A DNA stretch of 64,000 nt from Bacilli bacterium (GTDB lineage Bacteria > Bacillota_I > Bacilli_A > RF39 > UBA660), in the NCBI GenBank assembly GCA_017934595.1, contig JAGBJG010000005.1, positions 1-64,000 on the forward strand, read 5' to 3'. The notes beneath the pieces are model-generated. The model searched no databases. It had not been told where the DNA came from and saw nothing but the letters and a program-made list of their open reading frames with translations. The position numbers and the translations under genes were made by a program. Numbering within the stretch: position 1 is the first letter of the stretch; each line of letters opens with the position of its first letter. Shown piece by piece: positions 1 to 64,000 of the stretch.

Positions 1-489
1 AAAATCTTTAAACATTTCTGCCAATTCTTGTGGAGATTCTTTACAACCATTTTTAATCCAATAATAATAGATATTATATAATCCACCTGATATGAATGAA
101 TATGTGAATTCTTCATTTAGTGAATTTGCTTTATTTAAAAATATTCTATCAAATTCATCTTTTAAATGGTGAATCATATTTGCTTTATATAGAAGAATTC
201 CAATATCTTTGTTTTTTTCTAAATGAGTAAATAATTTAATTAAATAATTAGTAAAATCATTTGGATCAAATAATATTTTACTTGTTTTGATAAATTCATC
301 AGTTAGTTCATCTAAATAATATTTTACTATTTCATCTTTATTATTGAAGTTACGATATATAGTAATATGAGATAATCCAGCACGATTTGTAATATCTTTG
401 TTTGTAATCTTATTAAAATCTTTCTTTTTCATCAGAGATATTAAGGCATCTGCTATATCTTTTTTAGATCTATCACTTTGTAATTCCAT
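1..489 (-). CDS. TetR/AcrR-family regulator, 3' end outside window
   Basis: The minus-strand frame is open for 163 codons from an ATG at 489 to the window edge. It is preceded by a GAGGTG ribosome-binding site. Residues 10-55 form the TetR helix-turn-helix; the recognition-helix region reads NRAGLSHITIYRNFNNKDEI. The rest is the helical ligand-binding domain, and the C-terminus is missing. It is divergent from the small membrane protein and two hydrolases starting at 618, so it probably represses that operon and itself from the shared 129-bp gap. The ligand cannot be told from the sequence. Confidence 0.85.
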   Translation of the reverse strand, partial: MELQSDRSKKDIADALISLMKKKDFNKITNKDITNRAGLSHITIYRNFNNKDEIVKYYLDELTDEFIKTSKILFDPNDFTNYLIKLFTHLEKNKDIGILLYKANMIHHLKDEFDRIFLNKANSLNEEFTYSFISGGLYNIYYYWIKNGCKESPQELAEMFKDF

Positions 490-532
490 TGTTATAAAAC
501 ACCTCTTTTTCTAACACTTGCTTGCGTAGATA

Positions 533-561
533 TTGTTAAAACAAAAATTATATAATATAAT
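533..561 (+). promoter_or_regulatory. Promoter of the hydrolase operon
   Basis: TTGTTA and TATAAT are separated by 17 bp, about 57 bp upstream of the ATG at 618. The octamer TAACACTT occurs on both sides (512-519 and 578-585) and could mark the operator of the divergent TetR protein. The operator role is inferred. Confidence 0.5.
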
Positions 562-617
562 TAAGATGTTATAAATGTAACACTTATTTTTGAACAAGTC
601 AATAAGGAGGTATTTAA

Positions 618-746
618 ATGACTACAAAAAGATATGTTATTCTTGGTATTGTTGCAGTTTTTGGAATTTGTCTAGGTAGATTAGCAGTTAGAGCACTTAT
701 GAATTTACTTCTAGGTGGAACTTTATTTGGAGGTAATTTTCTATGA
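618..746 (+). CDS. Small membrane protein, 42 aa
   Basis: An AAGGAGG ribosome-binding site at 604-610 precedes the ATG at 618. The 42-residue product begins MTTKRYVILGIVAVFGICLG and is hydrophobic over residues 6-20 and 26-40, so one or two membrane segments are likely. The stop TGA overlaps the ATG of the next gene (ATGA at 743), indicating translational coupling in a three-gene operon under the divergent TetR protein. I do not recognise a family. The strong ribosome-binding site and exact overlap argue that it is real despite its size. Confidence 0.6.
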   Translation: MTTKRYVILGIVAVFGICLGRLAVRALMNLLLGGTLFGGNFL

Positions 747-1708
747 AAAAAGGTAAATTTGTGGGTTTATGTATATTCATATTTGTATTAACTTTCATAC
801 TTGGAATTATTAGTAAATTTGCTATTCAGCCATCGTGGAAAAAAGAATATTCAGTAAAATGGTCTGATGAGATTGGAACAAGAATATCAGATGTATCATA
901 TGATTCAGGAGAAGCAAATAAATTTGATTTGTATTTACCAAAAGATAATACAAAAGAAAATTATGGATTGGTTGTATATCTTCATGCTGGTGGATTTACA
1001 TCTGGTGATAAAAAAGATGATGAGGATATGTTAGCATGGTTAACTTCAAAAGGATATGTAGCAGCAGGAATCAATTACACATTAAGAACAGAAGATAACG
1101 ATAAAAGTATTTTATCTCAGTCAAATGAAATAAAAAGTGCAATTCCAGTTGTAATAGAAGAAGCAAAAAAACATGGATACAATATTGATAAGTTAACAAT
1201 GGCAGGTGGATCAGCAGGACATTGTCTAGCTATGATATATGCTTATAGAGATGCAAAAGATTCTCCTGTTCCAGTAGTATTTACTTTTGGAGCAGTAGGA
1301 CCATCGAGTTTTTTTAGAGAAGATTGGGATAATTATGGATTAGATAAAGATGCAGATGAAGCAATTGAAGCAGCTGCTGGATTGTTTAGTGTTATGGGTG
1401 GAGTTGAAATAACTACAGATATGATAAAAAATGGTTCATATCAAGAATTAATGAAACCAGTATCAGCTTATGCTTGGATAGATGAAAATTCTGTTCCGAC
1501 AGTAGTTGCTTATGGTAAATATGATAGAGTCCAACCATATAAAGGATCTTTAAGATTAAAAAAGGCATTAGAAGATAATAACATTGATTTTAAATATTTT
1601 GAATTACCACATTCAGGTCATGGACTTCAAAATGATGATAAAGTAGTAAAACAATGGATGGAAGCTATTGATGAATATTTAGCTAAATATATGCCAGTAG
1701 AAAAATAG
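743..1708 (+). CDS. Membrane-anchored alpha/beta hydrolase (esterase/lipase-like)
   Basis: The protein has 321 residues. Residues 8-25 are a membrane anchor or uncleaved signal, followed by an alpha/beta-hydrolase fold of the carboxylesterase/acetyl-hydrolase kind. HAGGF near residue 81 matches the oxyanion-hole HGGG element and GGSAGH near 155 holds the nucleophile serine. YGKYDRV and SGHG near the C-terminus fit the acid and histidine. The catalytic domain should face outside. It overlaps the 42-aa gene by four bases and is followed after 9 bp by a second hydrolase. The substrate is unknown, perhaps a lipid or small ester. The fold is clear; the role is inferred. Confidence 0.8.
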   Translation: MKKGKFVGLCIFIFVLTFILGIISKFAIQPSWKKEYSVKWSDEIGTRISDVSYDSGEANKFDLYLPKDNTKENYGLVVYLHAGGFTSGDKKDDEDMLAWLTSKGYVAAGINYTLRTEDNDKSILSQSNEIKSAIPVVIEEAKKHGYNIDKLTMAGGSAGHCLAMIYAYRDAKDSPVPVVFTFGAVGPSSFFREDWDNYGLDKDADEAIEAAAGLFSVMGGVEITTDMIKNGSYQELMKPVSAYAWIDENSVPTVVAYGKYDRVQPYKGSLRLKKALEDNNIDFKYFELPHSGHGLQNDDKVVKQWMEAIDEYLAKYMPVEK

Positions 1709-1717
1709 GAGTTAATT

Positions 1718-2647
1718 ATGAAAAAAGTATTAAAAATTATAGGAATTATATTATTAATAATTATTGTTTTAATAATACTCTTAATAAAAATATTAAGTAA
1801 AATACCTTCTGTACCTGATGATTATGTAAAAAAAGTTCAAACTGGTGGAGATATAGAAGCAAAATATTTAGCTATAGGGGGATATGAAGTAGAACATTTG
1901 GAAAGTGTTACATTTTCTTCATTAGAAAAATTTGAAGTGTACTATCCAAAAAATATTGATGAAATGGGTAAAGTACCAGTCGTGATATTTCTTAATGGAA
2001 CTGGAACTCCCGCTACAAAATATCCTGCTCTTCAAAAACATTTAGCTTCATGGGGATTTATTACCATTGCAAATGAAGAAAGTAATTCATTCTATGGAGA
2101 AGGTGTAGAATTATCAATTAGGTATTTACAACTTGTAGATGTTTATGAATCAAATGATGATGAAAGTCCACTAAAAGGTCATATTGATTTTGATAATATA
2201 GGAGTGACTGGACATTCTCAAGGAGGAATTGGAGTAATAAATGGTATTACAATTCACCCACATTCTGATATGATAAAAGCAGCAGTGTTATTAAGTTCAA
2301 CAGAAACTGATATGGCAAAAGCTTTCTTGTGGGATTCAGATTCATCACTTATTAAAGCAAATTCATTAATGATTTCTTCAACTGGAGCAACTGATTCTAA
2401 TATTTCTCCATTAGATAGTATGAAGAAAACATATGATAATATATCAAATGATGTAACAAAGGTGCTCGCAAGAAGAAATGATTGTGATCATGGCGAAATG
2501 CTTTATTATGCAGACGGATATGTTACTGCATGGTTTATGTGGCAATTACAAAATGATGGAGAAGCATCTAAAGCATTTATAGGAGAAAATCCTGAGTTAT
2601 TAAACAATAAGTTGTATCAAGATCAAATTATTAATTTAGGAAATTAG
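1718..2647 (+). CDS. Membrane-anchored alpha/beta hydrolase, dienelactone-hydrolase/PET-hydrolase-like
   Basis: The 309-residue product starts with a long hydrophobic anchor (residues 5-27). The hydrolase domain carries the nucleophile elbow GHSQGG near residue 165, and CDHGEM near residue 248 may give the catalytic histidine. The arrangement around GHSQGG resembles the chlorophyllase/poly(ethylene terephthalate)-hydrolase branch more than its neighbour at 743, so the two are not simple duplicates. It is the last gene of the TetR-linked operon; a terminator hairpin follows about 100 bp downstream. Specific substrate unknown. Confidence 0.75.
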   Translation: MKKVLKIIGIILLIIIVLIILLIKILSKIPSVPDDYVKKVQTGGDIEAKYLAIGGYEVEHLESVTFSSLEKFEVYYPKNIDEMGKVPVVIFLNGTGTPATKYPALQKHLASWGFITIANEESNSFYGEGVELSIRYLQLVDVYESNDDESPLKGHIDFDNIGVTGHSQGGIGVINGITIHPHSDMIKAAVLLSSTETDMAKAFLWDSDSSLIKANSLMISSTGATDSNISPLDSMKKTYDNISNDVTKVLARRNDCDHGEMLYYADGYVTAWFMWQLQNDGEASKAFIGENPELLNNKLYQDQIINLGN

Positions 2648-2661
2648 TTATATATTAATCT

Positions 2662-2689
2662 GTTCGCAATAGGTTGCTAATGCGAAAAC
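2662..2689. repeat. Hairpin repeat, copy A (imperfect)
   Basis: This imperfect inverted repeat has arms GTTCGCAATAG and CTAATGCGAAAAC around a GTTG loop. The same element occurs as a perfect palindrome at 6176-6205. The two copies bracket the block from 2897 to 6173, each lying just after the 3' end of a transcription unit. There is no T-run, so a plain terminator role is not certain. Confidence 0.6.
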
Positions 2690-2749
2690 ATTAATAAATA
2701 GAATAATCGTAAGATTAAGATATTCTGTTCACAACATGGATATAAGACG

Positions 2750-2783
2750 AAAAGTTTGTAAAAAAATTTACAGACTTTTTTCT
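2750..2783 (+). terminator. Rho-independent terminator of the hydrolase operon
   Basis: A stem of about 12 bp (AAGTTTGTAAA with TTTACAGACTT, one G-T pair) is followed by a T-rich tail. Confidence 0.6.
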
Positions 2784-2801
2784 TTGTTTTAATTAAATTC
2801 C

Positions 2802-2828
2802 TACAAAAAGGTAAGTATCTTACAAAAA
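2802..2828 (+). promoter_or_regulatory. Putative HxlR operator upstream of the 122-aa gene
   Basis: The 27 bp follow the pattern TACWAAAAGGTRMGTAYYW followed by TACWAAAA, a direct repeat of TACWAAAA spaced 19 bp. The same pattern lies at 3298-3324 in front of the HxlR gene. Sharing by the two promoters suggests one regulator, most simply the HxlR protein between them. Confidence 0.5.
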
Positions 2829-2896
2829 AGTGCATTCTTACATTATTATTTTAATTGTAATAAGATTAATTTGTAAGAAAGAGGAGATGAAATTAA

Positions 2897-3265
2897 ATGA
2901 AAAATTTAAACAATTGGGCATATGGATTTGCCTTAAATCATGAAGGAGCAGGAGTAGGAACTATTTACTATGCTTCAAAATATTTTGACAAGGAAGGAAT
3001 TGTAAATCCTGCATCAGCAGAAGCATATACAACAGATGAAATTAATAAAATAAAAGAAGGAGCAGTAGAAGGATCAACAAATTATATTGAAAATGTTCCA
3101 GATAATGCCTTAGTTGGAATGAATCCAATTAATACAGATAAAGTATATTGGTATAATGATGAAGAATCAGCAAAAATATTAAAAAGTACTAATCCATTAT
3201 TGTTAAATGCAGAAAATGGAGATATGAAAGATACTGAAGGAAATATAATTGCTAAAGCAATGTAA
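2897..3265 (+). CDS. Hypothetical protein, 122 aa, putative HxlR target
   Basis: The ATG follows a GAAAGAGGAG ribosome-binding site. The 122-residue protein has no signal peptide or membrane segment and is rich in Asn, Glu and Ala. I do not recognise its family. It has its own promoter region containing a direct-repeat motif shared with the HxlR promoter at 3298, and its own terminator at 3265-3292, so it is a single-gene unit. The N-terminus mentions no catalytic motif. It may be a stress-induced partner of the redox genes downstream, or the tail of a longer oxidoreductase that has been cut down; neither can be shown here. Confidence 0.55.
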   Translation: MKNLNNWAYGFALNHEGAGVGTIYYASKYFDKEGIVNPASAEAYTTDEINKIKEGAVEGSTNYIENVPDNALVGMNPINTDKVYWYNDEESAKILKSTNPLLLNAENGDMKDTEGNIIAKAM

Positions 3266-3292
3266 AATCAAACTTTATAGTTTGATTTTTTA
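3265..3292 (+). terminator. Terminator after the 122-aa gene
   Basis: AAATCAAACT and AGTTTGATTT form a 10-bp stem around TTAT, followed by six T residues. Confidence 0.75.
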
Positions 3293-3297
3293 ATACT

Positions 3298-3324
3298 TAC
3301 TAAAAGGTGCGTACTATACTAAAA
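3298..3324 (+). promoter_or_regulatory. Putative HxlR operator upstream of the HxlR gene
   Basis: Second copy of the 27-bp TACWAAAA direct-repeat pattern at 2802-2828; the two differ at about eight positions. It ends 36 bp before the HxlR start codon, consistent with autoregulation. Confidence 0.5.
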
Positions 3325-3360
3325 GTTAGTTATATAGTATAATTATATTGGTGATGAAAA

Positions 3361-3684
3361 ATGAGAAAGATTTATACTCCATGTCCAGTAGAATATACTG
3401 CATCAATGATAGCTAATAAATGGAAGATTCTTATATTAAGAGATTTACTTACAGGTACAAAAAGATATAATGAATTAACTAGATCAGTTGTAGGTATATC
3501 AGCAAAAGTATTAACAGAAAATTTAAGAGAACTTGAAAGTGATGGAATAATAGAAAGAAAAGTATATCCTGAAGTTCCTCCTAAAGTAGAATACTTTTTA
3601 ACCGACAAAGGAAACGATTTAAGACCTATAATAGAATTAATGAAAGAATATGGTCTTAAATATAAGGATAAAAAAGATGAATAA
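3361..3684 (+). CDS. HxlR-family transcriptional regulator
   Basis: The 107-residue winged-helix protein begins MRKIYTPCPVEYTASMIANK, with Cys8 in the position where HxlR/YodB/QorR regulators keep their thiol sensor. The family typically reads CPVEYTLDIIGGKWKxLIL, then TKRYNELxR, then a wing ending in TDKG; all are present. Such regulators sense electrophiles, quinones or aldehydes by cysteine modification. Its gene overlaps the macrodomain gene (ATGAATAA at 3677), making it the first gene of the macrodomain-sirtuin-nitroreductase operon. A direct-repeat motif in its promoter recurs upstream of the 122-aa gene. Confidence 0.9.
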   Translation: MRKIYTPCPVEYTASMIANKWKILILRDLLTGTKRYNELTRSVVGISAKVLTENLRELESDGIIERKVYPEVPPKVEYFLTDKGNDLRPIIELMKEYGLKYKDKKDE

Positions 3685-4438
3685 TTTAGATTATTTAATT
3701 AGCGAATTAATTAAAGAAGATAGTAAATTATCTAATGTAGATATACCTACATCTTTAGAAGAAAAAAAAGAATTATATCGTGCTTTAAGAAATATAAGAA
3801 ATCCAAAACCTATTAGCGAAGAATATTTAAAAGTACAAGACGAATATCTACAAAATGAAATAAAAGAAAAAGGTATAACTGATGAAAAAGACATACCATT
3901 TAATAAAGATATTATTTCCATATGGCAAGGAGATATAACAACATTAAAGTGCGATGTTATAGTAAATGCTTGTAATGAATATTTATTAGGTTGTTTTGTA
4001 CCAGGTCATAAATGTATTGATAATGCAATTCATTCATTTGCAGGAATAGAGTTAAGAGAAGAATGTAATGCAATTATGAAAGGTAAAACACTTTCTAATG
4101 GAGAGGTAGTATTAACAAAAGGATATAATTTACCAAGTAAATATATTATTCAGACTGTTGGACCACAAGTAAGTGGAACACCAACTAAACAAGATATAGA
4201 AGATCTAAGAAATTGCTATTTTAATTCATTAGAACTTTGTAAAGAAAAAGGATTAAAGACAATAGCATTTCCATGCATTTCAACTGGATTATATGGTTTT
4301 CCTCAAAATGAAGCTAGTAAAATAGCAATTAATACCATAGAAAAATATTTAAAAAATAATAAAGATGTATTTGAACATATTATATTTAATGTGTTTAAAG
4401 ATGAAGATTTAGAAATATATAAAAAGAATTTAAATTAA
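3677..4438 (+). CDS. Zinc-dependent macrodomain ADP-ribosyl hydrolase (SirTM-linked)
   Basis: The start chosen is the ATG at 3677, which overlaps the HxlR stop, giving 253 residues. A helical N-terminal extension of about 85 residues precedes the macrodomain. The segment CDVIVNACNEYLLGCFVPGH followed by KCIDNAIHSFAG holds the Cys/His/Cys zinc ligands and the catalytic loop of the Zn-macro class, and CISTGLYGFP is the second phosphate loop. Known members reverse the mono-ADP-ribosylation written by the adjacent SirTM sirtuin. The sirtuin gene follows after 14 bp, as expected for this pair. Confidence 0.9.
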   Translation: MNNLDYLISELIKEDSKLSNVDIPTSLEEKKELYRALRNIRNPKPISEEYLKVQDEYLQNEIKEKGITDEKDIPFNKDIISIWQGDITTLKCDVIVNACNEYLLGCFVPGHKCIDNAIHSFAGIELREECNAIMKGKTLSNGEVVLTKGYNLPSKYIIQTVGPQVSGTPTKQDIEDLRNCYFNSLELCKEKGLKTIAFPCISTGLYGFPQNEASKIAINTIEKYLKNNKDVFEHIIFNVFKDEDLEIYKKNLN

Positions 4439-4452
4439 AGGTGGTGAAGCAA

Positions 4453-5286
4453 ATGACTGATTTTAAGTATATTAAAGAAAAAATAAATGATGCAGATGTA
4501 ATTATTATTGGAGCAGGTGCAGGATTATCAACTGCAGCTGGAGTTAATTATGGAACATTAAATTTTAAGGAAAACTTTCCTGAGCTTGTTAAACATTATG
4601 GATTTACTGATATGTACACATCTAGTTTCTATGATTTTGATACAGAAGAAGAAAGATGGTCTTATTGGGCTAAACATATAAATTATTTATGTATTGGAAT
4701 GAAAGTATCTGAAACATATAAAAATTTATTTAATTTAGTAAACGATAAAGAATATTTCGTATTAACTACTAATGTAGATAGACAATTTTTGAAAGCTGGT
4801 TTTGATTCAAATAAAGTATTTGAAGTACAAGGTGCCTTAACAAAAATTCAATGTTCAAGAGCTTGTCATAATAAATTATATGATGATACTGAAATGATTA
4901 AAGAAATGTTAGAAAAAAATGAAGATATTAAAATACCTGGCGAACTTGTACCTAAATGTCCTGTATGTGGTGAAACAATGGAAGTTAATTTAAGAAAAGA
5001 TAACTTCTTTGTTGAAGATGATTATTGGAAAGAACATTCTAATAACTATGAAAAATTTATTAATGATAATAAAGATAAGAAAATATTATTTTTAGAATTA
5101 GGTGCTGGATTTAATACTCCAGGAATTATTAGATATCCATTTGAAGAGTTAACTTATAAACTACCTAATGCTTTTCTTATTAGAATTAATGATAAGTATG
5201 CTAATGTTCCTAATGATATTGAAGATAAAGCAATTGGTATTCAAGATGATATTAACAAAGTAATTAAAGGAGTAAGTGAAGTATGA
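4453..5286 (+). CDS. SirTM-class sirtuin, protein ADP-ribosyltransferase
   Basis: The ATG at 4453 follows a GGTGGTG site, giving 277 residues. The NAD-binding GAGAGLSTAAG stands near residue 23 and TTNVDRQF near 100. In EVQGALTKIQC the histidine used by deacetylating sirtuins is replaced by glutamine, the hallmark of the SirTM class. Two Cys pairs (CSRAC and CPVC) form the zinc module. Characterised SirTMs ADP-ribosylate a lipoylated GcvH-like protein under oxidative stress. No gcvH-like or lplA-like gene is in this operon, so the substrate may lie elsewhere. The stop overlaps the next start (ATGA at 5283). Confidence 0.9.
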   Translation: MTDFKYIKEKINDADVIIIGAGAGLSTAAGVNYGTLNFKENFPELVKHYGFTDMYTSSFYDFDTEEERWSYWAKHINYLCIGMKVSETYKNLFNLVNDKEYFVLTTNVDRQFLKAGFDSNKVFEVQGALTKIQCSRACHNKLYDDTEMIKEMLEKNEDIKIPGELVPKCPVCGETMEVNLRKDNFFVEDDYWKEHSNNYEKFINDNKDKKILFLELGAGFNTPGIIRYPFEELTYKLPNAFLIRINDKYANVPNDIEDKAIGIQDDINKVIKGVSEV

Positions 5287-6173
5287 AAGAAAAAACTCAG
5301 TTCATAGTAGATAAATCAAAATGTATTAAATGTGGAAATTGTATAAATACTTGCTCTGGTATGATTTTAGAATTTGGTGAAGATGGATACCCTGAAATGA
5401 AAGATTTTGAAAGATATGGTTGGAGAGGTTGCTGGAGATGTCAGCATTGTTTAGCAGTTTGTCCTGTAGGAGCTATATCAATATTTGGTAAAGATCCTAA
5501 AGATTCCAAACCACCAGTTCCAGAAGAAATGGGAGAATACATGGAAAGACTCCTAACAAATAGAAGAACATGTAGAAGATATTTAGATAAAAATGTTGAT
5601 AGAAGTATTATAGATAGAATATTAAAAGCAATGGAATCAGCTCCAACTGGTGGAAATGCTTGTAATGTAGAATATACAGTTATAGATGATAAGACACGAG
5701 TTAAAGAAATATGGAATGTTGCTTATCCTAAAATGGAAGAACTTGCAAAGAAACATATTTATACTCATAGTTTCAGTGATTTTTATTATAAGAAAATGAA
5801 GCAATCAGAGCATACTATAAGAAAAGATGATTTATTATTTTGTGGAGCACCTCATTTATTTATTGCACATGAAAAGTGTGTTGGTAAATGGGCTGAAGAT
5901 TCAAAAGTAAATTGTAATATAGCATCTGCATATTTTGAATTAATTGCAAATTCTTTTGGACTTGGAACAGCAATAATGAGCTATCCATCAGAAGTGTTGG
6001 AAGAATTAGTTCCAGAAGCAAGAAAGATGTTAGGAATACCAGAAGATCATTATATAAAATTAATTGTTGGATTTGGCTATCCTGAAATAAAATATCATCG
6101 TGGAGTTCAAAAGGATAGAAAGAGTAAAATACATAGATATTCAGATGATAATAAACAACAAAAATTATTTTAA
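5283..6173 (+). CDS. Ferredoxin-nitroreductase fusion protein
   Basis: The 296-residue protein joins two [4Fe-4S] motifs, CIKCGNCINTC near residue 14 and CWRCQHCLAVCP near 51, to an FMN nitroreductase domain. RRTCRRYLDKNVD and the APTGGN segment are typical of FMN binding in that family. It probably reduces quinones, nitro compounds or another electrophile with electrons passed through the clusters. It overlaps the SirTM gene by four bases and closes the HxlR operon, so it likely belongs to the same thiol/redox stress response. It is followed by a 30-bp palindrome. Confidence 0.85.
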   Translation: MKEKTQFIVDKSKCIKCGNCINTCSGMILEFGEDGYPEMKDFERYGWRGCWRCQHCLAVCPVGAISIFGKDPKDSKPPVPEEMGEYMERLLTNRRTCRRYLDKNVDRSIIDRILKAMESAPTGGNACNVEYTVIDDKTRVKEIWNVAYPKMEELAKKHIYTHSFSDFYYKKMKQSEHTIRKDDLLFCGAPHLFIAHEKCVGKWAEDSKVNCNIASAYFELIANSFGLGTAIMSYPSEVLEELVPEARKMLGIPEDHYIKLIVGFGYPEIKYHRGVQKDRKSKIHRYSDDNKQQKLF

Positions 6174-6175
6174 AA

Positions 6176-6205
6176 GTTTTCGCAATAGGTTGCTATTGCG
6201 AAAAC
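6176..6205. repeat. Hairpin repeat, copy B (perfect palindrome)
   Basis: GTTTTCGCAATAG and CTATTGCGAAAAC form a perfect 13-bp stem around GTTG, 3 bp after the nitroreductase stop. Copy A at 2662-2689 shares about 25 of 28 positions. The pair may be terminators, or traces of a moved cassette. Confidence 0.7.
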
Positions 6206-6236
6206 CTTAACATAAATATCACAACCTATAAAAAGT

Positions 6237-6421
6237 GAAAATCCAAAAGAAATTTCATAACTAATGGATTTTCGCTAAAGACTATCTTTAAGACAAGATA
6301 GTAACACACTACCAAGTCGGCATTTTGCCAACTAGGAATAGTGTGCAAAGGGACACCCTTTTGAAACCCAATAAGCATCATAACTACAAACTAATCGTAA
6401 GTAGTAATGATGCCTTTTTTA
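6237..6421. other. Structured non-coding stretch, possible oriT or terminator cluster of the mobile element
   Basis: No gene lies between 6174 and 6538. Successive dyads are visible: GAAAATCCA/TGGATTTTC (6237-6273), ACTATCTT/AAGATAGT (about 6281-6303), CACACTA/TAGTGTG with an inner GGCA/TGCC stem (about 6304-6345), AAAGGG/CCCTTT (about 6346-6362), and GCATCAT/ATGATGC followed by T6 (about 6374-6421), the last looking like a terminator. A long stem ending TAGTGTG followed by a short GGG/CCC stem resembles transfer-origin organisation, but no relaxase gene is visible to support it. Confidence 0.3.
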
Positions 6422-6505
6422 TTTCAACTTGCGTTTCATAAAAAAGAAAGAATACTATCGCCACTTTCATTGCTTCGCAACAAAACGTGCCACGTATTCT
6501 TTAAT

Positions 6506-6541
6506 AAAAAAATCTCTAATCTTGCGAAAAGAGATTTTTTA
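6506..6541. terminator. Bidirectional terminator at the Xre 3' end
   Basis: AAAAAATCTCT pairs with AGAGATTTTTT around a 12-nt loop. A-rich and T-rich flanks allow function on either strand; it overlaps the Xre stop codon. Confidence 0.7.
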
Positions 6542-7060
6542 ATTTTGCTTCGGTAATTTATCATAGTCGTATTTATGTTCAGCAAATTCTAATTCTTCAA
6601 AAGCGTATTTTATATCTTCTATTGCTTTATCAATGGTATATTGACTATCTTTATTATCTTTCATTATTTGTAAATGTTCCATTGTATAAAATAGCTTTTG
6701 TCTAGCATCACTAATTTTTCTTCTCTTTTGAGAATCAAAATCTAATAAATCTATTTCAGATTTTTTATATTGCTCTATTAATTCTTTTAAATCTTTACTA
6801 GATTTATTTGCATACTTATCTTTATTAAAATAGAATAGCATTTCATCATAACCAGCAGTTTTTAATAATTTCTGTAAAGACATATCTAATGTTTCAGCAA
6901 TCTTTCGTAGATCATCAATATCTACTTTTTTTATTTTGCCATTAATTAGGTCATTCAATGTACTTCTACTAATACCTGTTTGTTTAGCAAGTTCTCTTTG
7001 TGAGATACCTTTTTTAATTCTAGCATCTTCAATTAATATTTTAAGTTCTTCTGAGTTCAT
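6539..7060 (-). CDS. Xre-family repressor of the mobile element
   Basis: The 173-residue protein has a Cro/C1-type helix-turn-helix at residues 8-62 (GISQRELAKQTGISRSTLND) and a long charged helical region at 75-165, likely a dimerising coiled coil. The start ATG at 7060 follows an AGGATGTGG site. It is divergent from the small winged-helix genes, and the 190-bp gap holds a strong rightward promoter. This is the layout of an element repressor controlling its replication and excision genes. TCGG-containing sites near 7160, 7184 and 7220 could be its operators. Confidence 0.85.
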   Translation of the reverse strand: MNSEELKILIEDARIKKGISQRELAKQTGISRSTLNDLINGKIKKVDIDDLRKIAETLDMSLQKLLKTAGYDEMLFYFNKDKYANKSSKDLKELIEQYKKSEIDLLDFDSQKRRKISDARQKLFYTMEHLQIMKDNKDSQYTIDKAIEDIKYAFEELEFAEHKYDYDKLPKQN

Positions 7061-7172
7061 TTAACCACATCCTTTTTACTAATAAATCGTTATAATTACT
7101 AGCAATTTTCTTCCTCAGTAATTAAATTCTATCACATAATTACGAAAATGTCCAGTTTTTCGGTTAAAATAC

Positions 7173-7201
7173 TTGACATTAATCTCGGACGATGTTATAT
7201 T
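7173..7201 (+). promoter_or_regulatory. Strong rightward promoter of the element's early genes
   Basis: A consensus TTGACA is followed after 17 bp by TATATT. TCGG-type motifs lie before, inside and after it, plausible contacts for the divergent Xre repressor. Confidence 0.65.
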
Positions 7202-7250
7202 TATATTGTGACCGGGAAATCGGATTTAAAGAAAGGAGTGAAAAATATGT

Positions 7251-7514
7251 ATGAAGAAACAGAAACAACTTGATTTAATAAACAATGCAATCTGGAATAA
7301 TAAAGATATTAAACCAGAAGCAAAAGAAATTTATTCCTATCTATATTGCAGGGGATTTGATAGAACAGTATTCCACTTCAATATAGGGGATATCCAAAAG
7401 TATATTCCAATAACAAATGTAGGGTTTAGAAATAATCTAAAGATATTAGAAAAATTCAAACTACTAATATATAGGGAATATAAAAGAGGAATGTATGAAA
7501 TACATATCTGCTAG
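7251..7514 (+). CDS. Small winged-helix protein, 87 aa
   Basis: The GAAAGGAGTG site at 7231-7240 precedes two overlapping ATGs. The one at 7247 opens only eight codons, so the 87-codon frame from 7251 is chosen. The product is helical and basic, with SYLYCRGFDR, then NIGDIQKYIPITNVGFRNNL, which reads as a winged-helix DNA-binding domain like those in plasmid and ICE replication or control proteins. It is divergent from the Xre repressor. The exact role (replication helper or regulator) is unknown. Confidence 0.6.
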   Translation: MKKQKQLDLINNAIWNNKDIKPEAKEIYSYLYCRGFDRTVFHFNIGDIQKYIPITNVGFRNNLKILEKFKLLIYREYKRGMYEIHIC

Positions 7515-7656
7515 ATAAGTAGATATGGAGATACACTAAATGTTCGGAGATTTAGATTAGTATCTCAAATCTTATAGAAATATAAGATTCAGAAATCCAC
7601 CAAGGCGGGATTTAAAATATTAGCTTATAAATATCTTCTACTTTAGCTCGTTTTTG

Positions 7657-7682
7657 CTTGTATGATTTATACAAGTTTTTTT
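7657..7682 (+). terminator. Terminator between the two winged-helix genes
   Basis: CTTGTAT and ATACAAG form a 7-bp stem around GATTT, followed by seven T residues. Confidence 0.75.
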
Positions 7683-7708
7683 ATTGGAATTTTATTTAAG
7701 AAAGGAGA

Positions 7709-7765
7709 ATGCCTATGCCAAACAAAATATTAAAAGGAATAATATATGGGTTGTATCATAATTAA
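7709..7765 (+). CDS. Possible 18-codon leader peptide
   Basis: An AAGAAAGGAG site at 7699-7707 sits next to an ATG at 7709 that opens a short frame, MPMPNKILKGIIYGLYHN. It ends inside the next gene, overlapping its first 20 bases. It could couple translation of the winged-helix protein at 7746, or it may mark the only strong ribosome entry in the leader. No independent function can be claimed. Confidence 0.25.
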   Translation: MPMPNKILKGIIYGLYHN

Positions 7766-8000
7766 TGACAATGTTATTGAAGATAAGGAATTAAATTCAA
7801 CAGATAAAGTGGTATATGGATTAGTAAAAGCATTAAGTAATGATAAAGGTTATTGTTTCGCCACCAATGATTATATTGGTAAAAGATTAAATCTTTCAAA
7901 AAGTACAATATCAAATACTATTAGTAAATTAAAAAGCCTAGACTATATTAAAACAACGACAGTAGATTATCAAAGAAGAATTTTTATAAGCGATAAGTAA
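7746..8000 (+). CDS. Helix-turn-helix protein, 84 aa (HTH_36-like)
   Basis: The 84-residue product has ELNSTDKVVYGLVKALSND, then GYCFATNDYIGKRLNLSKST and a recognition helix, the pattern of the HTH_36 domain found at the start of replication-initiator and conjugative-element proteins. It ends with a short wing (TTTVDYQRRIFISDK) and has no catalytic domain, so it is the isolated DNA-binding module. Translation may rely on an AAAAGGAAT site inside the overlapping leader frame. The following 188 bp is very AT-rich with near-repeats of ATAATAGATAATATAA and could be a target or origin; this is speculative. Confidence 0.65.
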   Translation: MGCIIINDNVIEDKELNSTDKVVYGLVKALSNDKGYCFATNDYIGKRLNLSKSTISNTISKLKSLDYIKTTTVDYQRRIFISDK

Positions 8001-8188
8001 ATTTTAAGAGGGATATATTAAATTATTAATATAGTCCCTATTAAAAAAATAAGATAGGTATATGAATATTTTCTTATACCTTATATGAATAAATTAAGAC
8101 CATAATAGATAATATAAAAAATAATTTAATAAATAATATAATAGATAATTTAGTATTCTAATTATCATAAGAGAAAGGATGTGTTAAC

Positions 8189-8629
8189 ATGGATATAGAA
8201 AAAATAAATTATAACGAAGTTTTAATATCTGGTAAAATAAACAACATTAAGCATTTTAATAACTATATAGCATTTGGACTTACTTGCAATACTTTTGCTA
8301 AAATTAAATCTAATTGTTTTATTAGTTTTCATATATATGAAGATCTTTATAATATTTATAAGGATCTTTTTTATAAGAATAATAAAATATTCGTAAAAGG
8401 ATATTTAAATTCATATACCGATAAAGATAATAAAATTGTAACCTATGTAAAAGTAACAGATATATCAAATAATCAAGATGATATTATAGATGGACGAAAA
8501 GGTCCATATATAAGATATGATGAAGATGGAGTTATGGTTTGGAATGGTAAAAGATGTGAAGCAGATCCTTTAAGTGAAGATGATCCTGAATACTTGGAAA
8601 TGGTAGAAATGCTAAAGGAATACGAATAA
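8189..8629 (+). CDS. OB-fold, single-strand-DNA-binding-like protein
   Basis: The ATG follows GAGAAAGGATG. The first 90 residues look like an SSB-type OB fold, with alternating strands around VLISGKINNIKHFNNYIAFG, KIKSNCFISFHIYEDL and IFVKGYLNSYTDKDNKIVTY. The C-terminal part is very acidic, ending LSEDDPEYLEMVEMLKEYE, and recalls the acidic SSB tail that recruits partners, though the classic DDDIPF tip is absent. Location between winged-helix proteins and the recombinase fits a DNA-processing function of the element. Confidence 0.6.
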   Translation: MDIEKINYNEVLISGKINNIKHFNNYIAFGLTCNTFAKIKSNCFISFHIYEDLYNIYKDLFYKNNKIFVKGYLNSYTDKDNKIVTYVKVTDISNNQDDIIDGRKGPYIRYDEDGVMVWNGKRCEADPLSEDDPEYLEMVEMLKEYE

Positions 8630-8668
8630 TAGTTTTTAAAACTTCATAAAAATTATTAGAGGTGTCCT

Positions 8669-8779
8669 ATGATAATTGTGAATAACTATGATAAAAATGG
8701 AAATAAAATTAATCCAAGTGAGATAAAGATTACAGATGTGGTTATATATGAGATTGTTAAAAAATATGCACATATATAA
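8669..8779 (+). CDS. Small hypothetical protein, 36 aa
   Basis: An AGAGGTG site ends 4 bp before the ATG at 8669. The 36-codon product begins MIIVNNYDKNGNKINPSEIK and has no membrane segment. Short proteins of this type often precede large serine recombinase genes in Firmicutes elements, but I cannot name a family. It ends 82 bp before the recombinase start. Confidence 0.4.
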   Translation: MIIVNNYDKNGNKINPSEIKITDVVIYEIVKKYAHI

Positions 8780-8799
8780 AAATCATCATGTAATAAAAT

Positions 8800-8836
8800 C
8801 CAATTATGTGGTAAAATGTAATTGGAATCTTATAAT
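8800..8836 (+). promoter_or_regulatory. Recombinase promoter with upstream dyad
   Basis: CCAATTA (8800-8806) and TAATTGG (8819-8825) form an inverted repeat directly before TATAAT at 8831-8836. The position suggests an operator over the -35 region that controls the recombinase gene. Confidence 0.4.
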
Positions 8837-8860
8837 CTTGCTTTATAAGGAGGAGTTAAT

Positions 8861-10207
8861 ATAAAAGCGGGATTATATGCAAGAGTTTCTACCGACAGCC
8901 AACTTGAAGGATATTCAATAGATGCCCAAAAAGAATTTTTGTTAAGTTATGCAAAAAGCAAAGACTATACAGAGTTTGAATATTATATTGATGGTGGATA
9001 TTCTGGTAAAGATTTAAATAGACCAGCAATTCAAAGATTAATTGAAGATTGTAAGAATCACAAAATTGATGCTGTATTCGTATTTAAGTTAGACAGAATA
9101 TCAAGAAGTCAAAGAGATACATTGTATTTAATTGAAGAAGTATTTAATAAGTATAATGTAAGTTTTATTTCAATGAGAGAGAACTTTGATACATCAACAC
9201 CATTTGGTAAAGCAATGATTGGTGTATTATCAGTATTTGCTCAACTTGAAAGAGAAACAATTTTAGAAAGAACTCGTATAGGACTAAAAAAACGAGCTGA
9301 AGCAGGTCTTTGGAGAGGCGGAGGTAAAATACCATTTCCTTATCGTTATGATAGAAATACAGGAACTTTAGTACCAATTCCAGAACAAGTAGAATTACTT
9401 CATAAAATGATTTCACTTTATATTAGTGGTAAAAGTTTTAATGTTATTGGTAAAATTGTTGGAATGGACGAATCAATGGTTGAAACTAGAATATTATCCA
9501 TAACTAATACTGGTAAAGTACCATATAGAGATGAAGTCTATGAGGGAAAACATGAAGCCGTAGTATCTGATGAACTTTATGAAGAGATTTTAAGAGTAAA
9601 TAAAGTTAGAAGTCGTGAAAAGTATGAAAGACATTATTTACTATCTGGAAAAGTATATTGTGGACATTGTGGAGCTAAGTATAGATATCAAAAATGGGGA
9701 AAAAGATTAATAATGTATTGTTATTCACAACAAAAAAGTAAGCCGAGATATATTAAAGATCCTAATTGTAATAATAAAAGATGGGACACATTTGAAGTTG
9801 AAGATGCAGTATTAGAAGAATTATTTAAAATGAGTTTAGATTTAGATTTATTTAAGAAAACTTTTAATATAGCAACTGTCAATGTAAAGAATGAATATAA
9901 AGGGAGACTTGAAGAAATAACTAAACAAATAAAGAATCTATTAAATAATATAGCAAATGGTATAGCTGTTGAAGAAACTAATAATAAAATAAATGAATTA
10001 GAAAAAGAGAAAGAAACTATAGAAGAGAAATTGATTGAATCAGATCAAAAAGAAAAAGATAACAAAGTATCTTTGAATATGATAAAGAATCTAAAATCAA
10101 CTTGGTTTGAAATGGACTTTGATGAGCAAAGAAGAATAATTGAACATTTAATCGACAAAGTTATAGTAAATGATAATGAAATCAATATCTACTATAACAT
10201 TTATTAA
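8861..10207 (+). CDS. Large serine recombinase (integrase), apparent AUA start
   Basis: The frame supports 448 residues from codon ATA at 8861, seven bases after AGGAGG at 8848-8853. The next usable start (TTG at 8939) would remove the YARVSTD segment with the catalytic serine. The resolvase domain follows (KLDRISRSQRDTLYLIEEVF, LERETILERT), then the recombinase domain, a zinc ribbon (CGHCGAKYRY with a later CYSQ and CNNKRW), a coiled coil near residues 340-395 and a C-terminal tail. The enzyme would integrate and excise the element between attP and attB. It lies at the right end of the element and abuts the truncated ABC permease. The ATA may be a rare natural start or a mutated ATG. Confidence 0.85.
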   Translation: MKAGLYARVSTDSQLEGYSIDAQKEFLLSYAKSKDYTEFEYYIDGGYSGKDLNRPAIQRLIEDCKNHKIDAVFVFKLDRISRSQRDTLYLIEEVFNKYNVSFISMRENFDTSTPFGKAMIGVLSVFAQLERETILERTRIGLKKRAEAGLWRGGGKIPFPYRYDRNTGTLVPIPEQVELLHKMISLYISGKSFNVIGKIVGMDESMVETRILSITNTGKVPYRDEVYEGKHEAVVSDELYEEILRVNKVRSREKYERHYLLSGKVYCGHCGAKYRYQKWGKRLIMYCYSQQKSKPRYIKDPNCNNKRWDTFEVEDAVLEELFKMSLDLDLFKKTFNIATVNVKNEYKGRLEEITKQIKNLLNNIANGIAVEETNNKINELEKEKETIEEKLIESDQKEKDNKVSLNMIKNLKSTWFEMDFDEQRRIIEHLIDKVIVNDNEINIYYNIY

Positions 10208-10853
10208 AAAATATTTTTTCTCCCACTGGGGGTAATAGTCCTATTAAAGACATACTTATATTTACCTTTATAACGTTCATTATATTAGATATACTATTTG
10301 GAAGTATCAATTTGGAATATATTTGCCATTTTGATGCACCAAAAGATTTAAACATATTAATTTTTAATTTATCAGTTTCGATAAATCCTTGATATATATT
10401 TATGATAGCTACAATTACTGATATAAGCAAAGCCATAATAATTATCGAACTTACTTTGGCACCTACCCATATAATAATAATTGGTCCTAATGCTACTTTA
10501 GGTAGACTATTTAGAATTGTTAAATATGGATCGATTACTTCAGCTATATTTTTATTCCACCATAATAAAGAGGCTATAAATAATCCTATTATTGTACCCA
10601 ATGAAAAGCTTATAAATGTTTCATATATAGTAATCCATATATGCTTAAATAAATTATTAGATTGATATAAACTATATATAGTTTCTAATACTTTTTTAGG
10701 ACATGAAGTTATAAATGTATTTATTAAGTTTTTATTAGCTAAAAACTGCCATATACCTATAAATAATACAAATATTAATATTTGTATAAAAAATATAATC
10801 ATTTTATGTTTTTTTATTTTTTTTATATACTTTATATGTTCCATACTATACAT
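10182..10853 (-). pseudogene. ABC transporter permease (NitT/TauT/ThiX type), truncated by the mobile element
   Basis: The chosen start is the ATG at 10853, overlapping the ATPase stop. The frame codes for membrane segments and the permease signature region (ASKWQIYSKLILPNSISNIM) typical of SsuC/TauC/ThiX permeases. After NISMSLIG, where the family normally continues with a VGEF motif and two more membrane segments, the sequence passes into the recombinase end and stops after 18 unrelated residues. So the last roughly 50 residues are lost. The missing 3' part should lie beyond the left end of the window, on the other side of the element. Confidence 0.8.
10208..10245. other. Right attachment junction (attR-like) of the serine-recombinase element
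   Basis: The recombinase stop (10205-10207) is followed within about 40 bp by recognisable permease codons. The short stretch around CCCACTGGGGG and TAATAGTCC must contain the recombination point. The exact core cannot be placed without the left junction or an uninterrupted relative. Confidence 0.55.
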
Positions 10854-11592
10854 GATAATCAATCTCTTTCCAAATTTTTTCATAATATTCATTAAATAAT
10901 TTACATTTTCTATTATTTATAGGTGTAGTTTTATCATCAAAATTGACATCAATTATCTTTTTAATATGTGATGGTCTATTAGATAAAATAATCACTTTAT
11001 CTGCCATTGAGATAGCTTCAGCTATATCATGAGTAACCATAATAAAACTTTTTCCTTCTTTTTTTAGTATTTTATATACATCATCAGATACTATTAATCT
11101 AGATTGATAATCTAAAGCAGAAAACGGTTCATCCAAAAGGATAATATCTGGTTTGGTAGCTAACGTTCTTATAAGGGCGACACGTTGCCTCATCCCACCT
11201 GATAAACTAGATGGATAACTGTTTATAAAATCTTTTAACCCGTAGGTAGTTAATAAATTAATAACATAATCTTTTGATTCGTTATTTAAATTATTTTGTA
11301 ATTCTAATCCTAATAAAGCATTTTCTAATACAGTTTTCCATTCCAATAAAGCATCCTGCTGCAGCATATATCCAAATTTGATATCATCATATATCACTTT
11401 TCCACCATAATCTTTATCAAGGCCGCTTAATATTGATAATATTGTACTTTTTCCACAACCAGAAGGACCTACTATAGCTATAAAATCACCTTTATCAAGC
11501 TCTAAATTAAACTTTTCAACAGCTTTTATCTCTTCTTTTTTAGTATGATATGTTTTATTTAAGTCTTCAATTTTTAAAATACACTTTTCCAC
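10846..11592 (-). CDS. ABC transporter ATP-binding protein (NitT/TauT/ThiZ type)
   Basis: The 248-residue protein starts with GTG at 11592. It has Walker A GPSGCGKST near residue 42, Q-loop GYMLQQDALL, signature LSGGMRQR, Walker B IILLDEPFSALD and the switch histidine in VTHDIAEA. The sequence matches ATPases of nitrate/taurine/pyrimidine-type importers. It is the middle gene of a binding-protein, ATPase, permease set read leftward, and overlaps the permease start. With the permease truncated, the importer is probably inactive. No riboswitch is visible upstream to fix the substrate. Confidence 0.9.
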   Translation of the reverse strand: MEKCILKIEDLNKTYHTKKEEIKAVEKFNLELDKGDFIAIVGPSGCGKSTILSILSGLDKDYGGKVIYDDIKFGYMLQQDALLEWKTVLENALLGLELQNNLNNESKDYVINLLTTYGLKDFINSYPSSLSGGMRQRVALIRTLATKPDIILLDEPFSALDYQSRLIVSDDVYKILKKEGKSFIMVTHDIAEAISMADKVIILSNRPSHIKKIIDVNFDDKTTPINNRKCKLFNEYYEKIWKEIDYHV

Positions 11593-11681
11593 TATAAAAC
11601 ACCGTCCTAAGATATTTTATGCATAAGTATAAATATGATAATTTAATTAGTTTATTTCATAAAAATAACTACGGTATGTAG

Positions 11682-12644
11682 TTATTTTTGTAAAACTAAT
11701 TTATCATATGGAGCCTTTTTATCTAATTCACCAGCTGCTTTCATAATATCTTGGATATGATCAAAATGTTCTTCTGATATATCAGTAGTATCAAACCATG
11801 CATCAATATTTCTATAATTTTTGATTATATTAGTTAAATCGCTTAATGAAGTATCTGGGAAGTAATCTAATATTGCTTTAGCTACTTCTTCATCAGAATG
11901 ACTATGTACATAATCTAACCCTTTTTGAATTGCTTTAGTAAATCCTTCTATTACTTTAGGATTAGCTTCGATATAGCTTTTTTTGGCGTTATAAGAAGTA
12001 TATGGTACAATTCCACCCAATTCACCAATAGAAGCTACAATATATCCTAAACCTTCTTTTTCAACTTGTGATGCATTAGGTTCAAATAGACTTACAAAGT
12101 CACCTGTACCTCCTATAAATGCTCCTTGCATAGAGGCAAAAGCTATACTTGTATTAATATTTACTTTCTTGATATCGACACCATTTTGTTTTAATGCCCA
12201 TTCCAATGTCATTTCAGGCATACCGCCTTTTCTACCGCCTATTACATAAGACCCTTCTAACATTTTTAAATTAAAATTACCAATTTTCTTTCTAGATACT
12301 AAGAAACTTCCATCTTTTTTAGTTAAAGCACTGAAATTAACTAAATAATCTTCTTCACCTTGGTTATATACATATATAGTAGCTTCACTACCACAGAATC
12401 CTATTTCTACATCACCTGATAAGACTGCTGCGGTTACTTTATCTGCCCCAGAAGTTAATATAAGTTCAACATCTAATCCTTCTTCTTCAAAATATCCAAG
12501 TGAATGTGCAACATATTGTGGGGCATAAAATATACTATGAGCTACTTCAGCTACTTTAATTTTATTAGTATTTTTTCTACTTAATAAGAATCCGCCTATT
12601 ACAAATAAAATAATTAAAATTAAACTAAAAATTATCTTTTTCAT
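11682..12644 (-). CDS. ABC transporter substrate-binding protein, NMT1/THI5-like
   Basis: The ATG at 12644 follows AAAGGAG, giving 320 residues. An N-terminal hydrophobic segment (residues 3-20) anchors it outside the membrane, with no clear lipobox. EVAHSIFYAPQYVAHSLGYF, EEEGLDVEL and the AAVLSGDVEIGFCGSEA segment are typical of the NMT1/ThiY/SsuA fold. Candidates are a pyrimidine thiamine precursor or a sulfonate; the sequence does not decide. It heads the three-gene importer operon whose permease is cut by the mobile element, and is divergent from the nuclease gene. Confidence 0.85.
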   Translation of the reverse strand: MKKIIFSLILIILFVIGGFLLSRKNTNKIKVAEVAHSIFYAPQYVAHSLGYFEEEGLDVELILTSGADKVTAAVLSGDVEIGFCGSEATIYVYNQGEEDYLVNFSALTKKDGSFLVSRKKIGNFNLKMLEGSYVIGGRKGGMPEMTLEWALKQNGVDIKKVNINTSIAFASMQGAFIGGTGDFVSLFEPNASQVEKEGLGYIVASIGELGGIVPYTSYNAKKSYIEANPKVIEGFTKAIQKGLDYVHSHSDEEVAKAILDYFPDTSLSDLTNIIKNYRNIDAWFDTTDISEEHFDHIQDIMKAAGELDKKAPYDKLVLQK

Positions 12645-12722
12645 AATACTCCTTTCCATTTATTATATTCACTTGATTGATTGGTGCTACTGGAATGTGA
12701 TAAAATGATATAGAGTGATAGT

Positions 12723-13424
12723 ATGAAGAAGATAGAAAAAACAATTTTATTATCAGTTACAGTACTAATTGTTATGGGTCTAACAACAATGATAGATGGA
12801 TTTGTTGATTACTTTAAAGAACCATTAGTAAGTTATGATATATCTGCTATTCCTGATTATAGTAATGATAAATACATAATTATAAATGATAATAAACCAG
12901 AATTTAAAGATATTGATTATGAAACTAAATCATTTGAAAAATATAGTGATTTAGATTTACTTGGAAGAGCAGGTGTAGCTATGGCAAATATTGGTGTAGA
13001 TATGATGCCTACTACTAAAAGAGAATCAATAGGTAGTGTTAAACCATCAGGTTGGAAAACAATTAAATATGATTTTATAGATGGTAAATATTTATATAAT
13101 AGATGTCATTTAATAGGATTTCAACTTACTGGTGAAAATGCTAATCCACATAATTTAATTACATGTACAAGAAGTATGAATGCTAAATATATGCTTGATT
13201 TTGAAAATGAAGTAGCTAATTATGTTAAAAGAAATAATAAAAACGTATTATATCGTGTAACCCCTATTTATGATGGTGTTAATTTACTTGCTAAAGGTGT
13301 GCAAATAGAAGCTGCATCAGTTGAAGATAGATGCAAAGATATATGTTTTAATGTATTTATTTATAATGTTGAAGACGGTGTTTCAATAGATTATAGTAAC
13401 GGAGATAGTGAACTTAAAATTTAA
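12723..13424 (+). CDS. Secreted or membrane-anchored DNA/RNA non-specific endonuclease
   Basis: The 233-residue protein has a hydrophobic N-terminal segment (8-27) followed by a beta-beta-alpha metal nuclease domain. NRCHLIGFQL near residue 128 replaces the classic DRGH motif of the NucA/Sda1-type family (Asn-Arg-Cys-His form), and TGENANPHNLITCTRSMN provides the metal-binding Asn region. It probably degrades extracellular DNA for nutrition. It is divergent from the importer genes and 67 bp upstream of pcrA. Confidence 0.85.
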   Translation: MKKIEKTILLSVTVLIVMGLTTMIDGFVDYFKEPLVSYDISAIPDYSNDKYIIINDNKPEFKDIDYETKSFEKYSDLDLLGRAGVAMANIGVDMMPTTKRESIGSVKPSGWKTIKYDFIDGKYLYNRCHLIGFQLTGENANPHNLITCTRSMNAKYMLDFENEVANYVKRNNKNVLYRVTPIYDGVNLLAKGVQIEAASVEDRCKDICFNVFIYNVEDGVSIDYSNGDSELKI

Positions 13425-13491
13425 CTATCTTTTTTTAAATGTTCGCTTTATTTAGATATTTTAAAATGTTATAATTATGTAGGTGATAATA

Positions 13492-15563
13492 GTGGAATTA
13501 AATAATCTAAATGAAAAACAACTTGAAGCAGTTAAACATAGTGAAGGTCCACTATTAGTTTTAGCTGGTGCAGGATCTGGTAAAACAAGAGTTCTTACTA
13601 CTAGAGTAGCTTACCTTATTAATGAAGTAGGTATTGCTCCTCAAAATATATTGGCAATAACATTTACTAATAAAGCAGCTAAAGAAATGAAAGATAGAAT
13701 TTATAATATGCTAGGTAGTATAGCTTATGATATACAAATATCAACATTTCACTCTTTAGGTGTACTTTTTGTAAGAGAAAACTATGATTTATTAGGATAT
13801 GCTAAAAACTTTACTATCATTGATTCTGATGATTCATTAACTATAATTAAAAAGATTATCAAAGATTTAGGATATGATCCAAAATACTATAATCCTAAGA
13901 TGATAAGAAATATGATTAGTAGTGCTAAAAACGAATTATTAGGTCCATCTGAATATGAAAGATTTGCTAATACAGAAGAAGCTAGAGTAGCTTATGAAGT
14001 TTATGTAAAGTATCAAAATAAATTAATGGCTAGTAATTCATTAGATTTCGATGATTTATTAATGAAACCAATCGAATTACTTAGAAAAAATCCTGATGTA
14101 TTAAAATATTATCAAGAGAAATTTCAATATATTTTGATAGATGAATATCAAGATACAAATGAAGCTCAATATATTTTATCTAAGATGTTATCTGCTAAAC
14201 ATAAAAATATATGTGTTGTAGGAGATAATGATCAAAGTATTTATAGTTTTAGAGGATCTAATTATAAAAATATATTGAATTTTGAAAGAGATTATAAAGA
14301 TGCAGAAGTAATAATATTAGAAGAGAATTATCGATCTACAAAGAATATTTTAAATGTTGCTAATAGTGTTATTAAAAATAACAAAGAAAGAAAAGATAAA
14401 AATTTATGGACTAGTAATCCTGATGGAGATAAAGTAATATACCATACAGCTTTAAATGAAAAAGATGAAGCAAATTATGTTATTAATGAAATAAAGAAAT
14501 TAATTAATGATGGAAAAGAACTTAAAGATATGGCTGTACTTTATAGGACTAATGCTCAATCAAGAACAGTTGAAGAAGCATTCTTATCTAACAATATTCC
14601 ATATAAAGTAGTAGGTAGTTTCTATTTCTATAACAGAAAAGAAATTAAAGATTTAATATCTTATTTAAGATTAATATATAATCATAATGATGATGTAAGT
14701 CTACTTAGAGTTATAAATACTCCTAAAAGAGGTATAGGTACTAAGACAATTGAAAATTTAACATTTGAAGCTAATTTATATAATAAAAGTATTTATGATA
14801 CTATAAAAGAAGGTAAAGAATTAGAATTTAAAAATATTATTGAAAATATAGTATCTAATATGAAAGATTTAAGTTTAACAGAACTTATTGATTATATTTT
14901 AGATAAGAGTGGTATTAGAAAAGAATTAGAAAGTGAAAATAGTGTTGATGCAGAAATAAGATTAGAAAACTTAGAAGAATTTAAATCAATTACTAAAAAC
15001 TTTGAAGAAGAATATGGTTTAGCTTCATTAGAAGATTTCTTGGCTGAAATAAGTTTAGTAGCTGATATGGAAGAACATAAAGATAACCCTAATACAGTTA
15101 CATTAATGACAATACATTCTGCTAAAGGACTAGAATTTGACTATGTTTTTGTAGTAGGATTAGAAGAAGGAATATTCCCACATAATAATTCAATCTTTGA
15201 AGGTAATATTGAAGAAGAAAGAAGATTATGTTATGTGGCTATTACAAGGGCATCTAAGAAATTATGGCTTATTAATACTAATGAAAGAATGCTTTATGGT
15301 GAAAGAAATAGAAATACACCAAGTAGATTTATTAAAGAAATTGATCCAGAATATCTAGAAAGTGACGCAGTTTTGAGTTATAATAAGAATAATGATATTT
15401 ATACTGATGCAGAATATAAAGTAGGTGAGCATATTATCCATGATATATATGGAGAAGGTGTAGTAGTATCTTTAAGTGATACTATTGTTACAGTAGCTTT
15501 TGCTCATCCACATGGTATAAAATCTTTGATGAAAGGTCACAAAAGTATCAAGAAGGTGAATGA

Positions 15564-15567
<4 letters not shown>
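13492..15567 (+). CDS. pcrA: ATP-dependent DNA helicase PcrA
   Basis: The GTG at 13492 sits after AGGTGATAATA, the same spacing as at ligA, giving 691 residues. SF1A motifs follow in order: the Q-motif region LNEKQLEAV, Walker A GAGSGKTR near residue 27, TFTNKAAKEM, DEYQDTNEAQ, VGDNDQSIYSFRG, TIHSAKGLEFDYVF and YVAITRASKKL. The C-terminal tail carries the RNA-polymerase-binding Tudor-like segment. PcrA unwinds DNA in repair and clears RecA and stalled polymerase. It stands upstream of ligA, the common Bacilli order, with a small membrane protein between them. Confidence 0.97.
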
Positions 15568-17778
<2,211 letters not shown>

Positions 17779-17841
17779 TTTAAGTAGTTTGCAATATATT
17801 AAAATTTTGATATAATTACTTTAAGATAGGAAGGGATTATT

Positions 17842-18324
17842 ATGAACGAACCAAAAGATGATTTATTAGCTGCTTTTGAAAACCCAGATATGGCAGTACC
17901 TGAAATGCCACAAGAAGCAGTTTCAAATACAGTACCTGAAGCTCCTGTAGCACCTGCACCTGAAGTACCAGTTACTCCAGTTGCGCCTACACCTCAAGCT
18001 CCAGTACAAAATGTAGTTCCACAAGCACCAGTAGGACCAGCTCCAGTACAAAACGTAGCGCCTACTCCAGTAGCTCCAGTGCAAAATGTAACTCCACAAA
18101 CTCCAGTAGAACAACCAATGGATGGGAATCAAAATGTGATACCAAATGTAAGTGCAGAACCTGCTGTAGAAGTTAATAGAGATGTAAAAGCAGAAGAACC
18201 AAAGGCTGAAGGCGGCTCTTTAAAGAAAAATCTTGCTTTTATAATTATTATATGTGCTTTAATCGCGGTATTTATATTCTTCTTACCAACGATTATGTCA
18301 TTTATTAGTGGAGGATCATATTAA
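17842..18324 (+). CDS. Pro/Ala/Val-rich tail-anchored membrane protein
   Basis: The ATG follows AGGAAGGG. Of 160 residues, the first 115 are low complexity, with repeated units such as APVQNV and VAPTPQAPVQ, and should be disordered in the cytoplasm. Residues 128-150 form a single membrane helix, and a short GGSY tail follows. No enzyme domain is present. Similar low-complexity stretches close the CpaF- and VirD4-like proteins of the secretion locus, but no direct link is shown. It has its own promoter region and a bidirectional terminator. Confidence 0.6.
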   Translation: MNEPKDDLLAAFENPDMAVPEMPQEAVSNTVPEAPVAPAPEVPVTPVAPTPQAPVQNVVPQAPVGPAPVQNVAPTPVAPVQNVTPQTPVEQPMDGNQNVIPNVSAEPAVEVNRDVKAEEPKAEGGSLKKNLAFIIIICALIAVFIFFLPTIMSFISGGSY

Positions 18325-18330
18325 TAAATA

Positions 18331-18356
18331 AAACAACAGCTTAGCTGTTGTTTTTT
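18331..18356. terminator. Bidirectional terminator between convergent genes
   Basis: AACAACAGC and GCTGTTGTT form a 9-bp stem around TTA with a T6 tail; it separates the tail-anchored protein from the RNHCP gene. Confidence 0.85.
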
Positions 18357-18646
18357 GATATCTCAATAATCATATCCATATCATCATCATTTGCTATAAC
18401 ATTTTTATGTAATTCATGACATTTTTCACATTTATAAAGTATTTTATATGTATCTTTGTATTTTTCAATACCAATTGGTTTAAGTAGTCCTTTACAGTTA
18501 TTAGCTCTATCACCTGGATTTATATCTACATGTTTAGAATATAGGCAGTATGGACAGTGATCTCTTGTTGTATAATTTAATTTACTTACTAATTTGCCAC
18601 AATTTTCACATACAAATTCATTATCATTTTTAAAAAACTGTTTCAT
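18341..18646 (-). CDS. RNHCP domain zinc-ribbon protein
   Basis: The 101-residue protein has CENCGK near residue 14, the family signature segment RDHCPYCLYSKHVD (RNHCP is the consensus) near residue 29, and CEKCHELH near 74, all zinc-ligand pairs. RNHCP proteins are small and widespread in Firmicutes and Actinobacteria; their function is not established, though the ribbons suggest nucleic-acid or ribosome contact. The ATG at 18646 follows AGGTGATTTT. The gene stands alone, convergent with the tail-anchored protein. Confidence 0.85.
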   Translation of the reverse strand: MKQFFKNDNEFVCENCGKLVSKLNYTTRDHCPYCLYSKHVDINPGDRANNCKGLLKPIGIEKYKDTYKILYKCEKCHELHKNVIANDDDMDMIIEISKNNS

Positions 18647-18720
18647 AAAATCACCTAATAATATTATATCAAATGAATATATTTAACTCAATAAACGCGT
18701 ATGATTAATTAGGTGATATT

Positions 18721-18924
18721 ATGTTATATCTATTTTTCTTAGTAATTGGTTATATATTTTCGCTAATAGGTATAACATATATCATAGGTTATATGAATTT
18801 GCTTCTTATAGGGTATAATTTTTATGAATATGTTAATTTTATTACTAGAAGAGGTGAATGCTGGCTTTCAGTTATAGGGATTTTAATATTATTTATAACT
18901 ATAATTAAAGGAGAGATCAAATGA
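18721..18924 (+). CDS. Small membrane protein, 67 aa
   Basis: The ATG follows AGGTGATATT. Three hydrophobic segments (about 2-16, 17-32 and 48-63) make it an integral membrane protein. Its stop overlaps the start of the following DUF3603-like gene (ATGA), so the two are co-translated. I recognise no family. Function unknown. Confidence 0.6.
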   Translation: MLYLFFLVIGYIFSLIGITYIIGYMNLLLIGYNFYEYVNFITRRGECWLSVIGILILFITIIKGEIK

Positions 18925-19535
18925 ATTATATCTATGATGTATTAGTTAATTTTAAGTATCCATTAATAGAATTTTATGATTGGAATATTGATGATGATAT
19001 ATTAAATATAAAACGTATACCATTATCTAAAATTAGTAGTGAAGATTTAAATATATTAAAATATCATAAATTCAAATTAAATATAACAGCTATTAAAGGT
19101 ATAACTAAAGTGTTTAATGATAGAAAGAAAAATTATAACTCTATTATTTATACAGATGGCAATGAAGCTATCGCGTTTAATTTTGATGATAAAGGTGTAT
19201 GCATATCTAAAAGTGATTTATTATTAGATGAAGAAAGAGATATCTTAGATAATTCTATATCATTAGATATAACTAATATAGAATATAAAGTAATGAGTAA
19301 AGATAATATTAATCAATATAGAACAAGAAATGAAGTTGAAATAACAAAATATTTAATAAATGAAATAGATAAAATAGATGATTTAGATAAATTAAACTAT
19401 ATCTATTATGAATGTTTTAATGAGCATAAAAATATATCTAAAACTAAACTTATTAATAGAATAAAAGGTGAATGGGACGATAAATATTATAAAATATATG
19501 ACTTTTTTAAATCAATTTCTATGAATAAAAACTAA
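18921..19535 (+). CDS. DUF3603-like cytosolic protein
   Basis: The 204-residue soluble protein opens MNYIYDVLVNF and YPLIEFYDWNIDDDILNIKR, a pattern I associate with the DUF3603 family of Bacilli. It is acidic and Asn/Ile-rich with no catalytic motif. Family assignment is by recollection of the N-terminus, hence tentative. It overlaps the 67-aa membrane protein and is 28 bp upstream of scpA, a conserved position near segregation genes. Confidence 0.5.
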   Translation: MNYIYDVLVNFKYPLIEFYDWNIDDDILNIKRIPLSKISSEDLNILKYHKFKLNITAIKGITKVFNDRKKNYNSIIYTDGNEAIAFNFDDKGVCISKSDLLLDEERDILDNSISLDITNIEYKVMSKDNINQYRTRNEVEITKYLINEIDKIDDLDKLNYIYYECFNEHKNISKTKLINRIKGEWDDKYYKIYDFFKSISMNKN

Positions 19536-19563
19536 TTAATGATATAATTATATAGGTGGTAAT

Positions 19564-20280
19564 ATGGACTATATAGTTAGTTTAAACGAATTTGAAGGCC
19601 CATTAGATTTATTACTACATCTAATTAAACAATCAAATATTGATATAATGGATATAGATTTAGAAGTTATTACTAAACAATATTTAGATTATATTGAAAA
19701 AGTTGAAAGTATGAATTTAGATGTAGCAAGTGAATATTTAGTTATGGCTGCTGAATTAATAGAAATGAAATCAAGATATCTTCTACCTAAACCAGAAGTA
19801 AGTGAGGATGAATTTGAAGAAGATCCTAGAGAAGAATTAATCCATAGATTATTAGAATATCAAGCATATAAAGATATAACTCCATCACTTCAAGAGATGG
19901 AAGTAGAAAGAAGTATGGCATATTCTAAAAATCCAAGTTTAAATATCACAGGAGTAGATTTAAATCCTGAATTATCAGATATCGTTGATATGGATGCTTT
20001 AACTAATGCATTTAAAGAATTTATAAAAAGAAAAGAAGCAGAAAAACCAATCGCTACTAAAATAACAAATAAAGAATATTCAGTGCATGAAAGAAGTAGA
20101 GAAATTAAAAGTGTCTTAAATAAAAAAGGTAAAGTAAAATTTGAAGAATTATTTACTGAATATAATAGAAACTATATAGTTGTTACATTCTTATCAATAT
20201 TAATTATGGCTAAGAATGGTGAAGTATTAATAGAACAAGAAGATAATTTTAAAGAATTATACATTAGTAATAGGAAGTGA
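19564..20280 (+). CDS. scpA: Segregation and condensation protein ScpA (kleisin)
   Basis: The 238-residue protein begins with the kleisin N-terminal signature: YIVSLNEFEGPLDLLLHLIK, then DIMDIDLEVITKQYLDYIE. An acidic linker and a C-terminal winged helix (GKVKFEELFTEYNRNYIVVT) follow. ScpA bridges the SMC heads with ScpB for chromosome compaction. scpB follows after 3 bp. Length and order are normal. Confidence 0.97.
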   Translation: MDYIVSLNEFEGPLDLLLHLIKQSNIDIMDIDLEVITKQYLDYIEKVESMNLDVASEYLVMAAELIEMKSRYLLPKPEVSEDEFEEDPREELIHRLLEYQAYKDITPSLQEMEVERSMAYSKNPSLNITGVDLNPELSDIVDMDALTNAFKEFIKRKEAEKPIATKITNKEYSVHERSREIKSVLNKKGKVKFEELFTEYNRNYIVVTFLSILIMAKNGEVLIEQEDNFKELYISNRK

Positions 20281-20283
20281 TTT

Positions 20284-20832
20284 ATGCAAGGTATATTAGA
20301 AGGACTACTTTTTATTGGTGGTGACGAAGGTGTTACTATAGATAAAGTAAAAGAAGTATTAGAAATAGATGATGAAAAATTAAATTACTTAATTAATAAT
20401 TTAAAAGAATCATATGATAGTGCTGATAGAGGTATTTGTCTTGAACAAGCAGGAGATACTTTAAAACTAGTTACTAAATTAGAATATAAAGATTATTATA
20501 AGAAAATGGTTGATATAGATAGTGACCTACTTTCTACAGCAGCATTAGAAACATTAGCTATTATTGCTTATAATCAACCTATGGTAAGAAGCCAAGTTGA
20601 TGAAGTAAGAGGCGTTGATTCATCTTATAATATTAGAAGATTAGTATTAAAAGGACTTATAGAGGAAAAAGGTAGATCAGAACTTCCTGGAAGACCAATT
20701 CTATATGGTACAACTGATAAATTTTTATCGCACTTTGGATTAAGTAATTTATCTGAACTTCCTAAAATAGAAGAAGAGGAAGTAGTAGATGAAGATGTAG
20801 ATTTATTTGAATCTAAATATCAAGAAAATTAG
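20284..20832 (+). CDS. scpB: Segregation and condensation protein ScpB
   Basis: The 182-residue protein has the two winged-helix domains of ScpB. The first starts LEGLLFIGGDEGVTIDKVKE; the second contains ALETLAIIAYNQPMVRSQVD and IRRLVLKGLIEEKGRSELPG, the strongest family signature. The tail is acidic. It dimerises and binds the ScpA kleisin to complete the SMC complex. Confidence 0.97.
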   Translation: MQGILEGLLFIGGDEGVTIDKVKEVLEIDDEKLNYLINNLKESYDSADRGICLEQAGDTLKLVTKLEYKDYYKKMVDIDSDLLSTAALETLAIIAYNQPMVRSQVDEVRGVDSSYNIRRLVLKGLIEEKGRSELPGRPILYGTTDKFLSHFGLSNLSELPKIEEEEVVDEDVDLFESKYQEN

Positions 20833-20872
20833 TTATACTAATTTCTTTTTATTTATGATATAATCTATATAT

Positions 20873-20958
20873 GCACGTGTGGCGGAATGGTAGACGCGGC
20901 AGACTCAAAATCTGCTGGGGGCAACCTCATGGGGGTTCAAGTCCCTTCACGTGCACCA
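20873..20958 (+). tRNA. tRNA-Leu (CAA)
   Basis: Acceptor arms GCACGTG and CACGTGC pair, followed by discriminator A and an encoded CCA. The anticodon stem GCAGA/TCTGC encloses the loop CTCAAAA, giving anticodon CAA. A long variable arm, as in class II tRNAs, and the T-loop GTTCAAGTC are present. A TATAAT at about 20859 lies just upstream. Confidence 0.95.
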
Positions 20959-21067
20959 ATATTGAAATCGTTCGAACTTTTAAAGTTCGTTTTTATTTCC
21001 ACAAAATACCAAACAAAATTTCGTGACAAATACACGAACATATGTTATAATTAATATGGTGATGATT

Positions 21068-22282
21068 ATGACTCTAAAAGAAAAGCTAATTATACTATCA
21101 GATTCTGCTAAATATGATGCATCATGTTCATCAAGTGGTAGTACAAGAAGGAATAGTAATGGAGTAGGTAATGCAGCATATTCAGGTATATGTCATACCT
21201 TTTCTAGTGATGGAAGATGTGTATCCTTACTTAAAATACTTATGACTAATGCATGTATCTTTGATTGTAAGTATTGTATTAATAGGAGAAGTAATGATGT
21301 CAAAAGAGCTTTATTTACTCCTGAAGAAATATGTGAAATAACAATGAATTTTTATAAAAGAAATTATATAGAAGGACTATTCTTAAGTTCAGGAATTATT
21401 AAAAGTCCTGATTATACGATGGAAAAGATTATCGAAACGATAAGTTTACTTAGATATAAATATCATTTTAATGGATATATTCATGCAAAAGCTATACCAG
21501 GTGCGAGTGAATACTTACTTAAAAAATTAGGCAAACTAGTAGATAGATTAAGTGCCAATATAGAATTACCTAGTGATTCTAGTTTGAAACTTTTAGCCCC
21601 TCAAAAGAATGTAGATAAAATAAGCACTATTATGGATACAGTAAAGAAAAACCGAAGTAAGAGTTTTACCCCAGCGGGCCAAAGCACACAAATGATTATA
21701 GGTGCAAGTAAAGAAACTGATTTAGATATACTGGGTAAAAGTGAACATTTATATAATACGTATGATCTTAGAAGAGTATTTTATTCAGCCTATATTCCTG
21801 TTAATAAAGATAATTTATTACCATCTATAGAAATGCCACCTTTAGTAAGAGAAAATAGATTATATCAAGCTGATTGGCTACTTAGATTTTATAATTATAA
21901 AGTTGATAACTTATTAGATAAAAATAATCCTAATTTTAATGTTTTAATCGATCCAAAAGCTGATTGGGCATTGAGACATATGGAAGAATTTCCTAAAGAA
22001 ATTAATAAGGCTAGTTATTATGATTTACTTAAAATACCAGGGATAGGACCTAAATCAGCCAAAAGAATAGTATCATCTAGAAAATATTTTAAAATTGAAT
22101 TTAAAGATTTGAAAAAAATGGGTATATCTTTGAAGAGAGCTAAGTACTTTATTTTATGCAATGGCAAATATTTTACTAACATGGAAATATTTAATAAAAG
22201 ATTTATTGAAAGCAATCTAATTTTAGAAAATAAGGAACCTATAAAGAATGTAGGAGTACAATTAAGTTTATTCAATGAATGA
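21068..22282 (+). CDS. Putative DNA modification/repair radical SAM protein (TIGR03916-like)
   Basis: The ATG at 21068 follows GGTGATGAT, giving 404 residues. Radical SAM cysteines are C63, C67 and C70 (CIFDCKYC). The N-terminal KYDASCSSSGSTRRNSNGVG and CHTFSSDGRCVSLLKILMTN are typical of the TIGR03916 family. A helix-hairpin-helix near residue 320 (LLKIPGIGPKSAKRIVSSR) indicates DNA binding. Family members are linked with a DUF4130 protein and uracil-DNA-glycosylase-like domains, suggesting nucleic-acid repair or modification, but the reaction is unknown. The DUF4130 gene overlaps its 3' end by 8 bp. Confidence 0.85.
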   Translation: MTLKEKLIILSDSAKYDASCSSSGSTRRNSNGVGNAAYSGICHTFSSDGRCVSLLKILMTNACIFDCKYCINRRSNDVKRALFTPEEICEITMNFYKRNYIEGLFLSSGIIKSPDYTMEKIIETISLLRYKYHFNGYIHAKAIPGASEYLLKKLGKLVDRLSANIELPSDSSLKLLAPQKNVDKISTIMDTVKKNRSKSFTPAGQSTQMIIGASKETDLDILGKSEHLYNTYDLRRVFYSAYIPVNKDNLLPSIEMPPLVRENRLYQADWLLRFYNYKVDNLLDKNNPNFNVLIDPKADWALRHMEEFPKEINKASYYDLLKIPGIGPKSAKRIVSSRKYFKIEFKDLKKMGISLKRAKYFILCNGKYFTNMEIFNKRFIESNLILENKEPIKNVGVQLSLFNE

Positions 22283-23012
22283 TTATTTATATGATGGAAC
22301 ATATTCATCTTTATTAGGATTAATATATACTTTAATCAAAAGTAAAACTATTCCGAATGTAATTAAGAGAGAAGATGAATATATATCTAATTTATTTATG
22401 GAACCAATATATCTAAAATTAGAGAATAAAGAATTAATAAATAGTTTAAAAAAAGAAGTATCTATGTTAGTTTTATATACTGCATATTATATTTATTTAT
22501 CAAACGTGAATAATAAAGAAATGATAATATATGGATTTATTAAAAATGCTATTAAATATAAAAATACAGTTTTTTATAGAAGAGATATTTATGTAGTATC
22601 AGAAGCTATAAGAATATCTAATCAAGTTAAAGGTGAGGCACATCGTATGAAGGGATTCTTAAGATTTAAAAAGATGAAAAATTTCTATTACGCTACTATT
22701 GAACCTACACATAACATTATATGGATAATTACTAGACATTTTAAGGATAGATTAAAGGATGAATGTTGGATTATTAAAGATAGTAAAAGAGGTGTATATG
22801 CAATATATGATTTAAAAAAGGTAACATATTTGCAAGAAAATGATATTATTAAGCTAAATTTAGACTTATCAGATGATGAAACTCTATTTGAAGATTTATG
22901 GAAGACATTTTTTAAAACTGTCGCGATTAAAGAAAGAGAAAACTTGAAATGTCAGATGAATCATGCACCTAAAAAATATTGGAATAATATGTTAGAAATG
23001 GAGGATTTATGA
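22275..23012 (+). CDS. DUF4130 / TIGR03915-like DNA metabolism protein
   Basis: The 245-residue protein opens YLYDGTYSSLLGLIYTLI, as in DUF4130 proteins (YxYDGTFxGLL), and contains EAHRMKGFLRFKKM and TIEPTHNIIWIITRHFKDRL, which are the family core. It overlaps the radical SAM gene by 8 bp and the chaperonin gene by four. DUF4130 and the TIGR03916 radical SAM protein form a conserved two-gene pair; in many relatives DUF4130 is fused to a uracil-DNA-glycosylase-like domain, absent here. The function is presumed DNA repair. Confidence 0.85.
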   Translation: MNDYLYDGTYSSLLGLIYTLIKSKTIPNVIKREDEYISNLFMEPIYLKLENKELINSLKKEVSMLVLYTAYYIYLSNVNNKEMIIYGFIKNAIKYKNTVFYRRDIYVVSEAIRISNQVKGEAHRMKGFLRFKKMKNFYYATIEPTHNIIWIITRHFKDRLKDECWIIKDSKRGVYAIYDLKKVTYLQENDIIKLNLDLSDDETLFEDLWKTFFKTVAIKERENLKCQMNHAPKKYWNNMLEMEDL

Positions 23013-24520
23013 AAAAGGTTATCAGTGGAGAAGAACTTAAAGAAGTTATGCAAAAATCTATAAATTTAATATGTGGGGCAGTTGCATCTACATTAGGACC
23101 TTCAGGTAATAATGTACTCATTGATAGTGGTGATGCATCTCCTTTTATAACTAATGATGGCGTTACAATCGCATCATCAATATCAAGTGAAGATAAAAGA
23201 ATTAATGCTATTCTAGAAATTATTAAAGAAGCTTCACTCAAAACTGATGAGGTAGTTGGTGATGGTACAACTACTACTTTAGTACTGTTACAAAGCATAT
23301 TCAATAATGGTATTGAAAGAATAAAATCAGGTATTAATCCTATTACAGTAAAAAAAGAATTAGATAAATCTTTAGACATAGCTATTTCAAAATTAAAAGG
23401 ATTAAGTAGGGTGCCTTCTAAAAAAGATTTTACATCTATAGCTAGTATTTCATCTAACGATAAAGAAATAGGTAAATTTCTAGAAAATGTATATTCAATA
23501 ATGGGTAGTAAACATGCAATAAAAATAAGTGAAGGTAAAGAAAAGACTTATTATGAGATAAAAAAAGGATATACCATTGAGACTGATATACCTAATATAT
23601 ATTTTGATGATAAAAAAAAGATTAGTCTAAGCCATGCTTATATTTTACTTTTAAAAGGTTATTTAAGTGATTTAGAAAGTATAGCTGATATTATAAATGA
23701 GGGGCTTAATCGAAATAAAAATATTGTTATACTAGCAGATGATTATGATATGGATATATCAAATCAAATTATACTTTATAATATTCAAATGAATAAGAAT
23801 ATATATTTATTTAAATTACCTGATTATGGGAGTAGAAAAGATGCGATAGAAAAAGATATATCAATACTCACTAACGCTAAAATAATAAATACAGAATATG
23901 ATAATATATCATTCGCTGATTTGGGATTATCTAAAGAGTTAATAATTAACAAGGAAGAAATTGTAATTATAAATGATATTGATGTTACTTCAAGGATTGA
24001 AAAGATAAAAAATGATTATAATAATGAAACATCAGATTATGAAAAAGAATTTTTATCAAAGCGAATTGCTTTACTAGAAAATGGTATAGCTACCATATAC
24101 GTAGGTGGCAAAACTAAAACAGAAATTAAAGAAAAACTTATGCGTTTTGAAGATGCTTTAAATGCCTTAGAAGTAGCAAATAATGGAATACTTATAGGTG
24201 AAGGAATATCATTATTTAAAATAAGTGATGATATAGATAATGATATATTAAAAGAATCTTTAAAAGTCCCATTTAAAAAGATTATGGAAAATGCTTTGGG
24301 TGAATATAAAGACATTGAAGAATCAATATTGAAATCTAACTATAACCTAATTTATAATTTTGAAACAAATGAGTTAGAAAATATATCTGATACTTCCATA
24401 ATAGATCCTACTAATGTTACTATTGAAGCTTTAAAAAATGCTGTATCGATTGCAGGAATGTTACTTACAACTAATTTTATTGTGATAAATGAAATAGATG
24501 AAATAAAAGATACATTATAA
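23009..24520 (+). CDS. Divergent GroEL-like chaperonin
   Basis: The 503-residue protein aligns with Cpn60 throughout. LGPSGNNVLID replaces LGPKGRNVVLD, TNDGVTIA is kept, GDGTTTTLVL is the ATP site, and RFEDALNALEVANNGIL retains the catalytic aspartate region (VEDAL). The apical domain is poorly conserved and the C-terminal GGM repeats are missing. No groES gene is next to it. It overlaps the DUF4130 gene (ATGA), so it is co-translated with a repair-type radical SAM pair. It may be the only chaperonin of a reduced genome or a specialised paralog. Confidence 0.85.
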   Translation: MKKVISGEELKEVMQKSINLICGAVASTLGPSGNNVLIDSGDASPFITNDGVTIASSISSEDKRINAILEIIKEASLKTDEVVGDGTTTTLVLLQSIFNNGIERIKSGINPITVKKELDKSLDIAISKLKGLSRVPSKKDFTSIASISSNDKEIGKFLENVYSIMGSKHAIKISEGKEKTYYEIKKGYTIETDIPNIYFDDKKKISLSHAYILLLKGYLSDLESIADIINEGLNRNKNIVILADDYDMDISNQIILYNIQMNKNIYLFKLPDYGSRKDAIEKDISILTNAKIINTEYDNISFADLGLSKELIINKEEIVIINDIDVTSRIEKIKNDYNNETSDYEKEFLSKRIALLENGIATIYVGGKTKTEIKEKLMRFEDALNALEVANNGILIGEGISLFKISDDIDNDILKESLKVPFKKIMENALGEYKDIEESILKSNYNLIYNFETNELENISDTSIIDPTNVTIEALKNAVSIAGMLLTTNFIVINEIDEIKDTL

Positions 24521-24542
24521 AAAGCACATTAGTGCTTTTTAT
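24519..24542. terminator. Bidirectional terminator after the chaperonin gene
   Basis: AAAAGCAC and GTGCTTTT form an 8-bp stem around ATTA; it serves the chaperonin operon and the convergent gene at 24529. Confidence 0.8.
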
Positions 24543-25380
24543 ATATTAAAATTGCATCTTTTTTATTTTCTGTTACGCCTTCAAAAGTTGTTGTTCTAAC
24601 TTCAACTTTGTGATTGTTTAATTTGCTTTTTAGATCACTGAAATTGAAACAATCTTTACATGTTTTTAGTCTATGATTATGGTAACTAATGTTATATAAA
24701 TATGCGACTAACATTTTTCCATCAATATTTAATCTATGTGATAGGTAAGTTACACTATCTACAAAATCATCTAATGCCATATAGTCACAAACATTCGAAA
24801 GCCAAATATTATCATATCTTTTGGTTAATTTAACACTTTTGATATTATCTGTTATAAATCTAATGTTTATATTTTTAATTTTTGTTTTAGTATCATCAAA
24901 TAATATACTGCTACTTAAATATAAATTAGAATTTATGATATTATGAGAACTCATTGTATCATTAATAAAGTAATTAGCTAATATTTCTGAGTAAGTGAAA
25001 GTATTAAAAATATTATCCCAGAATTCAAATGCTTCATTGTTTAAATTTTTTAATGTATCTTTAATTTTATTATATGAATCTATATTAAATAGTTCACGGT
25101 TAATTCTATAATATTCTTTATAATGAGTGGGGCATAAGAAAGTTAAGTATTCTTCCATACTTAAGCTTATAAGAGCGGCTAATTTTAAGTAATAATAATA
25201 CTTAGTATTAGGTGAAATATCTAATATAGTCGCGCTTTTTAATCCTTTTAGGCTTGCGTCTATAACTTGATCAGCTGATGAACCTACTGTTAATAAGGTT
25301 TTATTCTTCAAATCAAATTTATCAATATAACCTGATATATTTTCAGTAGTGAAAGAATATAATCTATCAAATTGCTTCAT
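24529..25380 (-). CDS. Rossmann-fold SAM-dependent transferase-like protein (DUF3419-like)
   Basis: The 283-residue soluble protein has LLTVGSSADQVIDASLKG followed by SATILDISP, a nucleotide-binding motif I as in S-adenosylmethionine transferases. YDNIWLSNVCDYMALDDF resembles motif IV, and LNIDGKMLVAYLYN follows. The overall pattern, with a long helical middle, recalls DUF3419/BtaA-like amino-carboxypropyl transferases, but this is a judgement from motif layout. The ATG at 25380 follows GGGGTGATATT. It stands alone, convergent with the chaperonin operon. Confidence 0.5.
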   Translation of the reverse strand: MKQFDRLYSFTTENISGYIDKFDLKNKTLLTVGSSADQVIDASLKGLKSATILDISPNTKYYYYLKLAALISLSMEEYLTFLCPTHYKEYYRINRELFNIDSYNKIKDTLKNLNNEAFEFWDNIFNTFTYSEILANYFINDTMSSHNIINSNLYLSSSILFDDTKTKIKNINIRFITDNIKSVKLTKRYDNIWLSNVCDYMALDDFVDSVTYLSHRLNIDGKMLVAYLYNISYHNHRLKTCKDCFNFSDLKSKLNNHKVEVRTTTFEGVTENKKDAILIYKKH

Positions 25381-25478
25381 AATATCACCCCTTCTTTGTA
25401 GTTAGTTATTATATCATTTTTAAATAAAATATCAAGTTTGTTATACATGGAATTTGATTTGTGATAAAATATAGTTAT

Positions 25479-25552
25479 TACCCCATGGCCAAGCGGTAAG
25501 GCATCGGACTCTGACTCCGAGATCGCTAGTCCGAATCTAGCTGGGGTAGCCA
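25479..25552 (+). tRNA. tRNA-Gln (CTG)
   Basis: Acceptor arms TACCCCA and TGGGGTA pair; discriminator G and CCA follow. The anticodon stem TCGGA/TCCGA encloses CTCTGAC, so the anticodon is CTG. The T-loop TCCGAATC is normal. Confidence 0.93.
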
Positions 25553-25553
25553 A

Positions 25554-25629
25554 GCCGACTTAGCTTAGCTGGTAGAGCAACGCATTCGTAACGCGTAGGT
25601 CGGAGGTTCGAATCCCTCAGTCGGCACCA
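25554..25629 (+). tRNA. tRNA-Thr (CGT)
   Basis: Acceptor arms GCCGACT and AGTCGGC pair; discriminator A and CCA follow. The anticodon loop TTCGTAA gives CGT, and the T-loop is GTTCGAATCC. It follows tRNA-Gln after one base, so the two are one transcript. Confidence 0.95.
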
Positions 25630-25639
25630 TATGATTTTT

Positions 25640-25665
25640 ACTCAAATAAATAGTTTGAGTTTTTA
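25640..25665 (+). terminator. Terminator of the tRNA pair
   Basis: ACTCAAA and TTTGAGT form a 7-bp stem around TAAATAG, followed by TTTTTAT. Confidence 0.75.
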
Positions 25666-25719
25666 TTTACTCATAAATGTGCTATAATATGCATCAGTTT
25701 TAATAAGGAGATGGATGAA

Positions 25720-26307
25720 ATGACAGCTTTAGAAGTACTTAGTTATATTGAAAATGTACCAATTGTATTAAACAATAATTACTACTATCATGCGTTTGTA
25801 TATGATCATGATGATTTTGTTAATATGATAAATAAAGGTATCAAAGCACCTATCTATCTTAATCGAAGTGGTGATGGCTATAACGGACTTTTTTATGTAA
25901 GTTTATCTAAGAATTTAGGGTGTAAAGATTCTATATATGAAGAATTAAATTCACTACCTATGTTTATCATAAATGAGAAAATATTCACATTTAAAACAAA
26001 AAATGGTTTACCCCCATCATTCTCATTAATGAAATCACCATTACCTATTAGATATAGTGATTATGAAGATGAGTATCAAAAGTTTTTAAAAGTAAAACCA
26101 AAAGATATATTAGGAATACAATTTAATTTATTTTCTAATGTAGATGATTCAAATATAAGATACAGTATGGCTATATTACAATCTATAATAAATGATTTGG
26201 AAAACGAAAATAGTAATATGCCGATAATAGATGGTGTTACTTCTAGAATGATAAATAAGAATAAAGTAATGTCATTAAATTTAAAAAATATAGGCTCAAA
26301 GGAATAG
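25720..26307 (+). CDS. Hypothetical protein, 195 aa
   Basis: The ATG at 25720 lies 9 bp after AAGGAG, better spaced than the in-frame ATG at 25711. The soluble, acidic protein contains paired aromatic residues (NNNYYYHAFVYDHDDF) and an alpha/beta pattern without recognised catalytic motif. I do not recognise it. It stands alone between the tRNA terminator and its own terminator at 26293, suggesting a small autonomous gene. Confidence 0.55.
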   Translation: MTALEVLSYIENVPIVLNNNYYYHAFVYDHDDFVNMINKGIKAPIYLNRSGDGYNGLFYVSLSKNLGCKDSIYEELNSLPMFIINEKIFTFKTKNGLPPSFSLMKSPLPIRYSDYEDEYQKFLKVKPKDILGIQFNLFSNVDDSNIRYSMAILQSIINDLENENSNMPIIDGVTSRMINKNKVMSLNLKNIGSKE

Positions 26308-26325
26308 TTTGAGTCTTTTATTTTA
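26293..26325 (+). terminator. Terminator overlapping the 195-aa gene end
   Basis: GGCTCAAA and TTTGAGTC form an 8-bp stem that encloses the stop codon TAG; a T-rich tract follows. Confidence 0.65.
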
Positions 26326-26373
26326 TTCAATTTTATTGTATACTTATATAAGATAGGAATAGGGGATGAGGTT

Positions 26374-27978
26374 ATGATACTACGTAAGCCATATGCTTTT
26401 TTGATTAAAAATTTTAAACTATTTCATTTAATCATGACTATTTTAATGGCCTATGTATTCTATAAAACGTGGACCATATTGTCAGTATTTAATGACTATT
26501 TCGCATCAGGTACTGCTTTAATAGGATCTAATGCATCCGCAACGACATATACTTTTATGCTATTCTTTATTCCGGTATTAATAATAATATTTTCATTAAT
26601 ACTATTTTGGGTAATGGTGGTTAAGAAAAAACCAAGTTCATTATATATAATTACGATTATAATTTATATTTATGCTTTAGCAATGTTTGGTATGGGTAAA
26701 TCCACATTACTAAATATGGAAATAAATATTCTTGATATAAGACTTATCAAGATGACTAGGGATTTAACAACAATAGCTTTTATTCTACAAATATATCCTT
26801 TAGTTAAAAGTTTAGTAAGAGCTGTTGGCTTTGATATTAAACAATTCGATTTTGGTAAAGATTTAGCTGAATTAGAAATTGAAGAAGCTGATAGTGAAGA
26901 ATTTGAAGTAAATGTATCAGTAGATACAAATAAAGTTAAAAGAGGATTTAACTTTAGAAAAAGAGAATTTAGATATCTTTTTGTAGAAAATAAAGTATTA
27001 ATTATATTATCTACTATAGTTATACTAGCTATTATAGGTGGTGTTACTGTTATCCTAATGCTTAGACATGGTGTCATCAAAAATATTGGTGAATCATTTA
27101 CTGTTAGTAGTTTTACTTTCAAAGTAAATAATGCTTATATAACAAGAAAAGATTATAAAGGAAATACATTAAATTTAAATGAAAAAATGTCCTTATTAGT
27201 TATACCTTTTAAAGTTAAAAATAATAGTGATATTGATAAGAGTTTCCTAACAGCTAATATAATGTTAGATATAGGAGATCATAGATTTAGAAATAGTATT
27301 ATATATCGCGATAGTATGTCTGATTTAGGTGTAGTTTATAATGGTGAAAATATTAAATCTAAAACAGAAGAATATAAAACATTTATATTTGAAGTACCAA
27401 CTAACTATTTATCTGATAAAATAGAACTTAAATTTATAACATCAATTAGTACAGAAGGTAAAGATTTAATACCTACATATATAACAGTAAATATAAATCC
27501 TAAAGATTTAGATAGTAAATTAGAAACATTTACTTTAGAAAATGGTAATACAGATTTAAGTAAAACAATACTTAAAAATAGTAATATTACTATCGAAAAT
27601 ACATCTATAGCTAAAAAGTTTAAAATAGATTATAAATATAAAGTAAGTGATACAGAAGCTATAGATTCATATGAATATATTTATGCACCACTAGATACTA
27701 ATGTAGATAAATCCTTACTTAAAATAACAGGTGAATTATCTTTAGGTGAAGGTATTAATATAACAGATTTATATGATTTAATTAATACATATGGATATAT
27801 TAAATATGAATTAAATGGTCAAACTAAAAAATTATATACATTAAATAAAGTAAATCCATCTTACACTAAATCATCTAAGACTTTATATATAGGCGTACCT
27901 AGTGATATGGAAAAAGCAAGTAGTGTATCATTAATTTTAAATATTAGAGGTAAAGAGTATACTTATAAAATTAAGTAA
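26374..27978 (+). CDS. Polytopic membrane protein with large extracytoplasmic domain
   Basis: The 534-residue protein has membrane segments at about residues 17-36, 65-87, 92-110 and 124-150, a cytoplasmic loop rich in Glu and Lys, and a further helix at 210-232. Residues 235-534 then form an extracytoplasmic beta-rich part; its first half (FKVNNAYITRKDYKGNTLNL, VIPFKVKNNSDID) resembles DUF4352-type immunoglobulin-like domains. Its last 15 codons and terminator are duplicated 10.3 kb downstream, flanking the biosynthetic cassette. The gene itself is intact. Function unknown. Confidence 0.65.
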   Translation: MILRKPYAFLIKNFKLFHLIMTILMAYVFYKTWTILSVFNDYFASGTALIGSNASATTYTFMLFFIPVLIIIFSLILFWVMVVKKKPSSLYIITIIIYIYALAMFGMGKSTLLNMEINILDIRLIKMTRDLTTIAFILQIYPLVKSLVRAVGFDIKQFDFGKDLAELEIEEADSEEFEVNVSVDTNKVKRGFNFRKREFRYLFVENKVLIILSTIVILAIIGGVTVILMLRHGVIKNIGESFTVSSFTFKVNNAYITRKDYKGNTLNLNEKMSLLVIPFKVKNNSDIDKSFLTANIMLDIGDHRFRNSIIYRDSMSDLGVVYNGENIKSKTEEYKTFIFEVPTNYLSDKIELKFITSISTEGKDLIPTYITVNINPKDLDSKLETFTLENGNTDLSKTILKNSNITIENTSIAKKFKIDYKYKVSDTEAIDSYEYIYAPLDTNVDKSLLKITGELSLGEGINITDLYDLINTYGYIKYELNGQTKKLYTLNKVNPSYTKSSKTLYIGVPSDMEKASSVSLILNIRGKEYTYKIK

Positions 27979-27992
27979 TACTCTTTTACTTT
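27931..27992 (+). repeat. 62-bp direct repeat, left copy (cassette 1)
   Basis: The sequence is identical over 62 bp with 38206-38267. It contains the last 15 codons, the stop and the terminator of the membrane protein gene at 26374. The two copies enclose 10.2 kb with different codon use. Confidence 0.95.
27952..27991 (+). terminator. Terminator of the 534-aa membrane protein gene
   Basis: AAAGAGTA pairs with TACTCTTT outside and ACTTA with TAAGT inside; T residues follow. The stem overlaps the last codons and is duplicated at 38227-38266. Confidence 0.7.
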
Positions 27993-28037
27993 ACACTATA
28001 AAATGAAAAAATCTAGCAATGGTTTAACCGAGAGAAT

Positions 28038-28073
28038 ATATCAAACTAAACATAGATAAATAAACTTTGATAT
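28038..28073. promoter_or_regulatory. Dyad upstream of the cassette 1 promoter
   Basis: ATATCAAA and TTTGATAT are perfect 8-bp arms 20 bp apart, ending 20 bp before the -35 box. It is a possible regulator site. Confidence 0.35.
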
Positions 28074-28092
28074 GTATTGACGATTTAATGTA

Positions 28093-28121
28093 TTGACATA
28101 TATATAAAAAAGGTTTAAAAT
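28093..28121 (+). promoter_or_regulatory. Promoter of the biosynthetic cassette
   Basis: A consensus TTGACA and TAAAAT are separated by 17 bp. Transcription would start about 28 bp before the leader peptide at 28157. Confidence 0.7.
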
Positions 28122-28156
28122 TAATTTTAATGTTTTAAAAAAAGGGGACTGGTAGT

Positions 28157-28228
28157 ATGAAAAAAGATTTATTATTAAACTCATACTTTAATTCTACAGT
28201 TTCTTTGCGCGCCGTAATTCCTGGTTAG
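28157..28228 (+). CDS. Leader peptide, 23 aa, of the cassette operon
   Basis: A GGGGACTGG site precedes ATG at 28157. The frame codes for 23 residues beginning MKKDLLLNSYFNSTVSLR and ending AVIPG, then TAG. Its last codons form the 5' arm of a GC-rich terminator hairpin (28209-28246), so ribosome position on this frame would decide whether the hairpin forms. The layout matches peptide leaders that control antibiotic-resistance genes, including ABC-F genes. A ribosomally made precursor peptide is an alternative, but no leader/core pattern is evident and the hairpin overlap favours attenuation. Confidence 0.6.
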   Translation: MKKDLLLNSYFNSTVSLRAVIPG

Positions 28229-28246
28229 GTTTTATGGCGCTTTTTT
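28209..28246 (+). terminator. Attenuator hairpin before the cassette structural genes
   Basis: GCGCCGTAA (28209-28217) pairs with TTATGGCGC (28232-28240), nine pairs with one G-T, followed by six T residues. The loop contains the leader stop codon. The first structural gene starts 19 bp later, so read-through is needed for expression from the upstream promoter. Confidence 0.75.
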
Positions 28247-28264
28247 GTATGTGGAGGTGTTTTT

Positions 28265-29569
28265 ATGAAAAGTATATATGCAATTCCAACTCATCGACCA
28301 ATCGATGAAAATAATTTGAGAGATTATTTTAGTGAAGTTGATTATGCAATTCAAATAATGAAAAAGGATTGTATGCTGATTTTTTTTGAAGATACTGAGG
28401 AGCATGTTAATGAAGCTAATATACTTAGAATTAGTAGCATGTTTCCTAAAGTAAAATATATGTATATTAATAGAAATGATACAAGAAAAATATATGACTT
28501 TATATATATGAGTTTATCTTCGAAAGCCCAAACTGTATTTAAGGAAATATATCCTAATGCCAATGTTAATTATGGCAATATATTTAATAGAATATTTATT
28601 TTCGCAATTTTGCTTGGTGCAGATATAATTGTTAGACGTGATTCGGATGTGTTGATTGAAGAAAAAGATGGTATAAAATTATATCCAATAATTAATGAAT
28701 TAAATTTATTGGGTACAAAAGATAATTTGAAAACCATTTATATTTGTGGCGGTGGTTATAAGGGAACCTATGATTTGGATATAGATAGTTTAATAAGAGA
28801 TAATGGCAAAGATTACTCTTTAGTTAGGAAGTTGTTTGTGTGTATGTCCATACCAGAGGAACACCATGATGATATAATAAACGAGGAAATACTTAATAAT
28901 AACATTCCTTTTGAAAAAGATATTATTGATTATGATTCTAAGTCATATCCAGAATGTGGAAATATTGGCTTATATAAACTATTTCACTATTTTCCTTCAC
29001 CATGTCAAGATTTTATACTTGGATCAGATTACTTTTTTATAGATGTAGCGGTGCATTCTAACCTTGATGTTGTTTATCATAATAGGGCAGTTATACATAA
29101 ACATACAAGAGATCGAAAAAGCGAGTTTTCAAAAGTATACAATTATTGGCGAGGCCTTTTGATGCTGATTGATTCACAAATATTTTATAGAGGATTTTAT
29201 GAAAAATATTTAGATAATAATGACTATAATGATTTCGCGGTAATTGATAATAATGTTCTTCGTATGACTAATGATATGAAACGTGAATTAGCGCTTTTTA
29301 AAACGAAAAATAGTGAAAGAATAGTGAAATTAAATAATTTTATTGAAGTTTTACAAGAATCTAATGATGCTGATGTCCGAAAGATATCTTCGATGCTAGA
29401 AAAAGAATATGATAATATTATTAAATATACAAATCAATCTATTGAATTGCATATTAAACTTATAAAATATTGGAATGAAATATGTAAAGCTACGATTTAT
29501 ACTGCATCGCGTGATGACGTTAAAGAATATCTTGAAAATAGAATATTTGGTGGTGACATTGATGAATAA
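28265..29569 (+). CDS. GT-A glycosyltransferase-like protein of the biosynthetic cassette
   Basis: The 434-residue soluble protein starts MKSIYAIPTHRP and has an alpha/beta first half. IFAILLGADIIVRRDSDVLI near residue 110-130 looks like the nucleotide-sugar and metal-binding DxD region of GT-A enzymes (RDSD). A later LGSDYFFIDVAVHSNLDVVY and YHNRAVIHKHTRDRKSEF add His-rich segments. The last 130 residues are helical. It could transfer a sugar or act on an amino-acid substrate; I cannot fix the family. It is the first structural gene after the attenuator and overlaps the AMP-ligase start. Confidence 0.5.
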   Translation: MKSIYAIPTHRPIDENNLRDYFSEVDYAIQIMKKDCMLIFFEDTEEHVNEANILRISSMFPKVKYMYINRNDTRKIYDFIYMSLSSKAQTVFKEIYPNANVNYGNIFNRIFIFAILLGADIIVRRDSDVLIEEKDGIKLYPIINELNLLGTKDNLKTIYICGGGYKGTYDLDIDSLIRDNGKDYSLVRKLFVCMSIPEEHHDDIINEEILNNNIPFEKDIIDYDSKSYPECGNIGLYKLFHYFPSPCQDFILGSDYFFIDVAVHSNLDVVYHNRAVIHKHTRDRKSEFSKVYNYWRGLLMLIDSQIFYRGFYEKYLDNNDYNDFAVIDNNVLRMTNDMKRELALFKTKNSERIVKLNNFIEVLQESNDADVRKISSMLEKEYDNIIKYTNQSIELHIKLIKYWNEICKATIYTASRDDVKEYLENRIFGGDIDE

Positions 29570-30911
29570 TGACGAATATATAAAAATTAAGGAACACGCA
29601 AAAGAAATTTTTTCTGACGATTCACATAAAAGTAGAGTCCGAGAAATAATGAAAAATAGTTGGGATAATATTAGAAATTTTCCATATAGAGATTTTGATG
29701 ATATAAAAAAGTGGCAATTAGAACGAATTTCTTATTTGGTAGATTATGCGTATAAAAACATACCATTGTATAAGAAAAAATACGACGCAGTTGGTTATAA
29801 AGTTGGAAGTATAAAAACTTGGGACGATTATGATAAACTGCCAATATTATATAAGGAAGAATTAATAGCTGGATTCCCTAATGAAATAGTGAAGGAAATA
29901 GATGATTTCAATTTGTCAACTAGGAGTTCTGGTTCGAGTGGAAAATTTTTAACGTTGGCTGTATCTTTGGATGCTATATATAATGATACTATTCAGGGTT
30001 ACCGTCAGTATTATTTACAATCTGGTAATAAATATACTAAAGAAGATATGGTGTTATATATATATACTTGTCCGTGGTGGATAGAGAATCTTGATAGCGA
30101 ATATCAAACTAGTTTCTTGCCAACAACAACTCCTGTTGATGATGCTGTAAAATACATTAAGCAGATTAGACCGAGTATAATATCCACATATCCTACTTAT
30201 TTAAATAAGCTTTCGATGACTGGTATAAAATTAAGTGATTATGGTGTTAAAGTTGTTATAGTACATTCTGAACAATCTAATGCTATGCAGCGTGATATGC
30301 TATCTAAGGCATTGGGGGTTCCTGTGTTGGATGAATATAGTAGTGAAGAACTTACTAGAATAGCTCTTGAGTGTCCAAATCATACATACCATCTAGAGGA
30401 AGATGCATGCTATATTGAAATTATTAATCCTGAAACTTTAAAAAGATGTGATTATGGTAAGGAAGGCGTAGTTGTTGGTACAAACTTATTAAATACTGCT
30501 ACACCTATAATAAAGTATTGGCAAGGTGATTTAGCTGTTATAGATGAACCGATTGATTGTGAATGTCATAATAATTGTCGCGTTTTAAAAGAAATTAAAG
30601 GGAGATATATGGACAGTATTAAGACGCCGACAGGAGAAATTATACCAGCATCTGCTTTTATGGATATTGCGTATAATTGGTTTTTAGTATTTAATATTCC
30701 GATCCATGGGTTGCGATATCAATTTGTTCAAGAAAATACTAGAGAATTAAATTTGTATTTAATTAAGGGATTGTTTGATATAGATTTGGAAAAGATTAAA
30801 GAGAGTGTTTATTTGTTGATCCCTAAAACTATGAAATTAAATATAATGATAGTAAATGAATTCCCAATAACCATAGGAAATAAGTATAGACCTGTTATTT
30901 CCAAAATATAA
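29562..30911 (+). CDS. Adenylate-forming ligase, PaaK/CapK (phenylacetate-CoA ligase-like) family
   Basis: The ATG at 29562 overlaps the preceding stop, giving 449 residues. The N-terminal WQLERISYLVDYAYKNIPLY is typical of the CapK/PaaK family. TRSSGSSGKF near residue 119 is the phosphate-binding loop (SSGTTG in relatives), DEYSSEE near 257 is the motif A5 acid, and TPIIKYWQGDLAVID near 315 holds the adenylate-binding aspartate. CECHNNCRVL may bind a metal, as in F390-synthetase-type members. It probably activates a carboxylic or amino acid as the adenylate for amide or thioester formation in the cassette pathway. Confidence 0.8.
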   Translation: MNNDEYIKIKEHAKEIFSDDSHKSRVREIMKNSWDNIRNFPYRDFDDIKKWQLERISYLVDYAYKNIPLYKKKYDAVGYKVGSIKTWDDYDKLPILYKEELIAGFPNEIVKEIDDFNLSTRSSGSSGKFLTLAVSLDAIYNDTIQGYRQYYLQSGNKYTKEDMVLYIYTCPWWIENLDSEYQTSFLPTTTPVDDAVKYIKQIRPSIISTYPTYLNKLSMTGIKLSDYGVKVVIVHSEQSNAMQRDMLSKALGVPVLDEYSSEELTRIALECPNHTYHLEEDACYIEIINPETLKRCDYGKEGVVVGTNLLNTATPIIKYWQGDLAVIDEPIDCECHNNCRVLKEIKGRYMDSIKTPTGEIIPASAFMDIAYNWFLVFNIPIHGLRYQFVQENTRELNLYLIKGLFDIDLEKIKESVYLLIPKTMKLNIMIVNEFPITIGNKYRPVISKI

Positions 30912-30921
30912 GGAGGATTTT

Positions 30922-32115
30922 ATGAATGAGGTTGCAAAAAATATCGTTGAAACTAAAATAAAAAAATTGCGTTCTGGTACGCCAATTAAGGAATTTAACA
31001 ATAATAAATTAGCTGAAGTAGAAATTAATAAATTTTTTTATAATGGTAGTATGATAGATCGCGTTATGGTAGTTTTAAGAGCGAACGGCTGTGAACATTA
31101 TAAAACGAATGGTGGATGTTCAATGTGTGCACATTATAATGGTACTTCAATAAATAATATCGTAACAGACAGAAATTATAAAAAACAGTGGGACAGTGTT
31201 TTAGATGGCACTGGTATTGAAAAAAAAGATTATAATTTCAATATTGATAATTTTCCCGTTGTTTGTATATATAATCTTGGTAGTTTTCTAAATGTAAATG
31301 AAATTTCACTAGAAGCCGCGAAATATATATTTAGCAAATTAAATGAGCACGCAGGTGTAAAAAAAGCTATTATAGAATCACGTGCAGAATATATCAATGA
31401 CGAAACTATTAATAATATAAAAAGTGTTTATTCTAATACCATTGAAGTTGGTATTGGTGTTGAATCAACTAATAATAAAATAAGGGAATTATGTCATCAT
31501 AAAGGTCTTGATGATTTAAAAATAATCAAAACAGCTGTGGAAATCCTTCATAAATATAATTGCAAGGCATTAGCATATATTAATCTTAAACCTGTATTTT
31601 TAACTGAACAAGAAGCTATAGATGATGCAATCCAAACGTGTCTTGATTGTATAGAGATGGGGTTTGATGCAATTTCAATTGAACCAACATCGTTGCAAGA
31701 GCATTCTTTAGCTAATTATATGTATGAAATAGGTGAATATAGAGTACCATGGCTTTGGAGCATTAGAGATATACTTAATGAGGTTTATAAAAAAACCGGT
31801 TTGCAAAGTTATGATTTTAGAATAGGCGGGTATTTTGATGAGGAAGTATTGAGTGGTAGTCAGGGCGTAGGTTTTGAAGGTAAAAATGAGTTGTTTCCAC
31901 ATTTGACTTCGTCAAATTGTAGTATCTGTACACCTAATTTTGTCAACAAAATAAAAGAATTTAATTGCACGTATGATATAGCGTGTTTAAATGATATTCA
32001 AAAATGCGAACATTGTTATTCAATATGGGAAGAAACTAAAAAAATTAAAGATTCTCGAAAAATTGAACAAAGAATTATTGATGTTTTAGGTGACGATTAT
32101 GCAAATAAAATGTGA
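30922..32115 (+). CDS. Radical SAM enzyme, RaSEA/TIGR01210-like
   Basis: The 397-residue protein has the cluster motif GCEHYKTNGGCSMCAHY with C57, C66 and C69, the unusual CxxYxxxGGCxMC spacing of the archaeosine-synthesis RaSEA/Elp3-like group, not the common CX3CX2C. VGIGVESTNNKIRELCHHKG matches the SAM-binding strand of that group. The C-terminal 70 residues add six cysteines (SNCSIC, FNCTYDIAC, KCEHC), likely a second metal site. In archaea RaSEA cleaves a lysine adduct on tRNA. Here, inside an amino-acid-type pathway, it more likely acts on a small molecule. It overlaps the next gene. Confidence 0.75.
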   Translation: MNEVAKNIVETKIKKLRSGTPIKEFNNNKLAEVEINKFFYNGSMIDRVMVVLRANGCEHYKTNGGCSMCAHYNGTSINNIVTDRNYKKQWDSVLDGTGIEKKDYNFNIDNFPVVCIYNLGSFLNVNEISLEAAKYIFSKLNEHAGVKKAIIESRAEYINDETINNIKSVYSNTIEVGIGVESTNNKIRELCHHKGLDDLKIIKTAVEILHKYNCKALAYINLKPVFLTEQEAIDDAIQTCLDCIEMGFDAISIEPTSLQEHSLANYMYEIGEYRVPWLWSIRDILNEVYKKTGLQSYDFRIGGYFDEEVLSGSQGVGFEGKNELFPHLTSSNCSICTPNFVNKIKEFNCTYDIACLNDIQKCEHCYSIWEETKKIKDSRKIEQRIIDVLGDDYANKM

Positions 32116-33187
32116 TGTCTGTGGTAAGATTTTTAAATTCCCGTTTGAAATTAATACTCATAAACATGTTGGTAAGGAATTGAATGGAGTGCCAGTTAAT
32201 TTCTGGACAACTTTGAATGATAAATTTGATTTAATTATTGATGATAATATGAAGGGCGTTTTTAGATACAAAGATTTATATAAAAAAACAAAAAAAAATA
32301 TTAGCCTTGATGAGGGAAATACTCCATTAATAAAAGTATTAGATAATTTATATATTAAGGATGAAAGCGTTAATCCTACTGGAAGTTTTAAAGATCGTGG
32401 AATGCCGTTTTTGATGAATGAGGTGCTAAATCATAATAAGAGTAGCATCGCGATATGTTCCACTGGGAATGCTGCAATATCATTAATTAAATATGCCAAA
32501 TTATACGGAATAGAGTCAATAGTTTTTTTGCCACAAGATATAGATTTTAAAAAGAAAAATGAATTAACTGGTGCAACTCAAATAGTGTATTCTGATGATA
32601 TTATAAAATGTTTTGAAGATTTCATGATATATTGTGATAATAATCCAGATATATTTAACGGATTTTTGTCTACAAATATATCATACATGATTGGATTGGA
32701 AACTATATCATACGAAATATTTGAGCAACTCAATTTTAATGTACCAAACTATATATTTATTCCGTGCGCGAGTGGTGGAAATGTAGTTTCACAATATAAT
32801 GCATGGAAAAAATTATATGATAACAATATGATTGACAAAATGCCTAAGTTTGTGATAGTTCAAATCGATGGTGGCAATCCGATTGAACAAGGTTATAATA
32901 AAAAGAATAGTGAATCACTTTTTGTAATAAACAATCCGGTTCCTTCAAAAACTATATTATCAACGGACACTTGCTTTAATTATTTTAAGATTTACGAAAT
33001 AATTGATAGCGGTTATGGATTTACTGTTTCAATAGATGATAAAGATATTGATAATATTGCTAAAACGTTCAAAGATAAATATGATTATACTTCTTTAGCT
33101 GTTTTGGCGGCATATGAAAAATATAAAAAAAATATGCGAGTGAATGAAATTTCTGTTGCAATTATTACTGCAAAGAATAGGAAGTGA
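32099..33187 (+). CDS. PLP-dependent threonine-synthase-like enzyme
   Basis: The ATG at 32099 after AGGTGAC gives 362 residues. The fold-type II PLP lysine is in NPTGSFKDRG near residue 97. CSTGNAAISLIKYAKLYGI, PCASGGNVV and SLAVLAAYEKYKK continue the threonine synthase pattern. The N-terminal CDVC is a partial zinc ribbon as in some threonine synthases. Such enzymes do beta- or gamma-replacement and elimination on phospho- or acyl-activated amino acids. In this cassette it may make a non-proteinogenic amino acid such as a diamino acid. Overlaps both neighbours. Confidence 0.8.
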   Translation: MQIKCDVCGKIFKFPFEINTHKHVGKELNGVPVNFWTTLNDKFDLIIDDNMKGVFRYKDLYKKTKKNISLDEGNTPLIKVLDNLYIKDESVNPTGSFKDRGMPFLMNEVLNHNKSSIAICSTGNAAISLIKYAKLYGIESIVFLPQDIDFKKKNELTGATQIVYSDDIIKCFEDFMIYCDNNPDIFNGFLSTNISYMIGLETISYEIFEQLNFNVPNYIFIPCASGGNVVSQYNAWKKLYDNNMIDKMPKFVIVQIDGGNPIEQGYNKKNSESLFVINNPVPSKTILSTDTCFNYFKIYEIIDSGYGFTVSIDDKDIDNIAKTFKDKYDYTSLAVLAAYEKYKKNMRVNEISVAIITAKNRK

Positions 33188-33192
33188 TAATT

Positions 33193-34440
33193 ATGGATGA
33201 AAAATATAGTATGTCATGGTATTTTGATAGAGGTTTAGAAAAAAAAGCGCTGTTGCTAGATGCGTCAAATCTTGATTGGTTTGAATTTCCACTTTTTTCA
33301 AATATACGAAATGAAATATATAGAACTCTAGAGGACCCTAGTGAAGATATGGACTGGGGGTATAGTTATCCTGGCGGGAAGACAAAATTCCGAGAGCTGA
33401 TTGCTGAACATGAAAGTAATATAGAAGGTGTAAATTTTGCTAAACAAGATGTAATTATTGGCGGGAATGGAGTTACTGGAGTTTTAAATTTTGTTGCTCA
33501 ATTTCTGAAAAAAAAATCTTTAGTTTTAAATAAAAAAAGTATTTTATATCCTGTTCCAGCGTATGCAGGACTGTTGAAAAGTATTCAGTACTATGATTTG
33601 AATGCAATTAAAATTGAAATGAAAAGAGAAAATAATTATTGTTTAACATACGATGACGTGGTTAAAAATTATAATGAAGATGTTCTAGCAATATTAATAA
33701 CTAATCCAGGCAATCCATCATGTTGCTATATTGAAAATGAAAATTTTTGTAACATACTTAATTTTTGTAAAGAGAAAGGTATTTATATAATAATTGATGC
33801 TATATTTGAGGAATCTCCTGGCAGCGAGAATAAGTATTCAAAATCTTTTGGTTTAATTGATTGCTACGATAAATTAATTAAAATTAAGGGATTTAGCAAG
33901 GATATACCACAATTAAGTGACTTAAGACTTGGATGGAGTATAACAAAAAATGTAGATTTTAATAATGAAATGTTGGAACTGGGAGAAATTACAAATTATT
34001 CAAATTCTACTTTTTTAGAAGCACTTGGTATGGCTGAAATGGAGACTAGAGTTGCAATTGATAATCGTGTAAATAACGACAAAATATCAACTTATTTAAG
34101 TGAAAAAGAAATATACCATTATAAAATAAAAGAAAGTATTGATAAACTAGTTAATATAGTTAATGATAGTTGTGTATTTGATGACGTTATAATTCCAGAA
34201 GCCGGCAATATATTATTTATAAAAGTAAATGAAAAATGCTGCCATAAAAGAATGATAAATACTTCTCATGACCTGTTTGTCTATATTTTAGAAAAGGCTA
34301 ATATTCTTGTAACACCAGGGCATGTGTTTGGATTAAATCCATCCCAAATGTGGTTTAGAATAACTATTTCAAGAAGTATTGAACAATTAATTTGTGGCAT
34401 TAAGAAGATAGAAGAAATCTTAGGTGATATTGATGAATGA
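33193..34440 (+). CDS. PLP-dependent class I/II aminotransferase
   Basis: The ATG at 33193 follows AGGAAGTGAT, giving 415 residues. WGYSYPGGKTKFRELIAEH, NGVTGVLNFVA, LITNPGNPS near residue 172 and KIKGFSKD with the PLP lysine near 235 mark the fold-type I aminotransferase family; RLGW and WFRITIS are the substrate-side arginine regions. This fold also includes cyclases and lyases of natural-product pathways (for example capreomycidine synthase), so the reaction is open. It overlaps the preceding and following genes. Confidence 0.8.
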   Translation: MDEKYSMSWYFDRGLEKKALLLDASNLDWFEFPLFSNIRNEIYRTLEDPSEDMDWGYSYPGGKTKFRELIAEHESNIEGVNFAKQDVIIGGNGVTGVLNFVAQFLKKKSLVLNKKSILYPVPAYAGLLKSIQYYDLNAIKIEMKRENNYCLTYDDVVKNYNEDVLAILITNPGNPSCCYIENENFCNILNFCKEKGIYIIIDAIFEESPGSENKYSKSFGLIDCYDKLIKIKGFSKDIPQLSDLRLGWSITKNVDFNNEMLELGEITNYSNSTFLEALGMAEMETRVAIDNRVNNDKISTYLSEKEIYHYKIKESIDKLVNIVNDSCVFDDVIIPEAGNILFIKVNEKCCHKRMINTSHDLFVYILEKANILVTPGHVFGLNPSQMWFRITISRSIEQLICGIKKIEEILGDIDE

Positions 34441-35656
34441 TTTAATTGAACAAAAAATTAGAGAGATATATTCGTTTCAAGAAGTAATTAGTAATCCGAC
34501 ATGTTATCTTTATGATTTAAATGATATTAAAGATAAAATAAGAAATATTGAAAAAAATGCACCATCTAATCTTAGTGTATATTATGCTATGAAAGCTAAT
34601 CCGAATCCTGAGATATTGAAATATATAAAAAAATTTAATTTTGTGCGAGGAATTGAAATTGCATCGCTTGGAGAATTGGAGAAAGCCAAAAAAGTATATA
34701 ATGCTAGTGATATAATATTTACAGGACCTGGAAAAACTTATAAAGAATTAGGCGAAGCGATTGTAAATAACATTAAATTGATAAACTGCGAATCAATTGT
34801 TGAAGCGTATAGGATAAATCAAATTGCGTTTGAAAAAAATATAAAAGTTGATATTTTATTAAGAATAAATACTGATTATTTTATAGATGGCGCTGATGAA
34901 CATATGGCTGGGTGCTCCACTAAAATGGGAATAGATGAAAAGGAATTTGTGAAAATATATCAAGAGATTTTAAATTATGGTAATTTAAATATAAAAGGAA
35001 TTCATGTATTTTCAGCGAGTGGAGTGCTCGAATATACTTACCTCATTAAATATGTAAAATATGTTTTTGATTTAGTGAAAAGGCTTGAATATGCTGGATT
35101 CAATATTGAAATAATTGATTTTGGTGGAGGCATTGGTATTGATTATACTAAACGCAATAGAAAGTTTGATATTACCAGTTATTTTGCTGAATTAAATGAA
35201 TTAATAGATATTTATAAATTTAGAAGTAAAGAGCTAATCCTTGAGCTTGGCAAATATATAGTTGGCGAGTGTGGGTATTATACTACAAAGATTATAGATA
35301 TTAAGAATAATAAAGGACATAGACATATAATAACTGCCGGTGGTGTTAATCATATGCGATTGCCAATCGCTACTGATAGGAAACACCCTGTCTACATCAT
35401 TCATAATAATGAGCCACATATTTGTAAGTATCAAGAAAGCGTAAAAAATGATTTGGTGGATATCGAGGGGCCGCTATGTATGGATGAAGATAAAATTTCA
35501 TGGGATGAGAAGGTTGAATATGCTGATATTGGCGATGTGGTTGTTTTAACACAATCAGGTGCTTATTGTTATACAGCTTCAACGTTATGGTTTTTGAGTC
35601 ATGAAATGCCTAAAGAGTTTATACTTAACGAAAAGGGAGAAATTTATGAAGCATAA
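34433..35656 (+). CDS. PLP-dependent amino-acid decarboxylase (LysA/BtrK-type fold III)
   Basis: The ATG at 34433 overlaps the previous stop, giving 407 residues. YYAMKANPNP near residue 53 has the PLP lysine. GIHVFSASG, DFGGGIGIDY near 228, ELGKYIVGECG and GPLCMDEDKIS follow the alanine-racemase-like barrel and the C-terminal domain of diaminopimelate/ornithine decarboxylases. QSGAYCYT takes the place of the conserved GAY segment. The pathway-specific relatives include ACP-bound glutamate decarboxylases of aminoglycoside clusters, so the substrate may be tethered or free. The ureohydrolase gene begins 11 bp before its end. Confidence 0.8.
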   Translation: MNDLIEQKIREIYSFQEVISNPTCYLYDLNDIKDKIRNIEKNAPSNLSVYYAMKANPNPEILKYIKKFNFVRGIEIASLGELEKAKKVYNASDIIFTGPGKTYKELGEAIVNNIKLINCESIVEAYRINQIAFEKNIKVDILLRINTDYFIDGADEHMAGCSTKMGIDEKEFVKIYQEILNYGNLNIKGIHVFSASGVLEYTYLIKYVKYVFDLVKRLEYAGFNIEIIDFGGGIGIDYTKRNRKFDITSYFAELNELIDIYKFRSKELILELGKYIVGECGYYTTKIIDIKNNKGHRHIITAGGVNHMRLPIATDRKHPVYIIHNNEPHICKYQESVKNDLVDIEGPLCMDEDKISWDEKVEYADIGDVVVLTQSGAYCYTASTLWFLSHEMPKEFILNEKGEIYEA

Positions 35657-36509
35657 TAATACATTTCTTAACGTAGAAAAAAGTAAACATAATTCAAAAT
35701 TTGATGCGACTTTTGTTGGAATTAATTTTTGCTCAGCAAAGTGGTTGCACGGCGTGCAACGTTCGGCAAAAAAAATAAGAAAGCTGTCATACAAATATTC
35801 AAATGCTGATGGAACACAATATCCAATAAAAATCTACAATCCAAATTATGAGTATATCTTACATGGGCTACATATTAATGACTATGGTGATATTAAAATA
35901 TCAAAGTATAGTAAATTTTTTGAAAAATCAAATTTTCCAATTTTTGTTGGTGGCGATCACGCAGCTACTTATTATATATTAAAGAATATTATATCCGATG
36001 ATAATGTAGTAGTTATTCAATTTGATGCGCACAGTGATTACCTAGATGACTTTGAGCATTGCCCGCATGGTTCGGTTATGAAAAAAGTAAACGAATTGAA
36101 TAAAATAAATAAAATTATTCACTGTGGTTTGAGGGGAAATTTAAATACTGGCCCGGGGATAGCTAAATCTATAGAAAATGGCAATGTCGTTATAACTAGA
36201 GATGATCTTAACTTTAATGAGTTAATAAAATATATTGATGAGACAGATAAAATATATATATCAATAGATACTGATTTTTTTGATGTTAGTATAGCGCCCG
36301 GAACTAATTGCCCTGAGCCTAATGGGTTTTTGTACGCTGACTTTTTTGTAATTTTAACTAATTTGTTAAGTAAATTTCATGTTGTAGGAATTGATTTTGT
36401 TGAATATAATCCTAAAAAAGATCCGTCTGATATTACTGGCGTATTATTAACAAATCTCATTATAGAAAGCATCGCAGCTAAAAATAATAGAATAAATAAT
36501 AAATATTAG
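35646..36509 (+). CDS. Ureohydrolase (arginase/agmatinase family)
   Basis: The ATG at 35646 after GGGAGAAATTT gives 287 residues. All manganese ligands are visible: GGDHA near residue 104, DAHSD near 127 and IDTDFFD near 208. The final GIDFVEYNP is the conserved FDVVExxP segment. The family hydrolyses a guanidino group to urea and an amine (arginine, agmatine, proclavaminate precursor). Together with the decarboxylase it suggests an arginine-derived or guanidine-bearing building block. It overlaps the decarboxylase gene by 11 bp. Confidence 0.85.
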   Translation: MKHNNTFLNVEKSKHNSKFDATFVGINFCSAKWLHGVQRSAKKIRKLSYKYSNADGTQYPIKIYNPNYEYILHGLHINDYGDIKISKYSKFFEKSNFPIFVGGDHAATYYILKNIISDDNVVVIQFDAHSDYLDDFEHCPHGSVMKKVNELNKINKIIHCGLRGNLNTGPGIAKSIENGNVVITRDDLNFNELIKYIDETDKIYISIDTDFFDVSIAPGTNCPEPNGFLYADFFVILTNLLSKFHVVGIDFVEYNPKKDPSDITGVLLTNLIIESIAAKNNRINNKY

Positions 36510-36559
36510 TTTGTCATTTTTTAAAAAACATTATATAATATCCGAAAGGGAGTGATAAT

Positions 36560-38209
36560 ATGGTGGAAATTAGTTTAAATGATATTAAGAAGAGTTTTGG
36601 TTTTAATAACGTTTTAGATGGCTTTGATTTGGAAGTTAATACTAATGATAGAATCGCTATAGTAGGTAAAAATGGCGCAGGGAAGACTACTTTATTTAAA
36701 ATAATTACAGGCAGTGAGACTGTGAATTCTGGTATTGTTAGTATCAGGAAAGGAAGTAAAATTGGTTTCTTGGAACAAATACCTACAGAGTATGATTCTA
36801 ATTTAACAGTTAATGATGTTCTAATGTCTGCATTTAATGAATTGATTTTGGTGTATGAAGAAATGCAAAAATTAGAGAATGAAATGGCGTCTAATTGTTC
36901 TGATATCGATAAAGTTATGGTTAGATATGGTAAGCTTCAAGATGATTTTATAAATAAAGGCGGATATGATATGGACAGTAATCTTTCGAGAATATGTTCA
37001 GCGTTTAATATATCTAGTGATATGCGAAATCAGTTGTATAGTTCCTTAAGTGGTGGCCAAAAAACATTAGTGCATTTTGCTAAATTATTACTAGAACAAC
37101 CTGAAATTTTGCTTTTGGATGAGCCAACTAATCATTTAGATATAAAAACCATAGAGTGGCTAGAAGAGTTTCTTAAATCGTATAAAGGGACAGTTGTTAT
37201 AAATTCGCATGATAGATATTTTTTGGACAAAGTTGTTAATAAAATAGCGTTATTAGAAAATGGCAAATGTACGTTGTATCATGGTAATTATTCATATTAT
37301 ATCGAAGAACAAGAGAGAGAATTACTTGCGGAATTTCAAAGTTATAAAACACAACAAAAACAAATTCAAGCTATGAAAGATGCAATCAAGAGGTATAGAG
37401 ATTGGGGTAATCGTTCAAGCAATGAAAAATTCTTTAAGGCCGCTGCTAACTTGGAAAAAAGATTAGAACGAATGGAAATTTTAGATAAGCCGGAATTACA
37501 GAAGAAGAAATTGCCATTAAATTTTCAACAAAATGATAGATCTGGAACACGTGTAATTAATTTAGATAGTATTTATATGGCGTACGGTCCCAAAACAATA
37601 TTAAATGGTATTGATTTTGAAATTGAATACGGTGAAAACGTATGTTTACTAGGAGATAATGGTAGTGGGAAATCAACTCTAATAAAAATAATATTGGGCG
37701 ATGTGGTACCAATATCTGGCGCTGTTAATATTGGTACTAATGTGAAGATTGGATATTTACCTCAACAACTATCTTTTGAAGATGAAAATATTAGCATTTT
37801 GGATGAATTTAGGAAACATTTTGAGGGAAATGAAACACAACTTCGTGCCGTATTGGCAAAATTTTTCTTTAACGGTGAAAATGTTTTTAAAAAAGTAAAT
37901 AAATTATCTGGTGGTGAAAAAGTAAGATTAAAACTTGCAGAATTGATTCAAAAGGACGTCAATTTCTTGATTTTGGATGAACCAACTAATCATATTGATA
38001 TTGATACACGTGAAATGTTGGAGGAAGCATTACTTGATTTTAAAGGTACCATCTTATTCGTGTCACATGATAGATATTTTGTTAATAAATTGGCTAAAAA
38101 AATTGTTGAGATTAAGAATGCAAATATAACGACTTATTTAGGTAATTATGATTATTATATAGAGAAAAAAACAGCTATAATTGCGCCGAAAGAATATAAA
38201 AAACGTTAA
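36560..38209 (+). CDS. ABC-F ATPase, probable ribosome-protection (self-resistance) protein
   Basis: The 549-residue soluble protein has two ABC domains without membrane segments. Domain 1 has GKNGAGKTT, LSGGQKTLV and LLLDEPTNHLD; domain 2 has GDNGSGKST, LSGGEKVRL and LILDEPTNHID. The interdomain linker (about 235-320) is long, charged and helical, as needed to reach the ribosome. ABC-F proteins either tune translation or displace antibiotics. As the last gene of an attenuator-controlled biosynthetic operon it is most likely self-protection. The stop codon lies in the first 4 bp of the right direct repeat, so the cassette ends exactly here and borrows the duplicated terminator. Confidence 0.85.
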   Translation: MVEISLNDIKKSFGFNNVLDGFDLEVNTNDRIAIVGKNGAGKTTLFKIITGSETVNSGIVSIRKGSKIGFLEQIPTEYDSNLTVNDVLMSAFNELILVYEEMQKLENEMASNCSDIDKVMVRYGKLQDDFINKGGYDMDSNLSRICSAFNISSDMRNQLYSSLSGGQKTLVHFAKLLLEQPEILLLDEPTNHLDIKTIEWLEEFLKSYKGTVVINSHDRYFLDKVVNKIALLENGKCTLYHGNYSYYIEEQERELLAEFQSYKTQQKQIQAMKDAIKRYRDWGNRSSNEKFFKAAANLEKRLERMEILDKPELQKKKLPLNFQQNDRSGTRVINLDSIYMAYGPKTILNGIDFEIEYGENVCLLGDNGSGKSTLIKIILGDVVPISGAVNIGTNVKIGYLPQQLSFEDENISILDEFRKHFEGNETQLRAVLAKFFFNGENVFKKVNKLSGGEKVRLKLAELIQKDVNFLILDEPTNHIDIDTREMLEEALLDFKGTILFVSHDRYFVNKLAKKIVEIKNANITTYLGNYDYYIEKKTAIIAPKEYKKR

Positions 38210-38267
38210 TTTTAAATATTAGAGGTAAAGAGTATACTTATAAAATTAAGTAATACTCTTTTACTTT
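38206..38267 (+). repeat. 62-bp direct repeat, right copy (cassette 1)
   Basis: Identical to 27931-27992. Here it is only a displaced tail of the membrane protein gene, but its hairpin (38227-38266) sits right after the ABC-F stop codon and would terminate the cassette operon. Confidence 0.95.
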
Positions 38268-38314
38268 TAAAATAAATGCAAAATATTGTATAATTAAAGA
38301 AAGAAGGCGCTAAT

Positions 38315-38944
38315 ATGGAATATGAAGTAAGATACTATTTTCCGAGTGAAAAATTAAATGATATAGTTTTAAAATTAAAAAATATTAAAGAATTAGAAAT
38401 GCATGAAAGAAGTTATGAAAAGACAATGCAATTCGATCATCCAGATGATACTAATAGCTTTTATACAAAAGAAATAGATGGTAGATTTAGAGTAAGAGTA
38501 ACTAAAAATTCGTCTTCATCTAAATGTAAATTAAGCTGGAAAAGAAGAATTAATTCAACTACTTCTACAGATGTTAATAAAGAAGAAGAGGTTGAAGTAA
38601 CAATTAAATATGAAGAATATGATAACTTTATGTTTATTATAAATAATGTTTTAAAAATGAAAGATGTAGAAAGTTATGAAAGATATAGAACTATATTTAC
38701 GAATGAAGATATAGAAATATCTGTTGACGAATACCCATTCGGTATAGCTTTAGAAATAGAAAATAAAAGTAGTGGAAAAGATTCAGAAGTTGTAGTAAGA
38801 AAATGGGTTGAAGTATTAGGGCTAAACATAAAAGATGCGTATAGATTATCATGGGATGATAAGTATAGTGAATTATGCAGAAAACAAGGTATAGAACATT
38901 ATAACCATGTAACTTTTGGTTTGCCTATGCCCAAGGTTGATTAG
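38315..38944 (+). CDS. CYTH-domain protein (triphosphate tunnel metalloenzyme)
   Basis: The 209-residue protein begins MEYEVRYYFP, a variant of the ExExK entry strand of CYTH proteins. GRFRVRVTKN, CKLSWKRRI and KEEEVEVTI continue the tunnel of charged strands, and ALEIENKS supplies the late acidic strand. The family cleaves or binds triphosphates (thiamine triphosphate, polyphosphate, or class IV cyclase). The lysine in ExExK is Arg here. It is the first chromosomal gene after the cassette. Confidence 0.75.
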   Translation: MEYEVRYYFPSEKLNDIVLKLKNIKELEMHERSYEKTMQFDHPDDTNSFYTKEIDGRFRVRVTKNSSSSKCKLSWKRRINSTTSTDVNKEEEVEVTIKYEEYDNFMFIINNVLKMKDVESYERYRTIFTNEDIEISVDEYPFGIALEIENKSSGKDSEVVVRKWVEVLGLNIKDAYRLSWDDKYSELCRKQGIEHYNHVTFGLPMPKVD

Positions 38945-39028
38945 TCCTTTACACTATATGTCAAAACAAAATTAAAAAAATATTGAAAAAATATAAAATG
39001 TGATATAATTATCTTAGAGGTGTTTTTA

Positions 39029-40006
39029 ATGAATAAAAATGAAATGAGTTTAATTAAAAAACTAGCTAAAATTAATGTAACTAGAGGTTTGTTCATTTTT
39101 GCTGGTGCCGCAACTTTAATGGGATGTGGTAGAAATGTTAGTACCGAGCCGGTTGACCCAACTCCAACTCAAACGATTGAAACTACTATTGATGATCCAG
39201 AAGTTACTCCAGAAGTAGATATACCTGTAGTTGAACCTACTACTGATCCAACTACTACTCCAGTAGAAGAAGATAAACCAGAATTTGAAGATGCAACATT
39301 TATTCAAACTGGTGAACATGAATATACAATAAATATAGATTGTCCTGATAATTCAGAAGCTCCAGAGTTAGCTGTGATACCGTCTTTGGATTTGCAAGGC
39401 ATTATTTCTGGCACATCTGGTGTTAACGGTATATCAGAAAATTTAATTCTTGCTGTCTTGACGCATGGTGCCCAAGTTTCTCCTAATAATATAACACAAA
39501 TTAATATAGAAAATTATGGCGATTGTGTAATTACTGAAAATGCTATAGTTGGTGAACGCTCACTTGTTATAACTGATAATCCTTCTGCTTATGGTGATAA
39601 TGTATTTTGCACAACAATCGATGAAATGACTTGTGGTTCAACGTCTGAACTAAATGCAAACGCTATTAGCAGAAGTATGTTCATTCTTCGAGAATCTATT
39701 ACAGCTACAAACGGCAATATAACATGCGGTTTAACTAGATTTAATATGGGTCCTAAAAATTGGGATATAGTTATGAAAGAATGTATGGATGCAACTGGCT
39801 TAACTGAAGAACAAATTTATGCTAACTACGATTCCTCATATGTCTTATCTTATGATACTATGGGATTGGGTGATCCTAACTATGCGAATGATGTATTACA
39901 ATATGTTAATGGTGATATTGTTATTACTGAGTTTGGTAAAAATGGTGGTGCTGTATCTACAACTACATACACAGTTGATAGGGTTAAAACTTACGGTACA
40001 TTATAG
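39029..40006 (+). CDS. Lipoprotein with lysozyme/transglycosylase-like domain
   Basis: The ATG at 39029 after TTAGAGGTG gives 325 residues. The signal ends with lipobox LMGC at about residue 29, followed by a Thr/Pro/Glu-rich linker to about residue 85. The domain from about 110 reads like a lytic transglycosylase (GVNGISENLILAVLTHGAQ, then CGLTRFNMGPKNWDIVMKEC, then GLGDPNYANDVLQYV). The catalytic Glu expected after LAV is not present; HGAQ stands there. It precedes the secretion locus and may be its VirB1-like wall factor, or a non-catalytic binding protein. Confidence 0.55.
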   Translation: MNKNEMSLIKKLAKINVTRGLFIFAGAATLMGCGRNVSTEPVDPTPTQTIETTIDDPEVTPEVDIPVVEPTTDPTTTPVEEDKPEFEDATFIQTGEHEYTINIDCPDNSEAPELAVIPSLDLQGIISGTSGVNGISENLILAVLTHGAQVSPNNITQINIENYGDCVITENAIVGERSLVITDNPSAYGDNVFCTTIDEMTCGSTSELNANAISRSMFILRESITATNGNITCGLTRFNMGPKNWDIVMKECMDATGLTEEQIYANYDSSYVLSYDTMGLGDPNYANDVLQYVNGDIVITEFGKNGGAVSTTTYTVDRVKTYGTL

Positions 40007-40013
40007 TAAAAAA

Positions 40014-40052
40014 TAAATACAAATCATATATATTGTGATTTGTATTTTTTCT
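40014..40052. terminator. Terminator after the lipoprotein gene
   Basis: AAATACAAATCA and TGATTTGTATTT form a 12-bp stem around a short AT loop, with further T residues. Confidence 0.85.
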
Positions 40053-40124
40053 TTTATAAAATCGGTAATTTGCTCTTTTAAATAAATGGATTCTATGGTA
40101 TAATTATATAATGGAGGCTAGGAT

Positions 40125-40769
40125 ATGAAAAAGAAGATAATATTATTAACTTTATTACTTATATTTCCTATATCTGGTAAGGCCTTAGATTGCAGTTATG
40201 CTGAGCAAGCTAGATTAAGAAAAATAGCTTCTAATGTAACTACATCATATGAATATATTGAAAATGGTGAAAACGTAAGCTTTAATATAACATTGACTAA
40301 TATTACTGGCGAGATATATGTTCATGATTATAATAGAAACGTTGATTACAAATATAATGGTTCAAATGAAATTAAAATAACTGGGTATGAGCCTGGAGAA
40401 AATGTTAGATATCAAATATATCCAACTAAAGGTAATTGTACAAGTTCTTATCTAGCTAATAAATATGTCAATGTGCCATACTATAACAGATATTATAAGG
40501 ATCCTTTATGTGAAGGAAAAACTTATAGTATATGTGGTAAATGGCAAAGAGTAACTTTATCGTATGATGAGTTTGTAAAAACTATAAATGATTATGATAG
40601 AAAAAAAGATGAAGGAATAAAAGACGAAACAAATGGAGAAAAAAATAATATATTCGATTTGATTTCAAAATTTATATTTGATTATTATATTTTCATAATA
40701 GCTGGTGGTGCTTTAATATTTGTATTAACTAGTGTTTTGAAAAAGAAAAAATCAAAATATGATTTTTAG
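40125..40769 (+). CDS. Secreted protein with C-terminal membrane anchor, first gene of the secretion locus
   Basis: The ATG follows GGAGGCTAGG. A signal peptide (MKKKIILLTLLLIFPISGKA) is followed by an extracytoplasmic domain of about 150 residues with four cysteines, a charged linker, and a membrane helix at about 183-203 ending KKKKSKYDF. The middle resembles an immunoglobulin-like beta domain (NVSFNITLTNITGEIYVHDY). It could be a surface or pilus-assembly partner. It precedes the giant Cys-rich protein, whose start lies 10 bp after its stop. Family not recognised. Confidence 0.6.
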   Translation: MKKKIILLTLLLIFPISGKALDCSYAEQARLRKIASNVTTSYEYIENGENVSFNITLTNITGEIYVHDYNRNVDYKYNGSNEIKITGYEPGENVRYQIYPTKGNCTSSYLANKYVNVPYYNRYYKDPLCEGKTYSICGKWQRVTLSYDEFVKTINDYDRKKDEGIKDETNGEKNNIFDLISKFIFDYYIFIIAGGALIFVLTSVLKKKKSKYDF

Positions 40770-40779
40770 GAGGTGGGCT

Positions 40780-43700
40780 ATGAAAAAGAAAATAAAATAT
40801 CTATTATTGACGATATTTATGATATGCGTTGGAATAGGAAATACTTTTGCTGCTGATTGGGGATGTATATTCCGCCCAGGAAGCACAGATTGTATTTCGA
40901 TACAGACTATAGGTGCATCTGGTTTAAGCTATGGTAGAATGTTAACTGATCAAGAAGCTTGCCGTTATGGTAGATATGGAAATCGAGATATGAATGCAGT
41001 AAGACTTACTGTAGTAGACACTAGTGGTACACGAGTTTCTAAATCTATTGATGTTTATAGTGGCTCTTTGCCGGGCTATTATGCTAATACACGTACTAGT
41101 ACCGAGAAAAAAACAAGAAATGAGATATTGAGTTCTGGGACTGGATATACTATATCCGGTAATCGTCCTAGCATAGATGCTTTCCCTAATTTGCCTGGCT
41201 TTAAAAATGCTGGCACCGGAGCTTCTACTGTAATTAAAAATTATTTCATTAATAATTTTGCTTCCGTTGACACTACTGAAATGATAAGAATTTTTGGTTT
41301 AATGGGATATGATGCATATAAAGACATACTTTTATATGAAAACCATTGGTTATTAATTGAGCCAATATATCAAATCGGTACTGATTTTCCTTCTGATGGT
41401 AATGATGGATGCGAGAAGGTTGAAGGTCTTTCACGAGAAGATGATGCGTACGTATCTGGCTTTATAAACAATAATAATTTAGGTATAAGTAAGACTTCTG
41501 AAGTTATTCGAACGCTTAATGATCCTATGTATTGCCCGTCTGGTTGGCATTCAGTAAAGATTTTATCTGGTTATATGTGTGATTGTAATTTGTCTCATAC
41601 ATATTACTATGGTACTGCAACTGAAATATTCTCAATGATGAAACAGTCTAATGATAGATATTATACATATAAAGTTGGTAGAGGTGGTTCAGTAGAAACT
41701 ACCGCTCATGCATTAGGCGGTTTACTACATGATGACGAATATGCTGCCGGCCTAGCTGATGCTTCTGGTTTAGTTGCTATGGACTCACATGCTAGTGGCG
41801 GTGTATATAGTCACATGTTAGACAATAGCGGGAAATACGGACTTGGAGCCATGCATATTAGAATGAAATATATTTTAAATGGTTGTCCTAACGGAGAATG
41901 TCCTACTACTTGCCCAGATGGTACAGTTGTTCCTGAAGGACAAGACCCTGCTGCTGTCTGTCCTCCAAGTTATTGCCCTGACATGCAAACCGTAATTCCA
42001 TATGGAAAAACTGCTGCAGAGGTATGTCCTAACTATACACCAACATGTGATTATAGTTTGGAAACAAGAATAACTAATGATTGTACAAATGGTCAAGAAG
42101 GATATATAAAAGATATTGGTGAAGACGAAAGTGGCGGAGCTGATTTGGAAGAATGGAAATGCATATTTGATACAGCTACTGCCCCAATGAATACATACGA
42201 AGGTGAGTTCTATCATCCAAATGGCAGTACATTCTTCGACAATAATAGATATTGTAGAGTGGCTTGTAGGGAAACTGTTAAATATAAATTACCTTCATCA
42301 TTTGAAGAAGTTGCTGGTAGAAAGTTTACAATAGGAAAGAGTAATGATTTTACTAGTAGTCTTACACAGAATATTATTGAAGGAACATCAACGTGTTCAA
42401 CAGCTTACTATCCTGGAACTCAAACACCTGCTATAAATTATGAATTATTTAAAATGGATTATAATGCTGCTAATATTGAAGTTGTAAATACATGGAATGC
42501 TTATCAAACAGCTATAGCTAAAGAAAAAGCTTTCCAAGCTGCTACACAAGTATCTAGTTCTCAACATGATGAAGCATGTGTTGGACCTATGATTGATGAT
42601 ACAAATAGTTGTCCTGGCGGATGGAGCGAACAATTAGTTAACAGTGCTGGTACACCAACTTCTCAAGCGGCGTGTGATGCGTGTTCAGCAATAGCTAAGG
42701 CGTTTGGTACTGCAGATTGTGGATGTCACACAACTCGTAGTTGTCCTGGCGGATATGGAAAAAAAGTTGATACTGCTAATTGTAATGCTTGGGAACATGG
42801 AAGCCCTAAATATACAGAATATAAATGGTCAGGATCATTCAATAATGGAGTATACAGTGCTACGGTTGAGTATATAACTACTTCGTGTGGTGGTCACGGT
42901 CAAAATAAAGATGCTGTATGGTCTGCTATTCAAGCTGAAAAGAGTGCTACTAAAGCTGCTTATGATAATGCTGTAAATAACCGTAGAATTTTATTAGAAA
43001 CTCTTAATGAATGTAATAACTTCCAAAGAACATATAATGAATTTGAACCTACTTTATCATTCGCGTATAGTGAAACAAAATATAAAGGTTCATATAAACT
43101 ATTTGCTGTAGCTCAAACGTCTGCTGTTACAAGATATTTGGTAAATAACCAACAAGTTGATTCTAAACCATGGACAACTGCCGGCTATGCAGATATTTTA
43201 GATGAATTTACAAGTATTAAAGATATAAATCAGATGTTTGGTAGCATTGATTATGTTGATAGAACTGATTGTGGTTCTGAATTACAACCTTGTGTAAATA
43301 ATGTCAGAGCTCAAGCTTATCCTAATAATACATCAGTAATTCAAATTACTAGAAAAACATATGAATATGATTTGCCTGGTGATGCTAATAGATATGTTGC
43401 TAAAAATGGAAAATCTTATGATAGCGCTTATGATGCTGAATTATCTGATTATCCATATATAGATACAGGACGTACTAATTTACCTATAAATTATGAAACT
43501 CCTGCTGGTTGGTATCATTACTATTATGATTATTACTATGCTGATGGTACTGCTAATTTGTTCGGTACAAATCAAAAATTCTTAAAATACAATAAAGTTG
43601 AACCTGGAGGAACATCTAGTTACAATGGTCTTACATTAGCTGATAACTTGTTATATCACTGCATATATAAAGTTGACTGTGGAATGTTAGAATGTCCTGA

Positions 43701-44268
43701 TGATTCTAATACTTGTCCAGATGGTTCAGAAATGCCACCAGATGGAAAATGTCCAGATTATACAATTACTCAAAAGATATGCCCGAGTGGTGTACCAATG
43801 CCTATAAGTGGTAAATGTCCGGATAATAAAGGAATTAACATTATTTACAGAACTATATCATTAGATAATCCGTTCCCAGGTGAACATGGAGCTGGAAGAG
43901 CAGCTGGTGCTAACTGGGATGGCGAAGCTACAGTTCTTGGAACTAGAATGAGCTTCATAGATGCTTATATTACTAATAATAGAGGAGTTTCAACTGAAAA
44001 AGTATATCAAGAAACTCCAATGTATCAATTTACTCTAACTCCTGCTAATATAAGAGCTATAAGAAAATATAATAGATCTACAGGAAATGATTACAATGAC
44101 TATAACTTTGAATGTAGTAATGGTAAATATTGTAAGAGTGAATTCCTAGAAGAAGGTATCGGAAATGGATATTTTGGATTCAGTTCAAAAAATCCAAATG
44201 GTGGAAGTTGCTTCAATGCATATTCTACTGATTGGGAATCTTGTAGATACTCTAGTATAGGAGGTTAG
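40780..44268 (+). CDS. Giant secreted Cys-rich protein, 1162 aa
   Basis: The ATG at 40780 after AGGAGGTGGGCT gives 1162 residues. Residues 1-26 are a signal peptide ending NTFAA. The rest contains many cysteines in short units such as CPDGTVVPEGQDPAAVCP, CPDMQTVIPYGKTAAEVCP and CPSGVPMPISGKCPD, plus aromatic beta-rich blocks. A helical stretch near 565-585 and 720-750 (AKEKAFQAATQ, AEKSATKAAYDNAV) may be coiled coil. There is no LPXTG motif or C-terminal membrane helix. Two bases separate it from the pseudopilin-like gene downstream, so it is part of the operon. It may be the tip adhesin or extracellular scaffold of the system. Confidence 0.65.
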   Translation: MKKKIKYLLLTIFMICVGIGNTFAADWGCIFRPGSTDCISIQTIGASGLSYGRMLTDQEACRYGRYGNRDMNAVRLTVVDTSGTRVSKSIDVYSGSLPGYYANTRTSTEKKTRNEILSSGTGYTISGNRPSIDAFPNLPGFKNAGTGASTVIKNYFINNFASVDTTEMIRIFGLMGYDAYKDILLYENHWLLIEPIYQIGTDFPSDGNDGCEKVEGLSREDDAYVSGFINNNNLGISKTSEVIRTLNDPMYCPSGWHSVKILSGYMCDCNLSHTYYYGTATEIFSMMKQSNDRYYTYKVGRGGSVETTAHALGGLLHDDEYAAGLADASGLVAMDSHASGGVYSHMLDNSGKYGLGAMHIRMKYILNGCPNGECPTTCPDGTVVPEGQDPAAVCPPSYCPDMQTVIPYGKTAAEVCPNYTPTCDYSLETRITNDCTNGQEGYIKDIGEDESGGADLEEWKCIFDTATAPMNTYEGEFYHPNGSTFFDNNRYCRVACRETVKYKLPSSFEEVAGRKFTIGKSNDFTSSLTQNIIEGTSTCSTAYYPGTQTPAINYELFKMDYNAANIEVVNTWNAYQTAIAKEKAFQAATQVSSSQHDEACVGPMIDDTNSCPGGWSEQLVNSAGTPTSQAACDACSAIAKAFGTADCGCHTTRSCPGGYGKKVDTANCNAWEHGSPKYTEYKWSGSFNNGVYSATVEYITTSCGGHGQNKDAVWSAIQAEKSATKAAYDNAVNNRRILLETLNECNNFQRTYNEFEPTLSFAYSETKYKGSYKLFAVAQTSAVTRYLVNNQQVDSKPWTTAGYADILDEFTSIKDINQMFGSIDYVDRTDCGSELQPCVNNVRAQAYPNNTSVIQITRKTYEYDLPGDANRYVAKNGKSYDSAYDAELSDYPYIDTGRTNLPINYETPAGWYHYYYDYYYADGTANLFGTNQKFLKYNKVEPGGTSSYNGLTLADNLLYHCIYKVDCGMLECPDDSNTCPDGSEMPPDGKCPDYTITQKICPSGVPMPISGKCPDNKGINIIYRTISLDNPFPGEHGAGRAAGANWDGEATVLGTRMSFIDAYITNNRGVSTEKVYQETPMYQFTLTPANIRAIRKYNRSTGNDYNDYNFECSNGKYCKSEFLEEGIGNGYFGFSSKNPNGGSCFNAYSTDWESCRYSSIGG

Positions 44269-44270
44269 AT

Positions 44271-44678
44271 ATGAAAGAATCGTTTTGGGGTATATTTGTT
44301 ATAACTGTTGGTGTTGTATGTATATTCTTGATTTATATGTTTCAAGATATAACTAATACCGATGAACATAACTATACATTACTTAAAGAAACAACTGAAG
44401 GTGCTATGATCGACGCGGTCGATCTAGCAGCCTACAGAAATGAAGGAATAATAAGAATAGATAGAGAAAAATTTGTAGAGAACTTTTTAAGAAGATTTGC
44501 TGAGGATGCATCTTTATCAAAAAGTTATCTAATATCTATCTATGATGTTAATGAATATCCACCTAAAGTAAGTATTAGGGTTTCGTCAATCGCTGGTGGA
44601 GCTGATGCATTATCTGGAGATATAATGAACTTCGATATAATGAATCAGTTAGATGCGATATTAGAAACGCCATATTAG
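44271..44678 (+). CDS. Pseudopilin-like membrane protein (MKES N-terminus), DUF5411-like
   Basis: The 135-residue protein starts MKESFWGIFVITVGVVCIFL, a single N-terminal membrane helix followed by a soluble domain. The MKE[SA] start and helix are shared with proteins at 48702, 48954 and 49416. The sequence recalls DUF5411 of gut Firmicutes. By analogy to TadE/TadF it may be a minor pilin. It is 2 bp after the giant secreted protein and 20 bp before the SAF-domain gene. Confidence 0.6.
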   Translation: MKESFWGIFVITVGVVCIFLIYMFQDITNTDEHNYTLLKETTEGAMIDAVDLAAYRNEGIIRIDREKFVENFLRRFAEDASLSKSYLISIYDVNEYPPKVSIRVSSIAGGADALSGDIMNFDIMNQLDAILETPY

Positions 44679-44698
44679 AAAGATAGGAAGGGAAGAAT

Positions 44699-45562
44699 AT
44701 GAATAATATATTAATTGGTTTAAAAAGATTTATAACTAACAAAAATACAGTTACAGTAATCGCTGTAATCGTAATATTAGGATTATTATATTGGGGTTAT
44801 ACATCTCAAATTAATGCATCCGTTAGTCCAGTTTCAGTTCCAGTTGCTAAACAAACAATTCAACCTAGAACTGAAATTACATCTGATATGATTACTCGTA
44901 TCAAAGTGCCTAAAATAGCTGTATCAGAAAATGTTATTACAACAACTACATCTATTATAGGTAAATATACTAATATAAATGTAACAATACCTAATGGTGG
45001 TATGTTCTACAAAAATTTATTAGTAGAAAAATCAGCATTACCTGATTCAGTATTCACTGCTGTTAAAGACGGTGAAATTCCATATCAATTTAGTGTTAAT
45101 ATGGAAACTACTTATGGAAACTCAATTTTCCCAGGTAATAAAATTGATATCTACATGAAAGCTATTGATGATAATGGCCAAATCATGGTAGGTAGATTAT
45201 TAGAAAACGTTGAAGTATTAGCTGTTAAAGATTCTGCAGGAAGAAACGTATTTGAAAATACAAGCGAAACTAGAACACCAGCATATTTAATATTTGGTGT
45301 ACCTGAAAGAATCCATATCTTACTTCGTAAAGCTGTTTATTTAAAAAGCTCAGGAGTAGAAATATTCCCAGTTCCACACGGAGGAGTTATCCCAGTAGAA
45401 GGTGGATTACAAGTAGATATTACAGAATTACAAAACTATATCGAATCTAGAACTGTTAACTTACTTACTGAAGAATTAAATCAAGCTACTGAAGAAACAG
45501 TTCCAACAGAAAATACTCAAAATACTGAAAATACAACTCAAAACACTAATAGTGCAGAATAG
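44699..45562 (+). CDS. SAF-domain pilus assembly protein, CpaB/RcpC-like
   Basis: The 287-residue protein has a membrane helix at about 17-33, then a SAF domain (VSVPVAKQTIQPRTEITSDM, then MITRIKVPKIAVSE) and an RcpC-like second domain (FSVNMETTYGNSIFPGNKID, then IYMKAIDDNGQIMVGRLLENVEVLAV). The C-terminal 35 residues are Thr/Asn/Glu-rich and disordered. CpaB works in Tad pilus assembly, contacting wall glycan. It is immediately followed by cpaF. Confidence 0.85.
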   Translation: MNNILIGLKRFITNKNTVTVIAVIVILGLLYWGYTSQINASVSPVSVPVAKQTIQPRTEITSDMITRIKVPKIAVSENVITTTTSIIGKYTNINVTIPNGGMFYKNLLVEKSALPDSVFTAVKDGEIPYQFSVNMETTYGNSIFPGNKIDIYMKAIDDNGQIMVGRLLENVEVLAVKDSAGRNVFENTSETRTPAYLIFGVPERIHILLRKAVYLKSSGVEIFPVPHGGVIPVEGGLQVDITELQNYIESRTVNLLTEELNQATEETVPTENTQNTENTTQNTNSAE

Positions 45563-45573
45563 TAGGTGATACT

Positions 45574-46932
45574 ATGGACGAGAATGTATTTCAACAAGTA
45601 GATTTCGGGCCTTTAAAGGAATATCTTGATAACGATGACGTTACAGATATTTCTTACTCACAAGGTCAAATCCATTTAAAAACATTATCACAAGGTAATT
45701 TCCGTGTTGAAAATCCTGCTGTTGATAATGCATTTATGGAAAAAATGGCATTCCAATGTGCTAATGCAATGGGTAAAACATTCAACATGGCACATCCAAT
45801 GCTAGATAGTGAAAGTGCAGAATTACGTATGAATTTCATTCATGATTCAATATCTAGAAATGGTATTGCATGCGTTATTCGTAAGACACCAGCTAAAATC
45901 AGATTGGAAAAACAAAAATTATTAAATGAAGATTATATTACAGAAGATATACATGATTTTCTATTAACATGTATTCAAGGTCACTGCAACATAATTGCAT
46001 GTGGTGAAACTGGTTCTGGTAAAACTGAGTTTATTAAATACTTAGCTTCTAAAATACCAGAAAATGAAAAAATTATAACAATTGAAGATACACTTGAACT
46101 TCACTTGGATAGAATATTTCCACATAGAGATATTGTTACATTAAAGACTAATAATATTGCATCTTATTCAGATGTATTAGTAGCCTGCATGAGACAAAAC
46201 CCTATTTGGATACTTTTATCCGAAGTCAGAAGTGCGGAGGCTGTTACAGCTGTACGTAACTCTATATCTTCAGGACACTTTATCTTATCAACTATCCATG
46301 CTGATAAGTCTGCTTCTATTCCTATGCGTATGTATAGTTTGTTAGAGACTAGTCAAGATGTAGATCAGTTCTTAACTACTGTATATAGATATATTCAATT
46401 AGGAGTATGTATAAGAGGTAGACAAGATAAAGCTACAAAGAAATTCAAAAGAGAAATTGCAGATATTTCTGAATTCTATGTTGATGAAAATAATATACCA
46501 AAAAGTCACTTAATCTATAGAAAAACTATAGATGGTAGAATTATGAGAAGTAATCCTACTAAATACTTAATTGATTATTTGGATGCACAAGGTATTACAT
46601 TACCTAAGATTACTGAAAGTAACACTATAGATGATGAAGCACCTGAACTTCCAAAAGGTATGAGTTTCAAAAACGTAATTAATAATCCAGTTGTTGGAGA
46701 TGAAAAAGTTACTCCGACACCTGAAACTGCTGTAGAAACAAATTCTATGGCTAGAACAATTCCTGATGTTAAACCTACAGTAAATCCTATGGGACAAGCT
46801 CCTGTAAGACCTGTTCCTGAGGTTCAAGTAACACCTCAAAATACTGTAGTAAATCAAGGACCAGCAGCTCCTAACGCTGCGGTACCAAATGGTATAAATT
46901 CAATTTTTGCTGGTACACAAAATAACGGATAA
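45574..46932 (+). CDS. cpaF: Tad pilus secretion ATPase CpaF/TadA (VirB11 superfamily)
   Basis: The 452-residue protein contains an N-terminal domain (DVTDISYSQGQIHLKT), Walker A GETGSGKTE near residue 145, an Asp box ITIEDTLEL, Walker B ILLSEVRSAEA near 213 and the His box STIHADKS near 240. In Walker B, SEVRS takes the place of the usual GEIRD. From about residue 345 on it is a Pro/Val/Thr-rich disordered tail absent in typical CpaF. It powers pilus assembly. CpaF is related to VirB11, which single-membrane T4SSs lack, so it might serve both halves of this locus; that is inference. Confidence 0.92.
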   Translation: MDENVFQQVDFGPLKEYLDNDDVTDISYSQGQIHLKTLSQGNFRVENPAVDNAFMEKMAFQCANAMGKTFNMAHPMLDSESAELRMNFIHDSISRNGIACVIRKTPAKIRLEKQKLLNEDYITEDIHDFLLTCIQGHCNIIACGETGSGKTEFIKYLASKIPENEKIITIEDTLELHLDRIFPHRDIVTLKTNNIASYSDVLVACMRQNPIWILLSEVRSAEAVTAVRNSISSGHFILSTIHADKSASIPMRMYSLLETSQDVDQFLTTVYRYIQLGVCIRGRQDKATKKFKREIADISEFYVDENNIPKSHLIYRKTIDGRIMRSNPTKYLIDYLDAQGITLPKITESNTIDDEAPELPKGMSFKNVINNPVVGDEKVTPTPETAVETNSMARTIPDVKPTVNPMGQAPVRPVPEVQVTPQNTVVNQGPAAPNAAVPNGINSIFAGTQNNG

Positions 46933-46943
46933 GGAGGGATGAT

Positions 46944-47849
46944 ATGTCACCTTTCGTGATATTTCTTATAATAGCTTTCATAATTTTGTTTGTTATATTA
47001 TATCGTAGACAAAACAAAGAAAGCGTATATAAATTTATAATCAGACAAGGTAAAAGTTTATATGATAAATATGCACCATATTCATATAAGACAATACGTG
47101 AAAAGGTTAAAGATTTAGGTCAAGAATATACAACAAAAGAATATGCCATTCAAATAGCTATATTTGCGGCTGCTTCTGCTGTTATATCTTATCTGTATTT
47201 TTATAACTTAATTATATGTATAATTTATATGATAGCTGCAGTATCAACAATCCCTTACTTATCTTATTTAAGATGTAAGAGATTATATAGTGAATTTATC
47301 TTTGAACAAATTCAAGTATATACTACTAATACAATTATGGAATTCGCGACTACACAATCATTTGTTAAATCAATTGAAGGTGTATACAATTCTGGAGTAT
47401 TAGAAGATCCTGTAAAAAGTGATATTAAAGTAATGCTTGACCTTGCTATGCAAAATGGTTCAATCGATGAATCATTAGCTTATATGAATAATAAGTATGA
47501 TTATTATATGGTTAGAAATATGCATCAATTATTCCTTCAAATCACTAATGAAGGTTCTAAAGATGCTTCTGGACCATTAGAAAATATGTCACTTGATATC
47601 GACCAATTAGTTGAAGGTGTTTATAGAGATAGAATGGATAGAGCTGCATTCCATAAAAAGTTCTTACAATTCGGTATTGTACTTTACTTAATGGTTATGT
47701 TAGTTCAAATGATGATAGGTGTAGAATCATATATCAAATTACTTGAAAGTCCTTTGATACAACTTCTATTACATATCGTTGTACTTCTAAATTCATACTT
47801 CTTAATAAGTGGTGAAAAATACTATAATGAGAATGTAGGTGAAGAATAA
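46944..47849 (+). CDS. Tad inner-membrane platform protein, TadB-like
   Basis: The 301-residue protein has membrane segments at about 3-18, 75-105, 240-262 and 270-290. It contains the T2SF-type cytoplasmic helical domain (IQVYTTNTIMEFATTQSFVK, then LDLAMQNGSIDESLAYMNNK). It follows cpaF and overlaps the next platform gene by one base. TadB and TadC form the membrane platform on which the ATPase acts. Confidence 0.8.
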   Translation: MSPFVIFLIIAFIILFVILYRRQNKESVYKFIIRQGKSLYDKYAPYSYKTIREKVKDLGQEYTTKEYAIQIAIFAAASAVISYLYFYNLIICIIYMIAAVSTIPYLSYLRCKRLYSEFIFEQIQVYTTNTIMEFATTQSFVKSIEGVYNSGVLEDPVKSDIKVMLDLAMQNGSIDESLAYMNNKYDYYMVRNMHQLFLQITNEGSKDASGPLENMSLDIDQLVEGVYRDRMDRAAFHKKFLQFGIVLYLMVMLVQMMIGVESYIKLLESPLIQLLLHIVVLLNSYFLISGEKYYNENVGEE

Positions 47850-48646
47850 TGAGTATAGGTATTATGTTTATTGTCATTGGTGCACTTACATTATTTATAA
47901 TGTGGTACAACAAAAGAATTAATTTTAATAGATTTATTCAAGAAACTGAACCTTATTTCAGATTCTTAATGGAAGATGATTATGAATTTTTATTAACTAT
48001 TAAGTATAAAACAGCTGATTTAGATATCAATAAACTTTATAGTGGAAGAGTAAGAAATGGTTTAATTACAGTAGTGGCCTTAGTATTCTTATTCTTAAGT
48101 GATTTTAAGTTTGTATATGCCTTACTTGCAGTAGCAGGTGGATACTTAGTATTCAAACAACCATATATGAGTTTAAAAAATTACTATAAAGCTAACTTAC
48201 ATAATATAAATTTAATGCTTCCATATTATTTAAAAAGTTTGGAAATATTAATTCAACATTATACTGTTCCAGTAGCTTTATCAAGATCAATTGATACAGC
48301 TCCTGAAATATTTAAACCAGGTCTTAGAAGACTAGTACAAAAAATTGAAGCAGGTGATTCTTCAGTAGATCCATATATGGATTTCGCGAAAGAATATCCT
48401 GTTAGAGATTCTATGCGTATGATGCGTCTATTATATAGACTTGGATTAGGTTCTCAAGAAAGAAAAGAAGAACAATTAATGATGTTTTCGAGAACCGTAT
48501 CAACATTGCAAAATAAAAGCCGTGAACAAAAATATCAAGAAAGACTTGATAAGATGGAAGGTAAAACAATGGTTATGCTTTTCTGTACAGGTGGTGGAAT
48601 TCTAGTTATTCTATTATTTGCGATGATGAGTATGATGAATTTATAA
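47849..48646 (+). CDS. Tad inner-membrane platform protein, TadC-like
   Basis: The 265-residue protein has membrane segments at about 3-18, 73-108 and 242-262. The T2SF-like core LPYYLKSLEILIQHYTVPVA with DSSVDPYMDFAKEYPVRDSM matches TadC-type proteins. It overlaps the TadB-like gene and completes the platform pair. The transcription unit seems to end here; the next gene has its own promoter. Confidence 0.8.
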   Translation: MSIGIMFIVIGALTLFIMWYNKRINFNRFIQETEPYFRFLMEDDYEFLLTIKYKTADLDINKLYSGRVRNGLITVVALVFLFLSDFKFVYALLAVAGGYLVFKQPYMSLKNYYKANLHNINLMLPYYLKSLEILIQHYTVPVALSRSIDTAPEIFKPGLRRLVQKIEAGDSSVDPYMDFAKEYPVRDSMRMMRLLYRLGLGSQERKEEQLMMFSRTVSTLQNKSREQKYQERLDKMEGKTMVMLFCTGGGILVILLFAMMSMMNL

Positions 48647-48648
48647 TA

Positions 48649-48678
48649 TTGTTTATTAATATTAAAATATGTTATAAT
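48649..48678 (+). promoter_or_regulatory. Promoter of the Flp-like pilin gene
   Basis: TTGTTT and TATAAT are separated by 18 bp, 24 bp upstream of the pilin start. A separate promoter would allow high pilin output. Confidence 0.55.
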
Positions 48679-48701
48679 ATAAATAGTAGGGTGGTGATAA
48701 A

Positions 48702-48926
48702 ATGAAAGAAGCAGCAGGTGAAGCAAACATGACAGTTATTACAATTATCTTAATAACTGCAATCGTAGCAATAGCTACTCCATTAATTACAAACGTAATG
48801 AAAAATTCACAAAGAAGAACATGTTGTTTAAGTGCTGGTGCGACTGGAACAAGTGGATCAGGATGTGCTGGTGATTATGATGAAGCAGCATACAATGAAT
48901 GTATGTCTGATAATCAAAATAATTAA
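48702..48926 (+). CDS. Flp-like pilin, 74 aa
   Basis: The ATG after GGGTGGTGATAAA gives 74 residues: MKEAAGEANMTVITIILITA, a hydrophobic helix to about residue 30, then a short soluble part (MKNSQRRTCCLSAGATGTSG) with four cysteines. Size and design fit a Flp/class IVb pilin. The usual G/XXXXE processing site is not clear; the shared MKE[AS]xG start may be the signal instead. No prepilin peptidase gene is in the window. It has its own promoter and lies downstream of TadC. Confidence 0.65.
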   Translation: MKEAAGEANMTVITIILITAIVAIATPLITNVMKNSQRRTCCLSAGATGTSGSGCAGDYDEAAYNECMSDNQNN

Positions 48927-48953
48927 TTAAAAGAACAATAAAGAGGTGGTATT

Positions 48954-49406
48954 ATGAAGGAGAGTATAGGTCTAACTTTTACAATTAATATTATGATTGT
49001 ATTTATTTTAGTAGCCATGGTATTCGTAACTGGTATATTAAGTTATACTAAAGCCTTCAAAGCTGCCTCTTTAATTGTTAAATCTTTGGAAAGATTCGAA
49101 GGCTATAACGAACTTGCCTACGACCAAATTAACATTAATTTAAGTGCGTTATCTTATATGCGTGGTGATTCTTCTAAATGTCCTTTAACTAGGAGTGCTA
49201 CAATAGGAGAGGGTAAGTTGGTTACAGTTAACAATGAAGAAAAATTTAACTATTGTGTTTATTTCTTTGATAATGATGGAGATGAAAAGCACTATAGTTA
49301 TGGTGTAGTTACATATATAACTATTGATTTTAATATGTTTAATATTAAATTAAAATTACCTATATATGGTAGAACTACACGTATATATAGGTTTACAAAT
49401 ACATAG
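48954..49406 (+). CDS. TadE-like minor pilin (MKES N-terminus)
   Basis: The 150-residue protein begins MKESIGLTFTINIMIVFILV with one N-terminal membrane helix, followed by a soluble domain with two cysteines (SSKCPL and FNYCVYFFD). It shares the start and the C-terminal pattern (VTYITIDFNM, GRTTRIYR) with its neighbour at 49416, so the two are likely duplicates. TadE/TadF-like proteins sit here in Tad loci. Start supported by GAGGTGGT. Confidence 0.65.
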   Translation: MKESIGLTFTINIMIVFILVAMVFVTGILSYTKAFKAASLIVKSLERFEGYNELAYDQININLSALSYMRGDSSKCPLTRSATIGEGKLVTVNNEEKFNYCVYFFDNDGDEKHYSYGVVTYITIDFNMFNIKLKLPIYGRTTRIYRFTNT

Positions 49407-49415
49407 GAGGTAATT

Positions 49416-49847
49416 ATGAAAGAGGCTATAGGTAATAGTTTTTTAGTAACGCTTGCTATTGTATTTTTATTTCTAATAATGTCATTGTTAGTATCTTCAC
49501 TTTCATATTCTAAAGCATATAAAGCTAAGAATAAAGTTGTTAGTGTTATAGAAAAATATGATGGCTTTAATGCTGATAGTGAAGCAGAAGTTAATCAAGA
49601 TTTATTTAAAATGGGTTATAAGACTAATACAACTTCTAGAAGATGCAAACAAATAGATAATATGACACTTTTACATGATACAGAAGCAGGCACATATGAT
49701 TATTGTGTATATGAAGTTACATCTACACGTGGTAAATACTATCATGTTGTTACATATATGCATTTTGATCTACCTATAATAGGTCAATATTTAACTTTTG
49801 AGGTTAGAGGAGACTCAAGAGTAGTATACGAAGGATTGGTGGGATAA
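49416..49847 (+). CDS. TadE-like minor pilin (MKEA N-terminus)
   Basis: The 143-residue protein begins MKEAIGNSFLVTLAIVFLFL, with a membrane helix, then a domain with RRCKQI, YDYCVYEV and YHVVTYMHFDLPIIGQYLTF, matching the 48954 protein in order. It is 9 bp after it and overlaps nothing; the CpaE-like gene begins 1 bp after its stop. Both are probably minor pilins. Confidence 0.65.
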   Translation: MKEAIGNSFLVTLAIVFLFLIMSLLVSSLSYSKAYKAKNKVVSVIEKYDGFNADSEAEVNQDLFKMGYKTNTTSRRCKQIDNMTLLHDTEAGTYDYCVYEVTSTRGKYYHVVTYMHFDLPIIGQYLTFEVRGDSRVVYEGLVG

Positions 49848-49848
49848 T

Positions 49849-50853
49849 ATGAACGTAATTATTTCAAATAAACATACAGAGGCATTACAAGGTCTTGGTA
49901 TTGATATTATTAAAAGTGAACAAGGTGAATTTACTGTAGAAGAATTAGTGACAAGATATCAAAACTTCTTTTATCAAAGAATGATATTAGATGTAACAGC
50001 GTTAAAAAACTATAAAGATATAAAAGTATTACAAAAATTATCAATATCATTAGATATGGATAAATTAATATTATTATTAGATGATGCAGATGAAGAATCA
50101 TCTTCACCTGAATTCTTATCACAATTAATATCAATTGGTATATATAATTTTACTAAAAATATTGAAGGTATAATGTATTTATATAACCATCCAAATACTT
50201 ACCGTGATGTGGCACAATATCATCAAATAGAACATGAAGAAGTAGAGCCTACTATGCAAGTTCCTGAATATGATTCCGCTAAAGGAGTACGTATTATAGG
50301 AATTAAAAATGTTACTAAGAGTGCAGGTGCTACAACATTAACTTATTTAATGAAAAAGATGTTAGAAAAGAATTATAGAGTGGTAGCTATCGAAGTAGAT
50401 AAAAGTGATTTTGCTTACTTTAGAGATAAAGACCTTATATCAGCTACTTCAGCCAATATAGGTAATATAGTCGCTAAACACAGTAACATGGATATTATCT
50501 TAATCGACTTAAATAATAGTGGTGCTGCTACACAATCTTGTCATGATGTTATATATTTATTAGAACCATCAATTATTAGAATTAATAAGATGATGATGGT
50601 TGAACCAGATATACTTAATACATTAAAAGGTAAGAATGTAATCCTAAATAAGAGTTTACTTTCTTCTAAAGATGTGTTAGACTTTGAGTATGAGTCCAAA
50701 TTGAAGATTTTCTATAATCTTCCACCTCTAGATGATAGAGAAGAAGACATACGTATCTTAAACGCTATGTTAGCTAAATTAGGATTTAAGAAACAAGATC
50801 CTACAGAAAGTGATAAAAAGAAAAATCGTATATTAGGACTATTTGGTTTATAG
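49849..50853 (+). CDS. CpaE/TadZ-like localisation protein
   Basis: The 334-residue protein has a receiver-like N-terminal domain (about 1-120) and a ParA/MinD-like domain starting RIIGIKNVTKSAGATTLTYL near residue 145, a degenerate Walker A in which the usual GK-T-T reads GATT. AIEVDKSDFAYF and DIILIDLNNSG follow the deviant Walker pattern. TadZ/CpaE places the pilus machine in the cell. It lies in normal order after the minor pilins. Confidence 0.75.
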   Translation: MNVIISNKHTEALQGLGIDIIKSEQGEFTVEELVTRYQNFFYQRMILDVTALKNYKDIKVLQKLSISLDMDKLILLLDDADEESSSPEFLSQLISIGIYNFTKNIEGIMYLYNHPNTYRDVAQYHQIEHEEVEPTMQVPEYDSAKGVRIIGIKNVTKSAGATTLTYLMKKMLEKNYRVVAIEVDKSDFAYFRDKDLISATSANIGNIVAKHSNMDIILIDLNNSGAATQSCHDVIYLLEPSIIRINKMMMVEPDILNTLKGKNVILNKSLLSSKDVLDFEYESKLKIFYNLPPLDDREEDIRILNAMLAKLGFKKQDPTESDKKKNRILGLFGL

Positions 50854-50866
50854 GGGGAATTAGTAT

Positions 50867-51943
50867 ATGAAAAATTTAGATGCGAATACTAAAAAAATGC
50901 TTAAAACATTTGGCACATTTGTTGGTGTACTATTAGTATTATTTGTAATCCTATTTATATTTATGGGGATAGCAGGTAGAAAAGTAGGAAATACACAATT
51001 ATTAAATTCAGTTGAAAATGCAGCCAAAAGATATTATGCTAACAATAAAGAAAGTTTACCTAAACTAGAAGGTGAAACTGTAAAAGTATCTACTGACACA
51101 TTAATAGCAGAAAAATACTTAAAATCATTTGATAAAATTACTAAAAATACTAGTTGTAGTGGTGAAGTTAAAGTGACAAATAATGGTGGAGAATATTTAT
51201 ATACACCATCACTTAAATGTAGTGAATATAAAACTACTACTATAGCTTCAAAAATAGAAGAATCATTAGTATCTAGTGGTGATGGATTATATAAAGATGG
51301 TAATAAATATTATTATCGTGGTGAATATGTTAATAACTATATTAAAATAGGACCTATTACATATAGAATTATTTCTATAGATAATAACGGATATGTAAAA
51401 ATTATAAATCCAACATTAGGTAAGAATAGTTATTTATGGGATGATAGATATAACGTTGAAAAAAATCAAAATGGTTTAGGTGTTAATATCTATGAAAAGA
51501 GTAGATTAAGAGAAGAATTAGCTGATGTTTATAATTCTTTAGATGCAAATACTAAAAAATATATCGTTAAATATGATTTATGTGTTGGTAAACGTAGTAG
51601 TGAGGTAATCAATGATGAAGAATGTTTAACTAAGTTAAAAGATTATGTTGGTACTATTACTGCATACGAATATGCATCTGCAAGTTTAGATGAAAATTGT
51701 AAAAATATTTATAGTGGATCATGTTCAAATTATAATTACTTAAGTAAAATATTTACTAAGAATACTTGGACTATGACTGGTGTAAGTTCTAATACATATG
51801 AAGTTATTTATGCTTCATCATCTACATTAGACGTAAAAAAGACAAGTGGTAGTGCAAGAATAGCTGCTTTATATAACATAGATGGTAATAATATTTATGT
51901 ATCAGGTGATGGTACAGAAAAAAATCCATATGTTATAAGGTAA
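50867..51943 (+). CDS. Membrane-anchored surface protein, 358 aa, pilin-like N-terminus
   Basis: After a cytoplasmic tail of about 14 residues, a membrane helix (15-38) is followed by an outside domain. NTQLLNSVENAAKRYYANNK resembles the helix after the membrane segment of type IV pilins. The rest is beta-rich (IKIGPITYRIISIDNNGYVK) and ends GDGTEKNPYVIR, an ending common in surface proteins of gut Firmicutes. Cysteines suggest disulfides. It is the last gene of the Tad half and may be a minor pilin or adhesin. Confidence 0.55.
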   Translation: MKNLDANTKKMLKTFGTFVGVLLVLFVILFIFMGIAGRKVGNTQLLNSVENAAKRYYANNKESLPKLEGETVKVSTDTLIAEKYLKSFDKITKNTSCSGEVKVTNNGGEYLYTPSLKCSEYKTTTIASKIEESLVSSGDGLYKDGNKYYYRGEYVNNYIKIGPITYRIISIDNNGYVKIINPTLGKNSYLWDDRYNVEKNQNGLGVNIYEKSRLREELADVYNSLDANTKKYIVKYDLCVGKRSSEVINDEECLTKLKDYVGTITAYEYASASLDENCKNIYSGSCSNYNYLSKIFTKNTWTMTGVSSNTYEVIYASSSTLDVKKTSGSARIAALYNIDGNNIYVSGDGTEKNPYVIR

Positions 51944-51971
51944 AATAGTGTAAAAACATATATTTATTTAA

Positions 51972-52000
51972 TTGACAAACATTTTAAATAATAGTATGAT
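51972..52000 (+). promoter_or_regulatory. Promoter of the VirB2-like gene
   Basis: Consensus TTGACA and TATGAT with a 17-bp spacer, followed by a GGGAGG site. With the terminator at 52341 it makes the VirB2-like gene a single-gene unit. Confidence 0.75.
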
Positions 52001-52023
52001 ATAAGTAGTGAGGGAGGAATTTT

Positions 52024-52341
52024 ATGTTTTTATTAGACGTACCATGTGGAGGAGTTAATGTTCCTGACACAATAGCAAATTTAATTTCTACAATTTATAC
52101 TTTAATTAAGGTTGCTGTACCATTATTATTAATTTTATTTGGTATGATTGACTTAGGTAAAGCTGTTATCTCACAAAAAGAAGATGACATTAAAAAACAA
52201 CAAAATGTATTCATTAAGAGATTAATTGCTGCTGCATTAGTATTCTTTGTATTCGCTATTGTTCAATTATTAGTTAACTTAGTTGATGACAATAGTAGTG
52301 AATTAATGTCATGTGTTAATAATTTAATTAAGAATAAATAA
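52024..52341 (+). CDS. VirB2/TrbC-like membrane pilin subunit
   Basis: The 105-residue protein has two membrane helices (about 28-48 and 68-88) joined by a short charged loop (QKEDDIKKQQNVFIKR), as in VirB2/TrbC-like and Firmicutes T4SS pilins. There is no cleavable signal. It has a strong promoter of its own and a terminator, consistent with high expression. Its last 24 codons and terminator are repeated 811 bp downstream, flanking the ToxIN cassette. Confidence 0.65.
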   Translation: MFLLDVPCGGVNVPDTIANLISTIYTLIKVAVPLLLILFGMIDLGKAVISQKEDDIKKQQNVFIKRLIAAALVFFVFAIVQLLVNLVDDNSSELMSCVNNLIKNK

Positions 52342-52368
52342 AAGTAATCTAAATGATTACTTTTTTTG
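52268..52368 (+). repeat. 101-bp direct repeat, left copy (cassette 2)
   Basis: It matches 53079-53179 with one mismatch (T/C at 52294/53105). It contains the last 24 codons, the stop and the terminator of the VirB2-like gene. Confidence 0.95.
52341..52367 (+). terminator. Terminator of the VirB2-like gene
   Basis: AAAGTAATC and GATTACTTT form a 9-bp stem around TAAAT, followed by T residues. Duplicated at 53152-53178. Confidence 0.85.
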
Positions 52369-52377
52369 CCGGCTATA

Positions 52378-52406
52378 TTGAAATTCCATCAATTGTATGA
52401 TATGCT
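52378..52406 (+). promoter_or_regulatory. Promoter of the ToxI-like RNA
   Basis: TTGAAA and TATGCT are separated by 17 bp, starting 10 bp after the left direct repeat. Transcription should begin near 52413. Confidence 0.7.
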
Positions 52407-52412
52407 ATTAAT

Positions 52413-52532
52413 GCACAAGTAATTGTGCATATGTGTGTTTCCGACACTGACAGGATTTTGATCGAAAGCGTGCGTTTCCGGCCGTTAACAGGAATTTAAA
52501 TAAGTTAGATGTAAAACATCTAGCTTATTTTT
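52413..52532 (+). ncRNA. toxI: ToxI-like antitoxin RNA of a type III toxin-antitoxin system
   Basis: Between promoter and toxin gene lie a short 5' hairpin (GCACAA/TTGTGC) and about two repeats of roughly 37 nt. Both repeats contain GTTTCCG (52437 and 52474) and ACAGGA (52450 and 52488). A terminator hairpin follows at 52498-52532. Type III antitoxins are tandem repeats of 34-39 nt upstream of a terminator and the toxin gene; the toxin cuts the RNA into single repeats that bind it. Two copies is at the low end. The call rests on this layout and on the toxin homology. Confidence 0.75.
52498..52532 (+). terminator. Terminator between toxI and toxN
   Basis: AAATAAGTTAGATGT pairs with ACATCTAGCTTATTT around a short A loop (one G-T pair), followed by TT. 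In type III systems a leaky terminator here sets the RNA-to-toxin ratio. Confidence 0.8.
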
Positions 52533-52548
52533 GTTTATAGGAGGAAAA

Positions 52549-53067
52549 ATGAATGAATCATTAAAATTGGTAATTATTGACTCAAAATATTGTAATTATT
52601 TAAGAAAATATGACTATAGAGTACCATATAACAGCGATTTAAAAGAACTCAGGCCATTTGTGGGGGTTTTATTCAAAATTAATAATTATGAGTATTTCGC
52701 CCCGTTGTTTTCGCCGAAACCTAAGCATTCAAAAATGAAGAATGCTATAGATTTTATTTGCATAGATGGTGGTAAATATGGAATAATAAATTTCAATAAT
52801 ATGATTCCTGTTTTTGAGGGAAATTATAAAACAATTGATATTGAAAAAAATATAATTACCACCGCAAAAGAAAGAAGAAAATATTATAGAATGCAAGCAG
52901 AAGAGCTAATGTGGATTAGTGAACATAGTACTAAAATAATAAATCAAGCGATTAAACTTTATTTTAAATATAAGGAAAATAAATTACCCGATATTATAAA
53001 AAATAGGTGTTGCAATTTTCAATTATTAGAAGAAAAGTGTAGGGAATATAATGAAATTTTCATATGA
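52549..53067 (+). CDS. toxN: ToxN/AbiQ-family endoribonuclease toxin
   Basis: The ATG at 52549 after AGGAGGAAAA gives 172 residues, normal for ToxN. VIIDSKYCNYLRKYDYRVPY, then LRPFVGVLFKINNYEYFAPL, then FSPKPKHSKMKN and YGIINFNNMIPV follow the ToxN/AbiQ pattern (short first strand, P..FIGI, YFAPLTSPK.KH, GLINLNNMIPV). ToxN cleaves cellular and phage mRNA at A-rich sites and is held by ToxI; many members abort phage infection. Codon use (GGG, CCC, CCG) differs from the T4SS genes around it. Only 11 bp separate its stop from the right direct repeat. Confidence 0.88.
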   Translation: MNESLKLVIIDSKYCNYLRKYDYRVPYNSDLKELRPFVGVLFKINNYEYFAPLFSPKPKHSKMKNAIDFICIDGGKYGIINFNNMIPVFEGNYKTIDIEKNIITTAKERRKYYRMQAEELMWISEHSTKIINQAIKLYFKYKENKLPDIIKNRCCNFQLLEEKCREYNEIFI

Positions 53068-53078
53068 TATTATCCGAA

Positions 53079-53179
53079 TATTAGTTAACTTAGTTGATGA
53101 CAACAGTAGTGAATTAATGTCATGTGTTAATAATTTAATTAAGAATAAATAAAAGTAATCTAAATGATTACTTTTTTTG
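53079..53179 (+). repeat. 101-bp direct repeat, right copy (cassette 2)
   Basis: It matches 52268-52368 with one mismatch. It is a displaced 3' tail of the VirB2-like gene; its hairpin (53152-53178) would terminate toxN. Confidence 0.95.
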
Positions 53180-53225
53180 TGCCACTTTTTCTTTAAAAAT
53201 CAACTAGATTTTATACTAAATATCA

Positions 53226-53254
53226 TTGTAATAAAACCAATAAAATGATATAAT
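53226..53254 (+). promoter_or_regulatory. Promoter of the VirB6-VirB4-VirD4 operon
   Basis: TTGTAA and TATAAT with a 17-bp spacer, 41 bp before the VirB6-like start. It keeps the downstream T4SS genes independent of the cassette inserted upstream. Confidence 0.7.
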
Positions 53255-53295
53255 GTATGTGGTGTATTGTATAAAAAAATAGATAGGGTGGTATT

Positions 53296-55251
53296 ATGAT
53301 ATTGCAACAATCAATGGGAATTATTCATTTATTCAGAGTACTTTTCACTGTAATTGATAGAGTCGTTTATTGGGCTATAATGGAAATATATAACTTAATA
53401 GATCAAATAACTAGAATTAATATATTTGATGAAAGTACATTAAGCGAATTTAGTACTAGAATATATACAATAATCGGTGTATTAATGCTATTCAAATTAG
53501 CGTTCTCAATAATTAATTATATTGTCGATCCTGATAAATTAGCTGATAATAAAAAAGGTTTCTCTTCTATAGTTAAAAATATTATCATAATGTTAGCTTT
53601 AATAGTAACAGTACCTTTAATATTTAAATATGCTATGGCATTACAATATGTCGTAGTATCAGATAATACTATTGGTAGATTAATAACGGGAAAAGAAGGC
53701 GGATCAACTGCTAATGTTGGTGATAACATGTCGGTTGCAATCTTATCAGGATTTATTCATCCGGATAGTGGTGTTGCTGAAGGGTGTGAAAACTGGTCAC
53801 AAGAATGTGAAAATGCATTATCTAAATATAATTTAAATCAAACTTATCACAATGCTTATTACGGTGAAAGAGGATATAATTACTTATTACAACTAGCAAC
53901 ATCAACTGAAACAATGGGTGATGGTAACTATGTAATAGTATATAACGTTATCTTATCTACATTAGTTGGTGGATTTACAGCTTGGATACTATTAATGTTC
54001 TGTATTGATATAGCTGTAAGGATTGTTAAGTTAGGATTCTTACAATTAATCGCACCAATACCAATCGTTACATATATGGACGACGGTGGACAAGGTATAT
54101 TCAAAAAATGGGTTAAAGTTTGTACAAGTACATATGCAGATTTATTTATTAGATTAGCGGCTATTAACTTTGCTATCTATGTAATACAAGTATTCTTAAT
54201 TAATCAAGATACTGGTGGAAATGCATTAATGGGAACATTTAAAATGTGTGAATGGTCATTCAATGCAGGTACATTAACTGCTGTATGTGATAAAAAACCA
54301 GGTGTATTTGTTAGATTATTCTTAATCTTAGGTACATTGATGTTCGCTAAACAATTACCTAAATTAATAGAAGAAATTACAGGATTAAAATTAGATGGTG
54401 GATTTACTTTAAATCCTATGAAGAAATTATCTGAAGTACCACTTGTTGGTGGTATTGGATCTAAGGCATTAGGACTTGCTGGTAGAACTGCTGGTAACTT
54501 AGCTGCTGGTTTAGCAGGTGGTATTTGGGGCGCGACTGGTGGAGCTGCGCTAGGTGCCGTTGGTGGAGCAATTAAAAATGCATATGATGGCAGTAAACTT
54601 CAAGGCTATGTGAATGCTGGTGGAAATAAATTGGGTGGAGCATATGATGTTGCTAATAAGTTTATGGGTAATAGATTAGGTAGAATTGGCGCCGATTTTA
54701 GTGGTACAATTGGTGGCACATTTGGAAACAGTAAAGATAAAAAATTGTCATTATTAAATAATTTTGTTAAGGCTGAAAAGGCGATGGAAGATAGGGCAAT
54801 TGAGCAAATTAAAAATGGTGCAGCCGGTAAACTTAGTGAAAAGTATACATCGTATATTGAAGCAATAAATGCTGCTAGACAAGCTGGTGATGCTAATAAA
54901 GCTGCAGAGCTACAAAATAAATTGAATGCTTGGATGGGCTCTAATGATCCTAATGGTGCTGCGAGTCAATATATTGACTTTATAACTAGTGGTAAATTTA
55001 CTGATGATTTAGGAAATGTAGTCGAAGGTGATGCTGCTAAGGCAATGATGAAATATAGTGACGGTAGAGAATTTAAGGATGGTACTATGGCCGGATCTAT
55101 GATGGAAAGATTTGAGACAACAGCTAGAGTTGCTGGAATTGAAAAAGCTGCAGATGCATCTGATATGCATTCTAAGATGGGCAAAGCTAAAGGTGAAATT
55201 AGTGGAATTGAAACTAGTAAGATGGCTGTTTATGAAGCTAAGAAAAAATAG
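53296..55251 (+). CDS. VirB6/TrbL-like polytopic T4SS membrane protein
   Basis: The 651-residue protein has about six or seven membrane segments in residues 10-365, with the TrbL/VirB6-type core ILLMFCIDIAVRIVKLGFLQ, LIAPIPIVTYMDDGG and RLAAINFAIYVIQVFL. From about residue 385 the cytoplasmic part is Gly/Ala-rich (AGNLAAGLAGGIWGATGGAA) and then helical and charged. VirB6-like proteins form the membrane pore with VirB3 and VirB4. It opens the T4SS operon, with its own promoter downstream of the ToxIN cassette. Confidence 0.8.
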   Translation: MILQQSMGIIHLFRVLFTVIDRVVYWAIMEIYNLIDQITRINIFDESTLSEFSTRIYTIIGVLMLFKLAFSIINYIVDPDKLADNKKGFSSIVKNIIIMLALIVTVPLIFKYAMALQYVVVSDNTIGRLITGKEGGSTANVGDNMSVAILSGFIHPDSGVAEGCENWSQECENALSKYNLNQTYHNAYYGERGYNYLLQLATSTETMGDGNYVIVYNVILSTLVGGFTAWILLMFCIDIAVRIVKLGFLQLIAPIPIVTYMDDGGQGIFKKWVKVCTSTYADLFIRLAAINFAIYVIQVFLINQDTGGNALMGTFKMCEWSFNAGTLTAVCDKKPGVFVRLFLILGTLMFAKQLPKLIEEITGLKLDGGFTLNPMKKLSEVPLVGGIGSKALGLAGRTAGNLAAGLAGGIWGATGGAALGAVGGAIKNAYDGSKLQGYVNAGGNKLGGAYDVANKFMGNRLGRIGADFSGTIGGTFGNSKDKKLSLLNNFVKAEKAMEDRAIEQIKNGAAGKLSEKYTSYIEAINAARQAGDANKAAELQNKLNAWMGSNDPNGAASQYIDFITSGKFTDDLGNVVEGDAAKAMMKYSDGREFKDGTMAGSMMERFETTARVAGIEKAADASDMHSKMGKAKGEISGIETSKMAVYEAKKK

Positions 55252-55271
55252 AATAAAAAGGAGGAATATAA

Positions 55272-55589
55272 ATGAATGGGTTTTTAATACCTGCTAATTC
55301 AAAAAAATCTATGTTGATATTTGGAATATTTGAAACAATAGATTTAATTATATTCTTATCTGGTGTAGGTGCCACATTAATACTGTTATTAATTATGAGT
55401 GCCGATACGATAGCTAAGGTAATAATTGTATTAACACCTGTTGCTATCGCGGCATTCCTGATTATGCCGGTACCTAATTACCATAATATGAGGGTAATAA
55501 TAAGAGAATTGTGGGTTTTCTATACAACAAGACAAAAGTTTATATGGAAAGGTTGGTGTGCTAAAGATGGCGAAGACACAAAGAAGTAA
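55272..55589 (+). CDS. PrgI/VirB3-like T4SS membrane protein
   Basis: The 105-residue protein has two adjacent membrane helices (about 15-35 and 40-62) and ends with RELWVFYTTRQKFIWKGW, the aromatic tail characteristic of PrgI-family proteins of Gram-positive T4SSs. It lies between VirB6-like and VirB4-like genes in the canonical order, and overlaps the VirB4 N-terminal gene by 23 bp. Confidence 0.8.
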   Translation: MNGFLIPANSKKSMLIFGIFETIDLIIFLSGVGATLILLLIMSADTIAKVIIVLTPVAIAAFLIMPVPNYHNMRVIIRELWVFYTTRQKFIWKGWCAKDGEDTKK

Positions 55590-56112
55590 ATATACAGTAG
55601 ATGATATTCCTGTTAAGGCTATCACTAATGGTGTTATATTACTAGACAATGGATTAAAAGTTACTGGAGTTAAGATAATGCCTAAAAATATCTTTATCTT
55701 AGATCAAGCTTCACAAGATGCCATTATTGATAATTTAAGAAATGTTTATAACATGATTGATTATGAATTTTGGACAATTGCAGCTGATAGACCAGTAGAT
55801 ATTAACTTATACTTATCTCAATTACAAGTTTTATATAATTCAACACAAGCACCTAACAAAAGAAAACTTATAATGGAAGATATTAATAAAGCTAATATGT
55901 TTATGAATAACAATGTAGTTGATACAGAATACTTTATATTATTTAAAGATAAAAGTGATGAACAAATAAATAAAAAGATAAGAAACTTAATACAATACTT
56001 AGCAGGTGCAGGATTAACTGCTACTCAAGTATCTAATGATGATTTAAGAATGATTTTAGATAACTTCTTAAATGGTGGTCAAACCACTAAGTTTGGGACG
56101 GTGATGAGTTAA
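55567..56112 (+). CDS. VirB4 N-terminal domain as separate protein
   Basis: The ATG at 55567 gives 181 residues (a start at 55558 is possible). ITNGVILLDNGLKVTGVKIM and YEFWTIAADRPVDINLYLSQ correspond to the first domain of VirB4/CagE ATPases (GxVxxxDG..Y.RVLEI). The stop overlaps the ATG of the ATPase part (TAATG), which supports translational coupling and a working split protein over a random frameshift. The two products together have normal VirB4 length (about 775 residues). Confidence 0.75.
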   Translation: MAKTQRSKYTVDDIPVKAITNGVILLDNGLKVTGVKIMPKNIFILDQASQDAIIDNLRNVYNMIDYEFWTIAADRPVDINLYLSQLQVLYNSTQAPNKRKLIMEDINKANMFMNNNVVDTEYFILFKDKSDEQINKKIRNLIQYLAGAGLTATQVSNDDLRMILDNFLNGGQTTKFGTVMS

Positions 56113-57896
56113 TGGATATTAAAAGTCAAATTGCTCCTAAAGGATTAGAGTTTAAACCATCAGAATTTATAATTAGTGATAAAAAAGCTGTTATCTTAAC
56201 TGCTGTATCTTATCCTAAGTTTATATATCCTGGTTTCTTATCATCACTTACAAGTATGTCTGGTATCAAAATGGTAATTAAACATATACCATTACCATTC
56301 AGTGTTATTCAAAAAATGATCAATAGAGAAGTAGCTGATTTAAAACAACGTTATCAAGAAGAAAATGATAAAACAATGCAAGAAAGAATCAGACAAGACT
56401 ACGAATCATTAGAATACTTTGTTCAAATGTTAGCAAGTAGTCAATCTAAGATTTATGATTTTCAAATGCATATCATGATTACTGCTGATACAGATGATGA
56501 ATTAACTGCTAAAAAATTACAAGTTAAAAACTACTTAGAGGCTATGGAAATTAAAACTGTACCTTTAAGATTTGAACAAGAAAAGGTCTTAAAATCAATT
56601 TTACCTATATATCCTAAACAAGATATAGAAGATAGAATTGGTACACCTATACCTGCTCCAACTATAGCAGCGATGTATCCATTCATTTTTGATAGTATCA
56701 AAGATCCAGGATTATCTTGCTTACTTGGTGTAGATTTCTCAGGTGGTGTAATCTTATTTAACCAATTCTTATATCAAATTAAAAAAGAAAACAATAGAAA
56801 TAATGCCAATGTAATTATATTAGGTACATCTGGTTCTGGTAAATCAACTGCTGCTAAGATGTTACTTAGAACTAATATAAGAAACGATAACCAATTAGTT
56901 GTTATTGATCCTGAAGGTGAGTTAGAGGGTATGGCAAAATTATATGATGGTGACTTTATTGACTTAGGTAAAGGTGGAGAATATGGTATGATAAATCCAC
57001 TTGAAGTCATAATGGATGCTGATAGTGATGAAATTGAACAAGGTTTAGGTTATACAGTATTAACTAGAACACTTCAAACACTTCGTGCGTTTATTAAATA
57101 CTATGATCCATCTATGGAAGATGATGTAGTAAATATGTTTAGTGAAGTTGTTCAAGAAACATATAGAAGATTTGGTATAGATTTCAATAGTGACTTTACT
57201 AAATTTACATCAGCTGATTATCCTACTATGAAAGATGTATACGCAACTATTCGTGGTAGAATTGTATCTATGACAGAAAAAACTCAAGAGAGAGATGTCT
57301 TAGAAAAACTAGAAATTAAAGTAAGACCATTAGTAAAAGAATTAAAATATTATTTCGATGGTCATACTACTATAAGTTCAAATTCTAAATTTATTATATT
57401 TAATATAAGAGAATTAATGAATTCTGATTCTAATGTTAGAAATGCATTATTCTTCAATATATTAAAATATGCATGGGGATTAACATTAAATCCAAATGTA
57501 AATACAGTATTAATGGTTGATGAAGCACATGTACTTATGGGAGCAAATAATGCTTTAGGAGCTGATTTCTTAGCACAAGTACAAAGACGTGCTAGAAAAT
57601 ATAATACTGGTACAATTATAATTACTCAACAACCTACAGATTTCTCTGATCCAAAAGTAATAACTCAAGGTAAAGCAATATTTGATAATGCTGCTTACTA
57701 TATAGTTATGGGATTAAAGAAACAAGCTGTTGAAGATTTATCTAGATTAATAGATTTAAATGATAATGAAAAAGAGAGTATCAAAAGATACAGTCAAGGT
57801 GAAGCATTATTTGTATGTGGTAACCGAAGAATGCGTATTAATATAGTTGCAACAGAACAAGAATTAGATTCATTTGGTTCTGGTGGAGGACTATAG
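56112..57896 (+). CDS. VirB4-like T4SS ATPase, C-terminal part
   Basis: The 594-residue protein begins with the second half of the N-terminal VirB4 region (FKPSEFIISDKKAVILTAVS and SSQSKIYDFQMHIMITADTD), then the TraC/VirB4 ATPase: Walker A LGTSGSGKST near residue 237, VIDPEGELEG, Walker B VLMVDEAHVLM near 465, and ITQQPTDF. VirB4 energises assembly and substrate transfer. Its N-terminal domain is encoded by the overlapping upstream gene. No relaxase is nearby, so the substrate of this machine is not evident. Confidence 0.9.
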   Translation: MDIKSQIAPKGLEFKPSEFIISDKKAVILTAVSYPKFIYPGFLSSLTSMSGIKMVIKHIPLPFSVIQKMINREVADLKQRYQEENDKTMQERIRQDYESLEYFVQMLASSQSKIYDFQMHIMITADTDDELTAKKLQVKNYLEAMEIKTVPLRFEQEKVLKSILPIYPKQDIEDRIGTPIPAPTIAAMYPFIFDSIKDPGLSCLLGVDFSGGVILFNQFLYQIKKENNRNNANVIILGTSGSGKSTAAKMLLRTNIRNDNQLVVIDPEGELEGMAKLYDGDFIDLGKGGEYGMINPLEVIMDADSDEIEQGLGYTVLTRTLQTLRAFIKYYDPSMEDDVVNMFSEVVQETYRRFGIDFNSDFTKFTSADYPTMKDVYATIRGRIVSMTEKTQERDVLEKLEIKVRPLVKELKYYFDGHTTISSNSKFIIFNIRELMNSDSNVRNALFFNILKYAWGLTLNPNVNTVLMVDEAHVLMGANNALGADFLAQVQRRARKYNTGTIIITQQPTDFSDPKVITQGKAIFDNAAYYIVMGLKKQAVEDLSRLIDLNDNEKESIKRYSQGEALFVCGNRRMRINIVATEQELDSFGSGGGL

Positions 57897-57921
57897 AATA
57901 AGATAGTTAGAAGGTGGTACT

Positions 57922-59940
57922 ATGGATAACAATAATCAAGGTGGTAACAATAATAGTACCGCTTTTTCTGCTTATAATGCACAAAAAAACGCGGCTGTTA
58001 CTAAAGCTGCTACTAATATAGCTACAAAAATTCCAGGGCCTGTTGGTACAATTGCTAAAGCAGCTAAGCCAATAGTGAATGGAGCTGTTAATAATGTAGC
58101 TGCACAAAATGCTGCTGCTAGAGCTAATGCTGCTAGTGAAGAAGGAGAGACTCAAGGTGAACAACCGCAACAAAATCAACCTAGCCCAATAGATACTGGT
58201 AAAGCGGTAGCTAAGGAAGGTGCCAAAACTGCTGCTAAAAAAGCAGTTAAAACCTTAATTAAGGCACATCCTATGATTATTATAGTACCAGTTGTTACTA
58301 TGTTTGTTATTTTAATATTTGTTACATTTGTTTCATATGTTTATCAAAGAATAAATGAAGTTACAGATATGGCAATTGGTGGATATGAATCATCTTTAAA
58401 CTTTTTATCTTTCCAAGGGTTTAAAGATAATTATACTGCAATAAATGATACAATAAAGGGAGTTGCATCTGACCATCCAATATTAGATACAGAACTTTTA
58501 ATCGCAACAGTAAATGATTCAGCGTTTATTCCCACAAGTTTATATGATGATGAAAACTATGACGGACCAGATACAGATAGTTCATTTGATGCGGCAAAAA
58601 ACTTTATAGCTAATAAATATTCTACACATACTTTTTATAGTATGAAAAAAGATATGCTTGGTATAGATACAGGTGACGCTGGTAGTATGCTTAATAGTAT
58701 TATTGGTATTAAATTAAATTATGAGTGTGTTCCTGAGGCAGATAAAACTGATAATGCTAAGGCACTAATGCAATATGCATACAAGTATTTATTACAACTA
58801 GGTGAAGTTTATATAACTGAAGTTGGTGATAATTTTGTTAACTATAATATTCGTTATGGAGATAATGTATTATCATATCATAATCAAAACTCCTCATTCT
58901 TAGTTAAAGAAGCTTATGAGTATGTAAATTTCCTTAATAATTTACCAGATAACTTAAAAGGTGATTGGGCATCTATTAAAGAAGGAGCAGATGCCTGCTC
59001 ACTTCAATATGTGAAAGATGCAAACGGTACACCTATAGTTAAAAATGGTCAATATGTACCAATGGAAGCTCAATATAGTGTTGAAGAAATAAATGATTAT
59101 GAAAAATTTTATAATTATATAAAGAAAGTATATGTACCTGTCTTATATCATTCTGTATGGGGTTCTATGAATAGTGAGGCTAGACTTAGACTTGTAAATG
59201 AAGTTTGGGGAGACATTGTTACGACTAGAAATGACTCTTATCGTAATCAAGGTGTTAATACATTCTTAACATACAATTTTGATGAGAATGGAAGACTTAT
59301 AACTAACACAATTGGTGATGGTTCTATAAGAGGCGGTATATATGGTGGTAGATATGGTTCGATTGATATAAGTAATTTCTCAACTAGCGGGCCAGGTACA
59401 ATTGCACTATCTTGGAGACAAGGTGGAAAAGAATCATGGGCTAGTAAAGAGTATGCACCAGGTTATACTATGCGTTCATGGGGATGCTTAATTACCTCAA
59501 TTGCTAAGTTAATGAGATTATCTGGAACGCATATTAATTCTGCTAGTTTTGATCCATGGACACTCGCACAGGTGTCGCGTTATGTCAACGGTGGTAACTT
59601 AGTATATAACACCTGGCAAGATTTAGTACCTAACTTTAGATATGTAGGTACATATAATAAATATATAGATTCAACATCTGTTAATCCATCTGGACAACTT
59701 GAAGGCGCCATTCAAAGTAATGGTCATGTAAATGATAAATATTATTATGTTATATATATTGAATATAATACTGATAGACAACATGGTCACTACATAGCTG
59801 TTGTTGGTAAAGATTCAAATGGTTTAATTTTAAGTGATCCAACTTATGGACCATCCACATATCACTTGAATGATATTTCTTCAGTAATTAATTCAACTGT
59901 TAGAATTAAGCAATACCAAGTGTATGAAAAACAAGATTAG
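57922..59940 (+). CDS. Membrane-anchored wall hydrolase-like protein, C39/NlpC-like cysteine peptidase domain
   Basis: The 672-residue protein has an Ala/Asn/Gln-rich cytoplasmic N-terminus (1-110), a membrane helix (about 118-142) and a large outer part. Residues 500-670 form a cysteine-peptidase-like domain: MRSWGCLITSIAKLMRLSG holds the nucleophile Cys, QHGHYIAVVGKDSNGLILSD the His and the Asp/Asn. This matches C39-like domains. In single-membrane T4SSs a VirB1-like wall enzyme sits at this position after VirB4. The middle region (160-450) has a helical fold I do not recognise. Confidence 0.7.
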   Translation: MDNNNQGGNNNSTAFSAYNAQKNAAVTKAATNIATKIPGPVGTIAKAAKPIVNGAVNNVAAQNAAARANAASEEGETQGEQPQQNQPSPIDTGKAVAKEGAKTAAKKAVKTLIKAHPMIIIVPVVTMFVILIFVTFVSYVYQRINEVTDMAIGGYESSLNFLSFQGFKDNYTAINDTIKGVASDHPILDTELLIATVNDSAFIPTSLYDDENYDGPDTDSSFDAAKNFIANKYSTHTFYSMKKDMLGIDTGDAGSMLNSIIGIKLNYECVPEADKTDNAKALMQYAYKYLLQLGEVYITEVGDNFVNYNIRYGDNVLSYHNQNSSFLVKEAYEYVNFLNNLPDNLKGDWASIKEGADACSLQYVKDANGTPIVKNGQYVPMEAQYSVEEINDYEKFYNYIKKVYVPVLYHSVWGSMNSEARLRLVNEVWGDIVTTRNDSYRNQGVNTFLTYNFDENGRLITNTIGDGSIRGGIYGGRYGSIDISNFSTSGPGTIALSWRQGGKESWASKEYAPGYTMRSWGCLITSIAKLMRLSGTHINSASFDPWTLAQVSRYVNGGNLVYNTWQDLVPNFRYVGTYNKYIDSTSVNPSGQLEGAIQSNGHVNDKYYYVIYIEYNTDRQHGHYIAVVGKDSNGLILSDPTYGPSTYHLNDISSVINSTVRIKQYQVYEKQD

Positions 59941-59948
59941 GTGATAAT

Positions 59949-60689
59949 ATGAAAAAATATTTAATTATTGTAATTATAGCTATTTTATATATATTATTCG
60001 CGTTTGTCGCACCTGATTTATTTGATGGAAATAGTTATATGTTTATAGGTAAAAAAGCACATTGGGTATATAAAAAAGGTGAATGGTCAAACATGACAAG
60101 CCTTTCTAAAAACTTAGGCAAATTTAATATATATGATATGAGTAATGGTGAATTAATAGATAAAACTAATTTATACTATGAAAATGGTAAGCTACTTTCT
60201 AAGGGAGACAATATTTTAGATAAAGGATTTTATATGTCATTTAAAGGTAAGAGTAGTATTGAATTTTTATCATATAAAAGAAATTATGACGTTAATTCAA
60301 AAGAAATCTTAGATGTAATGAAAAATGTTGGCATAAAAAATACTGATATACCATTGGCATCTAAAATAGTAATAGATTTAGATGATGATGGTACAGATGA
60401 GACAATTTATGAATTATATAATTCAACAAATTATGACGAGAATATAAAAACATATTATACTACAGTGTGTATTAAAGATGGTAATCAATACACTAAATTA
60501 ACATATAAAGAAGATAATTATACTTTTTATAATAATTATCTAGTTGCAGCTATTATTGACTTTACAAATGATGGCAATTATGAAATAATAGTTGGCGAGA
60601 GTGGTATAAGTTTTGATGCACGTGATACATCATATTTTATGTTTGGTATCAAAGATAATAAGTATGTTAAACTAGTAAGTACGGAATAG
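59949..60689 (+). CDS. Membrane-anchored hypothetical protein, 246 aa
   Basis: An N-terminal hydrophobic segment (residues 4-22) anchors an outer beta-rich domain. VIDLDDDGTDETIYELYNST and IIDFTNDGNYEIIVGESG are FG-GAP/VCBS-like calcium-binding repeats (DxDxDGxxD type). It sits between the wall enzyme and the coupling protein genes, 8 and 10 bp away, so it belongs to the operon. I do not recognise a defined T4SS role. Confidence 0.55.
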   Translation: MKKYLIIVIIAILYILFAFVAPDLFDGNSYMFIGKKAHWVYKKGEWSNMTSLSKNLGKFNIYDMSNGELIDKTNLYYENGKLLSKGDNILDKGFYMSFKGKSSIEFLSYKRNYDVNSKEILDVMKNVGIKNTDIPLASKIVIDLDDDGTDETIYELYNSTNYDENIKTYYTTVCIKDGNQYTKLTYKEDNYTFYNNYLVAAIIDFTNDGNYEIIVGESGISFDARDTSYFMFGIKDNKYVKLVSTE

Positions 60690-60699
60690 GAGGAAAAAT

Positions 60700-63240
60700 A
60701 TGAAATTAAAATTAACAGCGGATCCTAAAAAATGGATGTTATTTGGTTTATATTGCATATTCGCGCTATACTTTGTCGCAATAGCTGTTTTAAATTTATC
60801 TTATTTTTCTCATTATGGTATAGCTTGGGGAATCAATCCTTTACCCGCATTTGGACCTGATTATTTGATGGCTACTATCTTTGGTTTTGTAGCAGTTATA
60901 ATCGCATCTTTCTTAGGAGTTAGTAATTATTTCTTTGAAAAAGAAAAGGGTATAGGTTTATCTACTGCTCCGAAAAAGGAAAAAGGTTATTCCAGATGGG
61001 AAACTGAAAAAGAATTTAAAAAGAATTTATCTCCTGTTAATCCTAGTGATGAGAAAATTGACAAAGCTGGTATTCCTTTAATAAATGATGGTAAAACAAT
61101 TTGGGTTGATAGTGGTGAATACCATAACCTTATTATAGGTTCTACTGGATCAGGTAAAACTCAAATTATTATTCAACCAATGGTTAAAGTATTAGCTAAA
61201 AAAGGTGAATCAATGATTATCACTGACCCTAAAGGTGAAATCTATGAAAAGAATGCTGAAGAATTAAAGGAAAAGGGTTATAATGTTGTATTACTTAACT
61301 TCCGTAATCCTCAAAATGGTAATTCGTGGAACCCACTTACATTACCTTATCAATTATATAAAGAAGGTAATAAAGATAAAGCTACTGAGTTATTAAATGA
61401 CTTAGCTGCTAATATCTTGTATGATGAAAATGCTCAAAATCAAGATCCATTCTGGGAAAAAACATCAGCTGATTATTTTACAGCTTTAGCGTTAGGATTA
61501 TTTGAAGATGCTAAAGAAGATGAAATTAATATTAATAGTATTAACTTAATGAGTACTGTTGGTGAAAATAAAATTGGGCCTACTACTTATATAAAAGAAT
61601 ACTTTACAGCAAAGGGACAAGATAGTATTGCATACATGAATGCATCATCTACTATCAGTGCTCCTAATGATACAAAACAATCAATATTATCAGTATTCCA
61701 TCAAAAGATAATGTTATTCTCATCTAAAGAAAACTTATCTGAGATGTTATCAAGATCTGATTTTGATATGAAAGATATTGGTAGAAAGAAAACAGCTGTA
61801 TTCTTAGTAATTCATGATGAAAAGAAAACATACCATTCACTTGCTACTATATTCTTAAAACAATGTTATGAAACATTAATTGACGTTGCTCAAGAAAACG
61901 GTGGAAAACTTGAATATAAAACAAACTTCATGCTAGATGAGTTTGCTAACATGCCACCTTTAAAAGATGTTACAACAATGGTTACAGCTGCCCGTTCAAG
62001 AGCTATTAGATTTACCTTTATCATCCAAAACTTTGCCCAATTATCTCAAGTATATGGTAAAGAAAATGGAGATACTATTAAGGGTAACTGTGGTAATATT
62101 ATTTATCTTATAAGTAGTGAAATGGCAGCCTTAGAAGAAATATCTAAGATGTGTGGTGAAGTTAAGTCTAAAGAAAAAGATAAAACTGCATCAACACCTT
62201 TAGTTACAGTATCAGATTTACAAAGATTGCCTGAAGGTACTATTATAATATTACGTGTCCGTACAATGCCATTTAAAACTAAAATGAAATTTAACTGGCA
62301 AATGGAAAATGAAAACGCATGGGGTAAAAAATATCCTAAAGCAGGATATCCTCAAAGAGAAAAACAACCAGTTAGTTTATTCGATATAAAAGCGTTTATG
62401 GACTCTAAACGTGATGAAAATATTAATAATTTATTAGCTGGTATGGGTAGGGGAGGCGCTCCAATGTCAGGTATGCCAGGATTACCAGGTATGCCGGGTA
62501 TGCCAGGAATGCCAAGTTCATCTCCAAGATCTAATCCTGATAGAACTAAAGATATAAATGAGTTCTTTAAAGAATTAGATGCTAAGATGAATGAAAAGAT
62601 GAAATCTGAGCAAAAATCTAAACCTACTTTATTTAGTGAAAGTGCTGTAGAATCAAATAAACCAGTTACTCAACCAGAACCTCCTAAGGGTTCATCTAAT
62701 GGTGCTTTGACAGATGCTGAAAGAGATTCTATAAGAGCTACTGTAAGAGCTGCTATGGCTAGGGAAAATGCTTCACAATTATCACAAAATAATGATGTCA
62801 TAAAAGCAGATGTAGCTAAACCTGTGGATAGTAAAAAAGAAGCTGTTAAGGAAGAACAAACACCTGCTAAACCTGTTGAAAAGTTGGAAACTCCAAAGGC
62901 TGAATCTACTAAAGTAGAAAAAGTTCCAGAGGTTAAAGTTGAACCACCTAAAAAAGTAGAGCTTCCAAAAATACCTGAATTTGAAATAGAAGAAAAGGTA
63001 GTTGAGGAACCAAAAGTTGAAGTTAAACCAGAGCCAGTAGTTGATCCTGAGAAGGAAAAACGTGATGCTGAGCTTAAAGCATTTGAAGAAAAAAGAAAGA
63101 AACAAGAAGAAGAATTACAAAAAGCAATTGAGACTAGTGCACCTGTTGAAACAAAAGGTACATATGAAGCATCTGATGAGGCTCGTCATCAAATTACTGA
63201 AGATGAATTCTTTGATGATTTCTTTAATGATGATTATTAA
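60700..63240 (+). CDS. VirD4/TraG-like coupling ATPase with long disordered tail
   Basis: The 846-residue protein has two N-terminal membrane helices (about 12-33 and 50-76), Walker A IGSTGSGKTQ near 147, VITDPKGEIYE, RNPQNGNSWNPL typical of TraG/VirD4, and Walker B FMLDEFANMPP near 410. The last 280 residues are low complexity, with a GMPG repeat near 590-605 and Lys/Glu/Pro/Val-rich tracts, and end in an acidic tip. Coupling proteins select and pass substrates to the T4SS. It is the last gene of the locus and is followed by a strong terminator. Confidence 0.9.
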   Translation: MKLKLTADPKKWMLFGLYCIFALYFVAIAVLNLSYFSHYGIAWGINPLPAFGPDYLMATIFGFVAVIIASFLGVSNYFFEKEKGIGLSTAPKKEKGYSRWETEKEFKKNLSPVNPSDEKIDKAGIPLINDGKTIWVDSGEYHNLIIGSTGSGKTQIIIQPMVKVLAKKGESMIITDPKGEIYEKNAEELKEKGYNVVLLNFRNPQNGNSWNPLTLPYQLYKEGNKDKATELLNDLAANILYDENAQNQDPFWEKTSADYFTALALGLFEDAKEDEININSINLMSTVGENKIGPTTYIKEYFTAKGQDSIAYMNASSTISAPNDTKQSILSVFHQKIMLFSSKENLSEMLSRSDFDMKDIGRKKTAVFLVIHDEKKTYHSLATIFLKQCYETLIDVAQENGGKLEYKTNFMLDEFANMPPLKDVTTMVTAARSRAIRFTFIIQNFAQLSQVYGKENGDTIKGNCGNIIYLISSEMAALEEISKMCGEVKSKEKDKTASTPLVTVSDLQRLPEGTIIILRVRTMPFKTKMKFNWQMENENAWGKKYPKAGYPQREKQPVSLFDIKAFMDSKRDENINNLLAGMGRGGAPMSGMPGLPGMPGMPGMPSSSPRSNPDRTKDINEFFKELDAKMNEKMKSEQKSKPTLFSESAVESNKPVTQPEPPKGSSNGALTDAERDSIRATVRAAMARENASQLSQNNDVIKADVAKPVDSKKEAVKEEQTPAKPVEKLETPKAESTKVEKVPEVKVEPPKKVELPKIPEFEIEEKVVEEPKVEVKPEPVVDPEKEKRDAELKAFEEKRKKQEEELQKAIETSAPVETKGTYEASDEARHQITEDEFFDDFFNDDY

Positions 63241-63241
63241 T

Positions 63242-63271
63242 AAAAAAATCCTTATTTCTAAGGATTTTTTT
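63242..63271. terminator. Bidirectional terminator closing the secretion locus
   Basis: AAAAATCCTTA and TAAGGATTTTT form an 11-bp stem around a short loop; it separates the coupling protein gene from the convergent antiporter gene. Confidence 0.85.
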
Positions 63272-64000
63272 ATATTACAAATACTAAGGAATAATATAGT
63301 ATAAATAGTAATACCATACATATTCCTTCTTTTTTACCGACTGTTTGTCTTTTCTTCGCAAACATATAAAGTATTATTGCTGATAATATAAATGCTGTTA
63401 TATCTATCATATTAAATCCGTTTGCTTGAATTGTACCAAATATAGCTACTGGAATACCTAAAACTATACATATATTAAATATATTACTTCCTATAATGTT
63501 ACCAACTAATAAGTCTTGTTCACCTTTAATAGATGCAGTTATAGAAGTAATAAGTTCGGGTAGTGATGTACCAAATGCAATTATTGTTAAAGCTATAATT
63601 CTATCACTTACTCCTAATATATGAGCCATACCAGTGGCATTATCAACAACCAACTTACTACCTAATACTAAAGCAGCTAAACCGACAACTACAAATAGTA
63701 ACGATTTAATTATTCCAAATGGAGCTTTCTCATTAAATAGTGTATGTGTTTTAGATATCGATATTAAATAATATACAAATATTAAGAAAAATAATGTAAT
63801 CGCTAAGGCATCACTTCTTGTAATTAAATTAGTTATTGTGCCATCCAAAGTAATATCTAATATTAATACTACTAATAATAAGGATAATATCAACTGCATT
63901 GGTAATTCTTTTTTTATTGTATTTTCTTTAACTGTTATAGGTCTTATGATACTTGATATACCTAATATTAAAAGTATATTAAATATTGAACTACCTATGA
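63270..64000 (-). CDS. Calcium/sodium antiporter (CaCA family, YrbG-like), 5' end outside window
   Basis: The minus-strand frame is open to the window edge, giving about 242 residues of the C-terminal part. GSSIFNILLILG at the edge is the end of the first alpha repeat. The second repeat contains AFGTSLPELITSITASIKGE and GNIIGSNIFNICIVLG, with the ion-binding acidic and polar residues of CaCA exchangers. Several membrane segments are evident. It expels Ca2+ in exchange for Na+ or H+. It is a housekeeping gene marking the end of the secretion locus. Confidence 0.9.
   Translation of the reverse strand, partial: IGSSIFNILLILGISSIIRPITVKENTIKKELPMQLILSLLLVVLILDITLDGTITNLITRSDALAITLFFLIFVYYLISISKTHTLFNEKAPFGIIKSLLFVVVGLAALVLGSKLVVDNATGMAHILGVSDRIIALTIIAFGTSLPELITSITASIKGEQDLLVGNIIGSNIFNICIVLGIPVAIFGTIQANGFNMIDITAFILSAIILYMFAKKRQTVGKKEGICMVLLFILYYSLVFVI

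What the first reader, a model, noticed from the sequence alone, without database searches (positions are those of the whole stretch)
28265..38209. Undescribed small-molecule pathway: GT-like, AMP ligase, RaSEA-like radical SAM, three PLP enzymes, ureohydrolase and ABC-F
Eight tightly overlapping genes encode amino-acid tailoring: carboxylate activation, a radical step, threonine-synthase-like replacement, transamination, decarboxylation and guanidine hydrolysis. The set ends with an ABC-F ATPase, known from other pathways as ribosome protection. There are no NRPS, PKS or lanthipeptide enzymes. The product may be a small ribosome-targeting amino acid or guanidine derivative. I know no described cluster with this combination.
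Basis: partly seen in the sequence, partly recalled or inferred. Interest (0 to 1): 0.85.

Follow-up and report, generated by a model that had tools for sequence, protein, structure and literature searches.

The report
Mobile ABC-F-guarded amino-acid biosynthesis cassette
A very small bacterial genome carries a recently inserted 10-kilobase block of eight genes that probably makes an unknown amino-acid-derived compound acting on the ribosome, with its own resistance protein and an on-off leader switch, and three of its enzymes have their only close relatives found here in tiny archaea.

Summary
The eight genes are real and enzymatically as described, except that "GT-like" for the first (DUF6271) is unverified. 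New evidence changes the picture. (1) The cluster is a discrete insert: exact 62-bp direct repeats (27931-27992; 38206-38267) bracket it and were found nowhere else in the genome; in the same-genus genome the flanking pilus genes are adjacent and the cluster is absent. (2) AMP ligase, radical SAM and ThrS-like genes form a three-gene core, in the same order in a Woesearchaeota and an Aenigmatarchaeota MAG (41-52% identity), not found in other genomes sampled. (3) The decarboxylase is closest to SbnH/BtrK, which decarboxylate conjugated amino acids; ThrS, RaSEA, agmatinase and GntC memberships fail. (4) Between a strong promoter and gene 1 lies a 23-codon uORF running into the strongest intrinsic terminator of the window, the architecture of ribosome-sensing attenuators of ABC-F genes. 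(5) The ABC-F ends the cassette, has its own promoter-like site and is the only ABC-F found in the genome; its ribosome-protection class is not proven. Best reading: a mobile, self-protected, possibly autoinduced pathway to a ribosome-targeting amino-acid derivative; product unknown.

The parts
27931..27992 (.). Left 62-bp direct repeat; it is the native in-frame 3' end of the upstream gene 26374-27978 plus its hairpin
   Evidence: 100% identical to right copy; core of the repeat found only at these two places in the genome; C-terminus matches the same-genus ortholog
28093..28121 (+). Promoter TTGACA-17-TAAAAT for the operon
   Evidence: 11 of 12 matches, among the two best + strand sites of the stretch; consensus match only
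28157..28228 (+). uORF / putative leader peptide MKKDLLLNSYFNSTVSLRAVIPG*, preceded by GGGG-type Shine-Dalgarno
   Evidence: sequence; last six codons lie in the 5' arm of the terminator
28209..28247 (+). Intrinsic terminator (attenuator): 9-bp stem + T6, 18 nt before gene 1
   Evidence: -17.6 kcal/mol, strongest of the window, next -9; 0 of 60 random 128-kb sequences reach -14
28265..29569 (+). DUF6271 protein, 434 aa (function unknown; RRDSD motif, GT-A-like by inspection)
   Evidence: PF19787 103 bits; relatives on Apilactobacillus plasmids and in two actinobacteria
29562..30911 (+). PaaK-superfamily AMP-forming carboxylate ligase, 449 aa; core gene 1
   Evidence: PaaK 101 bits, cut-off 646; 49-50% identical to archaeal neighbours of the radical SAM gene
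30922..32115 (+). RaSEA-like radical SAM enzyme, 397 aa; CX8CX2C cluster motif and four further conserved Cys; core gene 2
   Evidence: TIGR01210 199.2 bits; 52% and 46-47% to DPANN proteins; radical SAM fold, no close solved relative
32099..33187 (+). Threonine-synthase-like PLP enzyme (fold II), 362 aa, with N-terminal CxxC/H-K-H stretch; core gene 3
   Evidence: 41% to L006; Arg of the conserved threonine-synthase motif is Tyr
33193..34440 (+). Class I/II aminotransferase-fold PLP enzyme, 415 aa (best model GntC, far below cut-off)
   Evidence: 92 bits, cut-off 415
34433..35656 (+). SbnH/BtrK-type PLP decarboxylase (alanine-racemase fold), 407 aa
   Evidence: SbnH 204 bits, BtrK 152, best DAPDC 139
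35646..36509 (+). Agmatinase-like ureohydrolase, 287 aa; GGDH, DAHSD and DTDFFD metal motifs present
36511..36539 (+). Second promoter-like site TTGTCA-17-TATAAT directly before ABC-F
   Evidence: 11 of 12
36560..38209 (+). ABC-F ATPase, 549 aa; its stop codon lies at the edge of the right repeat
   Evidence: NF000355 467.7 bits, cut-off 380; only ABC-F found in this genome
38206..38267 (.). Right 62-bp direct repeat = duplicated 3' end of the upstream gene

Best explanation
The stretch is a horizontally acquired 10.3-kb biosynthetic cassette that integrated at the 3' end of a pilus-locus gene, duplicating 62 bp of it. Its enzymes build a small, nitrogen-rich amino-acid derivative without NRPS or PKS. 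In the most likely scheme (inferred), the core works like the SbnA/SbnB/ligase logic of diaminopropionate-containing metabolites: the ThrS-like PLP enzyme makes an N-linked amino-acid adduct by replacement on an activated amino acid; the RaSEA-like radical SAM enzyme cleaves the adduct's C-N bond, leaving a new amine; the PaaK-like ligase activates and joins a carboxylate. The SbnH/BtrK-type enzyme then decarboxylates this conjugate, and the agmatinase-like enzyme removes an amidino group as urea; the aminotransferase-fold enzyme and DUF6271 tailor it. The product (inferred) hits the ribosome; the ABC-F protects the maker, and a uORF-terminator leader lets ribosome stalling turn on the whole operon. 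Confidence 0.5 is for a mobile pathway to a ribosome-directed small molecule; the exact chemical scheme alone deserves about 0.15-0.2.
For: Shown: the insert borders (exact 62-bp repeats; core pattern only twice in the genome; empty site in the same-genus genome where the flanking genes are 98 bp apart). Shown: AMP ligase-radical SAM-ThrS order conserved in two archaeal MAGs at 41-52% identity, one on a contig with archaeal-type genes, and no close homolog in 97 relatives, 391 phylum and 287 order genomes. Shown: the decarboxylase ranks SbnH > BtrK > DAPDC, and that clade acts on conjugated amino acids (PMC7857480); near plasmid relatives sit in a NIS siderophore locus and another orphan cluster. 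Literature: RaSEA converts a preQ0-lysine adduct to archaeosine (PMC11298593), which implies C-N cleavage. Shown: the leader hairpin is far beyond chance. Precedent: an ABC-F gene of a biosynthetic cluster controlled by a uORF overlapping a terminator (LmrC, PMC8546547). ABC-F is the last cassette gene, the only one found in the genome, none in the same-genus genome.
Against: No substrate or product is known; the reaction order is inferred. NF000355 does not discriminate, because ABC-Fs of relatives also pass its cut-off, and by raw score the nearest solved ABC-F is EttA. No exporter, carrier protein or regulator protein is in the cassette. The leader rests on one sequence without comparative support, and no clear antiterminator was found. 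The genome bin is 86% complete, so 'only ABC-F' may be wrong. The archaeal core lacks the other five genes, so core and tailoring may be functionally separable.
Confidence: 0.5

Rival explanations
1. Metallophore or opine-like pathway: the SbnH-like decarboxylase, PALP enzyme and ligase make a siderophore-type chelator; the ABC-F is incidental or a general translation factor.
For: Best solved relative of the decarboxylase is SbnH; a near plasmid relative lies in an IucA/IucC siderophore locus.
Against: No NIS synthetase, receptor or transporter in the cassette; ureohydrolase, radical SAM and DUF6271 have no place in known NIS pathways; SbnH K347, H379 and W309 near the citryl group are replaced by E, T and T (one search read with the numbering).
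Confidence: 0.12
2. Surface decoration: DUF6271 as glycosyltransferase and the PaaK/CapK-like ligase add an amino-acid derivative to a glycan or to the neighbouring pilus.
For: PaaK-like relatives occur in archaeal polysaccharide loci; TIGR03099-type decarboxylases are exosortase-associated; the insert lies inside a Tad-type pilus locus.
Against: Position inside the pilus locus is explained by recent insertion; no flippase, polymerase or other glycosyltransferase; closest ligase relatives are in radical SAM/ThrS modules and in a Bartonella ATP-grasp cluster.
Confidence: 0.12
3. RNA or cofactor modification: the RaSEA-like enzyme with AMP ligase and ThrS-like enzyme installs an amidine or amino-acid group on tRNA or a cofactor, and the ABC-F helps altered ribosomes.
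For: RaSEA is a tRNA-modifying enzyme and TIGR01210 scores 199 of 212; DPANN archaea share the core; solved folds nearest to the model include Elp3 and queuine lyase.
Against: No ArcS, TGT or RNA-binding domain in the cassette; decarboxylase, ureohydrolase and ligase act on small molecules; RaSEA-like proteins about 30% identical are found in other archaeal genomes without a close form; the insert is absent from relatives.
Confidence: 0.13
4. Ordinary housekeeping amino-acid or polyamine genes (threonine, lysine, arginine-agmatine-putrescine).
For: Superficial names: threonine synthase, DAP decarboxylase, agmatinase.
Against: All scores below family cut-offs; no homoserine dehydrogenase in this genome or 18 family relatives; active-site motifs altered; whole block absent from relatives.
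Confidence: 0.03

Closest known systems
Staphyloferrin B sbnA/sbnB/sbnH logic (and VioB/VioK diaminopropionate formation)
   Same: PALP enzyme, a step that cleaves a C-N bond to free an amine, a ligase, and an SbnH-type decarboxylase (closest solved relative)
   Different: ThrS-like instead of SbnA, radical SAM instead of the NAD enzyme SbnB, PaaK-like ligase instead of NIS synthetases; ureohydrolase and ABC-F added; similarity of logic only, partly from general knowledge
Lincomycin cluster with ABC-F LmrC and its uORF/terminator attenuator (PMC8546547)
   Same: ABC-F in a biosynthetic cluster and a uORF overlapping a premature terminator
   Different: here the leader precedes the biosynthetic operon itself and the ABC-F has its own promoter-like site; no sequence relation shown; antibiotic response not shown
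RaSEA of archaeosine synthesis (TIGR01210)
   Same: radical SAM family, 199 bits
   Different: below cut-off, no ArcS partner in the cassette; about 30% identity to other archaeal family members versus 52% to the DPANN core enzyme
Three-gene core in Woesearchaeota L006 and Aenigmatarchaeota L007
   Same: AMP ligase, radical SAM, ThrS-like, same order, 41-52% identity
   Different: followed in L006 by a D-Ala-D-Ala-ligase-type ATP-grasp; no decarboxylase, ureohydrolase, DUF6271 or ABC-F within the fetched DNA
Att-flanked elements without integrase (CIME-like)
   Same: exact long direct repeats at the 3' end of a gene, empty site in a relative
   Different: no recombinase identified; mechanism unproven

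Membership tests
RaSEA (TIGR01210) | score at or above the curated cut-off 212.15 | tested here: not met
   199.2 bits
RaSEA (TIGR01210) | works with ArcS and tRNA transglycosylase | not tested
   no ArcS-like gene in the cassette; rest of genome not searched for it
Threonine synthase | score above thrC cut-offs and intact O-phosphohomoserine site | tested here: not met
   85.2 vs 167.1 and 151.5 vs 421; NSVNPxRxxGQKT of all four solved enzymes is STNISYMIGLET here; no homoserine dehydrogenase in genome
Diaminopimelate decarboxylase | score above lysA cut-off | tested here: not met
   215.2 vs 297.9; closer to SbnH and BtrK; C-M-D instead of C-E-T at the cysteine loop
Conjugate-type decarboxylases (SbnH, BtrK, FigC, MccE clade) | closest sequence relatives are clade members | tested here: met
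   SbnH 204, BtrK 152, DAPDC 139 bits; no tree built; substrate not testable
Agmatinase | score above TIGR01230 cut-off | tested here: not met
   109.7 vs 174.3; metal ligand motifs present by inspection
GntC / capreomycidine-type cyclases | score above cut-off | tested here: not met
   92 vs 415
PaaK | score above TIGR02155 cut-off | tested here: not met
   101.1 vs 646.3
Antibiotic-resistance ABC-F | falls in a ribosome-protection subfamily | tested here: inconclusive
   NF000355 467.7 vs 380 but four ABC-Fs of relatives also pass; all named resistance subfamilies below cut-off
EttA / Uup housekeeping ABC-F | score above their cut-offs | tested here: not met
   EttA 408 vs 599, Uup 427 vs 900
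Ribosome-mediated transcription attenuator | promoter, translatable uORF, intrinsic terminator before the gene | tested here: met
Ribosome-mediated transcription attenuator | antibiotic-dependent readthrough | not testable with these tools
   needs Term-seq or a reporter
Integrative element | direct repeats and empty site | tested here: met
Integrative element | own integrase | tested here: not met
   none among the ORFs of the cassette; a serine recombinase lies 18 kb upstream, link unproven

The most novel reading that the evidence does not exclude
A previously unknown class of ribosome-targeting natural product made by a ThrS-like/radical SAM/AMP-ligase core shared between bacteria and DPANN archaea, carried on a mobile cassette whose whole biosynthetic operon is switched by a ribosome-sensing attenuator, so that the product (or a rival's inhibitor) induces its own synthesis at the ribosome.
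Probability: 0.25. Interest if true: 0.85.

Novelty: new variant of a known kind. Interest (0 to 1): 0.62.

Why it matters
Bacteria with 1-Mb genomes are normally thought too reduced for specialised metabolism; an intact, repeat-bracketed eight-gene cassette here is unexpected. The core is a compact uncharacterised enzyme set spanning two domains of life, and would give RaSEA-type radical SAM chemistry a role outside tRNA. A leader in front of the biosynthetic operon, with the ABC-F at its end, makes the idea of ribosome-sensed autoinduction of a pathway directly testable.

Tried and rejected
Housekeeping reading (rejected). Arginine decarboxylase plus agmatinase as a plain putrescine route (decarboxylase goes with SbnH/BtrK). 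DUF6271 as a proven glycosyltransferase (no PDB hit; AlphaFold without alignment failed; no DUF6271 relative in viral contigs). NF000355 as proof of ribosome protection (relatives' ABC-Fs also pass). Streptomyces plasmid clusters pFRL3/5 as relatives of the pathway (radical SAM only 23% identical, P450/SHMT/carbamoyltransferase context). Foldseek of the radical SAM model gave only the general fold (TM about 0.4). Viral scans with the ligase and DUF6271 alignments gave nothing. Aminotransferase search of plasmids gave only weak generic hits. Rfam at E<=1 on the leader: none. Anti-phage library: only generic ATPase hits to the ABC-F. The one genome-contig scan used exact peptide patterns and will have missed relatives. 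Literature searches for a matching cluster found none.
Full report
Eight + strand ORFs lie at 28265-38209 as listed. Domain searches give DUF6271, a PaaK-superfamily ligase, a RaSEA-type radical SAM protein, a threonine-synthase-like PALP enzyme, a class I/II aminotransferase fold, a fold III decarboxylase, an arginase-family hydrolase and an ABC-F ATPase. Apart from broad Pfam domains, DUF6271 and the generic ABC-F model NF000355, no protein reaches the cut-off of a functional NCBIfam family, so none can be given a textbook function. Likely starts and Shine-Dalgarno sites were read from the sequence. GC (27-30%) and GC3 are similar across the block and close to the host.

The block is a discrete insert. 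An exact 62-bp direct repeat lies at 27931-27992 and 38206-38267, 10,275 bp apart. A pattern from its core occurs nowhere else in the genome even with two mismatches and not in five relatives. The left copy is the in-frame 3' end and hairpin of the upstream gene 26374-27978; the right copy begins at the ABC-F stop codon. In the only same-genus genome among the relatives (G001) the ortholog of the upstream gene (51%) is followed after 98 bp by the ortholog of 40125-40769 and then the same pilus genes (DUF5411, RcpC-like, T2SSE-like and others) in the same order. So the cluster is absent there. The two genes after the right repeat (CYTH 38315, lipoprotein-like 39020) are also absent from that site, although the CYTH gene has 57-74% relatives elsewhere in the family. 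This is the anatomy of an integrated element with att-like repeats and no integrase; how it moved is not shown.

The taxonomic pattern agrees. A radical SAM relative is absent from 97 relatives and from 391 genomes of the phylum apart from one weak fragment; a profile search of 288 genomes of the order found only weak generic matches outside the window's genome. The one scan of 84,980 species genomes found close homologs in two archaeal MAGs only: Woesearchaeota (L006, 52%) and Aenigmatarchaeota (L007, 46%). Both have AMP ligase, radical SAM and ThrS-like genes in the same order, with 49-50% and about 41% identity for the ligase and ThrS-like proteins. L006 lies on a contig with archaeal-type genes (RIO-like kinase, KaiC, NFACT), so it is not an obvious binning error; L007 is a 3.7-kb contig and cannot be judged. 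In L006 the trio is followed by a D-Ala-D-Ala-ligase-type ATP-grasp. Of 371 genomes of the Woesearchaeota phylum only that one has the close form; others carry proteins about 30% identical, probably ordinary RaSEA. I call the trio the core. A more distant relative (31%) rides as cargo on a viral contig.

Enzyme by enzyme. The decarboxylase is closest to a solved protein that I identify as SbnH (6knh/6knk; 6knk is named SbnH in PMC7857480; 204 bits) and to BtrK (152), ahead of DAP decarboxylases (139). That clade (SbnH, FigC, AcsE, BtrK, MccE) decarboxylates amino acids carrying a conjugate rather than free polyamine precursors (PMC7857480). SbnH Arg304 is kept, but Lys347, His379 and Trp309, which lie near the citryl group, are Glu, Thr and Thr here (my reading of the alignment with the numbering), so the conjugate is probably not citrate and may be cationic. 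The ThrS-like enzyme keeps the PLP lysine stretch (SFKDRG) but the conserved NSVNPxRxxGQKT of four solved threonine synthases reads STNISYMIGLET, and the genome has no detectable homoserine dehydrogenase; it is unlikely to make threonine. The radical SAM protein has CX8CX2C and four further Cys (C333, C336, C362, C365) conserved with the archaeal proteins; the model is confident (pLDDT 85) and gives the radical SAM fold without a close solved relative. The ureohydrolase scores as agmatinase (109.7) above arginase (58.6), both below cut-off, with metal motifs intact (and sequence).

Mechanism, inferred. RaSEA acts on a lysine adduct (preQ0-Lys) to leave the nitrogen on the scaffold (PMC11298593). 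SbnA/SbnB also build an N-linked amino-acid adduct and then break its C-N bond to leave an amine (established knowledge). I propose the same logic here: ThrS-like adduct formation, radical C-N cleavage, ligation by the AMP ligase, then decarboxylation of the conjugate and amidino removal. The order of steps, the substrates and the roles of the aminotransferase-fold protein and DUF6271 are not shown.

Leader. A TTGACA-17-TAAAAT promoter at 28093-28121 is followed by a short ORF with a Shine-Dalgarno site, 28157-28228, encoding MKKDLLLNSYFNSTVSLRAVIPG. Its last six codons lie in the 5' arm of a 9-bp hairpin followed by T6 at 28209-28247, 18 nt before gene 1. This is the strongest terminator-like structure of the window (-17.6 kcal/mol, next -9.0); none of 60 random 128-kb sequences of the same dinucleotide make-up reached -14. 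The simple scan missed it, probably because of its internal loop and long apical part. A uORF that overlaps a premature terminator controls the ABC-F gene lmrC in the lincomycin producer, where it senses ribosome-bound antibiotic (PMC8546547). Here the leader precedes the biosynthetic operon, while the ABC-F also has a promoter-like site of its own (36511-36539). I found no clear antiterminator, and there is no second sequence to test conservation.

ABC-F. It is the last cassette gene and the only ABC-F above E 1e-50 in the genome; the same-genus genome has none, so it is most simply cargo. It passes NF000355 but so do ABC-Fs of relatives; it fails EttA and Uup cut-offs and all named resistance families. 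Ribosome protection is therefore plausible, not shown.

DUF6271 is rare (1 of 346 genomes of the class, the window's own). Relatives occur on an Apilactobacillus kunkeei plasmid next to two ATP-grasp ligases, a methyltransferase and an aminotransferase, and in Streptomyces filamentosus and Kitasatospora, consistent with a tailoring role in small-molecule clusters.

Verdict: a mobile, probably self-protected pathway of unknown product. The insert, the archaeal core and the leader hairpin are solid; the ribosome target and the chemistry are inference.

Noticed in passing
L064:7022-9868: A viral contig (IMGVR_UViG_3300010381_000010) carries a RaSEA-like radical SAM gene (31% to the window protein) with a LysR-like regulator and a small EamA-type permease-like gene between phage genes: cargo of unknown role.
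   Followed up: partly
L005:8177-18575: An Apilactobacillus kunkeei plasmid (apparently pLPX) holds a DUF6271 gene in an apparent small-molecule cluster (ATP-grasp ligases, methyltransferase, IlvE-like aminotransferase, transketolase pair); the passages found in the describing paper (PMC9648514) discuss only its surface protein.
   Followed up: partly
L073:9980-21188: Geobacillus plasmid pGeo12a: orphan cluster with an SbnH/BtrK-type decarboxylase, QueA-like, two thymidylate-synthase-like, PqqD-like, CYTH and ABC transporter genes.
   Followed up: no
L018:4186-14225: Bartonella kosoyi plasmid pTLV-1: ATP-grasp, PaaK-like ligase (32.5% to the window ligase), enolase-superfamily, aminotransferase, FAD enzyme and MATE exporter: an apparent dipeptide-type cluster.
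   Followed up: no
8939-10207: Large serine recombinase with zinc ribbon about 18 kb upstream of the cassette; no demonstrated link to the 62-bp repeats.
   Followed up: no
38315-40006: CYTH-domain gene and a lipoprotein-like gene directly after the right repeat are also missing from this site in the same-genus genome; the CYTH protein is well conserved in some family members (57-74%) but at other places.
   Followed up: partly
40125-63240: Tad-like pilus locus (RcpC-like, T2SSE) followed by TraG/T4SS coupling-protein genes.
   Followed up: no
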